Of a stretch of 64,000 bases of DNA, positions 1 through 64,000 are shown in pieces (the stretch's first letter is position 1; each line of letters begins with the position of its first letter). A program made the translations under genes and the position numbers. The stretch is from contig NZ_JAKGSC010000001.1 of the NCBI RefSeq assembly GCF_022478115.1, forward strand, positions 992,001 through 1,056,000, written 5' to 3'. Below the pieces are notes generated by a model that searched no databases, was not told where the DNA came from, and saw nothing but the letters and a program-made list of their open reading frames with translations. Source of the DNA: Tenacibaculum aquimarinum (GTDB lineage: Bacteria > Bacteroidota > Bacteroidia > Flavobacteriales > Flavobacteriaceae).

Positions 1-158
1 AAATTGATAAATACTTTTCACTTAACTTGTTGAATAAGTAGTAAAAAGCTTGAAAATTTATCATTTATATGTAAATATCTTTCAATTTTTTTTAATGTCC
101 CAACATTTTTTTGTTACTTGGCAGTCTCAATTCAGAAAGTGTTTTTAAAAAAAAATAA

Positions 159-191
159 TTTTGAAGAATTGAAAGTAAAACAATATCTTTA
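159..191 (+). promoter_or_regulatory. candidate promoter of the ExbB/ExbD cluster
   Basis: TTTTG at 159-163 and TATCTTTA at 184-191 are separated by 20 bp and resemble the Bacteroidota TTTG / TAnnTTTG promoter, with one mismatch in the -7 element. The exbB ATG follows 34 bp later. I see no gene in bases 1-158. Confidence 0.45.
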
Positions 192-225
192 ACCCGTTAA
201 CTATTAAAAATTAATTATACAAAAG

Positions 226-951
226 ATGAAAAAAGTAGTAAATATCCTTACAGTAACAGGATTTATGTTTTTTGGAGCAGTCTCAGCACATGCTCAGGAA
301 GCGGCAGCAGCAGCAGAATCAGAAACATTTCACCAAATTTTAAAGCGTTACTTTATAGAAGGTGGTCCTGGTTTTATGGGAATTGTATTAGTAGCCTTAA
401 TTTTAGGTTTAGCAATTGCTATTGAAAGAATTATTTATTTAAACATGGCAACAACTAACACTAAGAAATTAGTAGCTAGTGTAGATGATGCTTTAAGTTC
501 AGGTGGTGTAGAAGCTGCAAAAGAGGTTTGTAGAAATACAAAAGGACCTGTTGCATCTATCTTTTACCAAGGTTTAGAGAGATCTAGCGAAGGTTTAGAC
601 GCTGCTGAAAAAGCTGTAGTATCTTACGGTGGTGTACAAATGGGATTATTAGAGAAAAATATCTCTTGGTTATCTTTATTTATTGCACTTGCACCGATGC
701 TTGGGTTTATGGGTACTGTAATTGGTATGATTGGAGCCTTTGATGCAATTGCTGTAGCAAATGATATTTCTCCAGCCGTAGTAGCAGGTGGTATTAAAGT
801 AGCACTTTTAACAACGGTATTTGGTCTTGTAGTAGCAATTATCTTACAGATTTTTTATAATTACATTATCTCTAAAATGGATGCAATTACAAACAACATG
901 GAAGACGCTTCTATTTCTTTAATAGATTTATTAGCAAAATATAAAAAATAA
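226..951 (+). CDS. exbB: MotA/TolQ/ExbB proton channel family protein
   Basis: This 241-aa protein is the ExbB/TolQ-type subunit of an inner-membrane proton-driven motor that energises outer-membrane processes with ExbD and usually TonB. A hydrophobic N-terminus ending in AHAQ looks like a signal peptide or extra membrane segment. A TM helix follows around residues 50-70, then the family-typical pair near 145-170 (with the motif APMLGFMGTVIGMIGAF) and 185-212. It is first in a four-gene run with gaps of 5, 6 and 18 bp. No TonB gene follows, so the partner must lie elsewhere. The family call is secure; the exact system it energises is inference. Confidence 0.93.
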   Translation: MKKVVNILTVTGFMFFGAVSAHAQEAAAAAESETFHQILKRYFIEGGPGFMGIVLVALILGLAIAIERIIYLNMATTNTKKLVASVDDALSSGGVEAAKEVCRNTKGPVASIFYQGLERSSEGLDAAEKAVVSYGGVQMGLLEKNISWLSLFIALAPMLGFMGTVIGMIGAFDAIAVANDISPAVVAGGIKVALLTTVFGLVVAIILQIFYNYIISKMDAITNNMEDASISLIDLLAKYKK

Positions 952-956
952 AACTT

Positions 957-1397
957 ATGAATAACAAAATAATAACAATAATAGTAGCTGTACTATCTAT
1001 TATCGGTATAGCGTTATTTGTATTGACATTAGGTGTTGAGGAAGGAAATGCTGAAGCATTGTCTGGTTCTGTATCTACTTTAGTAACTTATTCTATAATA
1101 CTACTTATAATTGCAGCAGCAGTTGCCGTTTTAGGTTCTGTATTCAGTTTACTTAAAAACCCTGCAGCTTTAAAGAAAGCTGGTTTAGGTTTAGTAGCTT
1201 TACTTGTAGTATTTGGAGTTGCTTATATGTTAGCGAATAGCGATCAGGTAATTGATGCAAAAGATGAAATCATTGCAGCAGCAGGAAGCCAAGTTTCAAA
1301 ATTAACTAGTACTGGAATTTTATTCAGTGGAGTTTTAATGCTTGTAGCAGGTGCTTTCTTTATCATAGATTTAGTAAAAGGATTAATAAAATCATAA
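957..1397 (+). CDS. small membrane protein of the ExbB/ExbD cluster
   Basis: A 146-aa protein of no family I recognise. Its composition is almost entirely hydrophobic, with about four predicted TM helices (near residues 5-25, 43-65, 77-92 and 118-140) and a short charged end (LVKGLIKS). It starts 5 bp after exbB and ends 6 bp before the first exbD, so it is co-transcribed and probably an accessory of the proton-channel complex. That role is inferred from position only. Confidence 0.7.
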   Translation: MNNKIITIIVAVLSIIGIALFVLTLGVEEGNAEALSGSVSTLVTYSIILLIIAAAVAVLGSVFSLLKNPAALKKAGLGLVALLVVFGVAYMLANSDQVIDAKDEIIAAAGSQVSKLTSTGILFSGVLMLVAGAFFIIDLVKGLIKS

Positions 1398-1403
1398 TTT
1401 AAG

Positions 1404-2033
1404 ATGGCAAGAAGAGAAAACCCAGAAATTAATGCAGGTTCTATGGCAGATATTGCTTTCTTGCTACTTATCTTTTTCCTTGTAACAACAACTATGGATG
1501 TAGATTCAGGTATCTCTAAAAGGTTAGCTGAAAAACCACCAAAGAATTACGAGCCACCAAAAATTAAGCAAAAGAATATCTTTGAAATCAGTATTAACCG
1601 TAACAACCAACTATTTGTAGATGGACAAGTTATGGAAATGAAAGGTTTAAGAGAAGCTGCTTTAAATTTTATTGATAATGGTGGAGGACTAGGAAATGCA
1701 AAAGAAGGAGAAGAAGCTAAACCTTGTGATTATTGTCAAGGAGCTAAAGATCCAGAATCTTCAGATCACCCAAATAAAGCAATTATTGCTGTAGAAAGTG
1801 ATCGTGCAACGGAATACGGTACATATATAATTGTACAAAATGAATTATTAAGTGCTTACTCTGAGTTAAGAAATAGATTATCTCAAAAGAAGTATAATAT
1901 GTCGTATCCAGAGTTAGAAGAGGCTTTTAAAGCATCTGGTCGTAAAGATGAAAGCTTAAGAAAGAAAGTAGAGTTTATTAAAACTAGTTATCCGCAAATT
2001 ATTACGGATATTGACCCTACAGACGTTAATTAA
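1404..2033 (+). CDS. exbD: biopolymer transporter ExbD/TolR family, long form with CxxC insert
   Basis: This 209-aa ExbD/TolR protein has one N-terminal TM helix (about residues 14-32) carrying the conserved acidic residue in MADIAFLLLIFF, the proton-path Asp of the family, followed by a periplasmic domain. It is longer than a usual ExbD (about 130-150 aa). The extra length includes a polar insert near residue 108 with CDYC, a possible periplasmic disulfide or metal site. It lies between the small membrane protein and a second ExbD; paired ExbDs are common in Bacteroidota. Confidence 0.9.
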   Translation: MARRENPEINAGSMADIAFLLLIFFLVTTTMDVDSGISKRLAEKPPKNYEPPKIKQKNIFEISINRNNQLFVDGQVMEMKGLREAALNFIDNGGGLGNAKEGEEAKPCDYCQGAKDPESSDHPNKAIIAVESDRATEYGTYIIVQNELLSAYSELRNRLSQKKYNMSYPELEEAFKASGRKDESLRKKVEFIKTSYPQIITDIDPTDVN

Positions 2034-2051
2034 TTAAAAAGTATACATTTC

Positions 2052-2525
2052 ATGGCTAAATTTGGAAAAAAGAAGAAAGGATTGCCACCAGTTTCAACGG
2101 CATCTTTACCAGATATTGTTTTTATGTTATTATTCTTCTTTATGGTTACAACAACCATGAGAGAAACTGATTTAAAAATTGATAGTCCTCGTTTACCTAG
2201 TGCTTCTGAAGTTAAAAAATTAGAACACAAGAGTTTGGTAACTACTATTTATGTAGGTAAAGCCAAAGAAACAGGAAAGTATGGTACAGGTTATAATAGA
2301 ATCCAATTAAATGACAAAATTGGAACTCCAGATCAAATTCCTGCGTTTATTGAAAATGCAAGAAGTAAGGTATCTGAAACTGAAGTTCCATTTATGACAA
2401 CTTCTATAAAAGCTGATAAAGAATCTAATGTTGGTACATTATCTGACATAAGATTAAAATTAAGAGATGTTAATGCTCTTAAATTATCTTTATCTACTCA
2501 AAAAGGAGATGCAATAAAGAAATAA
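2052..2525 (+). CDS. exbD: biopolymer transporter ExbD/TolR family, second copy
   Basis: A 157-aa ExbD/TolR protein. A Lys-rich cytoplasmic N-terminus (KFGKKKKG) precedes the single TM helix with the conserved Asp (SLPDIVFMLLFFFMVTTT, about residues 19-36). The periplasmic domain is of normal length and lacks the CxxC insert of the neighbouring ExbD. It is last in the operon, followed 22 bp later by a strong terminator. Two unequal ExbDs suggest a heteromeric ExbD arrangement around ExbB (inference). Confidence 0.9.
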   Translation: MAKFGKKKKGLPPVSTASLPDIVFMLLFFFMVTTTMRETDLKIDSPRLPSASEVKKLEHKSLVTTIYVGKAKETGKYGTGYNRIQLNDKIGTPDQIPAFIENARSKVSETEVPFMTTSIKADKESNVGTLSDIRLKLRDVNALKLSLSTQKGDAIKK

Positions 2526-2547
2526 ATAATTTATATTATTTTATATA

Positions 2548-2577
2548 AAGCCTTCAAATTTATTTGAAGGCTTTTTT
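2548..2577 (+). terminator. Rho-independent terminator of the ExbB/ExbD operon
   Basis: A perfect 12-bp stem (AAGCCTTCAAAT / ATTTGAAGGCTT, 2-nt loop) is followed by a T run, directly after the second exbD stop. Confidence 0.9.
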
Positions 2578-2607
2578 ATGTTTACTAAATAAAGTATCTT
2601 TATAAAG

Positions 2608-3297
2608 ATGAAAAATTTATACGTACTCTTTTTTATATTCTTTTCTTTCCTTTCTTTTTCTCAAGAAGAAATTTTGCAAACTAAAGATTCATTAACAGTT
2701 GATGACAAATATTTAGAGGATCAGATATATCTTTCTATTACTTATAATACTTTAGTTAATCAGCCAAATACAGTTGCCGATAGTGGTTTTTCATACGGTA
2801 TATCTGCCGGTTTTATCAAAGATTTACCACTAAATTCTAAAAGGAATTTTGCTTTTGGTATCGGTGTTGGTTATGGATTTAATTCTTTTAATCACGGATT
2901 AAAAGTGTCAGAGAATAGTAATCAAATATCTTATGAAATTGACAATACTTTAACGTCTAATAAGTTTGTAACTCATAATATTGAATTACCATTGGAATTA
3001 AGGTGGAGGAATTCTACACCTACTAAATATGCTTTTTGGCGTATTTACACAGGAGTTAAATTTTCTTACAATTTCTCAAACACCTTTAGCTATGTTAGTA
3101 CTAATGACTCGTTTGAATTTAACAATATTTCTAGCTTTAATAAATTTCAGACGGGTCTAATTGTTTCTGCAGGATATGACGCTTTTAATCTTCATTTCTA
3201 TTATGGTTTAACACCAATATTTAAAGATTCTTTTATTGCAAATGATAGTATTGATACTAAAATATTGAAGTTCGGATTAACTTTCTATATTCTATAG
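2608..3297 (+). CDS. outer-membrane beta-barrel protein (porin family)
   Basis: A 229-aa protein with a clear signal peptide (residues 1-18, ending FLSFSQ). Alternating hydrophobic/polar strands rich in Gly and aromatic residues follow, ending in LKFGLTFYIL, a typical barrel terminus. It resembles the PorT-like outer_membrane beta-barrel families of Bacteroidota. It follows the ExbB/ExbD terminator by about 30 bp and ends facing a convergent gene, overlapping that gene's end by 6 bp. Function beyond an outer-membrane barrel is not visible. Confidence 0.75.
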   Translation: MKNLYVLFFIFFSFLSFSQEEILQTKDSLTVDDKYLEDQIYLSITYNTLVNQPNTVADSGFSYGISAGFIKDLPLNSKRNFAFGIGVGYGFNSFNHGLKVSENSNQISYEIDNTLTSNKFVTHNIELPLELRWRNSTPTKYAFWRIYTGVKFSYNFSNTFSYVSTNDSFEFNNISSFNKFQTGLIVSAGYDAFNLHFYYGLTPIFKDSFIANDSIDTKILKFGLTFYIL

Positions 3298-3891
3298 CAT
3301 AAAAGTAATTAGAAATGGAGCAATTACTCCAAGTATAAAGCCTAAATACACTTCTGTTGGAGTATGTGCCTTTAAATGCAATCTTGAGCTTCCTAGTAGT
3401 CCTGAAAGTATTATTATTACTATTATTACTAAAGAAAAGCTTACTGAATAGAAAGTGCTCATTAATAAGAAAAAACCCAATGCAATTCCCATTGAAATTA
3501 AATGTAAACTTGTTTTAAGTTTAAAGAGAAATAAAATGTAAATAAGCATTAGTCCTAATGAAGTTGCATAAAACAATATTCCAATATCTCTTATTTGTGC
3601 TATATTATAAAGCGAATTACCTAATAAGTAAAAAAGTACTATCATAAAAGCTAAAGGCAGCTTTCTTTCTTTAATAGTATTTACTTGGTAAGATTCAATT
3701 CTATTTAGTGCTTTAAGAACAATTAATAGAAGTAGTGGCACAAAGTAAGTAGCAATAAAAATTAATCCTAGAATGGCTAGTTTTTGCTTTTTTACAAAAA
3801 GCGTTGGAACAGTTAGAAAATAGAGTATAACACCAATTGTAGGTACTACAATTGGGTGTAGCAAAACTGATATTAATTTATGAAATCGCAT
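3292..3891 (-). CDS. PAP2-like integral membrane protein
   Basis: A 199-aa protein with about six TM helices. Near the C-terminus the motif SSRLHLKAHTPTEVYLGF resembles the SR...H and HtptEv.aG parts of PAP2-superfamily phosphatases, but the upstream KxxxxxxRP motif is not obvious, so catalytic activity is uncertain. Its ATG overlaps the rpoN stop by one base (TAATG), so it is translationally coupled to rpoN. The coupling is seen in sequence; the phosphatase assignment is weak. Confidence 0.6.
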   Translation of the reverse strand: MRFHKLISVLLHPIVVPTIGVILYFLTVPTLFVKKQKLAILGLIFIATYFVPLLLLIVLKALNRIESYQVNTIKERKLPLAFMIVLFYLLGNSLYNIAQIRDIGILFYATSLGLMLIYILFLFKLKTSLHLISMGIALGFFLLMSTFYSVSFSLVIIVIIILSGLLGSSRLHLKAHTPTEVYLGFILGVIAPFLITFML

Positions 3892-5351
3892 TAAATTTCT
3901 TTTCTAAGTCTTGCTACAGGAATATCTAATTGTTCACGATATTTCGCAACTGTTCTTCTGGCAATTGGATAACCTTTTTCTTTTAAAATCTTAGACAATT
4001 TTTCGTCTGTAAGTGGTTTTCTTTTGTCTTCTTCAGAAACAACAGTTTCTAAAATTTTCTTTATTTCTCTTGTTGAAACATCTTCACCTTGGTCATTTTT
4101 CATTGATTCAGAGAAGAACTCTTTAATCAATTTTGTCCCGTAAGGAGTAGAGACATATTTACTATTTGCAACACGAGAAACCGTAGAAACATCCATGTTA
4201 ATTTTGTCTGCAATATCTTTTAAGATCATTGGTTTTAACTTGCGCTCATCACCAGTTAAAAAATAATCGTATTGATGGTGCATAATGCAGTTCATGGTAA
4301 CTAAAAGTGTTTGTTGACGCTGTTTTATTGCGTCAATAAACCATTTTGCGGCATCTAGTTTTTGTTTAATAAAAAATACCGCATCTTTTTGAGATTTACT
4401 TTTCTCTTTTGACTCTTGATATCCTTTTAACATGTTATTGTACTCACGAGAAACATGTAGTTCGGGAGCATTTCTTGAGTTTAATGTTAGTTCTAGTTTT
4501 CCGTCAACAATTCTCATTGAATAATCTGGAACTATTTGCTCTGCAATTTTATTATTTCCTGCGTAAGAACTTCCTGGTTTTGGATTTAATTTTCCTATTT
4601 CAGTAATAGTATCTTTCAATTCTTCTTCAGAAATATTAAATTTTTCTTGAAGTTTTTTATAATGCTTCTTAACAAAATGATCAAATGCATTTTCAAGAAT
4701 GTCGATTGCTAAACCTCTGTGTTTTGTAGTCGATTTTGCTTTTAATTGAATAATTAAACATTCTTTTAAATCACGTGCTCCAACTCCAATTGGATCTAGT
4801 CTTTGCACAACATTACACATAACTTTTTCCACTTTATCTTCTTCTGTGAATATGTTTTGTGTGAAAGCTAGATCATCTACTAGATCAATAATTTCTCTAC
4901 GTATATAACCACTATCATCAATACTACCAACTAAAAACTCTGCAATTGCTCGTTCTTCTTCATCAATCATGAAGGTGTTTAATTGATTTAATAAAGATTG
5001 ATGAAACGTTGTTCCAGCTGCATAAGGAACATTTTTTTCTTCATCATCTGCCGAATAGTTATTTGCTTGTGTTTTATAACTTGGATATTCATCATCGCTA
5101 AGATATTCATCAATGTTTATATCTTCTGCTTCAATTTTTTCATTTCCAGTATCGTCAAATTCCTGATCTGCTAACGTGTCTTCAAAGTTTTCTGGCTCTT
5201 CTTTACCTGTGTCTAAAGCAGGATTTTCTTCAATTTCTTGTTTTAGGCGCTCTTCAAAAGCCTGTGTAGGCAATTGTATTAGCTTCATCAACTGAATTTG
5301 TTGTGGAGATAATTTTTGTAAGAGTTTATAATGTAAACTTTGTTTTAGCAT
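3891..5351 (-). CDS. rpoN: RNA polymerase sigma-54 factor
   Basis: The 486-aa sigma-54 has all three regions. The Gln/Leu-rich activator-interaction region I is at residues 1-45 (LSPQQIQLMKLIQLP). An acidic region II spans about 48-105, followed by the core-binding and HTH region. The RpoN box ARRTVAKYRE lies at about 464-473. It directs RNA polymerase to -24/-12 promoters and needs AAA+ activators. A PAP2-like gene overlaps its stop codon. Length and ends match the family. Confidence 0.97.
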   Translation of the reverse strand: MLKQSLHYKLLQKLSPQQIQLMKLIQLPTQAFEERLKQEIEENPALDTGKEEPENFEDTLADQEFDDTGNEKIEAEDINIDEYLSDDEYPSYKTQANNYSADDEEKNVPYAAGTTFHQSLLNQLNTFMIDEEERAIAEFLVGSIDDSGYIRREIIDLVDDLAFTQNIFTEEDKVEKVMCNVVQRLDPIGVGARDLKECLIIQLKAKSTTKHRGLAIDILENAFDHFVKKHYKKLQEKFNISEEELKDTITEIGKLNPKPGSSYAGNNKIAEQIVPDYSMRIVDGKLELTLNSRNAPELHVSREYNNMLKGYQESKEKSKSQKDAVFFIKQKLDAAKWFIDAIKQRQQTLLVTMNCIMHHQYDYFLTGDERKLKPMILKDIADKINMDVSTVSRVANSKYVSTPYGTKLIKEFFSESMKNDQGEDVSTREIKKILETVVSEEDKRKPLTDEKLSKILKEKGYPIARRTVAKYREQLDIPVARLRKEI

Positions 5352-5375
5352 AGGTTTGAATATACGAAAAGTATT

Positions 5376-6809
5376 TTAAAATTCTGCGTTTTGTGGAGTT
5401 CTTGGAAACGGAATTACGTCTCTAATATTACCCATTCCTGTTGCAAATTGAACTAAACGCTCAAAACCAAGACCAAAACCAGAGTGAACAGCTGTACCAA
5501 ATTTACGTAAATCTAAATACCACCATAACTCTTTCTCGTCTATGTTTATTGCTTTCATTTTTTCAATTAAAACATCGTAACGCTCTTCACGTTGCGCTCC
5601 ACCAACTATTTCTCCAATTCCTGGGAAAAGAACATCCATTGCTCTTACTGTTTTTCCATCATCATTTAAACGCATATAAAATGCTTTAATGTTTGCTGGA
5701 TAATCAAACAATATTACTGGACATTTAAAGTGTTTTTCAACTAAAAAACGTTCGTGTTCCGATTGTAAATCTGCTCCCCATTCATTAATAGGAAACTGAA
5801 ATTTCTTCTTTTTATTTGGTTTACAATTGCGTAAAATTTCTATAGCTTCTGTATAAGAAACACGTTTAAAATCGTTTTCTGCAACAAATTTTAACTTCTC
5901 AATTAAACCTAATTCGCTACGTTGCAATTGTGGTTTTCCTTTTTCTTCTTGCGCAAAACGTTGATCTAAAAAATCTAAATCGTCCTTACAGTTTTCTAAA
6001 ATATAGTTAATAACCGATTTAATAAAGTCTTCAGATAAATCCATATTACCTTCTAAATCCATGAAAGCAACTTCTGGTTCAATCATCCAAAATTCAGATA
6101 AATGACGTGTAGTGTTCGAGTTTTCAGCTCTAAAAGTTGGTCCAAAAGTATATACTTTTCCTAATGACATTGCATAGGTTTCTGCTTCTAATTGACCAGA
6201 AACGGTAAGGTTTGTTTCTTTTCCGAAGAAATCTTGTTTAAAATCTACATTTCCTTCTTCATTTTTTGGAGCTTTGTTCGCTTCAAAATTGGTTACCTTA
6301 AACATTTCACCAGCACCTTCAGCATCTGAACCTGTTATAATTGGCGTGTTAACGTAGTTAAAGTCGTTTTCTTGAAAGTATTTATGTACGGCGAAAGAAA
6401 GTTTAGAGCGCACTCTCATTACAGCTGAAAATGTATTTGTTCTAACGCGTAAATGTGCGTTTTCTCTTAAAAACTCAAAGCTGTGTTTTTTAGGTTGAAT
6501 TGGGTATTCATCCGGATTAGAATCCCCTAAGATTTCTAATTCGTCAACTTGTATTTCAGAAGTTTGTCCTTTTCCTTGGCTTTCTACCAAAGTACCAACA
6601 ATACTTACACAAGCTCCTGTAGTAATTCTTTTTAGAGTTTCTTCAGCTGTGTTTTCAAAATCGATAACACATTGTATATTTTTAATTGTTGAACCATCAT
6701 TTAAAGCAATAAAACGATTACTTCTAAAAGTTCTTACCCAACCTTTAATGGTTACTTTTTGGTCAAATTCTTTAGTTGTTACTAAATCTAATACACTACT
6801 TCTTTGCAT
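5376..6809 (-). CDS. asnS: asparagine--tRNA ligase
   Basis: Class IIb aminoacyl-tRNA synthetase charging tRNA-Asn (477 aa from the chosen start). An N-terminal OB fold (about residues 10-105) is followed by the catalytic core with motif 2 (FRAENSNTTRHLSEF) and C-terminal motif 3 (GFGLGFERLV). I place the start at the ATG at 6809. The longer ORF begins with a TTG at 6830 that is part of the -7 promoter element, so it would lie upstream of the transcription start. The preceding gene on this strand is the RND protein, 75 bp away, with a promoter in between. Confidence 0.95.
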   Translation of the reverse strand: MQRSSVLDLVTTKEFDQKVTIKGWVRTFRSNRFIALNDGSTIKNIQCVIDFENTAEETLKRITTGACVSIVGTLVESQGKGQTSEIQVDELEILGDSNPDEYPIQPKKHSFEFLRENAHLRVRTNTFSAVMRVRSKLSFAVHKYFQENDFNYVNTPIITGSDAEGAGEMFKVTNFEANKAPKNEEGNVDFKQDFFGKETNLTVSGQLEAETYAMSLGKVYTFGPTFRAENSNTTRHLSEFWMIEPEVAFMDLEGNMDLSEDFIKSVINYILENCKDDLDFLDQRFAQEEKGKPQLQRSELGLIEKLKFVAENDFKRVSYTEAIEILRNCKPNKKKKFQFPINEWGADLQSEHERFLVEKHFKCPVILFDYPANIKAFYMRLNDDGKTVRAMDVLFPGIGEIVGGAQREERYDVLIEKMKAINIDEKELWWYLDLRKFGTAVHSGFGLGFERLVQFATGMGNIRDVIPFPRTPQNAEF

Positions 6810-6827
6810 CTTACATAAATTGAATAG

Positions 6828-6859
6828 CAAAGATACTTTTTTGCGTTAAATTGAGCAAT
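6828..6859 (-). promoter_or_regulatory. asnS promoter
   Basis: On the minus strand TATCTTTG (+ strand 6828-6835) fits the Bacteroidota -7 element TAnnTTTG, with ATTG about 20 bp upstream. It sits about 20 bp before the ATG at 6809 and decides the asnS start. Confidence 0.7.
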
Positions 6860-6884
6860 GATACAAGTACTTATAAAAGGTAAT

Positions 6885-9263
6885 TTATTCTATAGAATTT
6901 TTATCTCCATCTTTTGGAGGGATAATCTTAATTTTTGGCTCTTTAAACACTTTTTCGTTGGCAATTTTGTCTTCAAAAGTCAATAGGAGTGAAGGCAACA
7001 ATATTAAATTAGAGGTCATAGCGAAAAGTAATGTTATAGATACTAAACCACCTAAGGCAATTGTGCCTCCAAAACTTGAAACTGTAAATACTAAGAACCC
7101 AAAAAACAATACTATTGAAGTGTAAAACATACTTACACCAGTTTCATTTAATGCTGCATAAACTGACTTTTTTATCTTCCAATTATTGGCAATTAATTCT
7201 TGTCTGTATTTTGCTAAAAAGTGAATTGTATCATCTACAGAAATACCGAAAGCAATACTAAATACTAAAATTGTTGATGGTTTTATAGGAATGTCAAAAA
7301 AGCCCATTAAACCCGCAGTTAACAATAATGGTAACATATTTGGCAATAATGAAATTAAAATCATCTTATAAGAACGGAACATCCACGCCATAAATAATGA
7401 AATTAATATAATTGCTAATGATAAAGAAAAAACTAAGTTTTTAATTAAATAATTGGTTCCTTTTATAAAAACCAATGCTTTACCAGTAAAGGAAACATTG
7501 TATCTTTCCTTCGGAAATTCTTTGTCTACAACACCTTTTAAGCGTTCTTGAATGATATCCATTTTATCGGTTCCAATATCTTTCATAAACGTAGTAATTC
7601 TTGCATAACGTCCTGTAGAATCTACAAAATTCTTTAGCATTCCAGAATTGTTTGTAGAGTTTTTGGTGTAGGCAAAAATATGACTTTGTTCTTGTGAAGT
7701 TGGTAGCTGATAATACTTTGGATTACCATTGTAGTAGGCTTGTTTAGAGTATTTTACTAAGTTAATTACTGAAACAGGTTTCGATAATTCAGAAAAACTT
7801 TCAATAGCTTCGTTAATTTTTTCCATCTTTTTTAAAGTGGAAAGTTTCATTACGCCTTTATCTTTTTTGGTGTCTACTAAAATTTCTAGCGGCATAATTC
7901 CACCAAACTCTTTTTCAAAGAATTTAATGTCTTTATAAAACTGCATTCCATGCGGCATGTCTTCAATTAAACTCCCTGAAACTCTAATTTGATAAATACC
8001 AATAATACCAAATATAATAATTAATACGGTTCCAAAATACACAGAAATTCGTCTGTTTCTAACTGTATTTTCCATCCATTTTACCACATTGTCAATCCAT
8101 CTTTTTTCAAGATGATTTAAGTGCTTTTTCTTTGGAAGTGGCATAAAACTATAGATGATTGGAATAATCAATAGTGCCAAAATAAAGATGCTTATAATGT
8201 TGATTGAAGCCAAAATACCAAACTCTCTAAGTAACTGACTTTTTACAAAAATAAAGGTTGCAAAACCAGAAGCTGTAGTAATATTAGTCATTAAAGTTGC
8301 ATTACCAACTTTAGATATTACACGTTGTAAAGACTTGGCTTGGTTACCGTGTTTTTTTACTTCTTGCTGATATTTGTTGATTAAAAATATGGCATTTGGA
8401 ACACCAATAACAATAATTAATGGCGGAATTAAAGCTGTTAATACAGTAATTTCATAGCCAAACAAACCAATAAAACCGAATGCCCAAATTACACCAATAC
8501 TAACTACTAAAAGTGTAATAAAAGTTGCTCTGTAAGAACGGAAGAAAAAGAAAAAGATTACTGCCGTAGCTAATAAAGCAAGTAGTACAAAAATTCCTAT
8601 TTCATCAACAATGTTTTGAGAGTTTAAGGTTCTAATGTATGGCATTCCAGAAATACGAACTTCAATATTGTTGTCTTTCTCAAACTTTTCAATAGTTGGA
8701 GTTAATATATTATGAATAAATTCTGGTCGCTCTTCAGTATTTACAATACTTTTCTTAATGTAAATAGCGGTTTGTATTGTACCGCCTTCGTTGTATAATA
8801 AATTATCGTAAAAAGGAAGTTTATCAAATAGTTGTTGTTTTATTTGATTTACTTCTTCTTGTGTTTTTGGTGTGCCTTTAAATAAAGGTTCTACAATAAA
8901 TTTTCGTTTTTTTCTATCAGCTTTTAATTTCTGAATGTCTGCTAAAGAAACCGTAAAATCAACTTGAGGAACAGAGTCAAATGTTTTTACTAACTTATTC
9001 CAATTATTAAATTTTTCAGGAGTGAATAATGTAGTGTCTTTTACTCCTAGAATAATTAGATTACCTTCTTCTCCAAAAATTTCTAAGAATTTATTGTATT
9101 CAAGGTTTGCTTCATGATCTTCTGGTAATAAGTTGGCTTCTGAGAAAGAAAAACGTGTATTTTTTGTTTCAAGCGCTAAAAAGGTAGTAGCTGCAGCTAT
9201 TAATATTAAGACAATAATTCTATTTCTTAAGATTAGTCGGGCTACTTTAGTCCAAAAGTTCAT
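6885..9263 (-). CDS. RND/MMPL-superfamily transporter
   Basis: A 792-aa protein with the two-half RND architecture: TM1 at residues 13-30, a large periplasmic loop to about 215, five TM helices to about 365, a second TM/loop/TM unit from about 400, and a final five-helix bundle ending near 770. The sterol-sensing/Patched-like TM4 region of each half is recognisable (ISVDDTIHFLAKYRQE in the second half). Such stand-alone proteins move hydrophobic molecules (lipids, hopanoids, drugs); the substrate here is unknown. No membrane-fusion protein gene is adjacent, which argues against a tripartite drug pump. Confidence 0.85.
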   Translation of the reverse strand: MNFWTKVARLILRNRIIVLILIAAATTFLALETKNTRFSFSEANLLPEDHEANLEYNKFLEIFGEEGNLIILGVKDTTLFTPEKFNNWNKLVKTFDSVPQVDFTVSLADIQKLKADRKKRKFIVEPLFKGTPKTQEEVNQIKQQLFDKLPFYDNLLYNEGGTIQTAIYIKKSIVNTEERPEFIHNILTPTIEKFEKDNNIEVRISGMPYIRTLNSQNIVDEIGIFVLLALLATAVIFFFFFRSYRATFITLLVVSIGVIWAFGFIGLFGYEITVLTALIPPLIIVIGVPNAIFLINKYQQEVKKHGNQAKSLQRVISKVGNATLMTNITTASGFATFIFVKSQLLREFGILASINIISIFILALLIIPIIYSFMPLPKKKHLNHLEKRWIDNVVKWMENTVRNRRISVYFGTVLIIIFGIIGIYQIRVSGSLIEDMPHGMQFYKDIKFFEKEFGGIMPLEILVDTKKDKGVMKLSTLKKMEKINEAIESFSELSKPVSVINLVKYSKQAYYNGNPKYYQLPTSQEQSHIFAYTKNSTNNSGMLKNFVDSTGRYARITTFMKDIGTDKMDIIQERLKGVVDKEFPKERYNVSFTGKALVFIKGTNYLIKNLVFSLSLAIILISLFMAWMFRSYKMILISLLPNMLPLLLTAGLMGFFDIPIKPSTILVFSIAFGISVDDTIHFLAKYRQELIANNWKIKKSVYAALNETGVSMFYTSIVLFFGFLVFTVSSFGGTIALGGLVSITLLFAMTSNLILLPSLLLTFEDKIANEKVFKEPKIKIIPPKDGDKNSIE

Positions 9264-9316
9264 TTAAAAAAGTTTTAGCAAATATAATTAAAAAGTTTGT
9301 TGTTTTTTGAGCAAAA

Positions 9317-9340
9317 AAAAGAGTGTAAAAACACTCTTTT
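9317..9340 (-). terminator. bidirectional terminator downstream of frr
   Basis: A perfect 10-bp stem AAAAGAGTGT / ACACTCTTTT has a 4-nt loop and A/T runs on both sides. It lies between frr and the RND gene on the minus strand and ends the frr transcript. Confidence 0.85.
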
Positions 9341-9361
9341 AATTTGGCTTTTTGGTTGAAA

Positions 9362-9916
9362 TTATACCTTCATAATTTCTTTTTCTTTTACAGAAAATTT
9401 CTCGTCAATATCTTTTACAAATGTATCTGTTAAATTTTGAATATCTCCTTCACCATTTTTCTTCATGTCATCAGAAATATCTAATTTTTTGATATCATTA
9501 TTTGCCTCTTTACGTGCGTTTCTAATACCAACTTTAGCGTGCTCTGCTTCAGATTTAGCTTGTTTTGCTAAGTCTCTACGACGTTCTTCGGTCAATGCGG
9601 GAACATTTATAATGATGCTTTCACCATTATTCATTGGGTTAAAGCCAAGATTAGCAATCATTATTGCTTTTTCTATTTCTTGTAACATGTTCTTTTCCCA
9701 AGGTTGTATGGTAATTGTTCTTGCGTCTGGTGTGCTAACATTTGCAACTTGCCCTAATGGAGTTGCTGCATCATAATAATCTACCATAACGTTTGCTAAC
9801 ATTGCTGGTGATGCTTTACCTGCTCTTATTGCACGTAATTCTTTAACTAAGTGCTCTATTGCACCGTTCATAGCCTCTTTGGCTGTGTCTATAATAAAAT
9901 CTAATTCTTCGTTCAT
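9362..9916 (-). CDS. frr: ribosome recycling factor
   Basis: At 184 aa it has normal RRF length. It splits post-termination ribosomes with EF-G. The N-terminal helix (HLVKELRAIRAGKASPAML) and the beta domain (ATPLGQVANVSTPDARTITIQPWEK) are diagnostic. It lies 27 bp downstream of pyrH on the same strand, the conserved pyrH-frr pair, and is followed by a terminator. Confidence 0.97.
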   Translation of the reverse strand: MNEELDFIIDTAKEAMNGAIEHLVKELRAIRAGKASPAMLANVMVDYYDAATPLGQVANVSTPDARTITIQPWEKNMLQEIEKAIMIANLGFNPMNNGESIIINVPALTEERRRDLAKQAKSEAEHAKVGIRNARKEANNDIKKLDISDDMKKNGEGDIQNLTDTFVKDIDEKFSVKEKEIMKV

Positions 9917-9943
9917 CTTTAGTATCTTTAAAAGATTCGATAA

Positions 9944-10651
9944 TTAATTATCAACTACTGTTCCAATTTGTTCTCCAGAAATCAATTTTAGTAAATTTCC
10001 TTTTGTATTCATATCAAAAACAATAATTGGGAGTTTATTTTCTTCACTTAATGTAAATGCCGTCATATCCATTACTTTTAATCCTTTTTTGATTACATCT
10101 TTAAAGGTAATAGTATCAAATTTTATGGCATTTTTGTCTTTTTCTGGATCTGCGTTATATATTCCATTAACACGTGTTCCTTTTAAAATTGCATCAGCAT
10201 CTATTTCAATTGCTCTTAAAACGGCTGCTGTATCTGTTGTAAAATAAGGGTTTCCAGTTCCAGCTCCAAAAATAACAACTCTTCCTTTTTCTAAATGGCG
10301 AATTGCTTTTCTTTTAATATATGGTTCTGCTACTTCTTTAATTTCAAGTGCGGTTTGTAAACGAGTATGTACATTTTCATCTTCTAATGCGCTTTGTAGA
10401 GCTAAACCATTTATACAAGTTGCTAACATTCCCATGTGGTCTCCTTGTACTCTATCCATACCATTTGCTGCACCCGCAACACCTCTAAAGATATTTCCTC
10501 CACCAATAACAATGGCAATTTCTACACCGGTAGTTAGTACTTGTTTTATTTCTTGAGCGTATTCTTTAAGGCGTTTAGGATCAATTCCATATTGTCTATC
10601 ACCCATTAAGGCTTCTCCGCTTAATTTTAAAAGAATTCTTTTGTATTGCAT
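9944..10651 (-). CDS. pyrH: UMP kinase
   Basis: A 235-aa bacterial UMP kinase of the amino-acid-kinase fold, making UDP from UMP and ATP. The N-terminus carries the phosphate-binding [14 protein letters not shown] and the Gly-rich GGGNIFRG loop, with [17 protein letters not shown] in the nucleotide pocket. It is separated from tsf by a terminator, so it forms its own unit with frr instead of the rpsB-tsf-pyrH-frr order seen in many bacteria. Confidence 0.97.
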
Positions 10652-10711
10652 AGTTCTATTGAAAGTTGAGCAAAACTACGCATTTTTTTTGAGTTTATTT
10701 TTTATTGAAAT

Positions 10712-10742
10712 AAAAAAACCTCGCAAAATTGCGAGGTTTTTA
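10712..10742 (-). terminator. terminator between tsf and pyrH
   Basis: The 8-bp stem AACCTCGC / GCGAGGTT (6-nt loop) is flanked by A and T runs on both sides. It terminates tsf on the minus strand. Confidence 0.9.
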
Positions 10743-10764
10743 AGTAAAGTTTTAAGGATTTTAA

Positions 10765-11736
10765 TTATCCTAAAGTAACTCTTTTGAATCCGCTTACAGA
10801 AACATCTCCGTAAGTTTTAACATATTCAGCTACATTTTTCTTTTCATCTTTAATAAAAGCTTGGTCTAAAAGACACTGCTCCGTATCTAAAGTTGTATTG
10901 TCAGAAATGAATCTTTCCATTTTTCCTGGTAAAATTCTATCCCAGATTTTTTCTGGTTTTCCTTCAGCAGCTAATTCAGCTTTTGCGTCCTCTTGAGCTT
11001 TTGCTAATACTTCGTCAGATAATTGAGACATAGAAATAAATTGAGGTACATTCTTTAATGTTTTCCCTAATCTTCCTAATTCAATATTATCTTTTTCAAT
11101 AACAGCAATTCTTGCTTCAGTTTCTGCAGCTACATAAGCAGCGTCAAAATCTTTATAAGATAAAGTTGTTGCTCCCATAGATGCTACTTGCATAGCAACG
11201 TCTTTAGATAAAACATCTGCTTTATCTACAGCGTTTGATAAACCTACTAATGCAGCAATTTTACCAATATGTGTATAAGAACCAACATAAGCAGCTTCGA
11301 TTTTTTCGAAAGCTGTTATTTCTAACTTTTCTCCAATAACACCAGTTTGTTCAACTAATTTATCAGCAACAGTCATACCTCCAAAATCTGCAGCTAAGAA
11401 AGCTTCTTTGTCTGTGCAGTTTAATGCGATATCAGCAAATTGTCCACCTAAAGCTACAAAAGATTCGTTTTTACCAACAAAGTCAGTTTCACAAGCTAAA
11501 ACAATAGCAACACCTTCTGTTTTTGCATCATTAATTCTTGTTACTGCAACCCCTTCTGTAGATTCTCTATCAGCTCTTTTTGCAGCAATTTTCTGACCTT
11601 TTTTACGTAAGATGTCAATTGCTTTATCAAAGTCTCCTCCAGCTTCAACTAATGCCTTTTTACAGTCCATCATTCCAGCTCCAGTTGCTTCTCTTAATTT
11701 TTTAACATCAGCAGCACTAATCTTTACTGTTTCCAT
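10765..11736 (-). CDS. tsf: elongation factor Ts
   Basis: A 323-aa nucleotide exchange factor for EF-Tu. The N-terminal UBA-like domain (VKKLREATGAGMMDCKKAL, about residues 10-28) and the EF-Tu contact motif TDFVGKNESF (about 83-92) are intact. It is about 40 residues longer than E. coli EF-Ts. It is 24 bp downstream of rpsB and followed by a terminator, the conserved rpsB-tsf pair. Confidence 0.97.
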   Translation of the reverse strand: METVKISAADVKKLREATGAGMMDCKKALVEAGGDFDKAIDILRKKGQKIAAKRADRESTEGVAVTRINDAKTEGVAIVLACETDFVGKNESFVALGGQFADIALNCTDKEAFLAADFGGMTVADKLVEQTGVIGEKLEITAFEKIEAAYVGSYTHIGKIAALVGLSNAVDKADVLSKDVAMQVASMGATTLSYKDFDAAYVAAETEARIAVIEKDNIELGRLGKTLKNVPQFISMSQLSDEVLAKAQEDAKAELAAEGKPEKIWDRILPGKMERFISDNTTLDTEQCLLDQAFIKDEKKNVAEYVKTYGDVSVSGFKRVTLG

Positions 11737-11760
11737 GTTATTTGTGTTTTTTGATTATAA

Positions 11761-12552
11761 TTATTTTTTTTCTTCAGTAGGTACTTCAGTAACTTCAACT
11801 TTAGCTTCTACAGCTTTAGGAGCTTCTTTTTTAGCTACCTCTTTAGTTTCTTTTACTTTTTCTTTATCTGCTTTTCTGTCAGATAAACCTACAGCAATTG
11901 CATCAGTTACATAAGATAATACTTTATCAATAGATTTTGAAGCATCATCGTTTGCAGGAATTACATAATCTACTGGTCTAGGATCAGAGTTTGTATCTAC
12001 CATTGCAAAGATTGGAATGTTTAAGTTTAAAGCTTCTGCAATTGCAATATGCTCTTTCTTAACATCTACAATAAAAATTGCAGCTGGTAAACGTGTCATA
12101 TCAGAAATTGAACCTAAATTCTTTTCTAATTTTTCACGTTGACGGTTAATTTGTAACTTTTCTCTTTTAGATAAAGCGTCGAAAGAACCATCTTGTTTCA
12201 TTCTATCAATATGTGCCATTTTCTTAACAGCTTTACGGATGGTAACAAAGTTTGTTAACATTCCTCCAGGCCATCTTTCTGTAATGTAAGGCATGTTTAC
12301 AGCTTTAGCTTTTTCTGCAACGATATCTTTTGCTTGCTTTTTAGTTGCTACAAATAAGATTTTACGTCCTGAGTTAGCTATTTTTTGTAACGCAGCTGAT
12401 GCTTCGTCAATTTTAGCTGATGTTTTATACAAGTCAATGATGTGTACACCATTACGCTCAGTATAAATGTATGGAGCCATGTTTGGGTTCCATTTTCTAG
12501 TTAAGTGTCCAAAGTGTACACCACTATCTAATAATTCTTGAATATTTGCCAT
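11761..12552 (-). CDS. rpsB: 30S ribosomal protein S2
   Basis: A 263-aa S2 with the family start (LLDSGVHFGHLTRKWNPNM), the WPGGMLTNF segment and VIPANDD near residue 200. The C-terminal 35 residues are a Lys/Glu/Val-rich low-complexity tail, a common extension in this group. It is the first gene of the rpsB-tsf unit. Its leader contains a 10-bp inverted repeat (separate entry). Confidence 0.97.
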   Translation of the reverse strand: MANIQELLDSGVHFGHLTRKWNPNMAPYIYTERNGVHIIDLYKTSAKIDEASAALQKIANSGRKILFVATKKQAKDIVAEKAKAVNMPYITERWPGGMLTNFVTIRKAVKKMAHIDRMKQDGSFDALSKREKLQINRQREKLEKNLGSISDMTRLPAAIFIVDVKKEHIAIAEALNLNIPIFAMVDTNSDPRPVDYVIPANDDASKSIDKVLSYVTDAIAVGLSDRKADKEKVKETKEVAKKEAPKAVEAKVEVTEVPTEEKK

Positions 12553-12583
12553 TTTAAAAAATGTGTTTACGTTCTGTTTTCAC

Positions 12584-12616
12584 AATATTTGAGTAGTTTT
12601 TCAAGTCTCAAATATT
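12584..12616 (-). promoter_or_regulatory. inverted repeat in the rpsB leader
   Basis: AATATTTGAG (12584-12593) and CTCAAATATT (12607-12616) form a perfect 10-bp inverted repeat with a 13-nt spacer, 32 bp upstream of the rpsB ATG. It has no T run, so it is not a terminator. It could be an operator or an mRNA stem for S2 autoregulation (inference). Confidence 0.5.
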
Positions 12617-12695
12617 TAGATACTAAACTGTTTATAATTAATTTATATAACAGTCTCTTGGTAGTATAATTGCCAAAATATATTCGGCAAAAATA

Positions 12696-13082
12696 TTAAC
12701 GCTTAGAGAACTGGAATTTCTTACGTGCTTTCTTCTGACCGAATTTCTTACGTTCAACCATTCTTGGATCACGAGTTAATAAACCTTCTGGTTTTAATAT
12801 AGCTCTGTGCTCTTCGTTTATAGAAACTAACGCTCTTGTAATTGCTAAACGGATTGCTTCTGCTTGACCAGTTACACCACCACCAAATACGTTTACTTTA
12901 ATGTCATAAGACTCTAAGTTCTCAGTTAACATTAAAGGTTGTTGAACTTTATATTGTAATGTTGGAGTAGTAAAGTAATTTTTGTACTCTTTTTTGTTTA
13001 CAATTATGTTTCCTTTTCCTTCTGAAAGATAAATACGAGCAACTGCTGTTTTTCTTCTACCTATTTTGTGTACAGTTTCCAT
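12696..13082 (-). CDS. rpsI: 30S ribosomal protein S9
   Basis: At 128 aa it is a complete S9. The start (VHKIGRRKTAVARIYL), the GGGVTGQAEAIRLAI core and the C-terminal KKARKKFQFSKR that reaches the P site are intact. Its ATG shares a base with the rplM stop, so the rplM-rpsI pair is translationally coupled. Confidence 0.98.
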   Translation of the reverse strand: METVHKIGRRKTAVARIYLSEGKGNIIVNKKEYKNYFTTPTLQYKVQQPLMLTENLESYDIKVNVFGGGVTGQAEAIRLAITRALVSINEEHRAILKPEGLLTRDPRMVERKKFGQKKARKKFQFSKR

Positions 13083-13537
13083 TATTTAAGATCGTTAAGG
13101 TTAGTAAGTTTAGGTTTTTGTGCTTCTTGACCGTGCTCAGTTCCTGCATATACATACAAGTTTTTGAATAAAGCACTACCTAATTTGTTTTTTGGTAACA
13201 TACCTTTTACTGCTTTTTCGATTAATCTTGTAGGATCTTTCTCAAACATTTCTGTTGCAGTAAGTGATCTTTGACCTCCTGGATAACCCGTGTGACGGAT
13301 GTAAGACTTTTCAGTCCATTTCTTTCCAGTTAATTGAATTTTTTCTGCGTTGATAATTACCACGTTATCTCCACAATCTACGTGTGGTGTAAAACTTGGC
13401 TTGTACTTACCTCTAATTAGCATTGCTACTTTAGAAGCTAGACGACCCAACGTTTGCCCGTCTGCATCAACTAAAACCCACTCTTTGTTTACCGTAGAGC
13501 TGTTTGCTGATACTGTTTTGTAACTTAATGTGTTCAT
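13082..13537 (-). CDS. rplM: 50S ribosomal protein L13
   Basis: A 151-aa L13 with DADGQTLGRLAS and the GKKWTEKSYIRHTGYPGG motif. It is first gene of the rplM-rpsI operon, with a canonical promoter 55-85 bp upstream. Confidence 0.98.
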   Translation of the reverse strand: MNTLSYKTVSANSSTVNKEWVLVDADGQTLGRLASKVAMLIRGKYKPSFTPHVDCGDNVVIINAEKIQLTGKKWTEKSYIRHTGYPGGQRSLTATEMFEKDPTRLIEKAVKGMLPKNKLGSALFKNLYVYAGTEHGQEAQKPKLTNLNDLK

Positions 13538-13591
13538 TACACTATTAGTTTTTGTTTATTAATAAAAAGTTTTTCCCTTAAAAAAGGACTG

Positions 13592-13622
13592 CAAAATTAC
13601 AACTATTTATTTGATTGACAAA
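13592..13622 (-). promoter_or_regulatory. rplM-rpsI promoter
   Basis: On the minus strand TAATTTTG (13592-13599) and TTTG (13619-13622) are separated by exactly 19 bp, the consensus Bacteroidota housekeeping promoter. Confidence 0.8.
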
Positions 13623-13660
13623 CACTAATTTAAGTTGTTTTTTTATTGAAAATGAAGTGA

Positions 13661-14098
13661 TTAGGTTTTTCCTACAATTCTAATTGTACTTTTAGACTGA
13701 GAACTCATAATATTGTGCAATCTAGATAGTGTGTTTGCGCTGTTTCTAACATCTAAAAAACCATCATCATTAATTTTGGTATGCATGTCGCCCACAGCAA
13801 TACAACCTTGTATTTGAGTGTAATAATTAGCAACATGAATTTTTGCTTCACTTCTTCCAGGAACACCTTTTAATTCCCATAAACGCCTGTTAAATCTGTT
13901 AGATGTTTCAAATTCTATATTGTAAAACCCTGAAGGAACACAAGAAACATTTCTAGCATTATTTTTCCATTCGAGCTCTAATGTTTTACAATCAAAAATA
14001 AGTTTACTTCCACCTGAAGGTAAATCTTCAAAGACTAATAGGTGTCCTAATATTTCTGGACCAACATAATTGTTTCTGTATAAAACCATTTTTTTCAT
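13661..14098 (-). CDS. DUF5675 family protein
   Basis: A 145-aa protein recognisable as DUF5675 by the order of CVPSGFYNIEF, LWELKGVPGRSEAKIHVANY and GCIAVGD. The family is often found with phage or lysis modules and as stand-alone chromosomal genes; its activity is unknown to me. It has no signal peptide. It is alone between rplM and the pseudouridine synthase, with over 100 bp on each side. A small inverted repeat (AATCAG/CTGATT, 14151-14170) lies upstream. Confidence 0.75.
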   Translation of the reverse strand: MKKMVLYRNNYVGPEILGHLLVFEDLPSGGSKLIFDCKTLELEWKNNARNVSCVPSGFYNIEFETSNRFNRRLWELKGVPGRSEAKIHVANYYTQIQGCIAVGDMHTKINDDGFLDVRNSANTLSRLHNIMSSQSKSTIRIVGKT

Positions 14099-14212
14099 AA
14101 CGAAGTTGTTTTGATTAAACGGTTAAAAATAAGTAACTTAAAATGTAATTAATCAGCGTTTAAACTGATTATGTTATAGGGAAAACGCTATAAATAGTTT
14201 CTGTTGAAGTTT

Positions 14213-15889
14213 TTAAAAGTTTGGCTTGATGGAAAATGACATTTTATCTCGAGAAGTTGGATGTAAAAACTCAATAAACTCTGCATGTAAATGCAATCTA
14301 TTTTTCTTTGTTCCGTATAAATCATCACCAATAATTGGTGAGTTTAACCCATCTTTATGAGCAGCGTGGACTCTCAATTGGTGCGTTCTTCCAGTAATTG
14401 GATAAAAATAAACGCGTGTTGTATTGTTTTTTTGTTCAATAATTTCCCACTTTGTAACTGCATTTTTACCATGTTCAAAACAAACTAACTGTCGTGGTCT
14501 ATCGTCTAAATCTACTCGTAAGGGTAAATTTATTTCACCTTTATTTCTAATTAATTTACCTTCTAATAAAGCAATATATCGCTTTTTAATAGTTCTGTTT
14601 ATAAACTGACTTTGTAGTGTTTTGTTAGCTTCCTTAGTCTTTGTTAAAAGTAAAATTCCGGAAGTTGCCATGTCTAGTCGATGTACAATTAAAGGTCCAG
14701 TTGCATTTGGATATTTTTCTTTGATTCTTGTATAAACAGAATCGGTAATTTCTTTTCCAGGAACCGATAATAATTCGGCAGGTTTGTTTACCACAAGTAG
14801 CACATCATCTTCGTAAATGATTTCCAATTCTTTTTCTTCGGAAATATTTTCAATCAATAAATTAGCATCCATTTCAATACCTTCTAACATGTGTGTTAAA
14901 ATTGGTTTGCATCTACTTTGACAAGCTGGATAATAATTTTTGTGCTTACGTATTGCTGAATTTGGTGAAATTCCCCACCAAAATTCCGACATAGAAATTG
15001 GTGTTAGGTTGTTCAGAAAAGCATATTGCAATAATTTTGGAGCAGCACATTCTCCAGCTCCTGCGGGTGGTTTTATTGCAGGATTATTGAAGATATCTAG
15101 TAAGTTTTTAAGTTCTTTTTGCTGATTTAAAAAAGCGTATTTGCTGAATAAAGTCTGTTGTAAGTAGTTAGATTTTTCTTTTCGAGCAGTTTTAAGCGAA
15201 GCTATTTTTTCTTCAAAATTGATTAATTCTAGTTTGCTTTTCTCTATTTTCTGGTCATAATATTCAACTAGTTCTTTGTAGAAAAATTGATCGTTATAAC
15301 TTTCTTGGGTTAGTTTTTTTATAAGATTATTTAAATCAGAATCGTTTAAAGTAGCTTGTGCATTTTTTTTACGAAGTTTTCTATCTTTTTTAGAAAGCTT
15401 CATCTTTTTGCGTTGTTGCGCTAAATCTTCCGAAATAGTTTCAGTTATTTTTTTTACTTTTTTTTTTAATTTAGTATAATTTTTATCTTTTTTTAATAAA
15501 CTTAGCTGTCGGTTAATTTCATCAATTTCAAGTTCTCCTTTTATATAAAAACTGCCTTCGGTTCTCATGTTAAAAACTGGAGGAACAAATTTTTCAGGTA
15601 AACTTTTGTCTGCTAATTTTCCTGAAAAAGCTGCCAAATAACCAATTTCATTCTTTTCATTTTTAACAACAAGAATACCAAACATTTTTCCAATTGGTAA
15701 GTCGGTTTGGGTTTCATTTAAACCAAAATTATGTTCAAAATCAGTTTGGATTTCTAAATAATCTTGTAGCTCTTTTGCTGCTATTTTAGTTATTAAACTA
15801 GGTTCGTAATAAAACGGAAACGTAAACTTAACGGGAAGTTTAATTTCTGAAATATCTGTTTTGAAGTGTTGAAAATGATCTAAAATCAA
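14213..15889 (-). CDS. RluA-family pseudouridine synthase with long N-terminal domain
   Basis: The 558-aa protein has a C-terminal RluA-type catalytic domain (about residues 355-555). Its catalytic Asp lies in HRLDMATSG at about residue 401, with RTHQLRVHAAH further on. It would isomerise uridines in rRNA or tRNA. The N-terminal 330 residues are a separate domain with a long Lys-rich coiled coil (about 125-255) and a Cys-containing segment (GAGECAAPKLLQYAF, later CQSRC). This long architecture occurs in Bacteroidota and some Gammaproteobacteria. RNA target unknown. The cassette array begins about 100 bp upstream of its start. Confidence 0.85.
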   Translation of the reverse strand: MILDHFQHFKTDISEIKLPVKFTFPFYYEPSLITKIAAKELQDYLEIQTDFEHNFGLNETQTDLPIGKMFGILVVKNEKNEIGYLAAFSGKLADKSLPEKFVPPVFNMRTEGSFYIKGELEIDEINRQLSLLKKDKNYTKLKKKVKKITETISEDLAQQRKKMKLSKKDRKLRKKNAQATLNDSDLNNLIKKLTQESYNDQFFYKELVEYYDQKIEKSKLELINFEEKIASLKTARKEKSNYLQQTLFSKYAFLNQQKELKNLLDIFNNPAIKPPAGAGECAAPKLLQYAFLNNLTPISMSEFWWGISPNSAIRKHKNYYPACQSRCKPILTHMLEGIEMDANLLIENISEEKELEIIYEDDVLLVVNKPAELLSVPGKEITDSVYTRIKEKYPNATGPLIVHRLDMATSGILLLTKTKEANKTLQSQFINRTIKKRYIALLEGKLIRNKGEINLPLRVDLDDRPRQLVCFEHGKNAVTKWEIIEQKNNTTRVYFYPITGRTHQLRVHAAHKDGLNSPIIGDDLYGTKKNRLHLHAEFIEFLHPTSRDKMSFSIKPNF

Positions 15890-15991
15890 AATATTTTTTT
15901 TGCTTTCAGCAAAAATAGTTTTTTGAGAGTTGACTGTGTAGAAAAAGACAACTTAAATGACTAAAATCATTAATGGACTATTTTGTAAAAT

Positions 15992-16130
15992 TGTGGGCAA
16001 CGTTGTTGTATAAGCTTTGTTGCGTTGTTTAAGCAGTGAATTTAGTAAATAAAGTACGAACGGCGAAATTCCGGAGGAATTTCCCAAGTGAGCTAAAACC
16101 AGCAATAAAGTTTATACGGTGTTGTGCCCA
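15992..16130 (-). repeat. cassette-site element A (attC-like)
   Basis: A 139-nt element after the Fic gene. Arms 16008-16023 and 16102-16117 pair over 16 bp with two G.T wobbles on the + strand. The inner hairpin GAAATTCC-gga-GGAATTTC is at 16065-16083. Its outer end facing Fic (GTTGTGCCCA) matches Fic's other boundary. The end facing the chromosome (TGTGGGCAAC) has no partner nearby, as expected at the array terminus. Confidence 0.8.
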
Positions 16131-16131
16131 G

Positions 16132-17085
16132 TTATTTTATACGGTAGATTGTTTTATTTTTTTCTCCTATTTTTTCAAATAAACCTAATTCAGCTCCTTT
16201 CTTTAAATCTCTACTTGCTGTTGCTGAAGAAATATCTTTAAAAATATCCATATAATCTTTCCTTGTAAATTCAGTTCTATTTAATGAAACAAAATATTCT
16301 AATCTGTCTTTTTCATTTAGCGTTCTATTATTAAAATCTAATAGTTCACTTATTGAAATGTCAATTACGTTTAGCATATATTCAATAAACTTAGTTGATT
16401 TTCCAGATTTATCACTTTCAGCTAAAGATTTGTAATATTTTTCTTGGTCTTTACTAATTAAAGTTTCGAAAGGCAAAAACTCAAAGATTGGATATTTTTC
16501 CATTAAAATTAAAGTTTGCCATAATCTTCCCATTCTTCCATTTCCATCTAAAAAAGGATGTATAAATTCCATTTCGTAATGGAAAACACAACTTTTAATT
16601 AATTCAATTTCTTCAGACTTTTTCAAATATTCAAAAAGGTCTTTCATTAAGTACGGCACATTTCCAAAAGGTGGTGCTAAATGCTCAACTTTTGAGCCTT
16701 TTACAATTCCGACACTTTGATTTCTGTATTTCCCAGGACTTTCAACAAGACCTTTCATTAAATTTTGATGCGCTTTTAAAAAGGACTTTTGGTTATTAGG
16801 ATTGTATTCTTCCAAATTCTCATAGATTTCTATTGCATTTAAAACTTCAAGAACATCTTTTTTAGGACCAATAACTCTTTTGTTTTCAAGAAGTGCTGTT
16901 ATTTGTTCTTCTGTAAGTGTGTTTCCTTCTATTTTTAAAGAAGAATGAATAGTTTTGATTCTATTCTGTTTTCTCAATTTCGGAGAAGGTTTGTTTAATA
17001 AATTAGCATTTACTTCTCCTATTTTTTCTGAAATAGAAGTTATTAATTTTAAAATAGAAGATGTTATTTCGTAAGGAGGTTTCAT
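16132..17085 (-). CDS. Fic family protein (putative AMPylase), cassette 1
   Basis: Fic-domain protein that would transfer AMP or another nucleotide to a target protein. The catalytic motif HPFLDGNGRMGR is complete (about residues 175-186). An N-terminal inhibitory motif SLKIEG (S/TxxxE-G/N) makes it a class II, self-inhibited Fic. The last 70 residues look like a winged helix. I prefer the ATG at 17085 (317 aa) over 17100, because a promoter and tandem operator-like repeats overlap the upstream ATG. The stop codon lies 1 nt from element A. Such proteins act as toxins, defence factors or regulators; the target is unknown. Confidence 0.85.
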   Translation of the reverse strand: MKPPYEITSSILKLITSISEKIGEVNANLLNKPSPKLRKQNRIKTIHSSLKIEGNTLTEEQITALLENKRVIGPKKDVLEVLNAIEIYENLEEYNPNNQKSFLKAHQNLMKGLVESPGKYRNQSVGIVKGSKVEHLAPPFGNVPYLMKDLFEYLKKSEEIELIKSCVFHYEMEFIHPFLDGNGRMGRLWQTLILMEKYPIFEFLPFETLISKDQEKYYKSLAESDKSGKSTKFIEYMLNVIDISISELLDFNNRTLNEKDRLEYFVSLNRTEFTRKDYMDIFKDISSATASRDLKKGAELGLFEKIGEKNKTIYRIK

Positions 17086-17088
17086 TTG

Positions 17089-17118
17089 TGATACTATCAT
17101 TTGATACTATCAAAGATA
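17089..17118 (-). promoter_or_regulatory. promoter and tandem operator of the Fic cassette
   Basis: TGATACTATCA occurs twice (17089-17099 and 17102-17112), 13 bp apart. A minus-strand -7 element TATCTTTG (17111-17118) overlaps the second copy. A regulator bound here would cover the transcription start; the Fic protein's C-terminal winged helix is a candidate autorepressor. Confidence 0.55.
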
Positions 17119-17162
17119 CAATCATTTAATCTGAATTATCTTATGAAACGGAATTTTTTAAT

Positions 17163-17301
17163 TGGGCACAACGTGTTAGTATATGGAAAGTTGCGTGTTT
17201 GTGTGCGAGGATTTTCCGAAGGAAAATCAGATGTAGCAAACGTGCAACGACCTTTGTTTAAGCACAAAACCAGCAATTTTTTATATACTGTGTTGTGTAT
17301 A
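17163..17301 (-). repeat. cassette-site element B (attC-like)
   Basis: A 139-nt element. The arms AGTATATGGAAAGTTGC and GCAATTTTTTATATACT pair with three G.T wobbles on the + strand. The inner hairpin GATTTTCC-gaa-GGAAAATC is at 17210-17228, flanked by a second partial stem (GTTGCGTGTTTG / CAAACGTGCAAC). Most similar to element E. Confidence 0.8.
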
Positions 17302-17307
17302 GTGCTT

Positions 17308-17811
17308 TTATTCAATCCAACTCGATTTATATACTTTAACTACTTTTCCGTTCTCAAAGAAAAATAAATATGCTTTTCCGCTTGAACCTGGTTTACCAAC
17401 TCGTTTTGTTGTAATATTCAAAATCAAACTTTCTTTATCTAACTTTGAAATCTCAACATTTGGTTTTTTTTTCTTTTTTACACAATCCAAATTCAATTCC
17501 GCTGTTCTATATTTTCTTTCTTCGAGTTTTTTATAAATCGGATATGTTTTAGTTTTGTCATATTCAAACACTTTTTCCTTTTCAATTCCTAATTGATAAG
17601 CAACATATTCTGTTGGAAAATAAAATTCATAAAGAGAACCTTTTTCAATAGTTGAATTAAACTTAAAACTCCGAGTATTTAATTCTTTATCGGTTTTAAG
17701 GTAATCAATCGCAGATTCAATTTGTTCACACAATTCTCCGTCAGAAATTAATTTCGAATTTTGTCCATAAATTGGAATTGTAAATAATAAAAGTAAAATT
17801 ATTTTTTTCAT
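17308..17811 (-). CDS. secreted protein of unknown function, cassette 2
   Basis: A 167-aa protein with a signal peptide (MKKIILLLLFTIPIYGQ). The start is placed at the ATG at 17811; the longer ORF would read back into the cassette boundary at 17832-17841. The mature part has one Cys near the N-terminus and one before a Lys-rich stretch (CVKKKKK), and ends in a beta-rich segment. I recognise no family. The leader between boundary and ATG is only 20 bp, and I see no TAnnTTTG promoter, so expression probably depends on read-through. Confidence 0.65.
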   Translation of the reverse strand: MKKIILLLLFTIPIYGQNSKLISDGELCEQIESAIDYLKTDKELNTRSFKFNSTIEKGSLYEFYFPTEYVAYQLGIEKEKVFEYDKTKTYPIYKKLEERKYRTAELNLDCVKKKKKPNVEISKLDKESLILNITTKRVGKPGSSGKAYLFFFENGKVVKVYKSSWIE

Positions 17812-17831
17812 TCGTGACGGTTTTTCCGCAT

Positions 17832-17971
17832 TATACACAACGTTTTTGTATATGGTTTGTTGCGTGTTTTAAGCGACTAATTTAGTAAATAATTACCGAC
17901 CAAGAAAGTCCGCGAGGACTTTCGCAAGTAGGCAAGAAGCCAGCAATAAATTATATACGGTGTTGCCCACA
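17832..17971 (-). repeat. cassette-site element C (attC-like)
   Basis: A 140-nt element. The arms GTATATGGTTTGTTGC and GCAATAAATTATATAC pair with three G.T wobbles on the + strand, extended by two T.G wobbles. The inner hairpin GAAAGTCC-gcga-GGACTTTC is at 17904-17923. It shares the internal AATTTAGTAAATAA with element A only. Confidence 0.8.
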
Positions 17972-17975
17972 GGTT

Positions 17976-18563
17976 TTACTTCTTTCGTTTTATTTTTTTC
18001 TTATTCTCAAATCTAAATTCATATAATTCTTGTAATTCATTCGTTATTTTTTCTTTCCATTGAGTCAGTTTCTCACTATTTTCGCCACTTTCAGTTTCTC
18101 TAATTAGTAATAACCTTTGTTCAGAAAATTCAGTCATTATTTCGTTACTGATTTTATTCATAATGTCAAAACCTTTCGAGATTTTCCATTTTTTTATAAA
18201 TAATCTCTTTCTAAATTTTCGTGCGTGAATTTCGGCAAGGTCAAATTGAGTTTGTTGAAACTCGATTCGTTCAGCAATATTCTCAACTTTAGTCGTATCT
18301 ATCCAAGAAGCATTTCCTAAAAATAAATTTCCAATTTTATTGTTTAAATTTCGTTTCAAAAAATCAAATCCTTGTGCTGAATAAGAAATCATAAATTGAC
18401 TGTAAACAGCTTCATTGTTTTCTCCACTAATTTTTATTTTAAAATCGTCAATTGTTAATTTATTTTCAGAGTTCCATCTTTTTTGTCCATCTTGTAATTC
18501 CTGTCCGAAGCTTAAATTCAAACAAATTATGCTCAATACAATTCCTAAAATTTTTTCTTTCAT
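17976..18563 (-). CDS. secreted DUF922-like protein lacking the HExxH motif, cassette 3
   Basis: A 195-aa protein with a signal peptide ending LSFGQ. The order LTIDDFK, SWIDTTK and FQQTQFDLAEIHARKFRKRLF resembles DUF922-type Zn-protease-like proteins, where the equivalent segment reads HEQxHFDIxExxARKxRK. Here the metal-binding histidines are replaced by F/Q and Q, so it is probably not a metallopeptidase. The C-terminus is a charged helix ending KKKIKRKK. The family call is by memory of the motif. The start is 20 bp from the cassette boundary. Confidence 0.55.
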   Translation of the reverse strand: MKEKILGIVLSIICLNLSFGQELQDGQKRWNSENKLTIDDFKIKISGENNEAVYSQFMISYSAQGFDFLKRNLNNKIGNLFLGNASWIDTTKVENIAERIEFQQTQFDLAEIHARKFRKRLFIKKWKISKGFDIMNKISNEIMTEFSEQRLLLIRETESGENSEKLTQWKEKITNELQELYEFRFENKKKIKRKK

Positions 18564-18582
18564 TTTGGATTTTTTTTCAACT

Positions 18583-18722
18583 TGTGGGCAACGTTGTTGT
18601 GTATTGAAAGTTGCGTTTAAAATGAACGGCTATTTTCCGCAGGAAAATAGAAGTTTATAAAAATGCAACAAACTTTGGTTAAGCTAAAAATAAGCAATTT
18701 TTATTACACGGTGTTGGCTACA
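18583..18722 (-). repeat. cassette-site element D (attC-like)
   Basis: A 140-nt element. Arms near 18599-18614 and 18693-18709 pair with two G.T and two T.G wobbles on the + strand and one T.T mismatch. The inner hairpin is a 9-bp stem CTATTTTCC-gca-GGAAAATAG at 18630-18650. It overlaps the 3' end of the cassette-4 gene and supplies its stop codon. Confidence 0.78.
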
Positions 18723-19174
18723 GTTTTTTCTTTTCCGTTTCTACTTTTATTCACCCATTTTAAGCTTAATTTAATTCCTATTAATATGCTAATTCCAACA
18801 ATAAAAAAAAGAGCATTTTCTCCTTCAAATTGCTGATAAAAAATTCCAACATATAAAACTGTTATAATTCCTTTTGCAATAAGTAAATAGGCAATAAATT
18901 GATGAAAAATCAGACTTTTTGAAAAGTTTAATGATAAAGGGTTTTCATTCCAATTTGGTATTTCAAAATCAATTCCAAACAAACTCCAAAACTTAGTTAC
19001 TAAAGGAAAAAATATTATAATAAATAAAAAGAGCAGAAAACTTATTCCAATATAAAACTCATTCCGTAATTCTCTACTTTCATTAAAACTTAAGAAGGTT
19101 AATGATAACAAACTAAACGTTATTATTAGAAGACTTTTAATTTTTCCCGTTTTGTTCCAGTTTTTAATTTTCAT
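18704..19174 (-). CDS. four-helix membrane protein, cassette 4
   Basis: A 156-aa protein with four predicted TM helices (about residues 13-30, 40-62, 88-108 and 118-140) and Lys/Asn-rich ends. No family recognised. The last residues VANTV and the TAA stop are encoded inside element D (18704-18722), so its natural C-terminus depends on the recombination site. The start is 31 bp from the cassette boundary. Confidence 0.6.
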   Translation of the reverse strand: MKIKNWNKTGKIKSLLIITFSLLSLTFLSFNESRELRNEFYIGISFLLFLFIIIFFPLVTKFWSLFGIDFEIPNWNENPLSLNFSKSLIFHQFIAYLLIAKGIITVLYVGIFYQQFEGENALFFIVGISILIGIKLSLKWVNKSRNGKEKTVANTV

Positions 19175-19205
19175 TTTTTTCTTTTTCAGAGCTTGAGTGA
19201 GTAAT

Positions 19206-19344
19206 TGTTGCCAACGTTTATGTATAAGAATAGTTGCGGGTTTGTATGCGAGGAATTTCCGAAGGAAATTCAGACGTTACAAACACGCAACAACCTTTGA
19301 TTAAGCACTAAACCGCAATTATTTTTATACGGTGTTGTGCATAG
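19206..19344 (-). repeat. cassette-site element E (attC-like)
   Basis: A 139-nt element. The arms GTATAAGAATAGTTGC and GCAATTATTTTTATAC pair with two G.T wobbles on the + strand. The inner hairpin GAATTTCC-gaa-GGAAATTC is at 19253-19271. It shares the flanking partial stem with element B. Confidence 0.8.
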
Positions 19345-19347
19345 TTT

Positions 19348-19746
19348 TTATTCATTTACAACTCCGATAAACATTAAATATTCAATTTCAGTATCGTAAA
19401 TTTCAAATAATTCATTTTTCGTCAATTCAACTTTTTCCTTATTCAGAGCATATTCCACAAGGTCATTCGTATCCAATTCAGTATTAGGTTCAGTTCCGTC
19501 TTCTGAATTCGGATTCTCGGAAATCAGTCCGATTTTATTCATATAATTTTCTTCCGCAATTAATGCGTCACGAATCAAATTCAAGTCAGATGCTCCTTTT
19601 TCCAATTTTAATGCTATAAAACAAGAAGCCTCATCTAAATCATAGATTTCTTTTCCAGCATTATTTTCATTTACGGAACAAAATGGTTCGTTTTTGCAGG
19701 AACTCAAAATGAGAATTATTAATAAAATTCCGAATATTTTTTTCAT
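19348..19746 (-). CDS. small lipoprotein, cassette 5
   Basis: A 132-aa protein with a lipoprotein signal peptide (hydrophobic run, then lipobox LSSC at about residues 14-17), so it is membrane-anchored. The mature part is very acidic, with no domain I recognise and one further Cys pair candidate (FC, SCF). The start is 20 bp from the cassette boundary. Confidence 0.65.
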   Translation of the reverse strand: MKKIFGILLIILILSSCKNEPFCSVNENNAGKEIYDLDEASCFIALKLEKGASDLNLIRDALIAEENYMNKIGLISENPNSEDGTEPNTELDTNDLVEYALNKEKVELTKNELFEIYDTEIEYLMFIGVVNE

Positions 19747-19765
19747 TTCGTGAGTTTTCTCAAAT

Positions 19766-19968
19766 TATGCACAACGGTCTTGTGTATGAAACGTAGCGTA
19801 TAAATAAACGCTAACTTTTCGGATTAAGCACGAGCCGAATTTTTTATTTTTATGTTTAATTTTCTTTTATAAATATAACCAAATAAAAAATTTGGCGTAC
19901 TTTGTAAATATACAAAAACCTCTCTGAAAGCCTATAATAGCTATGTTTTATACACGTTGTTGTAAGTA
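19766..19968 (-). repeat. cassette-site element F, long variant (attC-like)
   Basis: A 203-nt element following the type IIG gene. GTGTATGAAAC (19782-19792) pairs with GTTTTATACAC (19945-19955) with one G.T wobble on the + strand. It keeps the right-hand motif ATTAAGCAC of the other elements but has a different core, with stems TAGCGT/ACGCTA and CCAAAT/ATTTGG. Together with its flanks it accounts for the non-coding stretch 19747-20116. Confidence 0.7.
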
Positions 19969-20020
19969 GTGCTTTTCACGTTCTGCTTGGTTTTCCGATG
20001 TTTATTTTAGTTCAAATGTG

Positions 20021-20106
20021 AGCGTTGGCAAGACATACTCTTTTGCAATTTTTGGCGTAGCGTTGGCTGTAGCGAATTGCGAATGTGTATGGCTTTGAGC
20101 GTTGGC
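20021..20106. repeat. AGCGTTGGC repeats, left of the type IIG gene
   Basis: Three copies of AGCGTTGGC lie at 20021-20029, 20059-20067 and 20098-20106, between element F and the type IIG stop codon. The motif recurs on the other side of the gene. Confidence 0.7.
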
Positions 20107-20116
20107 TTTTCATTTT

Positions 20117-23100
20117 CTAAATATTCTTTTCAATCGTTGCAATTTCAGTCGGTTCAATTTGGTAAAGCTCGTAGATAGTCGAGTTGATTTCGCTTTCGGC
20201 TTTTCCTAATTCCGTTGTAAGTTGCTCCAATTCTTTTGTTAATTGTATTTCTCGGTCAAAATTGTTTTCCGTTTTTGCTTTTTCCAACAATTCTTGGTAA
20301 TCAGACATTTTTTGGGTTTTAGAAATAATACTGTTAACTAAATCAGCAATTTTGTCTTGAGTTTCAATACTCGGATTTATTAAAGGCAAATTCTCTAAAG
20401 GTGTTTTGTCTATTTGGTAATTGTTTCCTTGCATTTTTCCTTTGTACTTTAGCCAAAATGCAATCAAATTCGAGTTTAAAATTCCTGTTAGATACTTTTG
20501 ATTAATTCTATCTGTTTTTATGACCATAAAAGTCCTATTAACGTAAGTATCAAAATCTGTATAAGTAAATCTTGGACGAACTGAACATTTTCTTAATGAA
20601 AATATTTTTTCTCCTTTAAAATACTTTTCGTCTCTCGAACGATGTAATCCATAAGGTTTGTTTACCGAAGTAAAAACGTCTAAAAACTTGTCTAAATGCT
20701 CTTTTACGTTTGGATAAGGAAGTATTTTTTCTTCGTTTTTGAAACTTGAATCTGTGTAAATAATCCAAAGTTTATTTTTTGGATTACCATAGTATTGTTG
20801 TAATTCTGTTGTTGTGTAAAATGGTTTTAAAAGTTCTTTTTCCTTTTGATTTAAGTTCAAATTGTCATATTCAGATTGACTTAAATTAAAAATTCCATCT
20901 CCAATTTCTACGTTTTCGATTACTTCTTTATGCTTTTTATTTACGAAATCTTGCAATAAATCAATTCCTGAAGCAATTTCTTTAGAATCTAAACTAAAAT
21001 TTTCTTTTGCTTTAATTTTCTCAATTATCAAATTGAGTTCTGCATTTATAAAATTAATTGGTTGATTTAATAAATCTTTCTTAACGATGTTTGATGTAAA
21101 ATACTCGTATTTCTCGTCTGCGATTTTTTCTAAAAATAGTTGAGCGTCTTCGTGTTTTATTTTACTGTTAAGCACTTTGGAAAAGTTAAGACCATAATTC
21201 TCATTATTATCACTTCTTTGCATAATGTAAATCATAGTTTGAATACCTGCGGAATCAAAAACTTTAAAATCGCTAAAGTCTATAAAATCTACAATTTTAC
21301 CCTTTTCAATAATATAATCTCTAAATTTTGAAGCACCATCATTAGTTATCCAATTGTTAGGTGCTATGTAACCAATTAAACCGTAATCTTTTTTAATAAT
21401 GTCTAAAGCTAAAGCACCAAAGAAATACCATAAATCCATTTTTCCTTGATAGCACGAATGTTCGTGTAAGCCATCAAAAGCTGACTTGTTCGTAGCCTCT
21501 TTTATGTATGGTGGATTTCCAATAACAACATCAAAACCTCCATTTTTCATAATGCTTGGAAATTCTTTGTTCCAATCAAATTCTGATGCTAAAAGAGAAT
21601 TACCACATTTAATATTATTATTTAATTTAGACAGTTTACGGTCTTTTTTTGCTGTGCGAAGCCAAAGCGATAATTGGGCAATTTCAACACTTTCTTCATT
21701 AATATCTACTCCAAAAAGGTTGTTTTCTAAAATGTTTTTATCTGTATCGAATAATCGCAAAGGTGAGTTTGTTAAGTCCGCAATTATGTCGTCTATTTTT
21801 TCGTGTTCTTCAATTAAGTAATTTAATGCTTGATTTAAAAAAGCTCCACTTCCACAAGCTGGGTCAATAACTTTTAGGTTTGTCAACCAATTTTTATATT
21901 CGGTTAAAGTTTTAAATAACTTTTTCCCTTTTACCGTTAAAGTCTTGTCTTTTTTTAGAAATGAATCATCATATTCAATTTCTTCAATGTCGAGTTCTTT
22001 TCTTTTGTCGATGCAAAGTTTTCCAATTGTATTTGCGACAATGTAAGTTGTTATATATTTTGGTGTATAAAAAACACCATCTTTTTTTCTTTTCGTTCTT
22101 TTTTGGTCGGAAACTGTTCCCTCAATTTCTGCGGTTACTTCTTCGATTTCATTGAGTGAATGCTCAAAAATATGACCAAGAATATTTACGTCAACTTCTG
22201 TGTTAAAATCATAAGTTGATAATTTTTTTAAATCGTCAATTAATATTTCATCATCAATATTTAAGTTGTTGAGCAACAAATCTTCGTAGAATAATCCACC
22301 ATTGTAAGCTGGAATATTGTCGGATTCTTTTTTTCCTTTTCTACCAATGTTCATATAACCGAAATACTGCTTGAAAATTTCGTAAATTGGCTTGTAAGCG
22401 TCTTCTTCTTTTAATATGTCAAAACGCTTAATTATTCTTGAAATTGAATTTGGTGGCAATAAACCACTATCTTCTGCAAAAAGTATGAATAAAAATCGGT
22501 CTAATAGTTTTTGAGACTTTTTGAATAGTAATAACTTATCATCATCAGGATGATTGGCAATAAGATTATTGAACAGTTTATTTTTGAAATGAGAATAGTC
22601 TTTATAAAGTTCTTCTGAAATTTCCTTTTCGTGAAACTGTGTTTCTTTTTTGAGCTTAATTGGAAGATTTGAAAAAATACTTTCTTTATGTAGAATTAAG
22701 TATAGTAATTCAAATCGTTCTCTGTCGAGATAAAATAAATCAAATTCCTCAAATTCAGTAGAGTAGTCGATGTAAAATCGAATTTTTTGAAAATTTGAAG
22801 TTATTACATATTTACATTCTGGTTGATTGTTTTTGTAATTAAAAGCTTGTTGAGTAATTTTTGTTAAGTCCTTTGTTTTTGTTGACTTTAACTCAATTAC
22901 TGCAATTGCATTTTCTTCTTTTAAAATTGCTCCATCTGCTTTTTTTCCGTCCGTTTGGTTTTTAAATTCTCGTTGTAAATCAAAATTTTCGTCCGGACGA
23001 AGTGTATAACCTAAAACGTCAACAAATATTTCTCGTAAAAATCCATCTTGATATTCTTCTTCTTTGAGCGTTTTTATTTGCTCAATTTTCGCAGAATTGT

Positions 23101-23194
23101 AATTCAGTCGGAATGTTTGGAAAGCTTTTTCTACCTTTTCTTGGTCAAGATTTTTAAGGTGTTTTTTTATTACGGATTTCTGAAATATTGGCAT
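20117..23194 (-). CDS. type IIG restriction-modification enzyme (Eco57I-like), cassette 6
   Basis: A 1025-aa single-chain enzyme. The N-terminal nuclease domain has a PD-(D/E)XK pattern (D87 and E101-L-K103). An N6-adenine methyltransferase core has the AdoMet motif DPACGSGAF near residue 444 and the catalytic NPPY near 559. A target-recognition region follows (about 600-980), with a C-terminal coiled coil (970-1010). It would cut unmodified DNA and protect host DNA by adenine methylation. It is intact and by far the largest cassette, with 150 bp of repeat-containing spacer on each side. Confidence 0.88.
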   Translation of the reverse strand: MPIFQKSVIKKHLKNLDQEKVEKAFQTFRLNYNSAKIEQIKTLKEEEYQDGFLREIFVDVLGYTLRPDENFDLQREFKNQTDGKKADGAILKEENAIAVIELKSTKTKDLTKITQQAFNYKNNQPECKYVITSNFQKIRFYIDYSTEFEEFDLFYLDRERFELLYLILHKESIFSNLPIKLKKETQFHEKEISEELYKDYSHFKNKLFNNLIANHPDDDKLLLFKKSQKLLDRFLFILFAEDSGLLPPNSISRIIKRFDILKEEDAYKPIYEIFKQYFGYMNIGRKGKKESDNIPAYNGGLFYEDLLLNNLNIDDEILIDDLKKLSTYDFNTEVDVNILGHIFEHSLNEIEEVTAEIEGTVSDQKRTKRKKDGVFYTPKYITTYIVANTIGKLCIDKRKELDIEEIEYDDSFLKKDKTLTVKGKKLFKTLTEYKNWLTNLKVIDPACGSGAFLNQALNYLIEEHEKIDDIIADLTNSPLRLFDTDKNILENNLFGVDINEESVEIAQLSLWLRTAKKDRKLSKLNNNIKCGNSLLASEFDWNKEFPSIMKNGGFDVVIGNPPYIKEATNKSAFDGLHEHSCYQGKMDLWYFFGALALDIIKKDYGLIGYIAPNNWITNDGASKFRDYIIEKGKIVDFIDFSDFKVFDSAGIQTMIYIMQRSDNNENYGLNFSKVLNSKIKHEDAQLFLEKIADEKYEYFTSNIVKKDLLNQPINFINAELNLIIEKIKAKENFSLDSKEIASGIDLLQDFVNKKHKEVIENVEIGDGIFNLSQSEYDNLNLNQKEKELLKPFYTTTELQQYYGNPKNKLWIIYTDSSFKNEEKILPYPNVKEHLDKFLDVFTSVNKPYGLHRSRDEKYFKGEKIFSLRKCSVRPRFTYTDFDTYVNRTFMVIKTDRINQKYLTGILNSNLIAFWLKYKGKMQGNNYQIDKTPLENLPLINPSIETQDKIADLVNSIISKTQKMSDYQELLEKAKTENNFDREIQLTKELEQLTTELGKAESEINSTIYELYQIEPTEIATIEKNI

Positions 23195-23237
23195 TTATTT
23201 TGGTTCGGTTTTTTCTTTCACAAGATACTATTTTTCG

Positions 23238-23340
23238 AGCGTTGGCAGGAAACAGCTCTTTTATTTTTTTAGCGTTGGCATTTCGCGTTGGCAAAAAAAA
23301 TGAATGTGCTGTTTTAGCGTTGGCTTTTTTAGTTCAAATG
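23238..23340. repeat. AGCGTTGGC repeats, right of the type IIG gene
   Basis: Copies lie at 23238-23246, 23271-23279, 23284-23292 (first base C) and 23316-23324. A 14-bp direct repeat, TTTTAGTTCAAATG, is shared by both flanks of the type IIG gene (20005-20018 and 23327-23340). No gene lies in 23195-23408. Confidence 0.7.
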
Positions 23341-23365
23341 TTCAATTTTAGCTCGATTTTCGCAT

Positions 23366-23408
23366 TACTTACAACTGGTTATATCAAATCAAATATATTG
23401 ATTTTTGG
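23366..23408 (-). promoter_or_regulatory. array entry boundary, candidate attI-like site
   Basis: TACTTACAAC (23366-23375) is the complement of the far boundary of cassette 6 (19959-19968). The 33 bp between it and the recombinase stop codon contain TGGTTA twice (23376-23381 and again near 23402). By position this is where an insertion site would be expected; no functional evidence. Confidence 0.4.
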
Positions 23409-24578
23409 TTAAATATTTCGGGATAATAAAACATTTCCCTTATCATTATCCCTTTTATTTAATCTCTGTAATGCAATATCTAGAGGATTTTGTATTTCCA
23501 TTAAATCCTTTCTTTTTACATGAGTGTAAATCATTGTTGTTTCTGGTTTTGCATGTCCTAATAGAGATTGAATGTATCTAATGTCTACACCATTTTCTAG
23601 TAAATGTGTTGCATAGCTATGTCTTAAAGTATGTGGTGTAACCGTTTTCTTTATCTGTGCTTTTTCACAGCTTTTCTTCAAAAATTGTCTGACAGATGCT
23701 GTGCTATATTTCCCTTTATTTTTGCCTTCAACAAAATAAATTTCAGGTTTATAACTATAGTAGTAATTAGATAATAAAGGCATAAAACTATCTGCTAAAC
23801 TAACATATCTGTCCTTTCTTCCTTTTCCATTAACAATCTTTAATTGCTTTCTTTCTAAATGAAAATCGGTTAATTTTAAGTTTGTTAATTCACTAATTCT
23901 TAATCCACAAGAGTAAATTAAAGCCAAAATTGCTCTGTGTTTTAAATTTTGAGTACAGCCAATTATTTTTAAAACTTCTTCTTGAGATAAAACATTTGGT
24001 AGTTTTCTAGACTTTTTTGGACGTTCTAATTCTAAGTTATTAATGTGTGTCTTTGGATAAAAAAGAATGAATATTTTTAAGGCACTTACAAATTGCCTTT
24101 GAGAACTAATAGAGTAGTCTCGTTCTATAAATACTTTTTCAATAAAAAGCTCTACATCTCTATTTGTTAGCTCTTCTAAAGGTTTTTCTGTATGAAAATT
24201 AACAAAATCTGCAACAAAAAAAGTGTACGTTTGTATGGTGCTTTTACTATATCTTTTTCCTTTTAAAAATAAATAGAAGTTATTAAGTAAATCTTTTTGA
24301 TCTTGAGTTAAGCTTTTTTTAAAAAGTGATTTCTTGCTAATCTTAGAAGTGTCTACTTTGGTAATTTCTTTAAAAAGAGATAATATAATTTGTAAATTTT
24401 CTTCGGAATATTTTAGATGCCAAACAGTTAAAGTTTTACTCCAATAAGTCCCTTTTACAGACTTAATTAAAGCAACTAGTTTTTTGTGATACGAAAACCG
24501 AAGTACAAGTTTGTTTTCCTCTCTATGAACTTTTTGTTCAAGGAAGATTGTAGGTAACTTTTCCATTTTTTTTAGCAA
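23409..24578 (-). CDS. tyrosine recombinase, candidate cassette integrase
   Basis: A 389-aa tyrosine recombinase. An N-terminal domain (about residues 8-75) is of a type I associate with Bacteroidota recombinases. A SAM-like core-binding domain (about 95-185) and the catalytic domain follow: Arg in CGLRISELTNL (about 224), Lys in NGKGRKDR (about 250), HTLRHSY (about 320), GHAKPETT (about 342) and the nucleophile in MIYTHV (about 351). The C-terminal block PHTLRHSYATHLL...TTMIYTHV is very close to integron integrases, but the IntI-specific insertion ahead of it is absent. It is codirectional with the cassettes and 28 bp downstream of the YkgJ gene. Confidence 0.88.
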   Translation of the reverse strand: MLKKMEKLPTIFLEQKVHREENKLVLRFSYHKKLVALIKSVKGTYWSKTLTVWHLKYSEENLQIILSLFKEITKVDTSKISKKSLFKKSLTQDQKDLLNNFYLFLKGKRYSKSTIQTYTFFVADFVNFHTEKPLEELTNRDVELFIEKVFIERDYSISSQRQFVSALKIFILFYPKTHINNLELERPKKSRKLPNVLSQEEVLKIIGCTQNLKHRAILALIYSCGLRISELTNLKLTDFHLERKQLKIVNGKGRKDRYVSLADSFMPLLSNYYYSYKPEIYFVEGKNKGKYSTASVRQFLKKSCEKAQIKKTVTPHTLRHSYATHLLENGVDIRYIQSLLGHAKPETTMIYTHVKRKDLMEIQNPLDIALQRLNKRDNDKGNVLLSRNI

Positions 24579-24606
24579 TTACCCAAAGCTAAGAAATTAT
24601 TTTTAA

Positions 24607-25476
24607 TTATTCCTCTTTTGCGCCATGGCTTTTTGCTGTTTCTATCCAAAGCTCGGAAATTCCTTTGGTGTCTGCTCCTAAGCCTCTAGACAAGTGTAGT
24701 GCTACGCCAATTAATAAGATTGAAGCTTGACTTAGTTCTTCCGGTGTTTGTATGCTTCCAAATTCTTCTTGCGCTTTTAAAAGAAGTAATTCATTGTGTT
24801 TTTGAGCAAAAATAACTGGATTTTCAGTCTCGTTAGTTATTGGTGGAATCATTAAAATATCCATCCAGTCATTGCCTATTTTTTTTGCGGAAAATTGATG
24901 AGATGCTTTTCCTATTTCTCTCCAAGCAGTCAATGTTTTTGTGTCTCCAGATTCCGATAAGCCAGAATCTAAAAGTAGCTCAAAACCTAAATCAGCAATG
25001 TTTTGCATCACAATTAAATATTCATTTAGTGCCTTTTCAAATAAATCTGTTTCTTGTCCTTCAAGATATTCGCCAACACTCATTTTTGGTAAATCTAAAA
25101 CTTCAGCGCAATCCGTTAAACAAGGAAATGTATCACCTTCATAAATATAGTGTGCTTTGTTAAATTGAATTTGACGACCTAAAGGATATAAACGACAAGC
25201 TAACGGACGACCCAAATGAACACTACAACCAGCATTTTCTAAATATTGACTACAAGATTTTTGTCCCTTTTTGTCGGTTTTTCCATCAAAAAGTAATTGA
25301 ATACCACCAAATTCAGTATATAAATCACGAAATGCTCTTGGAGTAATTTTTTTCTCTTTACTGAAGTTTAATAATTCCCACGGATTTAACATTACGTCTT
25401 TACCAAAACAACAAGTTCCAGATCTGGAGCAGGTTAGTGGTAATATACTTTCAGAGCTAAGTTTTGTTATTTGCAT
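24607..25476 (-). CDS. YkgJ-family cysteine-cluster protein
   Basis: A 289-aa protein with the YkgJ Cys cluster: CSRSGTCC near residue 17-24, then C and CSVHLGRPLACRLYPLGRQ around residues 73-100. It probably binds a metal (Zn or Fe-S); substrate unknown. It has no signal peptide. It is 21 bp downstream of a small gene that follows polA, so it probably belongs to the polA transcript. Confidence 0.8.
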   Translation of the reverse strand: MQITKLSSESILPLTCSRSGTCCFGKDVMLNPWELLNFSKEKKITPRAFRDLYTEFGGIQLLFDGKTDKKGQKSCSQYLENAGCSVHLGRPLACRLYPLGRQIQFNKAHYIYEGDTFPCLTDCAEVLDLPKMSVGEYLEGQETDLFEKALNEYLIVMQNIADLGFELLLDSGLSESGDTKTLTAWREIGKASHQFSAKKIGNDWMDILMIPPITNETENPVIFAQKHNELLLLKAQEEFGSIQTPEELSQASILLIGVALHLSRGLGADTKGISELWIETAKSHGAKEE

Positions 25477-25497
25477 TTATTAAGAATTTAAAATAAA

Positions 25498-25878
25498 TTA
25501 CCAACTCGCCGAAGGAGAAAATAAAAAATCAGTTGGATTGTCAATGTCATATAAATACTGATAACTTCTGGTTTCTTTTATGCAAAAAGACTCTAAAAGC
25601 TTCACCATATTTTCAAAACCTTCTAAGGTTAAAATGCAGAAAAAATTCTTGTTATCTTGCGTTAATATTCCTTCGTCAGATTTAAATAAACCTAAAATTA
25701 AATTGCAATTTCTTGGCGAAATAAAATCAACTTGAGACAAATCTAACTTTTGCCTTTTGTTAATAATTGTATCTATTATTAAGTCTCTAAATAAGATTGC
25801 TTCTGCTTTCTTAAAATTGTAAAGACGCACAATATTTTCGTCAAGACCATTAACATTTTCTATATAATCTAATTCCAT
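25498..25878 (-). CDS. conserved hypothetical protein downstream of polA
   Basis: A 126-aa soluble protein with no family I recognise. The alternating hydrophobic pattern suggests a small alpha/beta fold, and it ends in SPSASW. It begins 3 bp after the polA stop and is followed 21 bp later by the YkgJ gene, so it is the middle gene of a tight three-gene run. Confidence 0.6.
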   Translation of the reverse strand: MELDYIENVNGLDENIVRLYNFKKAEAILFRDLIIDTIINKRQKLDLSQVDFISPRNCNLILGLFKSDEGILTQDNKNFFCILTLEGFENMVKLLESFCIKETRSYQYLYDIDNPTDFLFSPSASW

Positions 25879-25881
25879 TTT

Positions 25882-28710
25882 TTAATGTGCTTCTAGCCAA
25901 TTTTGTCCTAAATCCATTTCAACATCTAACGGAACAGCCATTTTAAAAGCATTTTCCATTTCCTCTTTAATAATTGGCTTTATAATGTCTAATTCGTCTT
26001 TATGAGCATCAAAAACCAATTCATCATGCACTTGTAAAAGCATTTTAGATTTAAAGTTTTCTTTCTCAAAACGATTGTAAATATTAATCATTGCTAACTT
26101 TATAATATCTGCGGCAGAACCTTGAATTGGTGCATTTACCGCATTTCTTTCCGCAGCATTTTTTACAACAGCATTTCTTGAGTTGATGTCTTTTAAATAT
26201 CTACGCCTTTTTAAAACAGTTTCTACATAACCATGTTCACGTGCAAAATCTACCAAAGAAGCCATGTAGGCTTTTAACTTCGGATAGGTTTCGTAATACG
26301 TGTCAATTAGTTCTTTTGCTTCGCCACGAGATAAATCAGTTTGATTGCTTAACCCGAAAGCAGAAACACCATAAATAATTCCGAAATTTACCGTTTTTGC
26401 ATTGCTACGTTGCTCACGAGTAACTTCTTCTAGTGGAACGTTAAATACTTTTGCAGCGGTTGAAGCGTGAATGTCTTCACCATTTTTAAAAGCATTAATC
26501 ATGGTTTCTTCTTCACTTAAAGCTGCGATAATTCGCAATTCAATTTGAGAATAATCGGCAGCTAATAAAACGTAATTTTCATCTCTTGGAATAAACGCTT
26601 TTCTAACTTCTCTACCACGTTCTGTTCTAATAGGAATGTTCTGTAAATTAGGATTGTTAGAACTTAAACGTCCAGTTGCAGCAACAGCTTGCATGTATTG
26701 TGTATGAATTCTTCCTGTTTTTGGATTGATTTCATTTGGCAACGCATCTACATACGTGCTTTGTAGTTTTTTATATTGACGATATTCTTTAATATCTCTA
26801 ATAATTTGATGATCCTTTTCAAGGAAAGATAAAATATCTTCTCCTGTTTTATATTGCCCTGTTTTTGTTTTTTTAGGCTTGTCTACCAACTTCATGTTTT
26901 CAAACAAAACAATACCTAATTGTTTAGGAGAAGCAATGTTAAACTCTTCGCCAGCTTGTTCGTAAATTCCTTTTTCTAGTCGATTTATATCATCTGTTAA
27001 AGCAACAGAAAGTTCTTTTAAGAAATCGATGTTTAAGTTAATTCCTTCAATTTCCATAGCTGTTAAAACCGAAACCAAAGGCAATTCTACTTCATTAAAA
27101 AGTTTTGTTAGGTTTCCATCCGATAATTCTTTGGTAAAATGCTCTTTTAATTGCAACGTAATATCTGCATCTTCAACCGCGTATTCTGTCTGTTTTTCTA
27201 TAGCAACAGTTCGCATAGAAAGTTGATTTTTCCCTTTTTTACCAATCAATTCTGTAATAGAAACAGGCTGATAATTCAAATACGTTTCTGCCAACATATC
27301 CATATTATGTCGCATGTCTGGATTAATTAGATAATGCGCAATCATCGTATCGAATAACTTCCCTTTTACAGGCATATTGTAATTAGACAATACCTTAATA
27401 TCATACTTTAAATTATGACCAATTTTTTCGATTTCTTCGGAAGTAAAAAACGTTCGAAACTCCTCTAAAATAGCTTTTGTTTCGGCTTGATCTTCAGGAA
27501 ATGAAACATAATATCCTTTTCCAACTTCAAACGAAAAAGCAATTCCTATTAGCTCAACTTCCAAAGCTTTTAAACCAGTAGTTTCTGTATCAAAACAAAC
27601 CGAAGTTTGCTGCATCAACTTTTTAAGTAATAGTTTTCTTGATAAAGGCGAATCTATATGTTGATAAAAATGACTCGTATTTTCAATAGTTTTAAATCCA
27701 GATGCAATTGCTGCTTCAGAAACGGTTCCTGTTCCTGGCGCAGCAAATAAATCGAATTGACCTTCAGTTTTTGGTGCTGCTTTTTTAGCTTCAACTTTGG
27801 TTTCTGTTTTAACTTCAGTTGTTGTTTCTGTATTAAAAGTTCTTAAGAAGTTAGTTAATAAATTTCTGAATTCTAACTCGTTAAAAAGTTCCGTTACTTT
27901 TGGTATATCTGGTTGGTCTAACTCAAAATCCTTAGCGTTAAAAGTTACAGGAACATCCAGCATAATGGTTGCTAGTTTCTTAGAAAGTAAACCTAGTTCT
28001 CCATTAGCTTCAACTTTCTCTTTCATTTTTCCTTTTAAATCTGCTGTGTTTGCTAACAGGTTTTCCATAGAACCATAAGCAGCTAAAAATTTCTTTGCAG
28101 TTTTTTCTCCAACACCAGGCAAACCAGGAATATTATCGGCAGAATCCCCCATCATTCCTAAGAAATCAATAACTTGTTCAGGTGTTTCTACGCCAAATTT
28201 TTCTTGTACTTCTGGAACTCCCCAAATATCGTAACCGCCACCAAAACGTGGTTTGTACATAAAAATATTTTCAGAAACCAATTGCGCAAAATCCTTATCT
28301 GGCGTTACCATGTAAGTTTTATAGCCTTCTTTTTCTGCTTGTTTTGAGAGTGTTCCAATAACATCATCTGCTTCAAAACCTGCTTTTACCATAATTGGTA
28401 TATGCATAGCTTTTAAGATTTCTTGTATATAAGGTACAGCCAATTTAATAGCTTCTGGAGTTTCGTCTCTGTTTGCTTTATAGGCTTCAAACATTTCAAC
28501 TCTATCTACACTTCCGCCTTTATCAAAGCAAACAGCTAAATGATCTGGTCTTTCACGTTTAATTACATCTAAAAGTGAGTTCATAAAACCCATAATTGCA
28601 GAAGTGTCTAAACCTTTGCTATTAATTCTTGGGTTTTTAATAAAAGCATAATATCCGCGGAAAATTAATGCAAAAGCATCAACTAAAAAAACTCTTTTTT
28701 GATCTGACAT
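25882..28710 (-). CDS. polA: DNA polymerase I
   Basis: A 942-aa polymerase with all three domains: N-terminal 5'-3' exonuclease (about 1-290), 3'-5' proofreading domain with an intact DTETTG (about residue 373), and family A polymerase with DYSQIELR near 719 and QVHDELVFD near the end. It fills gaps and removes primers. The ATG at 28710 is used because the longer ORF starts with a TTG inside the -7 element TAAATTTG (28732-28739). Confidence 0.97.
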   Translation of the reverse strand: MSDQKRVFLVDAFALIFRGYYAFIKNPRINSKGLDTSAIMGFMNSLLDVIKRERPDHLAVCFDKGGSVDRVEMFEAYKANRDETPEAIKLAVPYIQEILKAMHIPIMVKAGFEADDVIGTLSKQAEKEGYKTYMVTPDKDFAQLVSENIFMYKPRFGGGYDIWGVPEVQEKFGVETPEQVIDFLGMMGDSADNIPGLPGVGEKTAKKFLAAYGSMENLLANTADLKGKMKEKVEANGELGLLSKKLATIMLDVPVTFNAKDFELDQPDIPKVTELFNELEFRNLLTNFLRTFNTETTTEVKTETKVEAKKAAPKTEGQFDLFAAPGTGTVSEAAIASGFKTIENTSHFYQHIDSPLSRKLLLKKLMQQTSVCFDTETTGLKALEVELIGIAFSFEVGKGYYVSFPEDQAETKAILEEFRTFFTSEEIEKIGHNLKYDIKVLSNYNMPVKGKLFDTMIAHYLINPDMRHNMDMLAETYLNYQPVSITELIGKKGKNQLSMRTVAIEKQTEYAVEDADITLQLKEHFTKELSDGNLTKLFNEVELPLVSVLTAMEIEGINLNIDFLKELSVALTDDINRLEKGIYEQAGEEFNIASPKQLGIVLFENMKLVDKPKKTKTGQYKTGEDILSFLEKDHQIIRDIKEYRQYKKLQSTYVDALPNEINPKTGRIHTQYMQAVAATGRLSSNNPNLQNIPIRTERGREVRKAFIPRDENYVLLAADYSQIELRIIAALSEEETMINAFKNGEDIHASTAAKVFNVPLEEVTREQRSNAKTVNFGIIYGVSAFGLSNQTDLSRGEAKELIDTYYETYPKLKAYMASLVDFAREHGYVETVLKRRRYLKDINSRNAVVKNAAERNAVNAPIQGSAADIIKLAMINIYNRFEKENFKSKMLLQVHDELVFDAHKDELDIIKPIIKEEMENAFKMAVPLDVEMDLGQNWLEAH

Positions 28711-28731
28711 TTTATATAATTTGAAAGAAAT

Positions 28732-28739
28732 CAAATTTA
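28732..28739 (-). promoter_or_regulatory. polA promoter -7 element
   Basis: The minus strand reads TAAATTTG, a perfect TAnnTTTG, 22 bp upstream of the polA ATG. No clear TTTG lies 19 bp further up. Confidence 0.55.
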
Positions 28740-28784
28740 CAAAACTTAAAGGAAGGTCTGTGTATTTTTTATTAACATCACTTC

Positions 28785-28821
28785 AAAAAAAAAGAATCAA
28801 TTAAATTGCTTTAATTGATTC
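28785..28821 (-). terminator. terminator of the T9SS protein gene
   Basis: The 12-bp stem GAATCAATTAAA / TTTAATTGATTC (4-nt loop) is followed on the minus strand by nine T. Confidence 0.92.
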
Positions 28822-28855
28822 CTTGGTCTAAAACTTTAATTAATCCTTTTAAGGC

Positions 28856-29836
28856 TTAACTTTTAATTATTTTTTTCACTAATTCAAATTTTTCAGATTT
28901 AATTTTTAATAAGTAAATCCCTGATTTTATTGAAGATAAGTCTATTGTTTTTTTGCTTTCAGAAATTAAAACTAGTTTACCTAATAACGTGTAGACTTCT
29001 AAACTAGTTATTTCATTTGGACTCGAAATTGATATTGAGTTAGATGTCGGGTTTGGATAAATAATAGTTTTTTGAGCTAAATCATAATCAGAAGTTAGTA
29101 AAGTTGTGCAGTTTGTAGAAAAAATGGCAGAAGCTGGTTTTGTAAAATTAGCATCTGCATAGGCAACATCATCAACCTCTATACAAGATAGGCTTGGGTT
29201 ATTGTTGGCAAGAAAAAATGTCATGTTAGTATTGTTTCCGTTTTTCCCATTTAATTCTGCAAGGTTACTGTTTCCTTGGCACCTTAACTGAATAAGGCTT
29301 GAGTTGCTAGAAATGTCTAAAGAAGACAAGTTGTTGTTTTGAACTCTTAATTGTTCTAAACTAGTATTAGAAGTTGTGTTTATTGCTGTTAGCATATTAC
29401 TTTGAGCAAAAACTTGGATTAATAAGGTGTTATTTGCAATGTTTATTGTACTAATATTATTGCCTCTGAAACGTAAATGAGTTAAAGCTGTATTGCTGTC
29501 TACGTTTAATGTACTTAAATTATTATCTCTACATCTTAATTGTTTTAAACTTGTTAATGTAGATACATCTAAAGTGCTTAAATTATTATATTCACAGTGT
29601 AGTTGTGTAAGATTTGTAAAAGCCTCGATTCCTGTTAGGTCAGAAATATTCTTGCTATCAATATTTAAAGTTCCAGTAACAGCTAGTGCATCTGCATTAG
29701 ATATTTGTCCATTAACAATACCATCTGTATCAATACTTTGCGCAATAAGTTCTGTTTCAAAATTTACATCTGGAATAGATACTTGTGCAAATGTCGTTAT
29801 CGAGCATAGGAATAATATAAAAGTAATTTTTTTCAT
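28856..29836 (-). CDS. secreted leucine-rich-repeat protein with T9SS sorting domain
   Basis: A 326-aa protein. Signal peptide at residues 1-17 (ending TFAQ). A run of about eight LRR units of the form L..L....N.LS.L.(v/i)s...(S/T)L..L follows, from about 55 to 210. A C-terminal type A T9SS sorting domain starts near 255 (IIYPNPTSNSISI... ending ELVKKIIKS). It should be exported through the type IX secretion system, probably to the cell surface, for binding or adhesion. Ligand unknown. It has its own terminator. Confidence 0.9.
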   Translation of the reverse strand: MKKITFILFLCSITTFAQVSIPDVNFETELIAQSIDTDGIVNGQISNADALAVTGTLNIDSKNISDLTGIEAFTNLTQLHCEYNNLSTLDVSTLTSLKQLRCRDNNLSTLNVDSNTALTHLRFRGNNISTINIANNTLLIQVFAQSNMLTAINTTSNTSLEQLRVQNNNLSSLDISSNSSLIQLRCQGNSNLAELNGKNGNNTNMTFFLANNNPSLSCIEVDDVAYADANFTKPASAIFSTNCTTLLTSDYDLAQKTIIYPNPTSNSISISSPNEITSLEVYTLLGKLVLISESKKTIDLSSIKSGIYLLKIKSEKFELVKKIIKS

Positions 29837-30003
29837 AATAGCCTTTTTTAGTAATTCTAGAAAATATGGGGGAGTTTTTGCCTTAAATTGTAAAGCGAAA
29901 GTAATAATTTAGTTTTTGTTATAAGAAAATCAAGAACTATTTTATACTAAATAAAGTAATAAACTTTAACAAGACGTTAAAATTCATTAGAAGTTTAAAC
30001 AGT

Positions 30004-30011
30004 TATCTTTG
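30004..30011 (+). promoter_or_regulatory. candidate promoter of the metallophosphoesterase
   Basis: TATCTTTG fits TAnnTTTG, 21 bp before the ATG. The upstream half-site is unclear. Confidence 0.45.
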
Positions 30012-30032
30012 ATAATATTTTAAACTTTTTTT

Positions 30033-31253
30033 ATGCCTCGTTGGTTTATCCCTTTAGTAATCCTTTCAATACTATTTTTTGCCCTAGAAATATATGCTTT
30101 TCAAGCAATAAAAACACTTACTAAGAATAAATTAATCCGTTATGGTTGGTTATTATTTAGTGTGGTTGCTTACGGATATTTTTTATATACAATGTTTACG
30201 TATGATAGGAGTAATGGGCAAACAAGAGAATTTCAGTGGGCGGTTGGTATTTTGCTAATTGCTTTAATTCCTAAAATCTTTATGATTTTAGCTTTGTTAA
30301 GCGAAGACGTTTTTAGAATTTTACAAAAAGGAGTTTCACTGTTTTCTTCGGAAACAAAACCATTGGCAGGACGTAGAAAATTTATGTCGCAAATAGCTTT
30401 AGGTTTAGCTGCAATACCGCTTGCAAGTTTGCTGTATGGTATTTTTAAAGGAAAATACAATTACAAAGTTTTAAAATATCAACTTACATTTAAAGATTTG
30501 CCGGAAGCTTTTAATGGTTTTACAATTTCTCATATTACAGATATTCATTCTGGAAGTTTCGATAATAAAGAGAAAATTGAATATGCTGTAGATTTAATCA
30601 ATCAGCAAAAATCAGATATTCTATTTTTCACAGGAGATATTGTAAACAATTTCGCCTCAGAAATGGACGATTGGATTCCTTCTTTCAGCAAATTAAATGC
30701 GCCAATGGGAAAATACTCAATACTTGGTAATCACGATTATGGAGATTATGCTGACTGGAAAACCCCAGAAGCAAAAGCTAAAAACTTTAAAGCTGTAAAA
30801 GAGATTCATCCCCAAATTGGATTCGATTTATTACTAAATGAAAATCGCTACATAGAAAAAGACGGACAAAAAATAGCACTTGTTGGTGTGGAGAATTGGG
30901 GAAAAGGTTTCAATCAAGCGGGCGATTTGCAAAAAGCATCAGAAGGCGTTAATAAAGAGGATTTTAAAATTCTACTTTCTCACGACCCAAGTCATTGGGA
31001 AAATAAAGTAAAACAAAACGATTTTAATTATCATCTTACCTTAAGTGGCCATACACATGGTTTGCAATTTGGAATAGAAATCCCAGGATTTATAAAATGG
31101 AGTCCAGCAAAATACGTTTACAAACAGTGGGCAGGTTTGTATGAGGAATTTGGCAGATACGTTAATGTAAATCGTGGTTTTGGTTATCATGCTTTTCCGG
31201 GTCGCGTAGGTATTTGGCCAGAAATTACGGTAATAGAGCTCAAAAAAGGCTGA
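30033..31253 (+). CDS. membrane-anchored metallophosphoesterase (YkuE-like)
   Basis: A 406-aa protein. The N-terminal part has about four TM helices (residues 5-25, 33-52, 68-90 and 115-137). The C-terminal calcineurin-like phosphoesterase domain has all metal-ligand motifs: SHITDIHSG, FFTGDIVNN, LGNHDYGD, LLSHDPSHW and LSGHTHGLQ. It probably hydrolyses a membrane-associated phosphoester such as a lipid intermediate; substrate unknown. It is followed by the thioredoxin-like gene with its own promoter. Confidence 0.88.
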   Translation: MPRWFIPLVILSILFFALEIYAFQAIKTLTKNKLIRYGWLLFSVVAYGYFLYTMFTYDRSNGQTREFQWAVGILLIALIPKIFMILALLSEDVFRILQKGVSLFSSETKPLAGRRKFMSQIALGLAAIPLASLLYGIFKGKYNYKVLKYQLTFKDLPEAFNGFTISHITDIHSGSFDNKEKIEYAVDLINQQKSDILFFTGDIVNNFASEMDDWIPSFSKLNAPMGKYSILGNHDYGDYADWKTPEAKAKNFKAVKEIHPQIGFDLLLNENRYIEKDGQKIALVGVENWGKGFNQAGDLQKASEGVNKEDFKILLSHDPSHWENKVKQNDFNYHLTLSGHTHGLQFGIEIPGFIKWSPAKYVYKQWAGLYEEFGRYVNVNRGFGYHAFPGRVGIWPEITVIELKKG

Positions 31254-31279
31254 TAACCAGCTGATTTATGTAAAAATAG

Positions 31280-31287
31280 TATATTTG
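31280..31287 (+). promoter_or_regulatory. promoter -7 element of the thioredoxin-like gene
   Basis: TATATTTG fits TAnnTTTG, 53 bp before the ATG, with T-rich sequence at the expected -33 position. Confidence 0.55.
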
Positions 31288-31340
31288 TAAGTGAAACAGT
31301 TTCTCCCAAAGGTTTCAGTATAAACTAAAAATAAAAAAAG

Positions 31341-31634
31341 ATGACAAAGTTTGGAGATATAATAAGTACGGACAAACCGGTGTTAATAGATTTTTATACA
31401 ACATGGGAAGAAGTAGATAATCCTGCAGCTACACTTCGTTCTGTTGCTGCTGCTTTAGGGGGCAAGGCAAAAATAATTAAGATAGACGTTGAAAAAAATG
31501 AGTTTCTTGCCGAAGCACTAAGAGTAAAAGGAAATCCAACGTTTATGATTTACAAAAATGGCGAAATGAAATGGCGTCAAACAGGTAATCAAGATGCAAA
31601 AACACTTATAGGTTTAGTAAAACAATATCTTTAA
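31341..31634 (+). CDS. thioredoxin-fold protein lacking the CxxC active site
   Basis: A 97-aa single thioredoxin domain. The strand and helix pattern is intact (VLIDFYTTW, KIIKIDVEKN, the cis-Pro loop GNPTFMIYKNG). The WCGPC motif is replaced by WEEVDNP, and the protein has no cysteine at all. It cannot do disulfide exchange and may be a binding or chaperone-type fold. Similar redox-dead versions are, to my knowledge, common in Flavobacteriia. It is soluble, with no signal peptide. Confidence 0.88.
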   Translation: MTKFGDIISTDKPVLIDFYTTWEEVDNPAATLRSVAAALGGKAKIIKIDVEKNEFLAEALRVKGNPTFMIYKNGEMKWRQTGNQDAKTLIGLVKQYL

Positions 31635-31639
31635 TTTTT

Positions 31640-31725
31640 TTAGAAGCTATTCCTGCTTTCACTACTCGCTTTTTTTCATGCTTCAAAAAGAGCTCAAACA
31701 AAACCGTTCAATCAGGGCTAAACTA
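31640..31725. repeat. intergenic REP-like palindromic sequence
   Basis: The convergent gap between the thioredoxin-like and deacetylase genes contains GCTTTTTTT (31668-31676) facing AAAAAGAGC, a hairpin flanked by AAGCTATTCCTGC and CAATCAGGGCT. I recall this composition as a repeated intergenic element in flavobacterial genomes, but only this copy and a looser relative near 62770 are visible here. The hairpin may also end both genes. Confidence 0.4.
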
Positions 31726-31735
31726 GTTTATAAGC

Positions 31736-32356
31736 TTATGTAATTGCTTTAAACGTAAAACCTTTTTTAGAAAATTCCTCCAATACTTTTGGTAAAACAT
31801 AGGTGAGTTTTTCACTTGCTTTTAAACTATCATGAAAAACTACAATACTTCCATTGTTGGTGTTTCTTAGAACATTCTGTAAACATTGCTCTCTAGAAAT
31901 TGAAGTATCAAAATCAGCAGAAAGAACGCTCCACATAATTATTTTATAGCCTTTTTTAATTAACTCTTTTCCTTGCGAAGCTTTAATTTTCCCGTAAGGC
32001 GGTCTAAATAATTTTGATTCTATAAGTTTAGATGCAGTTTCAATATTGTTTAAATAATTAACCGTTTTGTGTTTCCAACCATTAAAATGATTCTGAGTGT
32101 GGTTTCCAACAGTATGACCTTCAGTAATAAGTCTTTTAAAAATATCAGGATGTTTTTCAACGTTTTTTCCAATACAAAAAAAAGTAGCTTTTGCGTTATA
32201 CTTTTGTAATTCAGAAAGTACAAAATCGGTTATTTCTGGAGTTGGTCCATCATCAAAAGTTAAGTAAATTTCTTTTTTATCCGAAGAAAAACGCCACGTA
32301 TAATTAGAGAAAATTCTCGTAAATATACGTGGGGTTTTAGTGAAATATAATTTCAT
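31736..32356 (-). CDS. polysaccharide deacetylase (NodB domain)
   Basis: A 206-aa NodB-type carbohydrate esterase 4. All five motifs are present: TFDDGP (near 33), HTQNH, RPPYG, WSVLSADF and VVFHDS. It would remove acetyl groups from a peptidoglycan, chitin-like or exopolysaccharide substrate. No signal peptide or membrane anchor is evident, so localisation is open. It is 12 bp downstream of the DUF2723 gene and probably shares its transcript. Confidence 0.9.
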   Translation of the reverse strand: MKLYFTKTPRIFTRIFSNYTWRFSSDKKEIYLTFDDGPTPEITDFVLSELQKYNAKATFFCIGKNVEKHPDIFKRLITEGHTVGNHTQNHFNGWKHKTVNYLNNIETASKLIESKLFRPPYGKIKASQGKELIKKGYKIIMWSVLSADFDTSISREQCLQNVLRNTNNGSIVVFHDSLKASEKLTYVLPKVLEEFSKKGFTFKAIT

Positions 32357-32368
32357 TGGTTAGGTTAA

Positions 32369-35300
32369 CTATTCTAATTCTTCATCAGGTAATAAATGAC
32401 TAAATAGTTTTACGTTCTTAAGAAATCTATCTTTTAGTTTAGTTACGTATAAAGGGTCAGAATCAAAGTTTTCTGCCTGTCTAACTAAATTCTGAAACAT
32501 ATATAAATCAGTATCTAAATCATCAAACATTAAATTAATATCTTCATCTTTAAATGTGCTATAATGTACTAAACGTTGTTCAATAATTTCTGCTAAAGTA
32601 TTTGCTGTTTGTCTTGCTTTTTCAGTATTCCCAACTTCATAGTATAGTTCTGGGTAAGCTAATGCAATAGAATAATGATCAAAATCTTTTATTGGCATTT
32701 TCTCTAAAGATAAATCTAACACTTCGTTTGCTTTTAAAGTGTCTCCTTCTTTTACAAATGTTTCAGATAAGCGCATTAAGTTATTTCGCATAGAAATAGC
32801 ATTTCTTTTTGTTTGAGAATCTAAATAGATTTTACCATCATTAATGTTTCTGAAATTCCATTTTTTAACATTATTGTACATTTTATCTGGATCAATTCTT
32901 CCCATATCAAACATACTATTTTGACCAACAGGTGTTCTAATAGGTACTAATTTAAAAGCTAAACCATCTAATTGTAAGTAATCTTTCATCCAAATATATT
33001 CAGAATCAGCATTAGAACCTCCAGTAAAATAAATAGGACGTTTCCAGTCAAAATTATTTAAAATGTCTAACATTAAAATACTGTTTTTACCAATTCCGCT
33101 ATCAATAGTAATATCAATAAAATCTACCATTTTATCGGCATCTTTTTGTGCTACAATTCCGTGTTTAAGAGCATTTTCTTTGTTTACTGGAATTCTAATT
33201 TTATTGGTTGGTAATATTTTTTCAGGAACACCATCTTCTTCTAAATCATAGAAAGTTCTTTCATTGTCGCTTCTTACCCAACGCATAAAATCTTTTAAAG
33301 ATAAAACCGAATCTTTTGGAACTGCAGCTAAGCCTTCAAAATAATAAGCAGCATCTAAAGTTCCATAAGAATATTCTTTATGAGTTAATGCAGATGGAAT
33401 TGGAGCTGCTTTATAGGTTGCTTTTTTCATTTGATCTATATACCAATCTGTTTGAAAAAGGCTTGTGTTTACTAACTTTATGTCGGTTCTAATACCTTCT
33501 ACTTCTTGCATGTACCAAAGCGGAAAGGTGTCATTGTCTCCAATTGTAAACATAATTGAATTTGGGTCACAGCTTTCTAAGTAAGCTTGTGCGTTTAAGT
33601 GAGTTGTATAGCGATTAGAACGATCGTGGTCGTCCCAATTTTGAACTCCCATTAAAACTGGCACAGCAAACAAAGCAACAGCCGATATTCCGGTAGCAAC
33701 CATTTTTTTATTGGCATATTTTTTAAAACTCTCGTATAATGAAAGTACTCCAAAACCAATCCAAATAGCAAAAATATAAAAGGAACCAACTACAGCGTAG
33801 TCACGTTCTCTTGGTTCAAAAGGTTTAGGGTTTGTGTAGAAAATAATAGCAAAACCTGTAAAAGCAAAGAATAAAAATAAAACAAATAAGTTCTTTTTGT
33901 CTTTACTTATTTGATATAGCAATCCTATGATTCCTAGAATAAGAGGTAAAAAGAAATAAACATTTCTTCCTTTGTTGTTTTTGACATCATCTGGCAATGC
34001 TTGTTGCGAACCAAGTCTTATTTCATCAATAAAATCAAAGCCACTAATCCAGTTTCCGTTTTTAGCATCTAAATGTCCTTGAACATCGTTTTGTCTTCCG
34101 GCGAAATTCCACATAAAATAACGACCATACATGTAGCCAAACTGAAAATCGACCATAAACTTAATGTTCTCTAAAAATGTAGGTCTTCTTTTGCTGTTTT
34201 TTGGAATTCCAGCAATAGCTTTATACATTTCTTCGGAAGCAGGATCAACCATTCTTGGTATAAAACCTTTGTGTTTACTAGACCAATTTGGCAATGCGTT
34301 TTTGTAGTTATTTACAATCTCGTATTTGCCATTTCTCTTTTCATACTTAGGTTTATCATCTCTATAGGGATTAGAAGCATCTTGTTCTCTATTGTGTGTA
34401 AATGAGTAATACTTATCGTAAAACACATTTGCATCTCCGTATTGTTCACGGTTGTAATAAGCTAGTAATTCACGAGCACTTGATGGGTCATTTTCATTAA
34501 TAGTTGTGTTCGCATTTGCTCTAATTGGTAACATTAACCAGGAAGAAAATCCGATAACAATAAATAATACTGAAAGCGTTAAGGTATTTCCTGTAACATA
34601 TCCTTTTTTTCGCGTATAGTTTAATCCGAAGTAAAACAATGCAATTAATACAATACCAGCAATTATAGTTCCTGAGTTATATGGTAATCCAATTGAATTG
34701 ATAAAGAATAATTCTGATACACTAAAGAATTTTAGCGTAAACGGAAATAGAAATTTAAAGACAAATAATAATACAACAACAGAAGCTATTGTAGCTATTG
34801 CTGTTGTCTTTAGGTTGATGTTTTTATAGGTTTTAAAGAAATATAAAAGTACAATTGACGGTATTACCAGCAATGATAAAATATGAACTCCAAATGATAA
34901 ACCAACTACAAAACTGATTAAAACCAGCCATTTGTTTCCTCTTGGTTGTCCAGTTTCACTTTCCCATTTTAGGCCAAGCCAAAATAATAAAGCCATTAAA
35001 AATGAAGACATTGCATATACTTCTCCTTCAACAGCACTAAACCAAAAACTATCAGAAAATGTGTATGCTAAAGCACCAACTAAACCACTTCCTAAAATAG
35101 CAATATATTTTCCTTCTGTTAATTCACCCGATTTTTTTGCTAATTTTTCTCCAAGGTTTGTAATGGTCCAAAACAAAAATAAAATAGTAAATGCACTTGC
35201 TAAGGCAGACATAAAGTTTACCATTTTAGCAATGTTTGCTACATCATTTGTAAACATTGCAAAGAAAGCTCCAAGCATTTGAAAAAGTGGTGCTCCTGGT

Positions 35301-35458
35301 GGATGACCTACTTCTAATTTTACTGATGTAGAAATATATTCCCCACAATCCCAAGCACTTACGGTTGGTTCTAATGTAAGTGTATAGGTGATTAATGCAA
35401 TTGCAAAAGCAGCCCATCCTAAGATTGTATTTAATTTTTTATAGTTGATAGTGTTCAT
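32369..35458 (-). CDS. DUF2723 family membrane protein (putative glycosyltransferase)
   Basis: A 1029-aa protein with the DUF2723 signature at the N-terminus (LEPTVSAWDCGEYISTSVKLEVGHPPGAPLFQML split by TM1). About 12 TM helices lie between residues 10 and 600, followed by a large extracytoplasmic C-terminal domain. The acidic first loop resembles GT-C glycosyltransferases; these proteins are thought to glycosylate exported proteins or lipids. The activity is inferred from the fold type. The C-terminal part contains helical-repeat-like sequence. Confidence 0.88.
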   Translation of the reverse strand: MNTINYKKLNTILGWAAFAIALITYTLTLEPTVSAWDCGEYISTSVKLEVGHPPGAPLFQMLGAFFAMFTNDVANIAKMVNFMSALASAFTILFLFWTITNLGEKLAKKSGELTEGKYIAILGSGLVGALAYTFSDSFWFSAVEGEVYAMSSFLMALLFWLGLKWESETGQPRGNKWLVLISFVVGLSFGVHILSLLVIPSIVLLYFFKTYKNINLKTTAIATIASVVVLLFVFKFLFPFTLKFFSVSELFFINSIGLPYNSGTIIAGIVLIALFYFGLNYTRKKGYVTGNTLTLSVLFIVIGFSSWLMLPIRANANTTINENDPSSARELLAYYNREQYGDANVFYDKYYSFTHNREQDASNPYRDDKPKYEKRNGKYEIVNNYKNALPNWSSKHKGFIPRMVDPASEEMYKAIAGIPKNSKRRPTFLENIKFMVDFQFGYMYGRYFMWNFAGRQNDVQGHLDAKNGNWISGFDFIDEIRLGSQQALPDDVKNNKGRNVYFFLPLILGIIGLLYQISKDKKNLFVLFLFFAFTGFAIIFYTNPKPFEPRERDYAVVGSFYIFAIWIGFGVLSLYESFKKYANKKMVATGISAVALFAVPVLMGVQNWDDHDRSNRYTTHLNAQAYLESCDPNSIMFTIGDNDTFPLWYMQEVEGIRTDIKLVNTSLFQTDWYIDQMKKATYKAAPIPSALTHKEYSYGTLDAAYYFEGLAAVPKDSVLSLKDFMRWVRSDNERTFYDLEEDGVPEKILPTNKIRIPVNKENALKHGIVAQKDADKMVDFIDITIDSGIGKNSILMLDILNNFDWKRPIYFTGGSNADSEYIWMKDYLQLDGLAFKLVPIRTPVGQNSMFDMGRIDPDKMYNNVKKWNFRNINDGKIYLDSQTKRNAISMRNNLMRLSETFVKEGDTLKANEVLDLSLEKMPIKDFDHYSIALAYPELYYEVGNTEKARQTANTLAEIIEQRLVHYSTFKDEDINLMFDDLDTDLYMFQNLVRQAENFDSDPLYVTKLKDRFLKNVKLFSHLLPDEELE

Positions 35459-35592
35459 AGTTGTACTTAAATGTCGGGCGAATTTACTAATTTAATAGAA
35501 TATTAAAGCCTTAAGTTTCATGGAAATAATAAGAGTTGGTCATAAAAGTTTGTTAAAGAGAAAAAAAGAAATGTAAAAATCATTAGAAATTG

Positions 35593-35623
35593 TTTGCATA
35601 ATAAAAAGTTTGGTTTAAATTTG
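35593..35623 (+). promoter_or_regulatory. tRNA-Gln promoter
   Basis: TTTG (35593-35596) and TAAATTTG (35616-35623) are separated by exactly 19 bp, the Bacteroidota consensus, 18 bp before the mature tRNA. Confidence 0.85.
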
Positions 35624-35641
35624 CACCCGCAATAATACTAT

Positions 35642-35713
35642 TGGCCTATGGTGTAATTGGTAACACACCGGTTTTTGGTACCGACATTCAAGGTTCGAGT
35701 CCTTGTAGGCCAA
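35642..35713 (+). tRNA. tRNA-Gln (anticodon TTG)
   Basis: 72 nt. The acceptor TGGCCTA/TAGGCCA and T arm CAAGG/CCTTG with TTCGAGT loop pair fully, and the D stem is GTGT/ACAC. The anticodon loop TTTTGGT gives anticodon TTG. The CCA end is not encoded. Its last 16 bases are also the left boundary of an integrated island. Confidence 0.95.
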
Positions 35714-35714
35714 C
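35698..35714 (+). repeat. left attachment site (attL) of the tRNA-Gln island
   Basis: AGTCCTTGTAGGCCAAC occurs here, in the tRNA T arm and acceptor, and again at 56920-56936. Confidence 0.9.
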
Positions 35715-35717
35715 TTA

Positions 35718-35752
35718 AAAAGCTTATAATCGTTTGATTATAAGCTTTTTGT
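35718..35752 (+). terminator. element-encoded terminator after tRNA-Gln
   Basis: The perfect 14-bp stem AAAAGCTTATAATC / GATTATAAGCTTTT (4-nt loop) plus T run lies just inside the island. It replaces the chromosomal terminator displaced to 56941-56968. Confidence 0.9.
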
Positions 35753-35772
35753 ATTTTTAAAATATTTTCAGC

Positions 35773-35793
35773 GTCGGTAATTGTGTCGGTAAT
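35773..35793. repeat. arm-type repeats, left end
   Basis: GTCGGTAAT occurs at 35773 and 35785, 12 bp apart. The same pair, one base different, lies at the right end of the island. Confidence 0.75.
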
Positions 35794-35856
35794 CTAGCTT
35801 CTTTATGGAGTGTTTTTATTGTTTGAATGATAAAATACTCTATTTTACATGTTTAT

Positions 35857-36606
35857 TCAAGAAGAAATTATATCATTTTCATTTACTAAAGGGTCAATTT
35901 CATTAGCTTTTTCATATCCCCAAGTGATGTATTTTTTAAGGTTTTTATCTTTTTCAAGACTCATATTATGTTTTTCTTCAAGAGCCTTTAAATAAATACG
36001 TATTTCATTAGAAGTTTTATAATCTGATGCTTTTTTGAATAATGACTCAATTTTATGATTTTCAATAGCTAATAATCTTGCCTTATTTTCATCTAACTTT
36101 CTTTGTATTTCTTTTTTTTCTTCTTCAATTTTTCTTAATTCATTTCGCTGAAATGATTTTTTACTTTTGTTTTCAATGTATTCATAAATTACCTGTAGGT
36201 AATCTTCTATTTTGATAATTTTCTTATCTATCCAACCAGTTCTGTAGGAATAATCTATTTGAAATTCTAAATCATCACTTTTAATAAAAGTATTAGTTGA
36301 ATATCCTGAAGAACTTTTTGTCCGTTTTCTATAAAATTTTTGCCTTAAATTAATTTGTGTTAGTTCTCCATACATTTCTATAAAACATTGTTCATGTTTA
36401 AATTTGATTGAATGATTATTAGCCTCTAAGAGGTTAATCAAATCATTCATAAAGTTTAATGCTCTAGCTCTTAATTTTGGTTCTACTGATATTGGTAAAA
36501 TAGCGCCCCTGTAAGTCTTTCTTTCTCCCCAAGTTTCTATCCCTTCATTATCTAAACTTTCTAATTCAAGTTTTGCTTTTTGAACTAATGAATGTATTTT
36601 TTTCAT
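35857..36606 (-). CDS. hypothetical protein of the island's left end
   Basis: A 249-aa soluble protein of no family I recognise. The N-terminal half is globular. A strongly charged coiled coil (about residues 150-195, repeated E/K) precedes a helical C-terminus. It is transcribed towards attL and is divergent from the large DUF4297-like gene across a 173-bp regulatory gap. It could be a partner or regulator of that protein (inference from position). Confidence 0.6.
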   Translation of the reverse strand: MKKIHSLVQKAKLELESLDNEGIETWGERKTYRGAILPISVEPKLRARALNFMNDLINLLEANNHSIKFKHEQCFIEMYGELTQINLRQKFYRKRTKSSSGYSTNTFIKSDDLEFQIDYSYRTGWIDKKIIKIEDYLQVIYEYIENKSKKSFQRNELRKIEEEKKEIQRKLDENKARLLAIENHKIESLFKKASDYKTSNEIRIYLKALEEKHNMSLEKDKNLKKYITWGYEKANEIDPLVNENDIISS

Positions 36607-36653
36607 TGTGAAATATAAATGTATTTTAAATAATGATAATTAATTTATTTGGA

Positions 36654-36737
36654 CAACTCAAATTATGAGTTGATTTAATAAACATTTTGGACACTAGTAC
36701 TAGTTTACTTCATCAAGTATTTTTTTGTTAAAATACT
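36654..36737. promoter_or_regulatory. palindromes in the divergent control region
   Basis: Between two divergent genes lie CAACTCA-aatta-TGAGTTG (36654-36672), the 12-bp perfect palindrome ACTAGTACTAGT (36693-36704), and AGTATTTT / AAAATACT (36716-36737). They are candidate operators; the regulator is unknown. Confidence 0.5.
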
Positions 36738-36779
36738 ACATATTATCTTATATTTACTTTTAATCTAAAAACTTAGTTT

Positions 36780-39700
36780 TTGAATATCTCTAAACTCCAT
36801 ATTTTTTCGAAAAATACAGATGCAACTGCATCATTGAGAGGCTATCACTATCAAGTTCTAAAAACTTTAGAAACTCTTATTAGAAATTCTTTACTTGGTA
36901 TAAAGGATGAGATTTATTGTGACTTTGAAGAGGATATTTTTCAAAAAAATGAGATAACAGGCACAACAAAGTTTAGGCAAATAAAACTGTATTCAAGAAA
37001 TTTTTCATTTAGTACTGATGAAATACAGAAGTGCTTAGCACATTTTTTTATGCTTCACGTCAAAACAGATTATGCTTTATTAGAAAAAGAGTTCATTTTT
37101 GAAGCTAATTCATCAGTAGCAAATGTACGTGGTGATAATGATGCTGAATTACTTAAAAACTGGAATAAACATCAAGGTGATTTAAGTGAAGAATTAGCAA
37201 AAAAATGTGCAGACAAAGCTAAAGAGATAATTACCCAATATATAGAAAAGCAAGCTGTTGCTATTGATAAGGATGATAAAAACCCGTTAGTTAAAGAAGC
37301 TATTGATGTTTTTAAAAATCTTCAAGATTCAGATTGGATTGAGTTCATAAAAAAAATAAAATGGGTATTTAATGATACTAAACCAGACATAGAGTTTGCA
37401 CAACTTAAACAAAGTATTGAAGATGATATTTTAAAATTACCCTTTCAAATAAATAAGGAAAATTTACCTTCTATTTTTGGAGAACTTCATACGTTGGCTT
37501 GGAATAAGGCAACGAACACTAAAATTGAAGATAAGAAATTAACATTAAATGAACTAAATGATGTTCTATTAAGATCATCAAATGATCAAGACAAATGGTA
37601 TTGGTTAGTATATGAACGATGGGTAAATATTGAGGAGATAAACGACTTTTTTATTGGTCAATTCTATGAGGTTTTAGATGCTACCAGACATTGTAGAGTA
37701 ACAAAGTATTTAACTCAACATAAAGAAGATTGGCTCAAATTATTAAAAATCTATATTAATAATACTAAGATTGATGTTAATTTTAAAAGAGTAGCTATTT
37801 ATGAATATTTATGGTTGCTTTTGCATCCAATAAATTATCGTGAAATACCTGAAGGAAATTTGAAAGGTGAAGAAGAATATTTTAGATTTTACTTTAAAGA
37901 TTTTGATGTTTTTAAAACTGCGAGGGAAATTGAAGATGCTCAAAGTTTATTGAATATTGCTGTTGCAGCTGGATTTATGGATAAAACGAATCTAGACGGA
38001 CAAGAGGTACAAGATTGGTTTGAAAGTATGCTAAATCTTTTAAATGCAAAAATTGAAGCAGAATCAAATCCTAATGAAAAATGCCATCTTTTAGAAAACC
38101 TTGCCACTCACCTACTTTTCCTTAATGCTAATAGAAATAAAGAAGACAAGAAACTATCCGAAGTTCTTAATCCATTGGAAGAAATTTTCGAATTGTTAGG
38201 GAATGCAGACTACTATAATGTCTCATTATTAAGTAGTCGATTGGATGAGTATATTGAAATGCTTATTGAAACTGATCCTGAATCAAATATTGAACTTATT
38301 GATGGTATAAATGATTATTCGGAAAAATTAAACCCAATAGTAGAAAGTCGTGACGGAAGTTTTAAAGGAGCTAAAACTGAACTTGAAAGAGGCATGAAAT
38401 ACTTAAGTAGTAATGTTCCTAAATTGTCTTTAAGGGCATTGCAATGTTTTCATAAAGCAAAAAGTAAATTTAGAACGCAGGAAAGCTTTGAAGGGTATGT
38501 ATTATCACTAATTAATATAGCTCAATTATATTCTGGAATTGGAATGAATTTAGCAGCTAAATATTATGCGCTCGCAGCTGCTTGGGCTAGCATACATAAT
38601 GGTGATAGAAAACTTCTTAAAAGAATTGCTGATGCATTCGGAATTGTATTCTACGCAGATTTTAAACAAGGTGCATGGATGAATGCTATTGTTTCATCAA
38701 TAGATTATATAAAAGCTCGTAATGAGTTTAAAGCAACACCACTTGACCCTAATATAGAAGAAATGCCTTTTAAGGTTATGGGAGATTTAGCTCTAATTTT
38801 TCATTTGACTCCAAAAATTTCTCCAGAGCTTGCTGTAATGGTAAAACACAGAATTGATAGTTTACATGACTTAAGTAATGATTTTATAAAACCTGCTATA
38901 GCCATATTAGAAGAATCCAAGCCAACATTTGATTCTTTGATTCCAGTCATAGAACATCATCTAACAGATAAACCTCTCAATGATGTAGGTGTTTCAAGGT
39001 TAGTAAGTTTTAACGCGCTCGGAATTGAGTGGAAAATATCATTTCCAAATACTTATGAAATGGTTCCACAAGCGGAAGAGTTTTGTGGAATTGCACAAAT
39101 AACTCTTGCGGAAATTGCTCTCTCAAATTATGACTTTCACTTAATCCGTGGCGTTGTAAGCATTAAATTAGAGAGTAACGTTGACTTTAAAGGACCAGAA
39201 CTACAACCATCCAATGAAGAAATTATTTGGAAGGCTTGGGTAAGAAATCTAGATAGTCAAGATGGGAAAGAAGTCGTCTTAAGTATGTCGTCAAGTGTAA
39301 CTGCAATTAGAACTGTATTAAGTAATTTAAGTCTTCTCCCATTTGATGAGTTTGATTCACTTTTTGAAACTTTATTTAAAGAGTCAGATTTAGCTGGAAA
39401 AACGCATATTGGAGGATTATATCAAAGAATGTACAGAATCGTATTTAATAAAACGAATTTTGACTCAATACAGCGTGATAAATTTACTACTGTTACTTTA
39501 GCTGATTTAGATCTTCCAAAAACTAATAAAGTCATGGAATGGGAAAATTCATTAAGCGCTCTTTATAATCAAGTAGAAGCTAAAAAAAGGATAGATCAAC
39601 GATTTAAAAATGCTTACAAAAATTGCCATTTAACTATAACAAAATTAAAAGAAAATCCTAAATTTAAATTACTTATTAAAAAATTAAGAAATGAAGGCTG

Positions 39701-40049
39701 GCAAGATTGGCATATTATATGTGCTATGAAAAATTTTATTTTAACACATAAAACGAAATTTAAATTAAGGGAGTTAACAAGCCCTATTGAAGAAGATTTT
39801 AATAGGATATTTTTTGAATTAGCAAAACTTGATGAATCCGATTTTGAGGCAGAGTTTCCTTTAGAAGCATTTGAAACTGTTGAGTTTGAATTATATCTTA
39901 AAGACAACATAATTAAGATTCTCAAATCTTTTGGTTTAGATAACCCTTCTAGGTTTCCTAATTTTTTAGCCATTCGAGAATTTTTAGATATAAGATTCAA
40001 TATGATAGAGGATGGTTCTGGAGAGAACAATCCTTTTAAAGACTTATAG
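36780..40049 (+). CDS. large DUF4297/Cap4-like putative nuclease with helical repeat domain
   Basis: A 1089-aa protein. The N-terminus (ASLRGYHYQVLKTLETLI, CDFEEDI, then FRQIKLYS at about residues 20-82) fits the DUF4297/Cap4-type dsDNA nuclease fold, a PD-(D/E)XK variant with E-D and QxK as catalytic residues. The remaining 900 residues are mostly helical, with TPR-like stretches near 570-640, a typical sensor architecture in antiphage proteins. The start is TTG: a stop lies two codons upstream and no ATG precedes the nuclease motif. It ends 11 bp from the convergent hsdR gene. Family call by motif, moderate certainty. Confidence 0.65.
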   Translation: MNISKLHIFSKNTDATASLRGYHYQVLKTLETLIRNSLLGIKDEIYCDFEEDIFQKNEITGTTKFRQIKLYSRNFSFSTDEIQKCLAHFFMLHVKTDYALLEKEFIFEANSSVANVRGDNDAELLKNWNKHQGDLSEELAKKCADKAKEIITQYIEKQAVAIDKDDKNPLVKEAIDVFKNLQDSDWIEFIKKIKWVFNDTKPDIEFAQLKQSIEDDILKLPFQINKENLPSIFGELHTLAWNKATNTKIEDKKLTLNELNDVLLRSSNDQDKWYWLVYERWVNIEEINDFFIGQFYEVLDATRHCRVTKYLTQHKEDWLKLLKIYINNTKIDVNFKRVAIYEYLWLLLHPINYREIPEGNLKGEEEYFRFYFKDFDVFKTAREIEDAQSLLNIAVAAGFMDKTNLDGQEVQDWFESMLNLLNAKIEAESNPNEKCHLLENLATHLLFLNANRNKEDKKLSEVLNPLEEIFELLGNADYYNVSLLSSRLDEYIEMLIETDPESNIELIDGINDYSEKLNPIVESRDGSFKGAKTELERGMKYLSSNVPKLSLRALQCFHKAKSKFRTQESFEGYVLSLINIAQLYSGIGMNLAAKYYALAAAWASIHNGDRKLLKRIADAFGIVFYADFKQGAWMNAIVSSIDYIKARNEFKATPLDPNIEEMPFKVMGDLALIFHLTPKISPELAVMVKHRIDSLHDLSNDFIKPAIAILEESKPTFDSLIPVIEHHLTDKPLNDVGVSRLVSFNALGIEWKISFPNTYEMVPQAEEFCGIAQITLAEIALSNYDFHLIRGVVSIKLESNVDFKGPELQPSNEEIIWKAWVRNLDSQDGKEVVLSMSSSVTAIRTVLSNLSLLPFDEFDSLFETLFKESDLAGKTHIGGLYQRMYRIVFNKTNFDSIQRDKFTTVTLADLDLPKTNKVMEWENSLSALYNQVEAKKRIDQRFKNAYKNCHLTITKLKENPKFKLLIKKLRNEGWQDWHIICAMKNFILTHKTKFKLRELTSPIEEDFNRIFFELAKLDESDFEAEFPLEAFETVEFELYLKDNIIKILKSFGLDNPSRFPNFLAIREFLDIRFNMIEDGSGENNPFKDL

Positions 40050-40060
40050 TTAGTTCAGTT

Positions 40061-43000
40061 TTAATTATACTTCTTAAAATTTTCTGCTTGCTCAAAAATC
40101 TCTTTAAAAACTTCATCTTTAGTAATAGGAGGGTAGTCGTTTTCCGCTAAAAGGATGATTAAATCAACTTTTAGTTCTGCTTTTATATCATCACGATGGT
40201 TCCAGTCTGTATATTTAGCTTTGTCATCAACAACTTTTTTAACTTCTTTAGCAAGATGTATAAGTTTGTCATCAGGGTAAGAAAAATCATATTTATGAGC
40301 AATTGCTTTTAAAATATCATAGAATGCCTTTTCTTCGAAATCAATACCCATTTCTGAAAAGGAATCTTTTTCTTTTCTTAACTCGTGGTATAAATCAATT
40401 ATTTCATCTGTAAAATCCTCTAAAACATTGCTGTTTAAAATATCTTGCTCACTGCGTTCATTATATCTTTCTACTATAGATTTAAACTTTTTAGAGAAAT
40501 CTATTCCTTGAATTTTGTTAGTTTTCTTTAGTTCATCAATTGCTTTTAATAGCAGTTGTTGCAACAGTTTTATTTTTGTGTTTGGAAGTTTTATCTTTTC
40601 AATTTTAGCTAAGTAGGCTTCATCAAAAATATCTATTTCATTTTGTTTTTCTTCTCCTAGTTTAAAAATTTCCTCTACACCATCACTAAGCAAAGCTTCT
40701 TTGATCATATCTCTAACCTTAGCATTCATTTGCGCCATATCTGGAGCATTGCCTTTAGTAAGTTTAAAAACAATAGAGCGAATAGCTAAATAAAAGTGTA
40801 TATAATCTTTTTGAAGGTTTGTAAACGCTTCAGCACCACAACAAATATCATAAGCAGCTTTTAAGCGCTTAACAATATTCATAAAACGTGTTTCAATATT
40901 TTTTGTTAGTTGAACAAATTCAGCACCTTTATTTAAACAATCTAGTTGTTTAATACCGATACCAGAAAAATAATCTGAATCATTAAATTTATGAAACAAT
41001 TTTGCTAATAAATCTAACTGATCTTTAACAACAACTATTGAGGTTTGAATATCTTCAAAATTCTGACCATCAACAGCAGAGTATTGTTTTAATGCTAAAT
41101 TCATTTGTTTTTTAAACCCGATATAATCTACTACTAACCCTTTGTCTTTAGATTTATATTTTCTGTTTACTCTTGAGATTGTTTGAATTAAATTATGTTG
41201 TTGAATAGGTTTATCAATATACATGGTGTCCAGAAAAGGAACATCGAAACCAGTTAGCCACATATCAACAACAATTGCAATTTTAAAGTTGGACTTTTCG
41301 TTTTTAAATTGCCTGTCCAATTCTTTTCGGTCATCTTTTGTGCCTAACAGATCATACATTGCTTTAGGATCATCTTTACCACGCGTCATAATCATCTTAA
41401 TGCGCTCCATAGGTTTGATTTCCTTCTTTTCTTTATCTGTCAGTTCAGAACCTTCTTCAAAAGCTTTTACAACTGTCCACTCAGGACGTAAAGCAACAAT
41501 TTCTTGATATAGATTAAATGCAATTGGTCTAGAACTACAAACAAATAATGCTTTGCCTTTTATAGTTGCACCTTCTTCAATTCTAGTTTCATAATGTTTT
41601 ACAAAATCTTTAGCTATGGCTTTTAATCTATCTGGATCGCCAATTATAGCATTCATATTGGCAGATGCTTTTTTACTTTCCTCTATTTGATAATCATTTG
41701 CACCTTCATCTGCACATTGCTTATAATACTCTTCTATTTCTTTAAGTTTGCTATTTTCTAACACAACTTTAGCTGCACGACCTTCATACACAATACGAAC
41801 AGTAATTTCATCCTTTTCAGATTCTGTCATGGTGTAAGAATCTATAATGTCTCCAAAAACACTTAAAGTTGCATCAATTGGAGTTCCTGTAAAACCTACA
41901 TAAGTTGCATTTGGTAAAGAGTCGTGTAAGTACTTAGCAAAACCATACGTTTTTTTAACACCATCTTCTGTTACGGTAACTTTTTGATCTAAGTTTATTT
42001 GACTTCTGTGGGCTTCGTCCGAAATACAAATAACATTTGTTCTTTCAGTTAGTAATTCTAAGTCTTCAGTAAATTTGTGAATCGTTGTAAGAAATACACC
42101 ACCACTTTTTCTGTTTTTTAGTAGTTTTTTTAATTCTTTTCTACTTTCTACACTTACAATAGTGTTGTCTCCAATATATCCCTTTGCGTTTGTAAATTGG
42201 CTAGAAAGTTGGTCATCTAAATCGGTTCTGTCAGTTATAATTATAATTGTTGGGCTTTTAAAATGTGGACTTCGCATTAAAAGCCTAGATAAAAATAACA
42301 TGGTGTAACTTTTACCACAACCAGTTGCTCCAAAGTAAGTACCACCTTTTCCGTCTCCATCTGGTTTCTGGTGTAGTTTTATGTTTTCCAACAGTTTTGT
42401 TGCGGCATAGTATTGCGGATAACGACATACAATTTTTAAATCGTGTTTGTTGCTATCTGGAAAGTAAATAAAGTTATGAATAACTTCACGTAACCTGTTT
42501 TTATTAAACAACCCTTGTATCATAGTATACATAGAATTGATACCATCTACTTCTTTATCAAAACCAAATACTTTTCTCCAGGCATAATAAAACTCGTAAT
42601 TGGCAAAAAATGAGCCCATTTTACTATTTACACTATCACTAATAACACAGAATGCATTGTATTTAAACAACTCAGGAATGTCTCTTTTGTATCTTGTAGT
42701 TAATTGTACATATGCATCGTGTAAAGTTGCATTTTCACGAATAGCACTTTTAAATTCCATAACAACTAACGGCAAGCCATTAATGTATAGAATACCATCT
42801 GGAATACGTTTTTCATAACCGTAAATCTCTAACTGATTTACAATTTTATAAATGTTATTATCTAATTCTGAGTAATCTAATAAATGAATATATAAGTCCT
42901 TTTTAGAACGGTCTTCTCGCTCTAACTGAAACCCATTACAAACCAATTTTATTATTTGTTTGTTAGATTCATACAGATCTGAAGCGCTAAAGATTTCTAA

Positions 43001-43201
43001 CTTTCTAATGATACTTTTAATTTCATTATCAGTTATGTTCTCATTTTTGTATTGGCTTTGCAAATAGTTTTTTATATCTGCTTTAATAAGCACCTCGTTC
43101 TGTTTGCGTTCAATAGTATTTCCTAAAGTATGCGGAATACCTTCATTGCCTAGCAACTCAATAAAAACGTTTTCTAATTCTGCTTCTGTGAATTTTTTCA
43201 T
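40061..43201 (-). CDS. hsdR: type I restriction enzyme, R subunit
   Basis: A 1046-aa HsdR, the ATP-dependent translocase and nuclease. The N-terminal PD-(D/E)XK domain has PDG near residue 137 and EFK near 150. SF2 motor motifs follow: Walker A GATGCGKS near 290, DEAH near 396 and the motif III-like GFTGTP. A C-terminal helical region binds the methylase. It is the last gene of the seven-gene run that starts with hsdM. It appears intact. Confidence 0.93.
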   Translation of the reverse strand: MKKFTEAELENVFIELLGNEGIPHTLGNTIERKQNEVLIKADIKNYLQSQYKNENITDNEIKSIIRKLEIFSASDLYESNKQIIKLVCNGFQLEREDRSKKDLYIHLLDYSELDNNIYKIVNQLEIYGYEKRIPDGILYINGLPLVVMEFKSAIRENATLHDAYVQLTTRYKRDIPELFKYNAFCVISDSVNSKMGSFFANYEFYYAWRKVFGFDKEVDGINSMYTMIQGLFNKNRLREVIHNFIYFPDSNKHDLKIVCRYPQYYAATKLLENIKLHQKPDGDGKGGTYFGATGCGKSYTMLFLSRLLMRSPHFKSPTIIIITDRTDLDDQLSSQFTNAKGYIGDNTIVSVESRKELKKLLKNRKSGGVFLTTIHKFTEDLELLTERTNVICISDEAHRSQINLDQKVTVTEDGVKKTYGFAKYLHDSLPNATYVGFTGTPIDATLSVFGDIIDSYTMTESEKDEITVRIVYEGRAAKVVLENSKLKEIEEYYKQCADEGANDYQIEESKKASANMNAIIGDPDRLKAIAKDFVKHYETRIEEGATIKGKALFVCSSRPIAFNLYQEIVALRPEWTVVKAFEEGSELTDKEKKEIKPMERIKMIMTRGKDDPKAMYDLLGTKDDRKELDRQFKNEKSNFKIAIVVDMWLTGFDVPFLDTMYIDKPIQQHNLIQTISRVNRKYKSKDKGLVVDYIGFKKQMNLALKQYSAVDGQNFEDIQTSIVVVKDQLDLLAKLFHKFNDSDYFSGIGIKQLDCLNKGAEFVQLTKNIETRFMNIVKRLKAAYDICCGAEAFTNLQKDYIHFYLAIRSIVFKLTKGNAPDMAQMNAKVRDMIKEALLSDGVEEIFKLGEEKQNEIDIFDEAYLAKIEKIKLPNTKIKLLQQLLLKAIDELKKTNKIQGIDFSKKFKSIVERYNERSEQDILNSNVLEDFTDEIIDLYHELRKEKDSFSEMGIDFEEKAFYDILKAIAHKYDFSYPDDKLIHLAKEVKKVVDDKAKYTDWNHRDDIKAELKVDLIILLAENDYPPITKDEVFKEIFEQAENFKKYN

Positions 43202-43212
43202 TTTATTGATTT

Positions 43213-45711
43213 TTAATTCAATTTAGAAATTGTTGTTTTAAAAGCCTCTTCAAATTTAGATAAATTACTAATGATAAAATTATTCATTTTATCCCAATCA
43301 TCTTGTTCGAATAAATTTACGTTTTGCATTTCGAATTTAATTCTACTCATTTTATGTTCTAAAAATTCATTCCAAATTAATTCGTTTCCAAAAGAATCTT
43401 CAATTGCGTTTTTATCTTTTAATAATTGATTAAAATACTGTTTATTTCTCTCTTTGTTTGAAGAAGAAATATTGAGCTCAATTCTAACATAGTAACCTGT
43501 TACGGATAACATAAAAGAAACTCCACTTATTCCAGCTCCAGCACTTATCCAATTGTCTTTAGAAGGACTTATGTTAGAAAATAGATTCGTGTTTTCTATT
43601 AGCGGTAGTAGTTGTTGCCAATACTTTTTTCTAATTGAAAATCTACTAGGTTCAATATCTTCACTTTTATATTTTAGGATTAATTCGTCTTCTAACTCAA
43701 AAAGTGTTAAAAGCCTTTTTAGAATATTAAATTTCGAGCGACTTTCTACATTATATTCTATAAAATAACCATTTAAAACTTCTCCAGAAGCTCTAAAATC
43801 ATCTTCATTTTTTGAAATTTTTAAGATGTCTTGATTATTAATTAGTAGTTGTGTATTCTTCTTGAAAAGACTTTTTATAACATGATCATACATTCCTGCA
43901 ATATGGCTTTCTTCGACCTTATTATCTTCAAAAATAAAATATTCTAACTTCTTGTTTGTTGGACTATCTGCAACAAAAATATTTTGTTCTGTATTGCTAT
44001 TTGTTTCAGGGATTATCACTTTTGGATATTCCCAAATTTGTAAAAAACGTTCGTATATAATTTCAAATCGTTCATTATATTTTTCAATAGTCCAATTATC
44101 TATGCTTTTTAAATAGGTGTTTAACCAAAGACGACTGAACTCATAACCTTGTTCTTTACCATCAATATTCATGGTCTGCTTCTCTGAAAATGCTTTGTTG
44201 CTTAAAGCTCCATTATTGCCAGATAAAGTTAAATTACCTATTGTATTTAAACGCTTTTCTTTAAACTCAAAATAATCTTCTGGTTTTAATTCTGTATTCC
44301 ATTTTACATGTGGATTTCTCGGAAAGATGTGTTCTATAGTAATATTTTCATTTGAAGTATCTACATATTCTCGATTGTTAAAATTCTCAATCATTTCAAA
44401 CATATACTTTCTATTCTTTGCTTGAATATTATATAAATCTTTATCTTTTAAGGCAGTTCTTAAATCTTCATTTGTTGGAAACTTAGAACTTCCTTTTTTC
44501 TTTAGTAAAGAAATTTCAATAGAATCGTAATAGTTTTCGGTATCTACATCTGCATATAACGACATAAATATTTTGTTTAATGCATTTGTTGGTAATCCCA
44601 CAATAAATCTACGCCAAGTATAACTTTGAATAAGTTTTAGAATTTTAACCAATTCAATTTTATCTATAATACCATTCTCCTTATCTTCAAAAACTTGAAG
44701 TAAAAACGGAAAAGCCACATTAATTTCCAAACGACTTATATATTCTAACTCTTTTTTTATTTCTGAATCTGAAACATAACTTGGATTTATAAATCTTTTA
44801 TAATGTGCAGATAATGATTTTATATTCTCTAATTCTTGTTGGTATATTTCACTCTTTTTGTTTTTATACAGTTTTTTAAATTCTGCATACACTTTATTTT
44901 TATTAGGTATTTTTTTACTTTTCAGTGTCAAGTAATCTCTAATATAATCTGAAACCATTGATTTTTGCTTGACTAAATCTTTCGCGTTTTCTTCAATTGG
45001 ATTCCAGATTTGCTCAAAAATACGAGATTGGTCTTTTGGCTCTAAATCCATTAAAATAAAGTTTCTGATTAAATCTGATTGTGACAATTCTAAACCAGTA
45101 GAGTTTAAACTTTCAAAAATACGTTGCGGATCGTCTTTGTCTCTTTCTAGAGAAATTTCTACAAAAATTAGTCTTTTTAAACCATTTTTAATAATCTCAA
45201 AATTATCTATTGTTATTATCGATCTAAAGAAATTATAGTTTTCAATTACGTTAGAGTAGCCACCGAACTCATTCTCTGTTGCATTCATTATTGATTTAAA
45301 TGCTAATGAGTTTTGGTCTGTTTGCTTTAGTTTTAATTTGCTCGATTCTTGCTCTACATATTGGTTGGTTAAAAACATATTGTAAAGTCGATCTGCTTCA
45401 CTGTTTAAATTATTCTCTTTCGCAAATCTGTATAAAGCAACGTATAGTATATTAATAGTTGTTAAACGTTGTTGTCCATCTATAATTACCAATTCTTTTA
45501 CTTCGCTAGTACTATAAATACCTTCATGTATAAAAACTATACTACCAATAAAATGTGTGCCTCTTTGGTCTGTTTGTACTGCAACAATATCATTTATTAG
45601 CTCACTACACTCTTTAGTACTCCAATCGTAATTTCGTTGATAAACAGGTATAACAAATTGCACATTAGCTGCTTGTAAAAAATTATTTATTGGTAGTTCG
45701 TTTGCTTTCAT
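43213..45711 (-). CDS. DUF262/DUF1524 protein (GmrSD-like type IV restriction)
   Basis: An 832-aa fusion. The N-terminal DUF262 domain carries the DGQQR motif near residue 80 (NTPase-like active site, ParB/Srx fold). A middle helical domain follows, then a DUF1524 HNH-type nuclease with IEHIFPRN near 462 and IGNLTLSGNN...F.EK. It ends in a further 250-residue domain of unknown type. Single-chain GmrSD-like proteins cut modified phage DNA. It sits between hsdS and hsdR and overlaps the upstream gene by 29 bp. Confidence 0.85.
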   Translation of the reverse strand: MKANELPINNFLQAANVQFVIPVYQRNYDWSTKECSELINDIVAVQTDQRGTHFIGSIVFIHEGIYSTSEVKELVIIDGQQRLTTINILYVALYRFAKENNLNSEADRLYNMFLTNQYVEQESSKLKLKQTDQNSLAFKSIMNATENEFGGYSNVIENYNFFRSIITIDNFEIIKNGLKRLIFVEISLERDKDDPQRIFESLNSTGLELSQSDLIRNFILMDLEPKDQSRIFEQIWNPIEENAKDLVKQKSMVSDYIRDYLTLKSKKIPNKNKVYAEFKKLYKNKKSEIYQQELENIKSLSAHYKRFINPSYVSDSEIKKELEYISRLEINVAFPFLLQVFEDKENGIIDKIELVKILKLIQSYTWRRFIVGLPTNALNKIFMSLYADVDTENYYDSIEISLLKKKGSSKFPTNEDLRTALKDKDLYNIQAKNRKYMFEMIENFNNREYVDTSNENITIEHIFPRNPHVKWNTELKPEDYFEFKEKRLNTIGNLTLSGNNGALSNKAFSEKQTMNIDGKEQGYEFSRLWLNTYLKSIDNWTIEKYNERFEIIYERFLQIWEYPKVIIPETNSNTEQNIFVADSPTNKKLEYFIFEDNKVEESHIAGMYDHVIKSLFKKNTQLLINNQDILKISKNEDDFRASGEVLNGYFIEYNVESRSKFNILKRLLTLFELEDELILKYKSEDIEPSRFSIRKKYWQQLLPLIENTNLFSNISPSKDNWISAGAGISGVSFMLSVTGYYVRIELNISSSNKERNKQYFNQLLKDKNAIEDSFGNELIWNEFLEHKMSRIKFEMQNVNLFEQDDWDKMNNFIISNLSKFEEAFKTTISKLN

Positions 45712-46177
45712 TTCTTATAGCTTTTTTGTTAACTCTATTTCTTTTATCTTTTAAAGGCACTTTCTCACTCAAATCTTTTAATATGTTTTTTGACAACGTA
45801 TATTCTTTTTGCTTTTTTAAACCTCGTTTTACAATATACTCATCAACAATAAATTGACCAGGGCCATTAAACAATTCTTCTAACTCACCATTTTCTAAGA
45901 TATTTACGCTAATAAAATAATCTGGAATTGGAAAATCTGGAAAATAACTATAACCATGAAAGGATGCTTTTATTTGCACTTTTCTATCAGTAGCAATTTC
46001 AAAACCATCATGGGTTATAAAATTATCTGAATACAGTTCAATACCATATTTTTCTGACACTAAAACTTCACCAATATCTCCAACCAACTTTCCATCAAGA
46101 GTAAAGTTCTTTTTTTGTAGTTTGTATTTTTCTCTTAATCTTTTTGTTATAGCTAGTAATTCTTTTATCTCTTTCAC
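45683..46177 (-). CDS. small endonuclease-like protein (DUF6998-type)
   Basis: A 164-aa protein. GDIGE (residues 33-37), D64 and QIK (68-70) fit a PD-(D/E)XK-like core, and the family is often found beside R-M genes; I associate it with DUF6998. The C-terminus is very basic (KKAIRNESKRTTNK) and may bind DNA. It overlaps the DUF262 gene by 29 bp and starts 15 bp after the preceding gene, so it is part of the R-M operon. Confidence 0.6.
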   Translation of the reverse strand: MKEIKELLAITKRLREKYKLQKKNFTLDGKLVGDIGEVLVSEKYGIELYSDNFITHDGFEIATDRKVQIKASFHGYSYFPDFPIPDYFISVNILENGELEELFNGPGQFIVDEYIVKRGLKKQKEYTLSKNILKDLSEKVPLKDKRNRVNKKAIRNESKRTTNK

Positions 46178-46192
46178 CTTTTATCTCTTTTT

Positions 46193-47341
46193 TTACTTTT
46201 CTTTTTCTAAAAATATCTCAACTTTTTTAAAAATAGATAAAAAATGATCTTCTTCTAATTTATTTAAAATAAAACTTGATAATTGGTGAATATCGTTTGC
46301 CTGTAAAATATATTCTTTTGTAGCAAAGTGCGACCAATTATAATTTGTTGAAGTAAAGTTTTCAGAGAAAGAAACTTGCAACTCGTCCTCAGTAAAATCT
46401 ATTTCTTTGTATTTCTCTCTATTAATTAAAGCTTCATTTTGAAGCTCTACTATTAAAAATAATTTATTAGCACCTGTTAGTAAATGATCAAACCCAATTG
46501 TAAACATTAAGTTTTTATTCTTCTGAGAAATAAAACATCGAATTCTACTATTCATGTTCGAATTAGATCTTGGACTGGTTAAAGTAACACCATTTAAAAT
46601 ATTCCCTGCTTTTTCTATTTCTGCCTTTACATGGTTTTCTACACCTTCGCTAAATGCTTTTGTTTCTCTAATTTTCTCTTGAAAATTATAATAAAAATCT
46701 ATTTCTTTTTCAGTCATAACAGTAGTACTTAAATTCATCATATTTTGAATAAAATCTTTTAAAAATACGGTGTATTTATCATTTGCTTGCAGTAAATAAA
46801 AACCCATATTTTTTTGAACCTGCTCTAGTAATTTTTTGTGTGTAATACAGATGTAATTAGAAGCGTTTTTATATTCTGAATAATTACTTCTTGAAATATT
46901 ATGTAAGGATAAAATAACACCAACTTTGTTTTCACTTTGCACGCTACTCCAATAATCATCTAAATCATTATCTAGATGATGATATACTTTATTCTCAATA
47001 ATAATAGAGTTTTCAGGGCTAGTTAATAATAAATCTATTCTACCTCCATCAAGTGTAGAAAACTCTGTTATGATTTCGAAATTAGAAAAAGTGTTTGTTA
47101 GAATAATATTTTCTTTGCCTAATTTAGTTTTGGATATTAACTCTAATAAACTTTTTATAAATAAATCTTTAAAGTTATGCTCTTCGTACGCATTAAAAAA
47201 GAAAGCATAAATATTCGAAACTACATTTTCGTAATGTGGTTGTTTGGCAATACCTAAAAAGGTTTTTGGTTTGCCCTTTATTTTTGGTATTTCGTTTTGG
47301 CTGAGAAAGGTTTGTAAGTTTTCTATATTAGTGTTTGTCAT
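46193..47341 (-). CDS. PD-(D/E)XK nuclease family protein
   Basis: A 382-aa protein with a clear PD-(D/E)XK core: RIDLLL near residue 102 followed by IIIENKVYH near 115 (D, E-x-K), then a conserved YW in DDYWSSV. This matches the PDDEXK_4 type found in defence loci. The C-terminal half is of unknown fold. It starts directly at the stop of the RelA/SpoT-like gene, so it is co-translated with it. Confidence 0.78.
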   Translation of the reverse strand: MTNTNIENLQTFLSQNEIPKIKGKPKTFLGIAKQPHYENVVSNIYAFFFNAYEEHNFKDLFIKSLLELISKTKLGKENIILTNTFSNFEIITEFSTLDGGRIDLLLTSPENSIIIENKVYHHLDNDLDDYWSSVQSENKVGVILSLHNISRSNYSEYKNASNYICITHKKLLEQVQKNMGFYLLQANDKYTVFLKDFIQNMMNLSTTVMTEKEIDFYYNFQEKIRETKAFSEGVENHVKAEIEKAGNILNGVTLTSPRSNSNMNSRIRCFISQKNKNLMFTIGFDHLLTGANKLFLIVELQNEALINREKYKEIDFTEDELQVSFSENFTSTNYNWSHFATKEYILQANDIHQLSSFILNKLEEDHFLSIFKKVEIFLEKEK

Positions 47342-48685
47342 TTATTCCTTTATTAAATTTACAAACTCAACTTGCTTGCTTTTCATGATTTTTTGAATTC
47401 TATTATTATGTTTCTTTAAAAAATTTTCTACAATTCTTTTTCTAAGGAAATACTTTGGTATATAATTTTCAAGTTCTATAATAAAATTATCATGTGATCT
47501 TTTAAAGTCACTTACTTTTAACTGTATTTTTTTGGCTAATTGTCTTTCTTGCAACTTGTCCATTTTTTTGGTTCTACCAATAACCACTCTATTTCTTTCC
47601 ATTTTATTAAGTACAAGATCTGCGCTTTCTGCTATTATATCTAGAATTAGATTAGCAACTAAATCTTCGTAGGTTTTAAAAATCTTTTTAAATTTTAAAA
47701 TTTTTTTATCCTCTAAAGCTTCTTTTGCTAGCTCTTGAATAATGGGTGTAATGTCACTAGTAAACGTGTGATAAGACAGTATGTAATTCGCATAAGCTAC
47801 ACTTATCTGCTTAAAATTTGGTTTTTTAATGGAGGTTAAAACTATTTCGGCAGATTGGTTTTCTTTATACCTCTCAAAATAAGCTTGCTCAGCTTCATCA
47901 AAAGTTTTAAATGATTTTAAAGTTGGTATCTCTGTTTTAGAAGCTTCAATTAAAAAGAACGAATTATTCTTATCCTCACTTGCCCATCGTTTTTTAACTT
48001 CTGCATTGTTTTTTCTGAAGGTTTTACTTAAAACAGATATAAAATCTCGCTCTGCTAATACTTCATATATTAAGTTGGCTTCTTCTTTATTTAGTTGTTT
48101 ATCGCTAGACATTAAAGCGTGAAACTTCCCGAATTTTTCATCGGATTTAAAACCGAGTTCTTTTAACCTTAAGCCATATAATAAATCTGTAATTTCTATA
48201 AGTGTAGCCCAATTATGATGGTCTATTGTACGTAGTTGTATTTCTATACGACGTTTAGAAATTGGGTCTTTAACATAAACGTGTATGCCTTTATAACCAA
48301 TATCTCGTTTTCTATCGTTTATATAATCTCTGGTTTTTCCACCTGTTTCAAAAGCATTTTCAATTAATTCTTTGGCTTTATAGACTTCTGCATCATTATA
48401 GAAAATACAGCGTATGCCACCAATATCTCCCATTCTACTTAAATCCATTCCTTTCTCTCTAGGAAGTTTATTAATAATGGTATCTATACGTTTTAATCTA
48501 AATGCAAGAATACTAGAAGGATGCACTGTATCTGCCAAGTCTCGCATCTTATTAAACACATTCACTAATGGTTTAGAAAAAGAGGTTCTAAACTCTTGTA
48601 AAAGTTCTAATTCTTCTGGTGTTATCTCTCCACCTCTTGCTGCAATAGCATCTCCTATCTTATTAATTTTAGTGTTAGAAACCAT
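47342..48685 (-). CDS. RelA/SpoT-domain protein (putative nucleotide pyrophosphokinase)
   Basis: A 447-aa protein. Residues 45-185 match the RelA/SpoT synthetase domain: RLKRIDTIINKL near 65, RMGDIGGIRC near 88, GYKGIH near 130 and IEIQLRT...HNWATLIE near 148. No HD hydrolase, TGS or ACT domain is present. The C-terminal 260 residues are helical and unknown. It would transfer pyrophosphate to a nucleotide or, as toxic small alarmone synthetases can, to tRNA. Its place between hsdS and a nuclease gene points to an abortive-infection role (inference). Confidence 0.8.
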   Translation of the reverse strand: MVSNTKINKIGDAIAARGGEITPEELELLQEFRTSFSKPLVNVFNKMRDLADTVHPSSILAFRLKRIDTIINKLPREKGMDLSRMGDIGGIRCIFYNDAEVYKAKELIENAFETGGKTRDYINDRKRDIGYKGIHVYVKDPISKRRIEIQLRTIDHHNWATLIEITDLLYGLRLKELGFKSDEKFGKFHALMSSDKQLNKEEANLIYEVLAERDFISVLSKTFRKNNAEVKKRWASEDKNNSFFLIEASKTEIPTLKSFKTFDEAEQAYFERYKENQSAEIVLTSIKKPNFKQISVAYANYILSYHTFTSDITPIIQELAKEALEDKKILKFKKIFKTYEDLVANLILDIIAESADLVLNKMERNRVVIGRTKKMDKLQERQLAKKIQLKVSDFKRSHDNFIIELENYIPKYFLRKRIVENFLKKHNNRIQKIMKSKQVEFVNLIKE

Positions 48686-48687
48686 AT

Positions 48688-49929
48688 TTAAACTACGACT
48701 GTATTTGTTTCTACTTTTGACATTTTGGATAGAATTAGACTTTTGGTATTTTCTAAAAGTTGATTTTCATTGACAATTATATATATTCCATTAACTAATG
48801 GTTGAATCTTTAAATTAAATGCTTTTAGAAATTCTTTTTTAGGTTCTAAAAATGGAATGTTTCTTAAAGTAGATAGAGTTACATAATTCTGAGTACTTCC
48901 AGCCATACTACTTTTTATATATTCTAAACAGTTATTACCTTTTAAATAACACAGAACATATTCTGCTAATTCCCGTTTTTCAGAGCATTTAAAAAGACCA
49001 ACATTTTTTATTGCAAATTGAACATTCGACATCTGAACAAAATGTATTAATCCTACTGTACCAATCATACTAAAAAGTATATCAAATTGTTCAACCTGAC
49101 TTCTTCTATTAATTTGATTATAATCTTCTTCTGAAATATTGTACGTATCTTGAATTGCTATATCAAAAGGCTTCAAATGAGTTGATGTAACTAGTGGCAT
49201 TCCTTTTTTTACTGGTTTAGGCGAATCATGTGTACCATCTTTTACTGAAAATAAATTTTCAATTGGTAGTACTTCCCAACCCTCAGGAATCTCCAAATCC
49301 AACTCCTCATTATACACCATTTCACCACCAGAAGATTTATAAGGTTTACCATCTGCATTAGGAAACTCGAAATCCACAAACCAATGTTTATACAAAGCTT
49401 GTGCAGTGTCTTCTAGTTTTTGGTTTAGGGTTTCGTTTAGTTTAATACGATTTACAATGGTGTTGTATTCTTTAACTATTTCACGTTGTTTTTCTATGGA
49501 TGGAATTGGTAGTTCTAACTCGCATAAAGATTCCCAACTAAAACCACCACGAACACTACTATCTGTGGTAAACCAAACATTTCTATCAAACTCTGAACGT
49601 CTGCACCACATCATTAAATACTCTGGATCTAAAATGTTATGGTCTAAAATTTCAAAAACCACATAAGCTGGTGAAACAATTATTGGGTCGTCTTCTAACA
49701 ATACACTTATGGGTAAAATCTCGTCGCGACCAACGTGCATTGGATTGTAAGCAAATTGATGTTTTTCTACAACTCTATATCTTGATAAATCTGTGCCTTG
49801 AATATTAGCTACAGATTCCATAAATTCTTTGTTAATACGAATCCCTTTTAATACAGAAACTGAACCATCTGTGTTTTTCTTTTTTATCTGCTTTATGTAA
49901 TTACCAAGTGGCTTATAATTCGATTTCAT
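48688..49929 (-). CDS. hsdS: type I restriction enzyme, specificity subunit
   Basis: A 413-aa HsdS with two target-recognition domains (about residues 1-150 and 195-370). Each is followed by a helical spacer of the form QREIVKEYNTIVNRIKLNETLNQKLEDTAQALYKHWF. It determines the bipartite recognition sequence. It overlaps hsdM by 17 bp. The recognition site cannot be predicted from sequence alone. Confidence 0.9.
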   Translation of the reverse strand: MKSNYKPLGNYIKQIKKKNTDGSVSVLKGIRINKEFMESVANIQGTDLSRYRVVEKHQFAYNPMHVGRDEILPISVLLEDDPIIVSPAYVVFEILDHNILDPEYLMMWCRRSEFDRNVWFTTDSSVRGGFSWESLCELELPIPSIEKQREIVKEYNTIVNRIKLNETLNQKLEDTAQALYKHWFVDFEFPNADGKPYKSSGGEMVYNEELDLEIPEGWEVLPIENLFSVKDGTHDSPKPVKKGMPLVTSTHLKPFDIAIQDTYNISEEDYNQINRRSQVEQFDILFSMIGTVGLIHFVQMSNVQFAIKNVGLFKCSEKRELAEYVLCYLKGNNCLEYIKSSMAGSTQNYVTLSTLRNIPFLEPKKEFLKAFNLKIQPLVNGIYIIVNENQLLENTKSLILSKMSKVETNTVVV

Positions 49930-51487
49930 AGCCTAACTCTTTAAACACATTTAACAATTCGGTTTTAGATTGTGCTTCAGCTTTTAACAAGTCTGCAAAA
50001 TCAACTTGTAATGTTGACATCTTTTCATCAAAATTGATGTTCTCATCTCTGTTTACAAACTCAATGTACTTACTTGGTACTAAAGAGTAATCTTTTTTAC
50101 GTAAATCTTCAATAGTTGCAGAATGACAAAACTCGCCAATATTTTCATAATCATCTTCAAAAGAAGTTTGTTGCCAATTGTGATAAGTTGAAGATATTTT
50201 ATCTATTTCTTCACCAGAAAATTGAATGTATTTCTTTTCAAATGGTATTCCTACTTTTCGTAAATCAATAAAAAGCGTTTCATCTTCACGATTACGATAT
50301 TGTTTTTCAACACCATTAATTGTAACCGTTCTTTCTTTTTTATTATTATTTAAAATCCAAAGTGTTACAGAAATATCAGTAGTATAAAACATCTTTTGAG
50401 GTAAAACTAAAATAGCTTCTACCAATTTATTTTCAATCAGTTTTTTACGTATCTCGTATTCGGTTCCGCCACCAGATAATGCACCATTGGCTAATATAAA
50501 ACCTGCCACTCCGTTTTCTGAGAGTTTAGATACCATATTAAGAATCCAACCATAATTTGCATTTCCTGTTTGTGGCACATCGTAACCTCTCCAACGTGGA
50601 TCGTCTAGTAACTCGTCTGTAGCTCTCCATGCTTTTTGGTTAAAAGGTGGATTTGCCATAATATAATCTGCCTTTAAATCTGGGTGTTGGTCTTTGGCAA
50701 AGGTATCTGCTGGCACATCGCCTAAATTGGCAGAAATACCACGTATGGCAAGGTTCATTTTTGCTAACTTGTAGGTGGTAGCTGTGTATTCTTGCCCATA
50801 AATAGAAACGTCTTTTTTGTTACCGTTGTGGCTGTCTATAAATTTCATAGACTGCACAAACATCCCACCAGAACCACATGCAGGATCGTAAATTTTACCT
50901 TTGTATGGTTCTATTAACTCTGCAATAAGGTTTACAATACTTTTAGGTGTGTAGAATTCGCCTTTTCCTTTTCCTTCTGCAATGGCAAACTTGCTTAAAA
51001 AGTACTCGTACACTCGCCCAACAATATCTTGTTGTTGGTCTTTTAGGGTGTCTATATTGTTTATGGTATCTAGTAAAGCAGCTAGTTTACTAACATCCAT
51101 ATTTAAACGTGAAAAATAGTTGTCTGGCAATGCACCTTTAAGCGATGGATTGTTTTTTTCTACGGTATATAAAGCGGTATCTATTTTTAAGGCAATATCG
51201 TCTTGTTTGGCATTGGCGATGATGTAGCTCCAACGCGACTCTTCGGTTAAATAGAATACATTTTTTTGCGTGTAGAATTCAACCATGTCAACAAACTTTT
51301 CTTTACCATCGTCTATAATTTCTTGACGACGTTTCTGAAATTTGTCACTTGCGAATTTTAAGAATATTAAGCCAAGTACTACGTGTTTGTATTCTGAACT
51401 TTCTACAGTTCCTCTAAGTTTATTAGCAGAATCCCATAAAGTTTCTTCTATAGACTTTTGCTTTTTAGCTGTTGCTTTTTTAGCCAT
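49913..51487 (-). CDS. hsdM: type I restriction enzyme, methyltransferase subunit
   Basis: A 524-aa HsdM N6-adenine methyltransferase. The N-terminal helical HsdM_N domain (SIEETLWDSANKLRG) is followed by AdoMet motif DPACGSGGMF near residue 200 and catalytic NPPF near 279. The start is placed at the ATG at 51487; the longer ORF adds 19 residues unlike the family. It is the first gene of the seven-gene restriction run. Confidence 0.94.
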   Translation of the reverse strand: MAKKATAKKQKSIEETLWDSANKLRGTVESSEYKHVVLGLIFLKFASDKFQKRRQEIIDDGKEKFVDMVEFYTQKNVFYLTEESRWSYIIANAKQDDIALKIDTALYTVEKNNPSLKGALPDNYFSRLNMDVSKLAALLDTINNIDTLKDQQQDIVGRVYEYFLSKFAIAEGKGKGEFYTPKSIVNLIAELIEPYKGKIYDPACGSGGMFVQSMKFIDSHNGNKKDVSIYGQEYTATTYKLAKMNLAIRGISANLGDVPADTFAKDQHPDLKADYIMANPPFNQKAWRATDELLDDPRWRGYDVPQTGNANYGWILNMVSKLSENGVAGFILANGALSGGGTEYEIRKKLIENKLVEAILVLPQKMFYTTDISVTLWILNNNKKERTVTINGVEKQYRNREDETLFIDLRKVGIPFEKKYIQFSGEEIDKISSTYHNWQQTSFEDDYENIGEFCHSATIEDLRKKDYSLVPSKYIEFVNRDENINFDEKMSTLQVDFADLLKAEAQSKTELLNVFKELGYEIEL

Positions 51488-51739
51488 TAGTAAGTTAATA
51501 TTAAATATAAGTTGGTTTTCAAATAGAAAATTGTCTAAATACAATTATTCAATTTGGTTGTTCTTGAATAAAAAATTATTGAAGAAGCATTTTTTTGTTA
51601 AAAATACACAATAAAAAACCTCCAACAAATTTTGTGAGAGAATTATAATATTAAATAGTTTTAGAAATTCTGTTAATTAACTTTGCAATAAGATTTACAA
51701 TACCGCAATACTTCTAAAATATCTATTAAAAAAAAAGCT

Positions 51740-51835
51740 ATGAAAGAGACTGGGTTGGTAATAACTAAAAAATCTTTGCAATACTTGGTGTTGCAGAATT
51801 GCAATACTAAAAGTAGTTAGTATTGTGGTTTTTTT
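51740..51835 (+). terminator. orphan + strand terminator with possible short RNA or peptide
   Basis: CAATACTAA-aagtag-TTAGTATTG (51802-51825) is followed by a T run (51829-51835) on the + strand. Upstream are two further GCAATACTT copies (51705 and 51778), and an open frame of 26 codons starts at 51740. No + strand gene otherwise exists here, so the terminator may end a small RNA antisense to the hsdM promoter side. Confidence 0.4.
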
Positions 51836-52040
51836 ATTTAAACAGAGTTGGGTTAACTTTAAAAACAGTTTTAAGTAAAAAGTTTTGAGATTCAATATCA
51901 GATGCTATTTTCTTCTTTGAACTGCTAGTTCTTTTAATTTTTTGGTTGAAGTCTGATTCATTTTTAAGCAGTTTAAATAACCTTTTTTTTTCTTTTCTTG
52001 AGAGAACTTTTGCTATTTTAAAAACAGTATTTGCATTCAT
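51834..52040 (-). CDS. small basic protein
   Basis: A 68-aa Lys-rich protein: a helical N-terminus (FKIAKVLSRKEKKRLFKLLKNE), a basic Ser/Lys linker, and a short tail. It has an ATG start. It lies between the helicase-type gene and hsdM, same strand. The pattern resembles small Bacteroidota proteins beginning with a KEEQ/KEKKRL helix, but I cannot name a family. A terminator-like hairpin lies upstream, so it would need its own promoter. Confidence 0.45.
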   Translation of the reverse strand: MNANTVFKIAKVLSRKEKKRLFKLLKNESDFNQKIKRTSSSKKKIASDIESQNFLLKTVFKVNPTLFK

Positions 52041-52082
52041 AGTATAAATTATTAAGCTGATAAATATTGTTGAATTTTATTT

Positions 52083-52112
52083 AAAAAAAAACAACAATTC
52101 AACAGAATTGTT
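52083..52112 (-). terminator. terminator downstream of the helicase-type gene
   Basis: AACAATTC-aaca-GAATTGTT (8-bp stem, 52093-52112) is followed on the minus strand by nine T. Confidence 0.75.
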
Positions 52113-52440
52113 TTAATCAGCAACAGTCTTGAATATGACTTTTAACGCAATTAAACTACTCATAACAGCAAAAACTGTATTGTTGTTTTTATTACAAAAA
52201 AGAATCATTTAAACTTACAATTAACACATTTTACTAAAACAATATTTTTAAAACAAAAAGTAAGACAAAATAATGTTGTTTTGTTGACGTCTACTTTTAA
52301 ACTCAACACCAGTAGTAGTTAGAATAAAAAACAGCCATTCAACAAAGCGTCAACAAGTTTATTTAACTTTTCTGTTGACACTCTGTTGAACAACTGTTAC
52401 AAACTTAAAGCGCTAATCAACTACACTTTAAACGCTTTAA
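52113..52440. other. AT-rich non-coding region with GTTGA/TCAAC motifs, possible origin
   Basis: No gene in 328 bp. Multiple GTTGA and TCAAC motifs lie here, including TTGTTGACGT (52281), AGCGTCAACAAG (52347) and CTGTTGACACTCTGTTGAAC (52372), plus AAAGCG...CGCTTT flanking 52408-52438. The position directly after the SF3 helicase-type gene suggests a replication origin (inference). Confidence 0.4.
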
Positions 52441-53631
52441 TCAACAATCAACAACTTCATTGATAAAATCTTCTTTTTTAAACTCATAGTATCTTCCTTT
52501 TTTAGTTTCAAAATCTACAATTTTTTTTTGGGCTATATTTAATGAAAAAAAATATTTCTGGTAGCTTCCATTTTTAGACTCTAAGTTGTAATCTTCTTTT
52601 AAGCTTTTTGCAACTTTAGACCTTGTAGTTTTAAAACCTTTATTAAATTCTTCCAACAAATCTGTTGCTGTATATTTTAAAACATCTACCTCATATTTTA
52701 TAAAATCATCTAATAATATTTCTCTTATCTCTTGACTTAAGTATGTTTTATTCCCTTTAACAACTTTATCCAAAGCTGGTGTGTGAATCTGTTGTTTTGT
52801 AAACCACATTCTTGTTTTTCTTTCCGTTTTAATTTTTCGTGTATTTAAAAAATATAAAAACTGCGGAATTTCTCGATTGAGTTTTTTTAGCATATCAACA
52901 TCTTCCTCTTTAAAGGAATTTACTTTAATAACCCAATAACGAATTTCATTGCTATCTATTTGGATAAAATTTTCCTCGTTATTGGAACACAAAATAAACT
53001 TCCCGAAGAAATTAGACTCTACTTTGTCTTTACCTTTAGATTCTATTTTATAAGAATTAGCCGTAGAAAGGTTTTTAATGCGTTCACTATCTTCTCTTCT
53101 ATCTAGCAATACTTCGTCAATTGCAATAATTAGTTTAGATGCCCAATCACTATTAAATCGACTTCTAAAATCTTCATTCTTATTGATTGTCATGTTACCT
53201 TGAAAAAGCAACTTTAGCCAGTTTAAAAAAGATGTCTTACCAGTATTTCTCGAATTACTAACCAAACACAAAATTGGTAAAATCTGTATTGGCTGTCGCC
53301 AAAGTATACTTAAGTAATCTAAACCTAACTCATATTGAGCTCCAAAAATATGTTTTAAAAACTTTTCTGTTTTTTTAAACTCTCCATGCTTTAGTTCATG
53401 ATTTATTTCTTCATATTGATTATAGAAAAGGTTGATTTCTTTTTTATAATTTAAATGATCTGGCATAGTTACAAAACCATCATACTTTTTTATAGATTCT
53501 AAAAAGTCTTTTCCGTTATCTGTAATTATTTCTCCTTTTGTCCACTTTATTAAAGTTTTTACAAAATCTCCGCTCAATAATGGAACATTACATATCTTAT
53601 AGTAATCTGTCCCTACCCGAATGAACTCCAT
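52441..53631 (-). CDS. SF3-helicase-type replication protein (primase-helicase family)
   Basis: A 396-aa protein. A superfamily 3 helicase-like ATPase has Walker A in SNSRNTGKTSF near residue 128, Walker B IIAIDE near 170, and a sensor Asn in ILCSNNEENF. This fits the DUF5906/D5-like replicative helicases of phages, plasmids and satellites. No primase active site is visible in the short N-terminus. It supports replication of the excised island. It is 2 bp downstream of the 108-aa gene. Confidence 0.78.
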   Translation of the reverse strand: MEFIRVGTDYYKICNVPLLSGDFVKTLIKWTKGEIITDNGKDFLESIKKYDGFVTMPDHLNYKKEINLFYNQYEEINHELKHGEFKKTEKFLKHIFGAQYELGLDYLSILWRQPIQILPILCLVSNSRNTGKTSFLNWLKLLFQGNMTINKNEDFRSRFNSDWASKLIIAIDEVLLDRREDSERIKNLSTANSYKIESKGKDKVESNFFGKFILCSNNEENFIQIDSNEIRYWVIKVNSFKEEDVDMLKKLNREIPQFLYFLNTRKIKTERKTRMWFTKQQIHTPALDKVVKGNKTYLSQEIREILLDDFIKYEVDVLKYTATDLLEEFNKGFKTTRSKVAKSLKEDYNLESKNGSYQKYFFSLNIAQKKIVDFETKKGRYYEFKKEDFINEVVDC

Positions 53632-53633
53632 AA

Positions 53634-53960
53634 TTACGATCTAGGTTTAATATTATGAATTAAAAGACCTCTTTTTTCTCCATCTTTCCAGTTTAATTGA
53701 ATATTAATACCTGTAAGGTTTTTATCCATAGAATAAAGTCTATCTATTTCTTCTTGTAATAAAACCCACTCAAATCTTGGATTAGAGCTAATAATGATTT
53801 TTAATTTTTCTACCTCAGAAATTAAATAAGTTAGAAACCTTAAAAGAATATCATCAGTAATTCTATCTATTTTAAACCTTTCAATTTCAGTTAACATTCT
53901 TTCGATAATAACAAGTCCATTCTTAATGAACTTGTTATTTTGTGCGTTATAATCTTTCAT
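53634..53960 (-). CDS. hypothetical protein of the replication module
   Basis: A 108-aa protein, mostly helical with one long amphipathic helix, no Cys and no recognisable domain. Its ATG overlaps the HTH gene's stop by one base, and it ends 2 bp before the helicase-type gene. The three are therefore one translational unit. Confidence 0.6.
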   Translation of the reverse strand: MKDYNAQNNKFIKNGLVIIERMLTEIERFKIDRITDDILLRFLTYLISEVEKLKIIISSNPRFEWVLLQEEIDRLYSMDKNLTGINIQLNWKDGEKRGLLIHNIKPRS

Positions 53961-54250
53961 TAGTGATTGATTTTAGTTAATGCTTTTTCCACCTCTTTAC
54001 GCTTAAATCTTTTTTTATTACCTATTCGATAGGCGGTAAGGATAGATCGCTTTGACCAATCATCAACTGTGACAAGAGAAATAGAGAGTATTTCTGAAAC
54101 TTGTTTTCTTGTGATCCAGTTTATTTGTTCTGAAGGTTTTAGTTTTTCAGAATAAACTTCGAAAAGTTCTTTAATAGTTTTTGTTAGACTTTTAATTAAG
54201 TCTTCATCAGAGGTGTGATGATGGATTTGAGTTACTGTTTTTATATTCAT
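53960..54250 (-). CDS. HTH protein (excisionase/MerR-like)
   Basis: A 96-aa protein. The C-terminal half is a MerR/HTH_17-type winged helix (WITRKQVSEILSISLVTVDDWSKRSIL...YRIGNKKRFKRKEVEKAL), as in excisionases and small regulators of mobile elements. It is first gene of the replication unit. The upstream region carries helically phased TTCAC repeats, a likely binding site. Confidence 0.82.
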   Translation of the reverse strand: MNIKTVTQIHHHTSDEDLIKSLTKTIKELFEVYSEKLKPSEQINWITRKQVSEILSISLVTVDDWSKRSILTAYRIGNKKRFKRKEVEKALTKINH

Positions 54251-54303
54251 AATTTTCTATTTATTATGAATGCAATATTAGATTACAATGTTAGTCTAGT
54301 TTA

Positions 54304-54354
54304 TTCACTTTGTGTTCACCTTTCTTCACTTTTGTTCACACTACCTTTTGTGAA
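54304..54354 (-). promoter_or_regulatory. phased TTCAC repeats upstream of the HTH gene
   Basis: TTCAC occurs at 54304, 54315, 54325 and 54335 (steps of 11, 10 and 10 bp), with an inverted GTGAA at 54350-54354. One-helical-turn spacing places all sites on the same DNA face, as for cooperative operators or replication iterons. Confidence 0.65.
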
Positions 54355-54361
54355 TCGAATG

Positions 54362-55465
54362 TTAAGGGTTTTTGGATATAAAATTCTCAGCATATGTTGT
54401 GTATTCGTCAGTTAAATGATTAGTATTTCCAATTTTGAATCCTTTTTTTATTAATATGCCAGCATTATATTTCTCATTTAGAAAAGTTGCAAATTCAATT
54501 CTGGTTAATCTCTTTTTGAAAATTAAATTTTTAACCCTGGTCTTGATCTTAAAGAAGTTTGCTGCAACTGTTTTAAAACCGTCATTAGCGTTAGATGCGT
54601 TGTCAATTACATTTTCATTCTTGAGAAGTTCATTAAACATTTTTTCATATTTCTCATCCATCCATATTTTTGAATAGTAGTTGTTATTTTTAATCTTGGT
54701 GACTCTGTTTGTTTCGTCAGTTTCTACATTTATATCAATTTTGGATATGCTTTTTTTAATTTTTTTAATTTCTAAGTCACAGTACTCGATTATCTTTTTC
54801 GTTTCGTATAATCTATAGATTTTCTCATACAAGTTGAGTTTCATGGTTGTGTTTCTGTGAGATAAATGATACAAAAACAAAAAATTATTAAAACAATTAT
54901 AATCATCGAATAGATACGAATAAATATTATCTGTGTTCTTGTATACTAAAGAATAAAAGATGTAATCGAAATCATATAATTCTAGGTCATTATTAAATTC
55001 TGATTCTAAAAATTCTTCTCTATCCTCAAGATACAAATTATTGTTTTGTATAAAATCTAATATGTTACTGTCTTCATATTTATCAATTACGGAGTTGTAG
55101 GTTTTTTGAAGTTTTAAGACTTTATCTTTTGGTGAATAGACTTTCCTTACTATGTTTTTTAGTTTATTTAATTCTAGATTGTAATATTCTTTATATTCTT
55201 TGAAGCTTAAGTAGTAGTGATTTTGAACCTCATCAATGAAATTTGATGATACATTGTAAACTTTTTCTTGATAAATAAAGCTAGTGATGTTTTTGTCTTT
55301 CAATAATCTTAGTTGTTTGTCTTTACCAAAAGGAAGGTCGTAATTTTCGGTTTGCTCATGTCTTAATTCAAAAATATTGTTTTGAATTAAGACTTCTTTT
55401 TTCTTTTCTACTGGTAATCTTTTAAACTTTTTGTATTTAAGTATGTTTAGATATTTCTCGTTCAT
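54362..55465 (-). CDS. hypothetical island protein downstream of the integrase
   Basis: A 367-aa, Lys/Asn/Tyr-rich soluble protein with extensive predicted helices. No family recognised. The C-terminus (KNLIFKKRLTRIEFATFLNEKYNAGILIKKGFKIG) has helices that could be DNA-binding. It starts 3 bp after the integrase stop, so it is co-expressed with the integrase and may help integration, excision or replication. Confidence 0.6.
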   Translation of the reverse strand: MNEKYLNILKYKKFKRLPVEKKKEVLIQNNIFELRHEQTENYDLPFGKDKQLRLLKDKNITSFIYQEKVYNVSSNFIDEVQNHYYLSFKEYKEYYNLELNKLKNIVRKVYSPKDKVLKLQKTYNSVIDKYEDSNILDFIQNNNLYLEDREEFLESEFNNDLELYDFDYIFYSLVYKNTDNIYSYLFDDYNCFNNFLFLYHLSHRNTTMKLNLYEKIYRLYETKKIIEYCDLEIKKIKKSISKIDINVETDETNRVTKIKNNNYYSKIWMDEKYEKMFNELLKNENVIDNASNANDGFKTVAANFFKIKTRVKNLIFKKRLTRIEFATFLNEKYNAGILIKKGFKIGNTNHLTDEYTTYAENFISKNP

Positions 55466-55468
55466 TGT

Positions 55469-56740
55469 CTATTTTACTTTAAAGAAAGAGTTTTCTGAAA
55501 TTTTTAAAGCGCGTTCATCTTCTGTAATTCTTATGTAATTTAGAAATACTTTTTCAGAAGTATGTCCGCTAATTGCCATAATATCTAATGTGGGCATACC
55601 TGCAAAATATGCATTGGTACAGAAGGAGCGCCTTGATGTATGATTTGATATAAGTTGGTGTTTTTTCTTAGTCTCAGTAATTTCTTTTCCTCCTTTGGTT
55701 TTCGTTATTGTAATTTCTTCGTTTAATTTGGCTTTAGCTGCAATCTTTTTTAAAGCTAAATTAATATGTTGTTCGGGCATCCTTTTAGGTGGATTACCGT
55801 CATTCTTTTCTAGTATATTTTCTACGATTGGATGAATAGGAATTGGTAGATACTTTCCTGTTTTTTTAACGATTACTCTAAAAAAGCGCTTGCCATTACT
55901 TTCGTGAATATTGTTTTTGGTTAACCCATTAAAATCAGAAACTCTTAAACCAGTATATGCGCCAATAATGAATAAGTCACGCGCATTGTTATGTGTTGGA
56001 TTGTCGCTGTAATCAATATCTATAATTTTCTTTAACTCAACTTCATTTAAGTAAACTTGTGTGGATTTTGCACTAGGTTTTATAAAGCGTTTACTTTGAA
56101 AGCTTAAATTTGTGTTTAGATTTTCTTCCGTAGCAGCATTCATAAAAACTTTTAATTGTTTAATAAATTTACCAATTGTGTTTAAAGAAAAGTCTAAACC
56201 TTCTAAGTATTCAATAAATAAGCCGTAAAAATCCATGTTTATGGATTCGAAACTAATTGAATAGTTGTATTTTTTTTCAAAATCTTTTAATAAATCTATC
56301 GTTCTTTCGTATTCATTAATTGTTCTGATAGAAAGTGTTCTACCAGTACTATCTATAATCCTGTTTTTTGATTGGTCAATAAATTGTCTTGAAAAAGTAT
56401 ATAATGTTAATTTCTTTTCAATAGTTTTTTTACCAAAATATATATTAATATCTTTTTTTAGTTGTAGTTCAATTTCAGCGTTTTCGTAAGAGTTGTATTC
56501 TGTGATTTTCTTTAGAATAAAACTTTTAAAATCAGATAATTTTTTATTGATGTTGTCTTTAATGTTAGAGACATCACTCATATTTCTAACTTTCTGATTT
56601 CTATCGTCCCAATATCTTGGATGAATTTTTAGTTTTGTAGCTCCTCTTATTCTGCTTTTTGCAGCAAGATTTACAGCGTAATAGATAGTAACAGATTTTG
56701 TTGCTTTCTTGTTTCGAAGAAGAAACTTAACCGAAGCCAT
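55469..56740 (-). CDS. island tyrosine integrase
   Basis: A 423-aa phage-type integrase of the Bacteroidota kind: N-terminal arm-binding domain (KFLLRNKKATKSVTIYY, DDRNQKVRN), SAM-like domain (about 95-205), and a catalytic domain with Arg in TGLRVSDF, HTSRRSF and GHTSEKVFLNYI. It integrates the island into tRNA-Gln. The ATG at 56740 is used; the longer ORF starts at a TTG. Its promoter overlaps arm-type repeats. Confidence 0.92.
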   Translation of the reverse strand: MASVKFLLRNKKATKSVTIYYAVNLAAKSRIRGATKLKIHPRYWDDRNQKVRNMSDVSNIKDNINKKLSDFKSFILKKITEYNSYENAEIELQLKKDINIYFGKKTIEKKLTLYTFSRQFIDQSKNRIIDSTGRTLSIRTINEYERTIDLLKDFEKKYNYSISFESINMDFYGLFIEYLEGLDFSLNTIGKFIKQLKVFMNAATEENLNTNLSFQSKRFIKPSAKSTQVYLNEVELKKIIDIDYSDNPTHNNARDLFIIGAYTGLRVSDFNGLTKNNIHESNGKRFFRVIVKKTGKYLPIPIHPIVENILEKNDGNPPKRMPEQHINLALKKIAAKAKLNEEITITKTKGGKEITETKKKHQLISNHTSRRSFCTNAYFAGMPTLDIMAISGHTSEKVFLNYIRITEDERALKISENSFFKVK

Positions 56741-56763
56741 ATAATAGTGATTTTTAACCAATC

Positions 56764-56809
56764 CAAATATAGTTAAATATTTATTTGTGTCGGTATTTGT
56801 GTCGGTAAT
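56764..56809 (-). promoter_or_regulatory. integrase promoter overlapping arm-type repeats, right end
   Basis: The minus-strand -7 element TATATTTG is at 56764-56771. GTCGGTA occurs at 56789 and 56801 (12 bp apart), occupying the -33 region. Integrase bound to these arms would shut its own promoter. Confidence 0.6.
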
Positions 56810-56919
56810 TTACTTGTTTACTCTTGTTTTACTTTTTCTCACCTTGTTGAATATTTTTTAAATCCCTTTGTTTGTGTGGCTGTGTGAGTAATTTAGAGAA
56901 ATACAGAAAAGTATTCGTT

Positions 56920-56936
56920 AGTCCTTGTAGGCCAAC
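56920..56936 (+). repeat. right attachment site (attR) of the tRNA-Gln island
   Basis: An exact copy of the 17-bp tRNA 3' segment AGTCCTTGTAGGCCAAC. No other tRNA sequence precedes it, so it is not a second tRNA gene. Confidence 0.9.
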
Positions 56937-56968
56937 AAAAAACGCTCACTTAATGGTGAGCGTTTTTT
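56937..56968. terminator. original chromosomal terminator (tRNA-Gln / universal stress protein)
   Basis: AACGCTCAC-ttaatg-GTGAGCGTT is flanked by A and T runs on both strands, so it works in both directions. It lies right after attR and before the convergent universal stress gene. Confidence 0.88.
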
Positions 56969-56983
56969 TAGTTTTAAGAATTA

Positions 56984-57811
56984 TTAAACTCTAAAAGTTA
57001 ATATTGGTCTTAAGGCATTCTTGGTTAAACTTTTTGTGACACTGTTATTAAATAAATGAGATAAACCACTTCTTCCATGGGTGCTCATTGCTATTATGTC
57101 TGCATTTATTTCTTCAGAAAAATTTAAAACACCTTTTTCTATAGAAGAATCGCTATATACATTTACGGAGTGTTTAGGTAGGTTGTAGTCTTTTATAAAA
57201 TCAGTTATTTTATTCTTTGTTTCTTGAGTGCTTTCAAATTTTCTTGGTGTATTTATTTTTAATAAATGAATTTGACTGTTGAATTTTTCGGCGAAATCAA
57301 GAAATTTTTCAAAAGCCTCTTTGTTTCCTTTTTTAAAACTAGATGCAAAAACCAGCTTTTTTGGCTTAAATTTCTCTTCATCTTTTTTAACTACAAGAAC
57401 TGGTATTTTTGAGTTCCTTACCACTTTTTCTGTATTTGATCCAATTAATATTTCTTCAAATTCAGAATGCCCTTTGGAGCCCATGACAATTAAATTCGCA
57501 TCAATTTTTTTTCCATAATCTTCTATGCCTTCGTAGGGTTTTTGAAAACGGATTGCATGCTTTATTGCTGTGTTTTTTGAGAAATATTTTTCTTTATATT
57601 GAAATAGTTTGTCTCTTACCTTGCGTAAGTATAACATGCTTTCTGGAATGCTAAAATTACTTCCGGCACCCATATCTACAATCCCGGTAGGTAATTCTAC
57701 CATGTGCAATAAATGTACTTCGCTATCGGACTTTTTAGCAATTCTTGAAGCTAATTTTGAGGCGTATTCAGATGAAACTGAAAAATCTACTGGAACTAAA
57801 ATTTTTCTCAT
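56984..57811 (-). CDS. universal stress protein, tandem UspA domains
   Basis: A 275-aa protein with two Usp folds (about 1-145 and 150-275). The first has the ATP-binding pattern GSKGHSEFEEILIGSNTEKV. The second has STHGRSGLSHLFNNSVTKSL, with the second glycine region altered. Such tandem proteins respond to energy or oxidative stress; the target is unknown. It is a single gene with a terminator. Confidence 0.9.
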   Translation of the reverse strand: MRKILVPVDFSVSSEYASKLASRIAKKSDSEVHLLHMVELPTGIVDMGAGSNFSIPESMLYLRKVRDKLFQYKEKYFSKNTAIKHAIRFQKPYEGIEDYGKKIDANLIVMGSKGHSEFEEILIGSNTEKVVRNSKIPVLVVKKDEEKFKPKKLVFASSFKKGNKEAFEKFLDFAEKFNSQIHLLKINTPRKFESTQETKNKITDFIKDYNLPKHSVNVYSDSSIEKGVLNFSEEINADIIAMSTHGRSGLSHLFNNSVTKSLTKNALRPILTFRV

Positions 57812-57876
57812 AATTAAAAGTATTAAAAGAGTGAAAAAGATACCTAAATATACGAAAAAGATAAATACAAACCTAC

Positions 57877-57907
57877 TTGTGTATTAGTAAATTACTTCCT
57901 ATATTTG
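57877..57907 (+). promoter_or_regulatory. rimP-nusA-infB promoter
   Basis: TTGTG (57878-57882) and TATATTTG (57900-57907) with about 18 bp spacing fit the Bacteroidota consensus. The leader is about 55 nt to the rimP ATG. Confidence 0.75.
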
Positions 57908-57935
57908 CACCGAAATTAAGGCAAAAGGAAGGAAA

Positions 57936-57957
57936 GGGGACGGAAGTCCCCTCTTTT
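57936..57957 (+). promoter_or_regulatory. terminator-like hairpin in the rimP leader
   Basis: GGGGAC-ggaa-GTCCCC is followed by TCTTTTT, 10 bp before the rimP ATG and after the promoter. As an intrinsic terminator inside a leader it would attenuate the operon that encodes NusA (inference). Confidence 0.6.
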
Positions 57958-57967
57958 TATATCAAAA

Positions 57968-58429
57968 ATGAACCAAGATACAGTTAAAAAATTATTGCAA
58001 GAAGCGTTAGATGAAAATCCATCTTTATTTTTAATAGAGTTGGCTTTCTTGGCAAGTAGCAAAATTAAGGTTGTTGTAGATGGAGATGCTGGTGTTCCGC
58101 TTAGCGAGTGCATTAGAATAAGTAGAAGTATAGAAGGAAGTCTGGATAGAGAGGAAGAAGATTTTTCTTTAGAAGTAACTTCACCAGATATTGCACATCC
58201 ATTTTTAGTATTACGTCAATATAAAAAAAATATTGGCAGAATTATTAAAGTTGTAACAGCAGAAGATAAATACGAAGGAACTTTAGCCTCAGCAGATGAG
58301 GATGGAATAGTTTTAACGTGGAAAGCAAGAGAGCCTAAACCAATAGGTAAAGGTAAGCATACAGTAGAAAAGACATTAAATCTATTGTATTCAGAAATAA
58401 AAGAAGCAAGAGTAAAAATTATATTTTAA
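57968..58429 (+). CDS. rimP: ribosome maturation factor RimP
   Basis: A 153-aa 30S maturation factor. The N-terminal domain with VVVDGDAGVPLSECIRISRSIE and the C-terminal Sm-like barrel (VTSPDIAHPFLVLRQYKKNIGR) are diagnostic. It is first in the rimP-nusA-infB operon, 11 bp before nusA. Confidence 0.95.
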   Translation: MNQDTVKKLLQEALDENPSLFLIELAFLASSKIKVVVDGDAGVPLSECIRISRSIEGSLDREEEDFSLEVTSPDIAHPFLVLRQYKKNIGRIIKVVTAEDKYEGTLASADEDGIVLTWKAREPKPIGKGKHTVEKTLNLLYSEIKEARVKIIF

Positions 58430-58440
58430 GAGAATATGCA

Positions 58441-59697
58441 ATGGAGAATATAGCATTAATTGATTCGTTTTCAGAATTTAAAGACAATAAAAGTATAGAC
58501 AGAGTTACACTTATGTCTATTTTAGAAGAAGTATTTCGTGCCACTTTAAAACGTAAGTTTGGGTCAGATGATAACTTCGATATTATTATTAACCCTGATA
58601 AAGGAGATTTAGAAATCTGGAGAAATCGTGTTGTAGTTGCAGATGGTTTTTCTGAAGATGATAATGAAGAAATAGAATTAGCGGAAGCAAGATTAATTGA
58701 GCCAGATTTTGAAATTGGTGAAGATGTATCTGAAGAAGTTAAGTTAATAGATTTAGGAAGAAGAGCAATTTTAGCATTACGCCAAAACTTAATTTCTAAA
58801 ATTCATGAACACGATAGTACAAATATCTTTAAGCAATTTAAAGATTTAGAAGGAGAGTTGTACAGTGCAGAGGTTCATCACATACGTCATAATGCAATTA
58901 TTATGTTAGATGATGAAGGAAATGAATTAGTGTTGCCAAAAAGTGAGCAAATTCGTTCAGATTTCTTTAGAAAAGGAGATGCTGTTCGTGGTGTAATAAA
59001 ATCGGTAGAGTTAAGAGGTAATAAACCTGCAATTATTCTATCAAGAACATCGCCAGTATTTTTAAATAAATTATTTGAGCAAGAAATTCCTGAAGTATTT
59101 GATGGTTTAATTACTGTTGAAGGAGTTGCAAGAATACCAGGAGATAAAGCAAAAGTAGCTGTAGATTCTTATGATGATAGAATTGACCCTGTTGGTGCTT
59201 GTGTTGGTGTTAAAGGATCTCGTATTCACGGTATTGTTCGTGAGTTAGGAAACGAAAATATAGATGTAATTAATTACACTAAGAACGACCAATTATTCAT
59301 AGCCAGAGCTTTAAGTCCTGCAAAAGTAACTTCAATGGAAATTGAATTATACGAAGAGGAGAAAGATGGTAAAAAAGGACGTGTAAAAGTGTTGTTAAAA
59401 CCAGAAGAAGTGTCTAAGGCAATTGGACGTGGCGGTGTGAACATCAGATTAGCAAGTCAGTTAACAGGATATGAAATAGACGTTCAACGTGAAGGTTTAG
59501 AAGAAGAAGATGTTGAGTTAACAGAGTTTGGTGATGAAATAGAAGATTGGGTAATTGTAGAATTCAAGAAAATTGGTTTAGATACTGCAAGAGCGGTCTT
59601 AGAAACTAATGTTGCCGAATTAGTAAAAAGAACAGATTTAGAAGAGGAAACAATCTTAGAAGTTCAAAGAATTTTAAAAGAAGAGTTCGAAGACTAA
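58441..59697 (+). CDS. nusA: transcription termination/antitermination factor NusA
   Basis: A 418-aa NusA: RNA-polymerase-binding N-terminal domain (1-125), S1 domain (about 130-200), and two KH domains (GACVGVKGSRIHGIVRELGNE and AIGRGGVNIRLASQLTGYEI). An acidic end follows. The C-terminal acidic repeats of E. coli NusA are absent, normal for this group. Confidence 0.96.
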   Translation: MENIALIDSFSEFKDNKSIDRVTLMSILEEVFRATLKRKFGSDDNFDIIINPDKGDLEIWRNRVVVADGFSEDDNEEIELAEARLIEPDFEIGEDVSEEVKLIDLGRRAILALRQNLISKIHEHDSTNIFKQFKDLEGELYSAEVHHIRHNAIIMLDDEGNELVLPKSEQIRSDFFRKGDAVRGVIKSVELRGNKPAIILSRTSPVFLNKLFEQEIPEVFDGLITVEGVARIPGDKAKVAVDSYDDRIDPVGACVGVKGSRIHGIVRELGNENIDVINYTKNDQLFIARALSPAKVTSMEIELYEEEKDGKKGRVKVLLKPEEVSKAIGRGGVNIRLASQLTGYEIDVQREGLEEEDVELTEFGDEIEDWVIVEFKKIGLDTARAVLETNVAELVKRTDLEEETILEVQRILKEEFED

Positions 59698-59826
59698 ATT
59701 GATAGTAAAGGGTGTGTTTATTTCCTTTTTTCATTAGAAAATAAAAATCAACATAATAACAGAATTCATAACTACAATTAATTTGTAAAGTGTGTTTTTT
59801 GTAAATAAAAGACTAAAAAATAGTAT

Positions 59827-62628
59827 ATGTCTGACGTTAAAAAATTAAGACTTAACAAAGTTTTAAAAGAATTAAATATCTCTTTAGATAGAGCGGTGGA
59901 ACATTTGGCTCAAAAAGGCCATGATGTAGAAGCACGTCCTACTACTAAAATCTCTAATGCAGAATATCAAATTCTATTAGATGGTTTTCAAACGGATGCT
60001 AGTAAAAGAGCAGAATCTCGTGAGGTTGGTGAAGAAAAGAGAAAAGAGAAAGAAGCGCTAAAGTTAGAATTGGAAGCTAAACAAGAACAAAAACGTTTAG
60101 AGGAAGAAGCTAAAAGAGAAGTTCTTAAAGCCAAAGCAGTTAAGTTAGAGATTAAAACTGTCGGAAAAATAGATGTAGATAAAAAACCATCTGCAAAAAA
60201 GGAAGAACCTGTTAAGGAGACTCCAAAAGCAACTGAACCAAAACCAGAAGCTCCTAAAGCTGCAGAACCTATAAAAGAGGCTCCAAAAAAGGAAACTTCT
60301 AAAGAGGTAGAACCTGTAAAGGAAGCTCCAAAAAAGGTTGAGGTTAAAGAAACTAAAAAGGTAGAGGTTCAGAAAACAGAGAAACCTAAGGTAGCTGGAA
60401 TTATAAAGAAAGAGCCTGAGGTTAAAGAAGAGCCAAAAGTAGAAATTACACCTGAAAATTCAGAAAAACTTAAAACGCAATATAAAAAATTAGACGGTCC
60501 TAAGATTACAGGGCAAAAAATTGACTTAAAGCAGTTTGAGAAGAAACCGAAGAAAAAGGTAGTAAGACCAGGAGACGATAAGAAGAAGCGTAAAAGAATT
60601 GTTAAGCCAGCAACTGGTGGAACAAGAACTCCAAGTACTGGAGGAAATAGAGGAGGAAACCGTAGTGGAGGTTCTCGTGGAGGACAACAAAGAGGTAGAA
60701 GACCTGTAGTTCAAAAAGCAGAATTAACTGACGAGCAAGTTCAAAAACAAGTAAGAGAAACCTTAGAAAAACTTCAAGGTAAATCTAAGAAAGGTAAAGG
60801 AGCTAAGTATCGTAGAGATAAAAGAGATGCTCACAGAGAACAAACAGAAGCAGAATTAGAAGCGCAAGCATTAGAAAGCAAAGTACTTAAAGTAACAGAA
60901 TTTGTTACGGTAAGTGAAGTTGCAACAATGATGGATGTACCAGTTACAAACATTATTTCTTCATGTATGATGTTAGGAATGATGGTAACAATGAATCAGC
61001 GTTTAGATGCAGAAACTTTAACTATTGTAGCAGAAGAATTTAATTATACAGTTGAATTTGTAGGTGCTGAAGTTGAAGAATCAATAGAAGAAGTAGAAGA
61101 TAAACCAGAAGATTTAGTAACTCGTGCGCCAATTATTACGGTTATGGGTCACGTAGATCATGGTAAAACTTCATTATTAGATTACATCCGTAAGGCAAAT
61201 ATTGTTGACGGAGAGTCTGGAGGAATTACACAGCATATTGGAGCTTACTCTGTAAATGTAGGAGATCAAAAAATAGCATTTTTAGATACACCAGGTCACG
61301 AGGCCTTTACAGCAATGCGTGCACGTGGAGCTCAAGTAACAGATTTAGTAATTATTGTAGCAGCAGCAGATGATGATGTAATGCCACAAACTAAAGAAGC
61401 AATTTCTCATGCTCAAGCAGCAGGAGTACCAATTATATTTGCAATTAATAAAATTGATAAGCCAAACGCTAATCCAGATAACGTTAAAACGCAACTATCT
61501 TCAATGAATTTATTAATTGAAGAATGGGGTGGAAACATTCAGTCTCAAGATATTTCAGCTAAAACAGGTGAAGGAATTGAGGAGTTATTAGAAAAAGTTT
61601 TATTAGAAGCAGAAATTTTAGAATTAAAAGCTAATCCTAATAAGAACGCAGTTGGTGCGGTTGTAGAAGCGCAATTAGATAAAGGTAGAGGTTATGTTAC
61701 AACAATATTAGTACAAGCCGGAACTTTAAAAATTGGAGATTATATCCTTGCTGGTAAAAACAGTGGTAAAGTAAAAGCCATGTTTGATGACAAAGGAAAT
61801 AAACTTAAAGTTGCAGGTCCATCAACACCAGTATCTATACTTGGTTTAGACGGAGCGCCACAAGCAGGAGATAAATTCAATGTATTTGAAGACGAAAGAG
61901 AAGCAAAACAAATTGCATCTAAACGTTCTCAATTACAACGTGAACAATCTGTAAGAACTCAGAAAACATTAACGTTAGATGAAATTGGTCGTCGTATTGC
62001 ATTAGGAGACTTTAAAGAATTAAACATTATCTTAAAAGGAGATGTAGATGGTTCTGTAGAAGCCTTAACAGATTCGTTCCAAAAACTGTCAACAGAAGAA
62101 ATTCAAGTTAATATTTTACATAAAGGAGTTGGAGCCATTACAGAAAGTGATGTGTTATTAGCAACAGCTTCAGATGCAATTGTAATCGGATTTAACGTTC
62201 GACCACAAGCAAACGCTAGAGTTATAGCAGATAGAGAAGAAGTAGATATTAGAATGTACTCAATTATTTACGATGCAATTAACGATCTTAAAGATGCAAT
62301 GGAAGGTATGTTATCTCCAGACATTAAAGAAGAAGTTACCGGTAACGTAGAAATTAGAGAAATCTATAAAATCTCTAAAGTTGGTAATATTGCAGGATGT
62401 ATGGTTATGTCAGGTAAAATATTCAGAAACTCATTAATTAGAATTATTAGAGACGGTATTGTAGTTCATACAGGTACTTTAGAAGCTTTAAAACGTTTTA
62501 AAGACGATGTAAAAGAAGTTGCAAAAGGGTACGATTGTGGTGTTCAGATAAAAGGATACAACGATATACAACAAGGTGACGTTATTGAAGCTTACCAAGA
62601 AGTAGCCGTTAAGAAAAAACTGAAATAA
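59827..62628 (+). CDS. infB: translation initiation factor IF-2
   Basis: A 933-aa initiator-tRNA GTPase. IF2_N helix ([20 protein letters not shown]), then a long low-complexity linker (about 60-300) rich in Lys/Glu/Pro with Gly/Arg-rich stretches, then a second IF2_N. G1 GHVDHGKT (about 437), G3 DTPGH and G4 NKID follow, then domains II-IV. The 129-bp gap from nusA has no obvious terminator, so it is probably one operon. Confidence 0.97.
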
Positions 62629-62650
62629 ATTCAGTAGTTCAATAAAATTA

Positions 62651-62678
62651 AAACCGATACGAAAGTGTCGGTTTTTTT
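62651..62678 (+). terminator. infB operon terminator
   Basis: ACCGATAC-gaaa-GTGTCGGT (one wobble) followed by seven T, just after the infB stop. Confidence 0.9.
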
Positions 62679-62769
62679 GTGCGTTACGGTTTTTAGCGAG
62701 TTTTTTTAAACGTTATTCTAAACTTGATAAAGAATCTTATTTCATGTATTAACTAGCTATAATTAATTC

Positions 62770-62880
62770 AAAAACCGCCCGCGCTTTCCGCTATATCTTT
62801 TTGTAAAAAAAAAACAAAAAGGTTAAGAATATCAACAGTTATTCGAACGGCTACAATCGCTAACGCGCCTACTTGCTATT
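62770..62880. repeat. REP-like intergenic sequence
   Basis: In the 387-bp gap between infB and the SPOR gene, CTTTTTGT (62797-62804) and ACAAAAAG (62814-62821) form an 8-bp hairpin. It follows CCGCCCGCGCTTTCCGC, locally GC-rich, and precedes CAATCGCTAACGCGCC. I recall this composition as an interspersed flavobacterial repeat. Apart from the two terminators I see nothing else in the gap. Confidence 0.4.
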
Positions 62881-62963
62881 GAATGATGTTTCGAGTTTTG
62901 TTAATGTTTTTTAAGGTTGTTTATTGATTTTGAGTAACGAAAAATTGTTTCAAAACTTAATTC

Positions 62964-62995
62964 AAAAAAAAAATCCGAAGCAATAGCTTCAGATT
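62964..62995 (-). terminator. terminator of the SPOR-domain gene
   Basis: AATCTGAAGC / GCTTCGGATT (10-bp stem with one wobble, 4-nt loop) followed by a T run on the minus strand. Confidence 0.88.
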
Positions 62996-63015
62996 TTAAA
63001 ATTTGTATTTTTTAT

Positions 63016-63384
63016 CTAATCATTTTTTTTAATAACAATAGCGCCGGAAAACTTCTCTCTAATTTTATTAATAGCTTTATCGGCTTCTAATCTTGTTTTG
63101 TAATTTCCAACTTGTACTTTCCATTCTGGAGCATCATAATCTAACTTGTTATAAACACCAGGAAATTCTACTTGAAATTTACCTTTTGTGCTTCTTGCTC
63201 GTTTTTCTAAACCATTGTATAGCTGAATTCTAAAACCATGACCATAGCTTTTATTATAGTCTCTTTTTTTGGCTAATAAGCTAGAAATCTTATCGTTATC
63301 TTGAGTGCTGGTTTGTGCATTCACTGTAGAAATTCCAAGAAACGCAAAAAGTAGTACAGCGGAAAAATATATCTTAATTTTCAT
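63016..63384 (-). CDS. secreted SPOR-domain protein
   Basis: A 122-aa protein with a signal peptide (residues 1-23, ending VNAQ). A SPOR domain at about 48-118 (FRIQLYNG...WKVQVGNYKTRLEADKAINKIREKF) binds denuded peptidoglycan glycan, often at division sites. It is monocistronic. In related genomes a similar gene often lies next to the complex III operon, as here. Confidence 0.85.
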   Translation of the reverse strand: MKIKIYFSAVLLFAFLGISTVNAQTSTQDNDKISSLLAKKRDYNKSYGHGFRIQLYNGLEKRARSTKGKFQVEFPGVYNKLDYDAPEWKVQVGNYKTRLEADKAINKIREKFSGAIVIKKND

Positions 63385-63508
63385 TATTATTTTAGTTTAT
63401 ACAAAAGTAACGACTTGTTTCTGAATAAATTGAAATAAATCTTTATTTAGAATTAATATAAATTATAATTAACATTCTTTTAGCATTTCAAAATCTGAAC
63501 AGAATTAG

Positions 63509-63544
63509 TACTTTTGTGCAACTGTATGAGGTGCAAACCTCATA
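63509..63544 (+). promoter_or_regulatory. promoter and leader hairpin of the cytochrome operon
   Basis: TACTTTTG (63509-63516) fits TAnnTTTG. It is followed by a perfect 8-bp hairpin TATGAGGT-gcaa-ACCTCATA (63525-63544) with a GNRA-like loop and no T run, at the very 5' end of the transcript. It may stabilise the mRNA. Confidence 0.6.
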
Positions 63545-63582
63545 CCAAAAATACATAGATTTTAAACTATAGTTTGTAAAAT

Positions 63583-64000
63583 ATGAAGAGTGTAGCACTA
63601 CACAATAGACTAACCAACGTATTCTTAAAGAGTCTTACTTTACTTTTAATATTATCTTTTAGCTTCTCGTCTCAGGCGCAAGAAGTAGACGCAGCGCGTC
63701 AAAAAGAGGGTAGAAAATTATTTAGATCACTTTGTGCATCGTGTCATAAACTAGATAAAAAACTAGTTGGGCCAGCATTAGGAGGTGTTGAAGATAGAAG
63801 AGAAAACGATTGGTTGCAAAGCTGGATTAAAGATAATACAGCCTTAATTAAATCTGGAGATGCTGATGCAATTGAGGCAGCAGAATTCAGTCCAACAGCA
63901 ATGACGGCTTTTCCTCAATTAGACGAAAAGCAAATAAACGATATTCTTTATTATACCACAGTTGGTGATCCTGTTAAGCCAGGAGCAGTTGCTGATGTTG
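63583..64000 (+). CDS. c-type cytochrome, partial (first gene of a probable alternative complex III operon)
   Basis: 139 codons are visible before the window ends. A TM/signal sequence (about residues 15-32, ending SSQAQ) is followed by one haem c site CASCH at 51-55, then a cytochrome c domain (VGPALGGV, probable axial Met in FSPTAMTAFPQL). It is a periplasmic electron carrier. In Flavobacteriia a cytochrome of this kind precedes the act genes of alternative complex III; the following genes are outside the window, so that assignment is inference. Confidence 0.82.
   Translation, partial: MKSVALHNRLTNVFLKSLTLLLILSFSFSSQAQEVDAARQKEGRKLFRSLCASCHKLDKKLVGPALGGVEDRRENDWLQSWIKDNTALIKSGDADAIEAAEFSPTAMTAFPQLDEKQINDILYYTTVGDPVKPGAVADV

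Follow-up and report, generated by a model that had tools for sequence, protein, structure and literature searches.

Gene content of the operon and its element

The window, a 64,000-nucleotide stretch of Tenacibaculum aquimarinum DNA, contains a type I restriction-modification (R-M) operon with the order hsdM-hsdS-four additional genes-hsdR. The seven ORFs are intact and all lie on the minus strand, and the operon sits on a 21-kb element inserted in a tRNA-Gln gene. The features, with positions in the window, are:

49913..51544, minus strand: hsdM, type I methyltransferase subunit (Pfam N6_Mtase 7e-100, HsdM_N 2e-22; PADLOC MTase_I)
48688..49929, minus strand: hsdS, specificity subunit (Pfam Methylase_S 1e-12, in two stretches; PADLOC Specificity_I 6e-60)
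47342..48685, minus strand: predicted CapRel-type fused toxin-antitoxin (RelA_SpoT 3.5e-17; PDC-S33 3e-56; CapRel 7ztb/9erv 5e-18; predicted fold)
46193..47341, minus strand: PD-(D/E)XK_4 nuclease-family protein (PDDEXK_4 9e-17; PDC-S26 3e-50)
45683..46177, minus strand: small DUF6998 protein (DUF6998 1e-36; weak PADLOC mREase_II match, 0.004)
43213..45711, minus strand: GmrSD-type (DUF262 + DUF1524) nuclease with a DUF4268 C-terminus (Pfam, PADLOC and PDB matches)
40061..43201, minus strand: hsdR, type I restriction subunit (HSDR_N + SWI2_SNF2 + T1RH-like_C; PADLOC REase_I 0)
35642..35714, plus strand: tRNA-Gln (TTG), into which the element is inserted; the final 17 bases of this gene (35698-35714) form the left repeat
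55469..56761, minus strand: putative tyrosine-recombinase-like integrase, named by eye from the sequence, beside the right repeat
56920..56936, plus strand: right attachment repeat, an exact 17-bp match to the tRNA-Gln 3' end

HsdM, HsdS and HsdR are encoded together, as judged by ORFs, Pfam and PADLOC, and HsdR passes the TIGR00348 cut-off; the operon is of type I. The hsdM frame opens with TTG at 51544, and an in-frame ATG at 51487 is the likely start. hsdM and hsdS overlap by 17 bp, the RelA/SpoT gene follows hsdS after 2 bp, and the PD-(D/E)XK gene follows it with 0 bp between them. The small DUF6998 gene comes after 15 bp and overlaps the DUF262-DUF1524 gene by 29 bp, which leaves 11 bp to hsdR. 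The initial annotation had described hsdM and hsdS as parted from hsdR by four genes on one strand with gaps of 0-15 bp or overlaps, and the ORFs confirm this layout. The element ends were read from the sequence in the same way, and in two relatives tRNA-Gln directly adjoins the gene that flanks the right end of the element.

The GmrSD-type protein matched GmrSD_N (4e-36), GmrSD_C (2e-17) and DUF4268 (5e-33) in Pfam, Orf5 (9e-130), HEC-06 (5e-53), PDC-S11 (6e-35) and SspE in PADLOC, and the DUF262 protein 9jfl and SspE in PDB. With both GmrSD domains, it is likely a type IV restriction protein; it resembles the GmrSD/SspE/HEC-06-type nucleases and differs from them by the added DUF4268. The DUF6998 protein is possibly PD-(D/E)XK-like, according to a motif read by eye. 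No match of the PD-(D/E)XK protein to PDB sequences was found at E 0.01.

A CapRel-type reading of the RelA/SpoT protein

In Pfam, the RelA/SpoT gene product matched RelA_SpoT only. The absence of a hydrolase domain noted earlier therefore holds, and the protein does not have the hydrolase, synthetase and regulatory domains of bifunctional Rel (long RSH). The other RelA_SpoT match of this genome lies in a 739-aa frame on another contig. It has been reported that CapRel-SJ46 carries toxSYNTH and a pseudo-zinc-finger domain (pseudo-ZFD) in one chain and that its toxin domain pyrophosphorylates the tRNA 3' CCA end (PMC9712102, available text). From alignment and a predicted structure, we found that the window protein is best explained as a fused toxin-antitoxin of this type. 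Among solved structures, CapRel-SJ46 gave the best sequence match (5e-18 over aa 21-308), with an identity of about 30%. The predicted model (pLDDT 87, pTM 0.83) was built on an alignment of 48 rows, with L016 (which contains X), L031, L045, L060, L061, L063, L068 and short rows left out. Its best fold match was also CapRel (VIA Z 21.4, rmsd 3.8, 261 aligned, model 1-318 vs chain 14-372); for plain alarmone synthetases the match was confined to the synthetase domain, at Z 13.4. The Foldseek whole-chain superposition on CapRel was loose (TM 0.46/0.58, rmsd 9.5), which counts against the assignment. The predicted parts are a synthetase fold (aa ~1-170), linker helices (~171-240), a pseudo-zinc-finger antitoxin (~241-290), a YXXY motif (298-301) and an extra helical tail (~305-447). 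A beta-beta-alpha-beta unit at 243-285, as in the described CapRel pseudo-ZFD, was present in the model; alignment and predicted fold together establish this second, C-terminal CapRel domain beside the first.

The residues at the active site support the same assignment. R63, R92, Y131, Y298 and Y301 align with CapRel R79, R116, Y155, Y352 and Y355. After five of 60 homologue rows shorter than 300 aa (L065, L066, L070, L071 and L072) and Phrann gp29 had been dropped, the ATP-site arginines were kept in 54/55 (R63) and 55/55 (R92) rows, and the G-loop tyrosine (Y131) and YXXY in 54/55 rows each. The sole exception, L061, has neither YXXY nor the G-loop tyrosine, a joint loss that is expected of a toxin-plus-antitoxin unit. 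Inactive catalytic residues would have spoken against the earlier proposal; they are intact in the alignment. Changes at A77, V338, L339, A341 and A351 activate CapRel-SJ46, and A341K made it toxic (PMC9712102, available text). Among these interface positions the window protein keeps A77 and A351 and differs at the other three, a point against the assignment; it has a lysine in the A341 column (the A341K change), where the loop alignment is unsure.

The protein might instead be a toxic or regulatory alarmone synthetase, producing (p)ppApp or ppGpp rather than modifying tRNA. Its RelA_SpoT domain with intact catalytic residues is consistent with this possibility, and (p)ppApp is the product described for the toxSAS relatives FaRel and Tas1 in the available text of PMC11782079. 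On the other hand, the tRNA pyrophosphokinase CapRel is the best match in both sequence and fold, and that text describes translation-targeting toxSAS as having their ATP donor site blocked by YXXY. We consider an alarmone synthetase improbable. The initial annotation called the protein alarmone-synthetase-like and listed tRNA pyrophosphorylation as one option; the latter is now pointed to, since the synthetase domain is followed by an antitoxin domain of CapRel type whose YXXY motif is conserved. A tRNA target would be carried over by analogy with CapRel-SJ46 at the above identity.

The PADLOC profile PDC-S33 covers aa 2-318 of the window protein, ending before the tail, and scores CapRel-SJ46 itself at 7e-87. 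PDC-S33, PDC-S26 and PDC-S11 match the RelA/SpoT, PD-(D/E)XK and DUF4268 parts of the operon, respectively. These candidates stem from the 'guilt by embedding' approach of Payne et al. 2024, as cited in the available text of PMC12988326 and PMC12255303. The literature covered by our searches, which did not extend to the preprint defining the PDC candidates, contained neither a paper naming PDC-S33 nor, in the text available, a description of CapRel embedded in R-M. The CapRel-type assignment would join an embedded candidate, PDC-S33, with a biochemically studied family, a link that these searches did not show.

Variable cargo between hsdS and hsdR

The four additional genes are not one fixed system. 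We found different gene mixtures in six further operons of this R-M lineage (L098-L102 and L126), and a single system of fixed composition is not supported. In five relatives, with HsdR 74-90% identical, the hsdS-hsdR gap is occupied by OLD-like ATPases, AlbA/Schlafen, Bro-N and other GmrSD proteins; some add a PDDEXK_4 or DUF6998 gene, and none has the toxin. L126 is another type I operon and shares three of the additional genes (RelA/SpoT, DUF6998 and PDDEXK_4). It was found in a sample of 395 genomes drawn evenly from the phylum, in which the count was at least 4/395 and the best four first-look candidates per genome were scored. Cargo is not universal in type I operons: of three R-M systems of the genus that are more distant (HsdR 36-37% identical), L106 lacks it, L105 has a single 189-aa gene and L104 carries three genes in the hsdS-hsdR gap. 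A fixed pair of RelA/SpoT and PD-(D/E)XK genes was considered and rejected: the two are adjacent in the window only, L126 has three genes between them, PDDEXK_4 occurs without the toxin in L099, L100 and L107, and no PDDEXK_4 homologue was detected in 59 loci examined for it. Such a comparison shows the hsdS-hsdR interval to be an exchange site for whole predicted defence genes among relatives.

This variability could mean that the gap merely tolerates insertions, with passengers that add nothing to one another and some of which may be decaying. The cargo differs in every relative read, GmrSD is split into two ORFs in L098, and stops lie inside the aligned region of PDDEXK_4 in G102 and of DUF6998 in G055. 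Against this, all frames are intact in the window, and the toxin gene is under selection, as its dN/dS between relatives was 0.03-0.13 in the four computable pairs (a fifth pair was saturated at silent sites). Passive carriage appears rather unlikely, if slightly less so than an alarmone synthetase.

There are known precedents for toxins and nucleases inside type I operons: PrrC, DarTG2 and the PDC genes. For example, DarTG2 of enteropathogenic E. coli is a set of toxin-antitoxin defence genes in the hsdS-hsdR slot; it differs as a two-gene DNA ADP-ribosylation system on an island regulated by RptR (PMC12255303, available text). The initial annotation was not aware of a described system of this exact composition. 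This stands for the exact four-gene mixture, which was not found in any other locus examined, but not for the parts, as the three larger cargo proteins match PADLOC models of embedded or known defence genes and PrrC and DarTG2 provide precedents.

The C-terminal tail and the association with hsdS

The window protein and CapRel-SJ46 share toxSYNTH and pseudo-ZFD in one chain, the active-site residues, YXXY and the fold over aa 1-318. They differ after YXXY, where CapRel-SJ46 has 18 residues and the window protein 146 basic, helical ones, and in gene context, the window protein being encoded in an R-M operon; besides, its antitoxin region is relatively conserved and the tail most variable. A fast-diverging, basic and helical tail, without counterpart in CapRel-SJ46, is common to 50/51 related loci. 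Mean pairwise identity was 0.18 for the tail vs 0.50 for the toxin and 0.42 for the antitoxin part (50 rows of at least 390 aa). Net charge of the tail was positive in 37/37 rows (median +11), and a basic bias was also seen in the first 300 residues (median +6). From 48 prepared references, 38 rows entered the tail alignment, with one sequence present twice. Tail identity fell more than 0.1 below core identity in 12 of 18 close pairs, the six exceptions being L014/L015, L019/L020, L050/L063 and the three pairs of L041, L043 and L045. Folded alone, the tail reached pLDDT 80. No named fold was assigned, as the best matches were generic helical bundles; the top one (MukF, Z 11.6, rmsd 3.8, 142 aligned) falls below the level of about Z 13 of which the tool warns for helical models. 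No viral match to the tail reached E 0.001. Because the tail stays basic despite its variation, RNA or membrane binding fits it as well as phage sensing. The tail defines a CapRel lineage, nearly all from Bacteroidota, whose added diversifying part may offer a handle on phage sensing.

The linkage of the toxin gene to type I operons exceeds chance. Of 51 related loci (L014-L064), six have hsdS directly next to the RelA/SpoT homologue, and a seventh has one gene between the two. Together with the window and L126, the toxin gene touches hsdS in 8/9 type I-linked cases: it comes after hsdS in the window, L014, L015, L019, L020 and L126, and on the hsdR side of hsdS in L037 and L042; L030 has one gene between. 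These cases span at least two R-M families and, owing to shared ancestry, represent fewer than eight independent events. The linkage counts are lower bounds, as many contigs were short; neighbours were called with profiles derived from the proteins of the window itself, so that other defence genes were missed, and the tallies cover the first 25 families. Conserved second genes were also sought: DnaB (L010/L038), an RlmL-like methyltransferase (L022) and unknown partners were not seen repeating. The initial annotation suggested searching for co-occurrence of the RelA/SpoT-PD-(D/E)XK pair with hsd genes; association of the RelA/SpoT gene with type I genes does recur, whereas the pair is not conserved. 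No R-M gene of the query set was nearby for 43/51 homologues, suggesting that joint action with R-M is not general.

These observations are probably best accommodated by a type I operon on a tRNA-Gln element whose hsdS-hsdR interval acts as a cargo bay, here with a CapRel-type abortive toxin. HsdMSR would cut incoming DNA that lacks modification, and the GmrSD protein, perhaps with the PD-(D/E)XK and DUF6998 proteins, would attack DNA that escapes through modified bases. The CapRel-type protein would be silent at rest, YXXY plugging the ATP site of its own toxin domain. A phage product that binds the antitoxin region and/or the extra tail would open the toxin, which would then pyrophosphorylate tRNA 3' CCA ends, so that translation stops and infection ends in that cell. 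Restriction backed by an abortive response, as first suggested, is judged the likely logic, predicted from the genes.

The position beside hsdS recalls PrrC, the gene of a translation-disabling, tRNA-directed toxin within the type I hsd operon of EcoprrI. PrrC is embedded in a type IC operon and silenced there, and T4 Stp releases it (PMC2610378, PMC3874165, available text). By analogy, the R-M complex could hold or sense a CapRel-type toxin in PrrC's slot, expressed along with the restriction enzyme, its basic tail docked on HsdS/HsdM or tied to anti-restriction proteins, and loss of restriction to a phage anti-restriction protein would trigger shut-off. If true, R-M guards would have arisen a second time, independently of PrrC. 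The proteins are unrelated: according to the same sources PrrC has ABC-ATPase motifs and an anticodon nuclease, whereas no ATPase domain was found by Pfam here. PrrC is silenced by the R-M complex, whereas the window toxin has a built-in antitoxin domain. All nine R-M-linked rows (eight of type I and one of type IIG) retain YXXY and the G-loop tyrosine, as does L126, read from its protein sequence; autoinhibition has seemingly not been handed to the R-M complex. In most loci, moreover, this protein with a tail of the same kind has no neighbouring R-M genes, and the limited number of independent hsdS-touching events weighs against such guarding as well. We therefore consider it improbable, to the same degree as an alarmone synthetase. 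Even so, adjacency to hsdS makes the guard-or-neighbour question for type I-embedded toxins testable with a second, unrelated toxin, and both the added tail and the place beside a restriction gene are features worth testing. The contact with hsdS in more than one R-M family favors a guard, as does the comparison of L037 with L042: the tail is sharply diverged and the core is not, silent sites included (0.70 vs 0.31), and the divergence extends from the tail into hsdS. Such a mosaic would equally result from a single recombination event around hsdS.

The RelA/SpoT protein of the operon and its relation to CapRel

The initial annotation had described a type I R-M operon at 40061-51487 with four extra genes, one of RelA/SpoT type, and this description held: seven intact minus-strand genes with matching domains, joined by 0-15 bp or overlapping, follow the order hsdM, hsdS, RelA/SpoT-domain protein (47342-48685), PD-(D/E)XK protein (PDDEXK_4), DUF6998, GmrSD and hsdR, and the interval runs from the hsdR stop to an in-frame ATG of hsdM. 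We found that the best solved-structure sequence matches of the RelA/SpoT protein were two CapRel-SJ46 entries (5e-18), with an alignment extending beyond the synthetase into the antitoxin domain, and that ordinary alarmone synthetases were weaker matches (2e-6 or worse). The phage SJ46 protein used as reference has the published CapRel-SJ46 residues at their published numbers, so that residues could be mapped onto the window protein: R79, R116, Y155, Y352 and Y355 align with R63, R92, Y131, Y298 and Y301. Across 55 rows (the window and 54 of 59 homologue loci, rows below 300 aa being left out), R79, Y155 and the YXXY motif were each conserved in 54 and R116 in all 55. The only tyrosine exception, a Tenacibaculum copy (L061:9974-11224), has lost both the G-loop tyrosine and the second YXXY tyrosine, as if toxin and antitoxin were decaying as a pair. 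Otherwise the autoinhibition interface is only partly kept in the window protein (A77 and A351 retained; V338, L339 and A341 changed), and the A341 column holds lysine, a substitution by which CapRel-SJ46 was activated.

An AlphaFold2 model built with 48 aligned rows (pLDDT 87.3, pTM 0.83) placed CapRel first in VIA-align (Z 21.4, rmsd 3.8, 261 residues aligned, model 1-318), the runner-up family (Z 13.4) covering the synthetase alone. Foldseek also put CapRel at the top, with a loose whole-chain superposition (rmsd 9.5 or more). Also, the PADLOC embedded-candidate model PDC-S33 matched the window protein, CapRel-SJ46 more strongly (7e-87) and Phrann gp29 (1e-23); PDC-S33 is therefore the CapRel family, or at least overlaps with it. 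Published work describes CapRel-SJ46 as pyrophosphorylating tRNA, with YXXY holding off the toxin until a phage capsid protein releases it (PMC9712102), and donor-site blocking for translation-targeting toxSAS (PMC11782079); from this behavior we infer that tRNA would be the target of the window toxin.

Linkage to R-M genes and the hsdS-hsdR interval

Among 51 toxin-homologue loci (L014-L064), hsdS directly adjoins the toxin in six (L014, L015, L019, L020, L037 and L042), one gene separates the two in L030, and in L016 the toxin comes after a type IIG Eco57I/TaqI_C-type gene; no R-M gene was detected with the query set used in the remaining 43. For the immediate same-strand neighbors (40 proteins), the commonest Specificity_I model had seven members and many others six. 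No Specificity_I was present among the 25 of 41 families listed for 40 genes drawn 4-6 places off, where single REase_I and MTase_I matches, presumably hsdR of L015 and hsdM of L042, and one PDC-S41 occurred. In the toxin tree, one Flavobacteriales group of eight rows (support 99/91) contained the type IIG case along with five of those in type I operons; L030 and the pair L037/L042 lay outside it, and the R-M genes of this pair belong to a different, EcoEI-like family. In the EcoEI-like operon of L042, a RhuM-family gene (L042:1086-2084) immediately precedes the toxin. The extended toxin was found at E<=1e-30 in four genomes of an even draw of 395 from the phylum, with type I operon context in two, the window and G171; no type I operon surrounded the toxin in G493 and G141, taken as repeats of L023 and L022. 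The G171 locus reads hsdM, hsdS, toxin, AAA_15 ATPase, unknown, DUF6998, PDDEXK_4 and hsdR (80% identity to the window for hsdM, 80% toxin, 62% DUF6998, 50% PDDEXK_4, 69% hsdR), and thus three of the four window cargo genes recur jointly there, differently ordered and among different partners. Overall, the toxin touches hsdS in eight of nine type I operon cases.

A search of 117 genomes gave full-length HsdR 74-90% identical in five genomes of the same genus, with the following cargo between hsdS and hsdR:

L098: AAA_15, GmrSD_N, GmrSD_C, AlbA/Schlafen
L099: SMC/AAA protein, PDDEXK_4, protein with AlbA/Schlafen-like start (by eye); YhcG additionally between hsdM and hsdS
L100: OLD-like, PDDEXK_4, GmrSD_N
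L101: OLD-like, 172-aa unknown, Bro-N
L102: four genes that lack a Pfam match or were named by eye, and DUF6998

None of these five intervals contained the toxin. GmrSD of L098 (L098:8187-9868) consists of two ORFs (GmrSD_N, 335 aa; GmrSD_C, 146 aa), either split or broken. A sixth genome, G008, has a C-terminal HsdR piece, 87% identical (L103:10182-11231, residues 682-1045, next to another large gene), a leftover of the same R-M system. In three less closely related R-M systems of the genus, the gap holds three genes (L104), one (L105) or none (L106), and the L015 toxin is accompanied by Bro-N, DUF6088, AlbA/Schlafen and one unknown protein. A GmrSD 72% identical to that of the window adjoins the L016 toxin homologue; another (71%) lies in G043, in an island with no toxin detected. 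Since relatives carry differing mixtures, and GmrSD relatives occur with and without the toxin, the four cargo genes evidently move separately.

Probable self-restraint of the toxin and a proposed layered defense

Toxins or defense genes within type I operons are already known as a general phenomenon, because the PDC set and three described cases precede the present one: PrrC (PMC2610378, PMC3874165), DarTG2 of enteropathogenic E. coli, which occupies the same hsdS-hsdR slot as the window cargo (PMC12255303), and RloB proteins in type I operons (PMC10440598, citing Campylobacter work). Within the literature searched, which left aside subscription papers and the PDC-defining preprint, no paper was found to deal with PDC-S33, with the tailed CapRel or with CapRel encoded in a type I operon.

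The architecture, residues, fold prediction and exchange between relatives are observed, and we consider it likely that a self-restrained CapRel-type toxin sits among the exchangeable cargo genes of an R-M operon with layered defense; our confidence is slightly reduced because A341 aligns with lysine and Foldseek superposes the chains loosely. A single transcript would provide the layers: the type I enzyme would target unmodified DNA; DNA that is modified, or that resists for another reason, would fall to GmrSD and perhaps also to the remaining two nuclease-like proteins. As the final layer, the CapRel-type protein would stop translation once a phage product has opened it. YXXY is built into every R-M-linked toxin read (nine rows of the 55-row alignment and the G171 copy), which speaks for a self-restraining toxin whose silence would not depend on the R-M complex. 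By analogy with PrrC, a tRNA-attacking toxin likewise embedded in a type I operon, the trigger may instead, though less probably, be an anti-restriction protein or the state of the R-M system.

The C-terminal tail and the mobile element

CapRel-SJ46 stops within 18 residues after YXXY, and four non-Bacteroidota rows (L067, L068, L069 and an Aliarcobacter plasmid) end 23-43 residues past it; the window protein has 146 more residues. Tails of at least 106 residues were found in 50 of the 51 loci L014-L064 (one Balneolota, the others Bacteroidota), the exception being L031 (31 residues), whose alignment runs into a stop. The tail is predicted to be mainly helical, both in the whole-protein model and folded alone, and structure searches gave no diagnostic fold match. 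Its mean pairwise identity over 50 rows was the lowest (0.18, versus 0.50 for the toxin core and 0.42 for the antitoxin), and its net charge was basic in 37 of 37 rows. For L037 and L042, DNA identity was 0.85-0.98 across the first ~320 codons and 0.62-0.77 in the tail, and the hsdS genes after the toxin aligned only in short pieces. The two toxin genes (L037:9962-11269 and L042:2191-3501), ~90% alike in the core with sharply diverged tails and a diverged adjoining hsdS, form a clean mosaic; because of this pattern, at least one of the two tails was probably replaced through recombination. In 12 of 18 close pairs, tail identity was clearly below core identity; in the other six, the two were roughly the same.

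The operon lies on an element of about 21.2 kb, delimited by 17-bp repeats:

35642-35714, tRNA-Gln, its last 17 bases being the repeat at the left end
55469-56761, integrase-like gene, next to the right repeat
56920-56936, 17-bp exact copy of the tRNA-Gln end, just past the integrase-like gene

The right-end flanking gene, named by eye as a universal-stress-type protein, was found in 11 of 20 genomes searched, including the window's own, where no tRNA lies within 1.5 kb of it. In two of the ten others (L116 and L117), a tRNA-Gln with an identical anticodon lies 45 bp away from the 3' end of this gene and is oriented towards it, as expected for an empty site; two (L112 and L115) have tRNA-Leu instead, and in the remaining six the fetched flanks contain no tRNA. 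DUF5906/VapE-like primase and HTH_17 genes adjoin the integrase (52441-54250, minus strand), which suggests an element with its own replication or satellite-type module. Also on the element, convergent with hsdR, is a 1089-aa protein (36780-40049, plus strand) with no match in Pfam, PADLOC, NCBIfam (E<=0.01) or PDB sequences; its first 100 residues resemble by eye a Cap4/DUF4297-type nuclease start, and it may be another defense gene. Outside the element, a 1025-aa protein (20117-23194, minus strand) has an NPPY motif and by eye the look of an adenine methylase, similar to type IIG enzymes.
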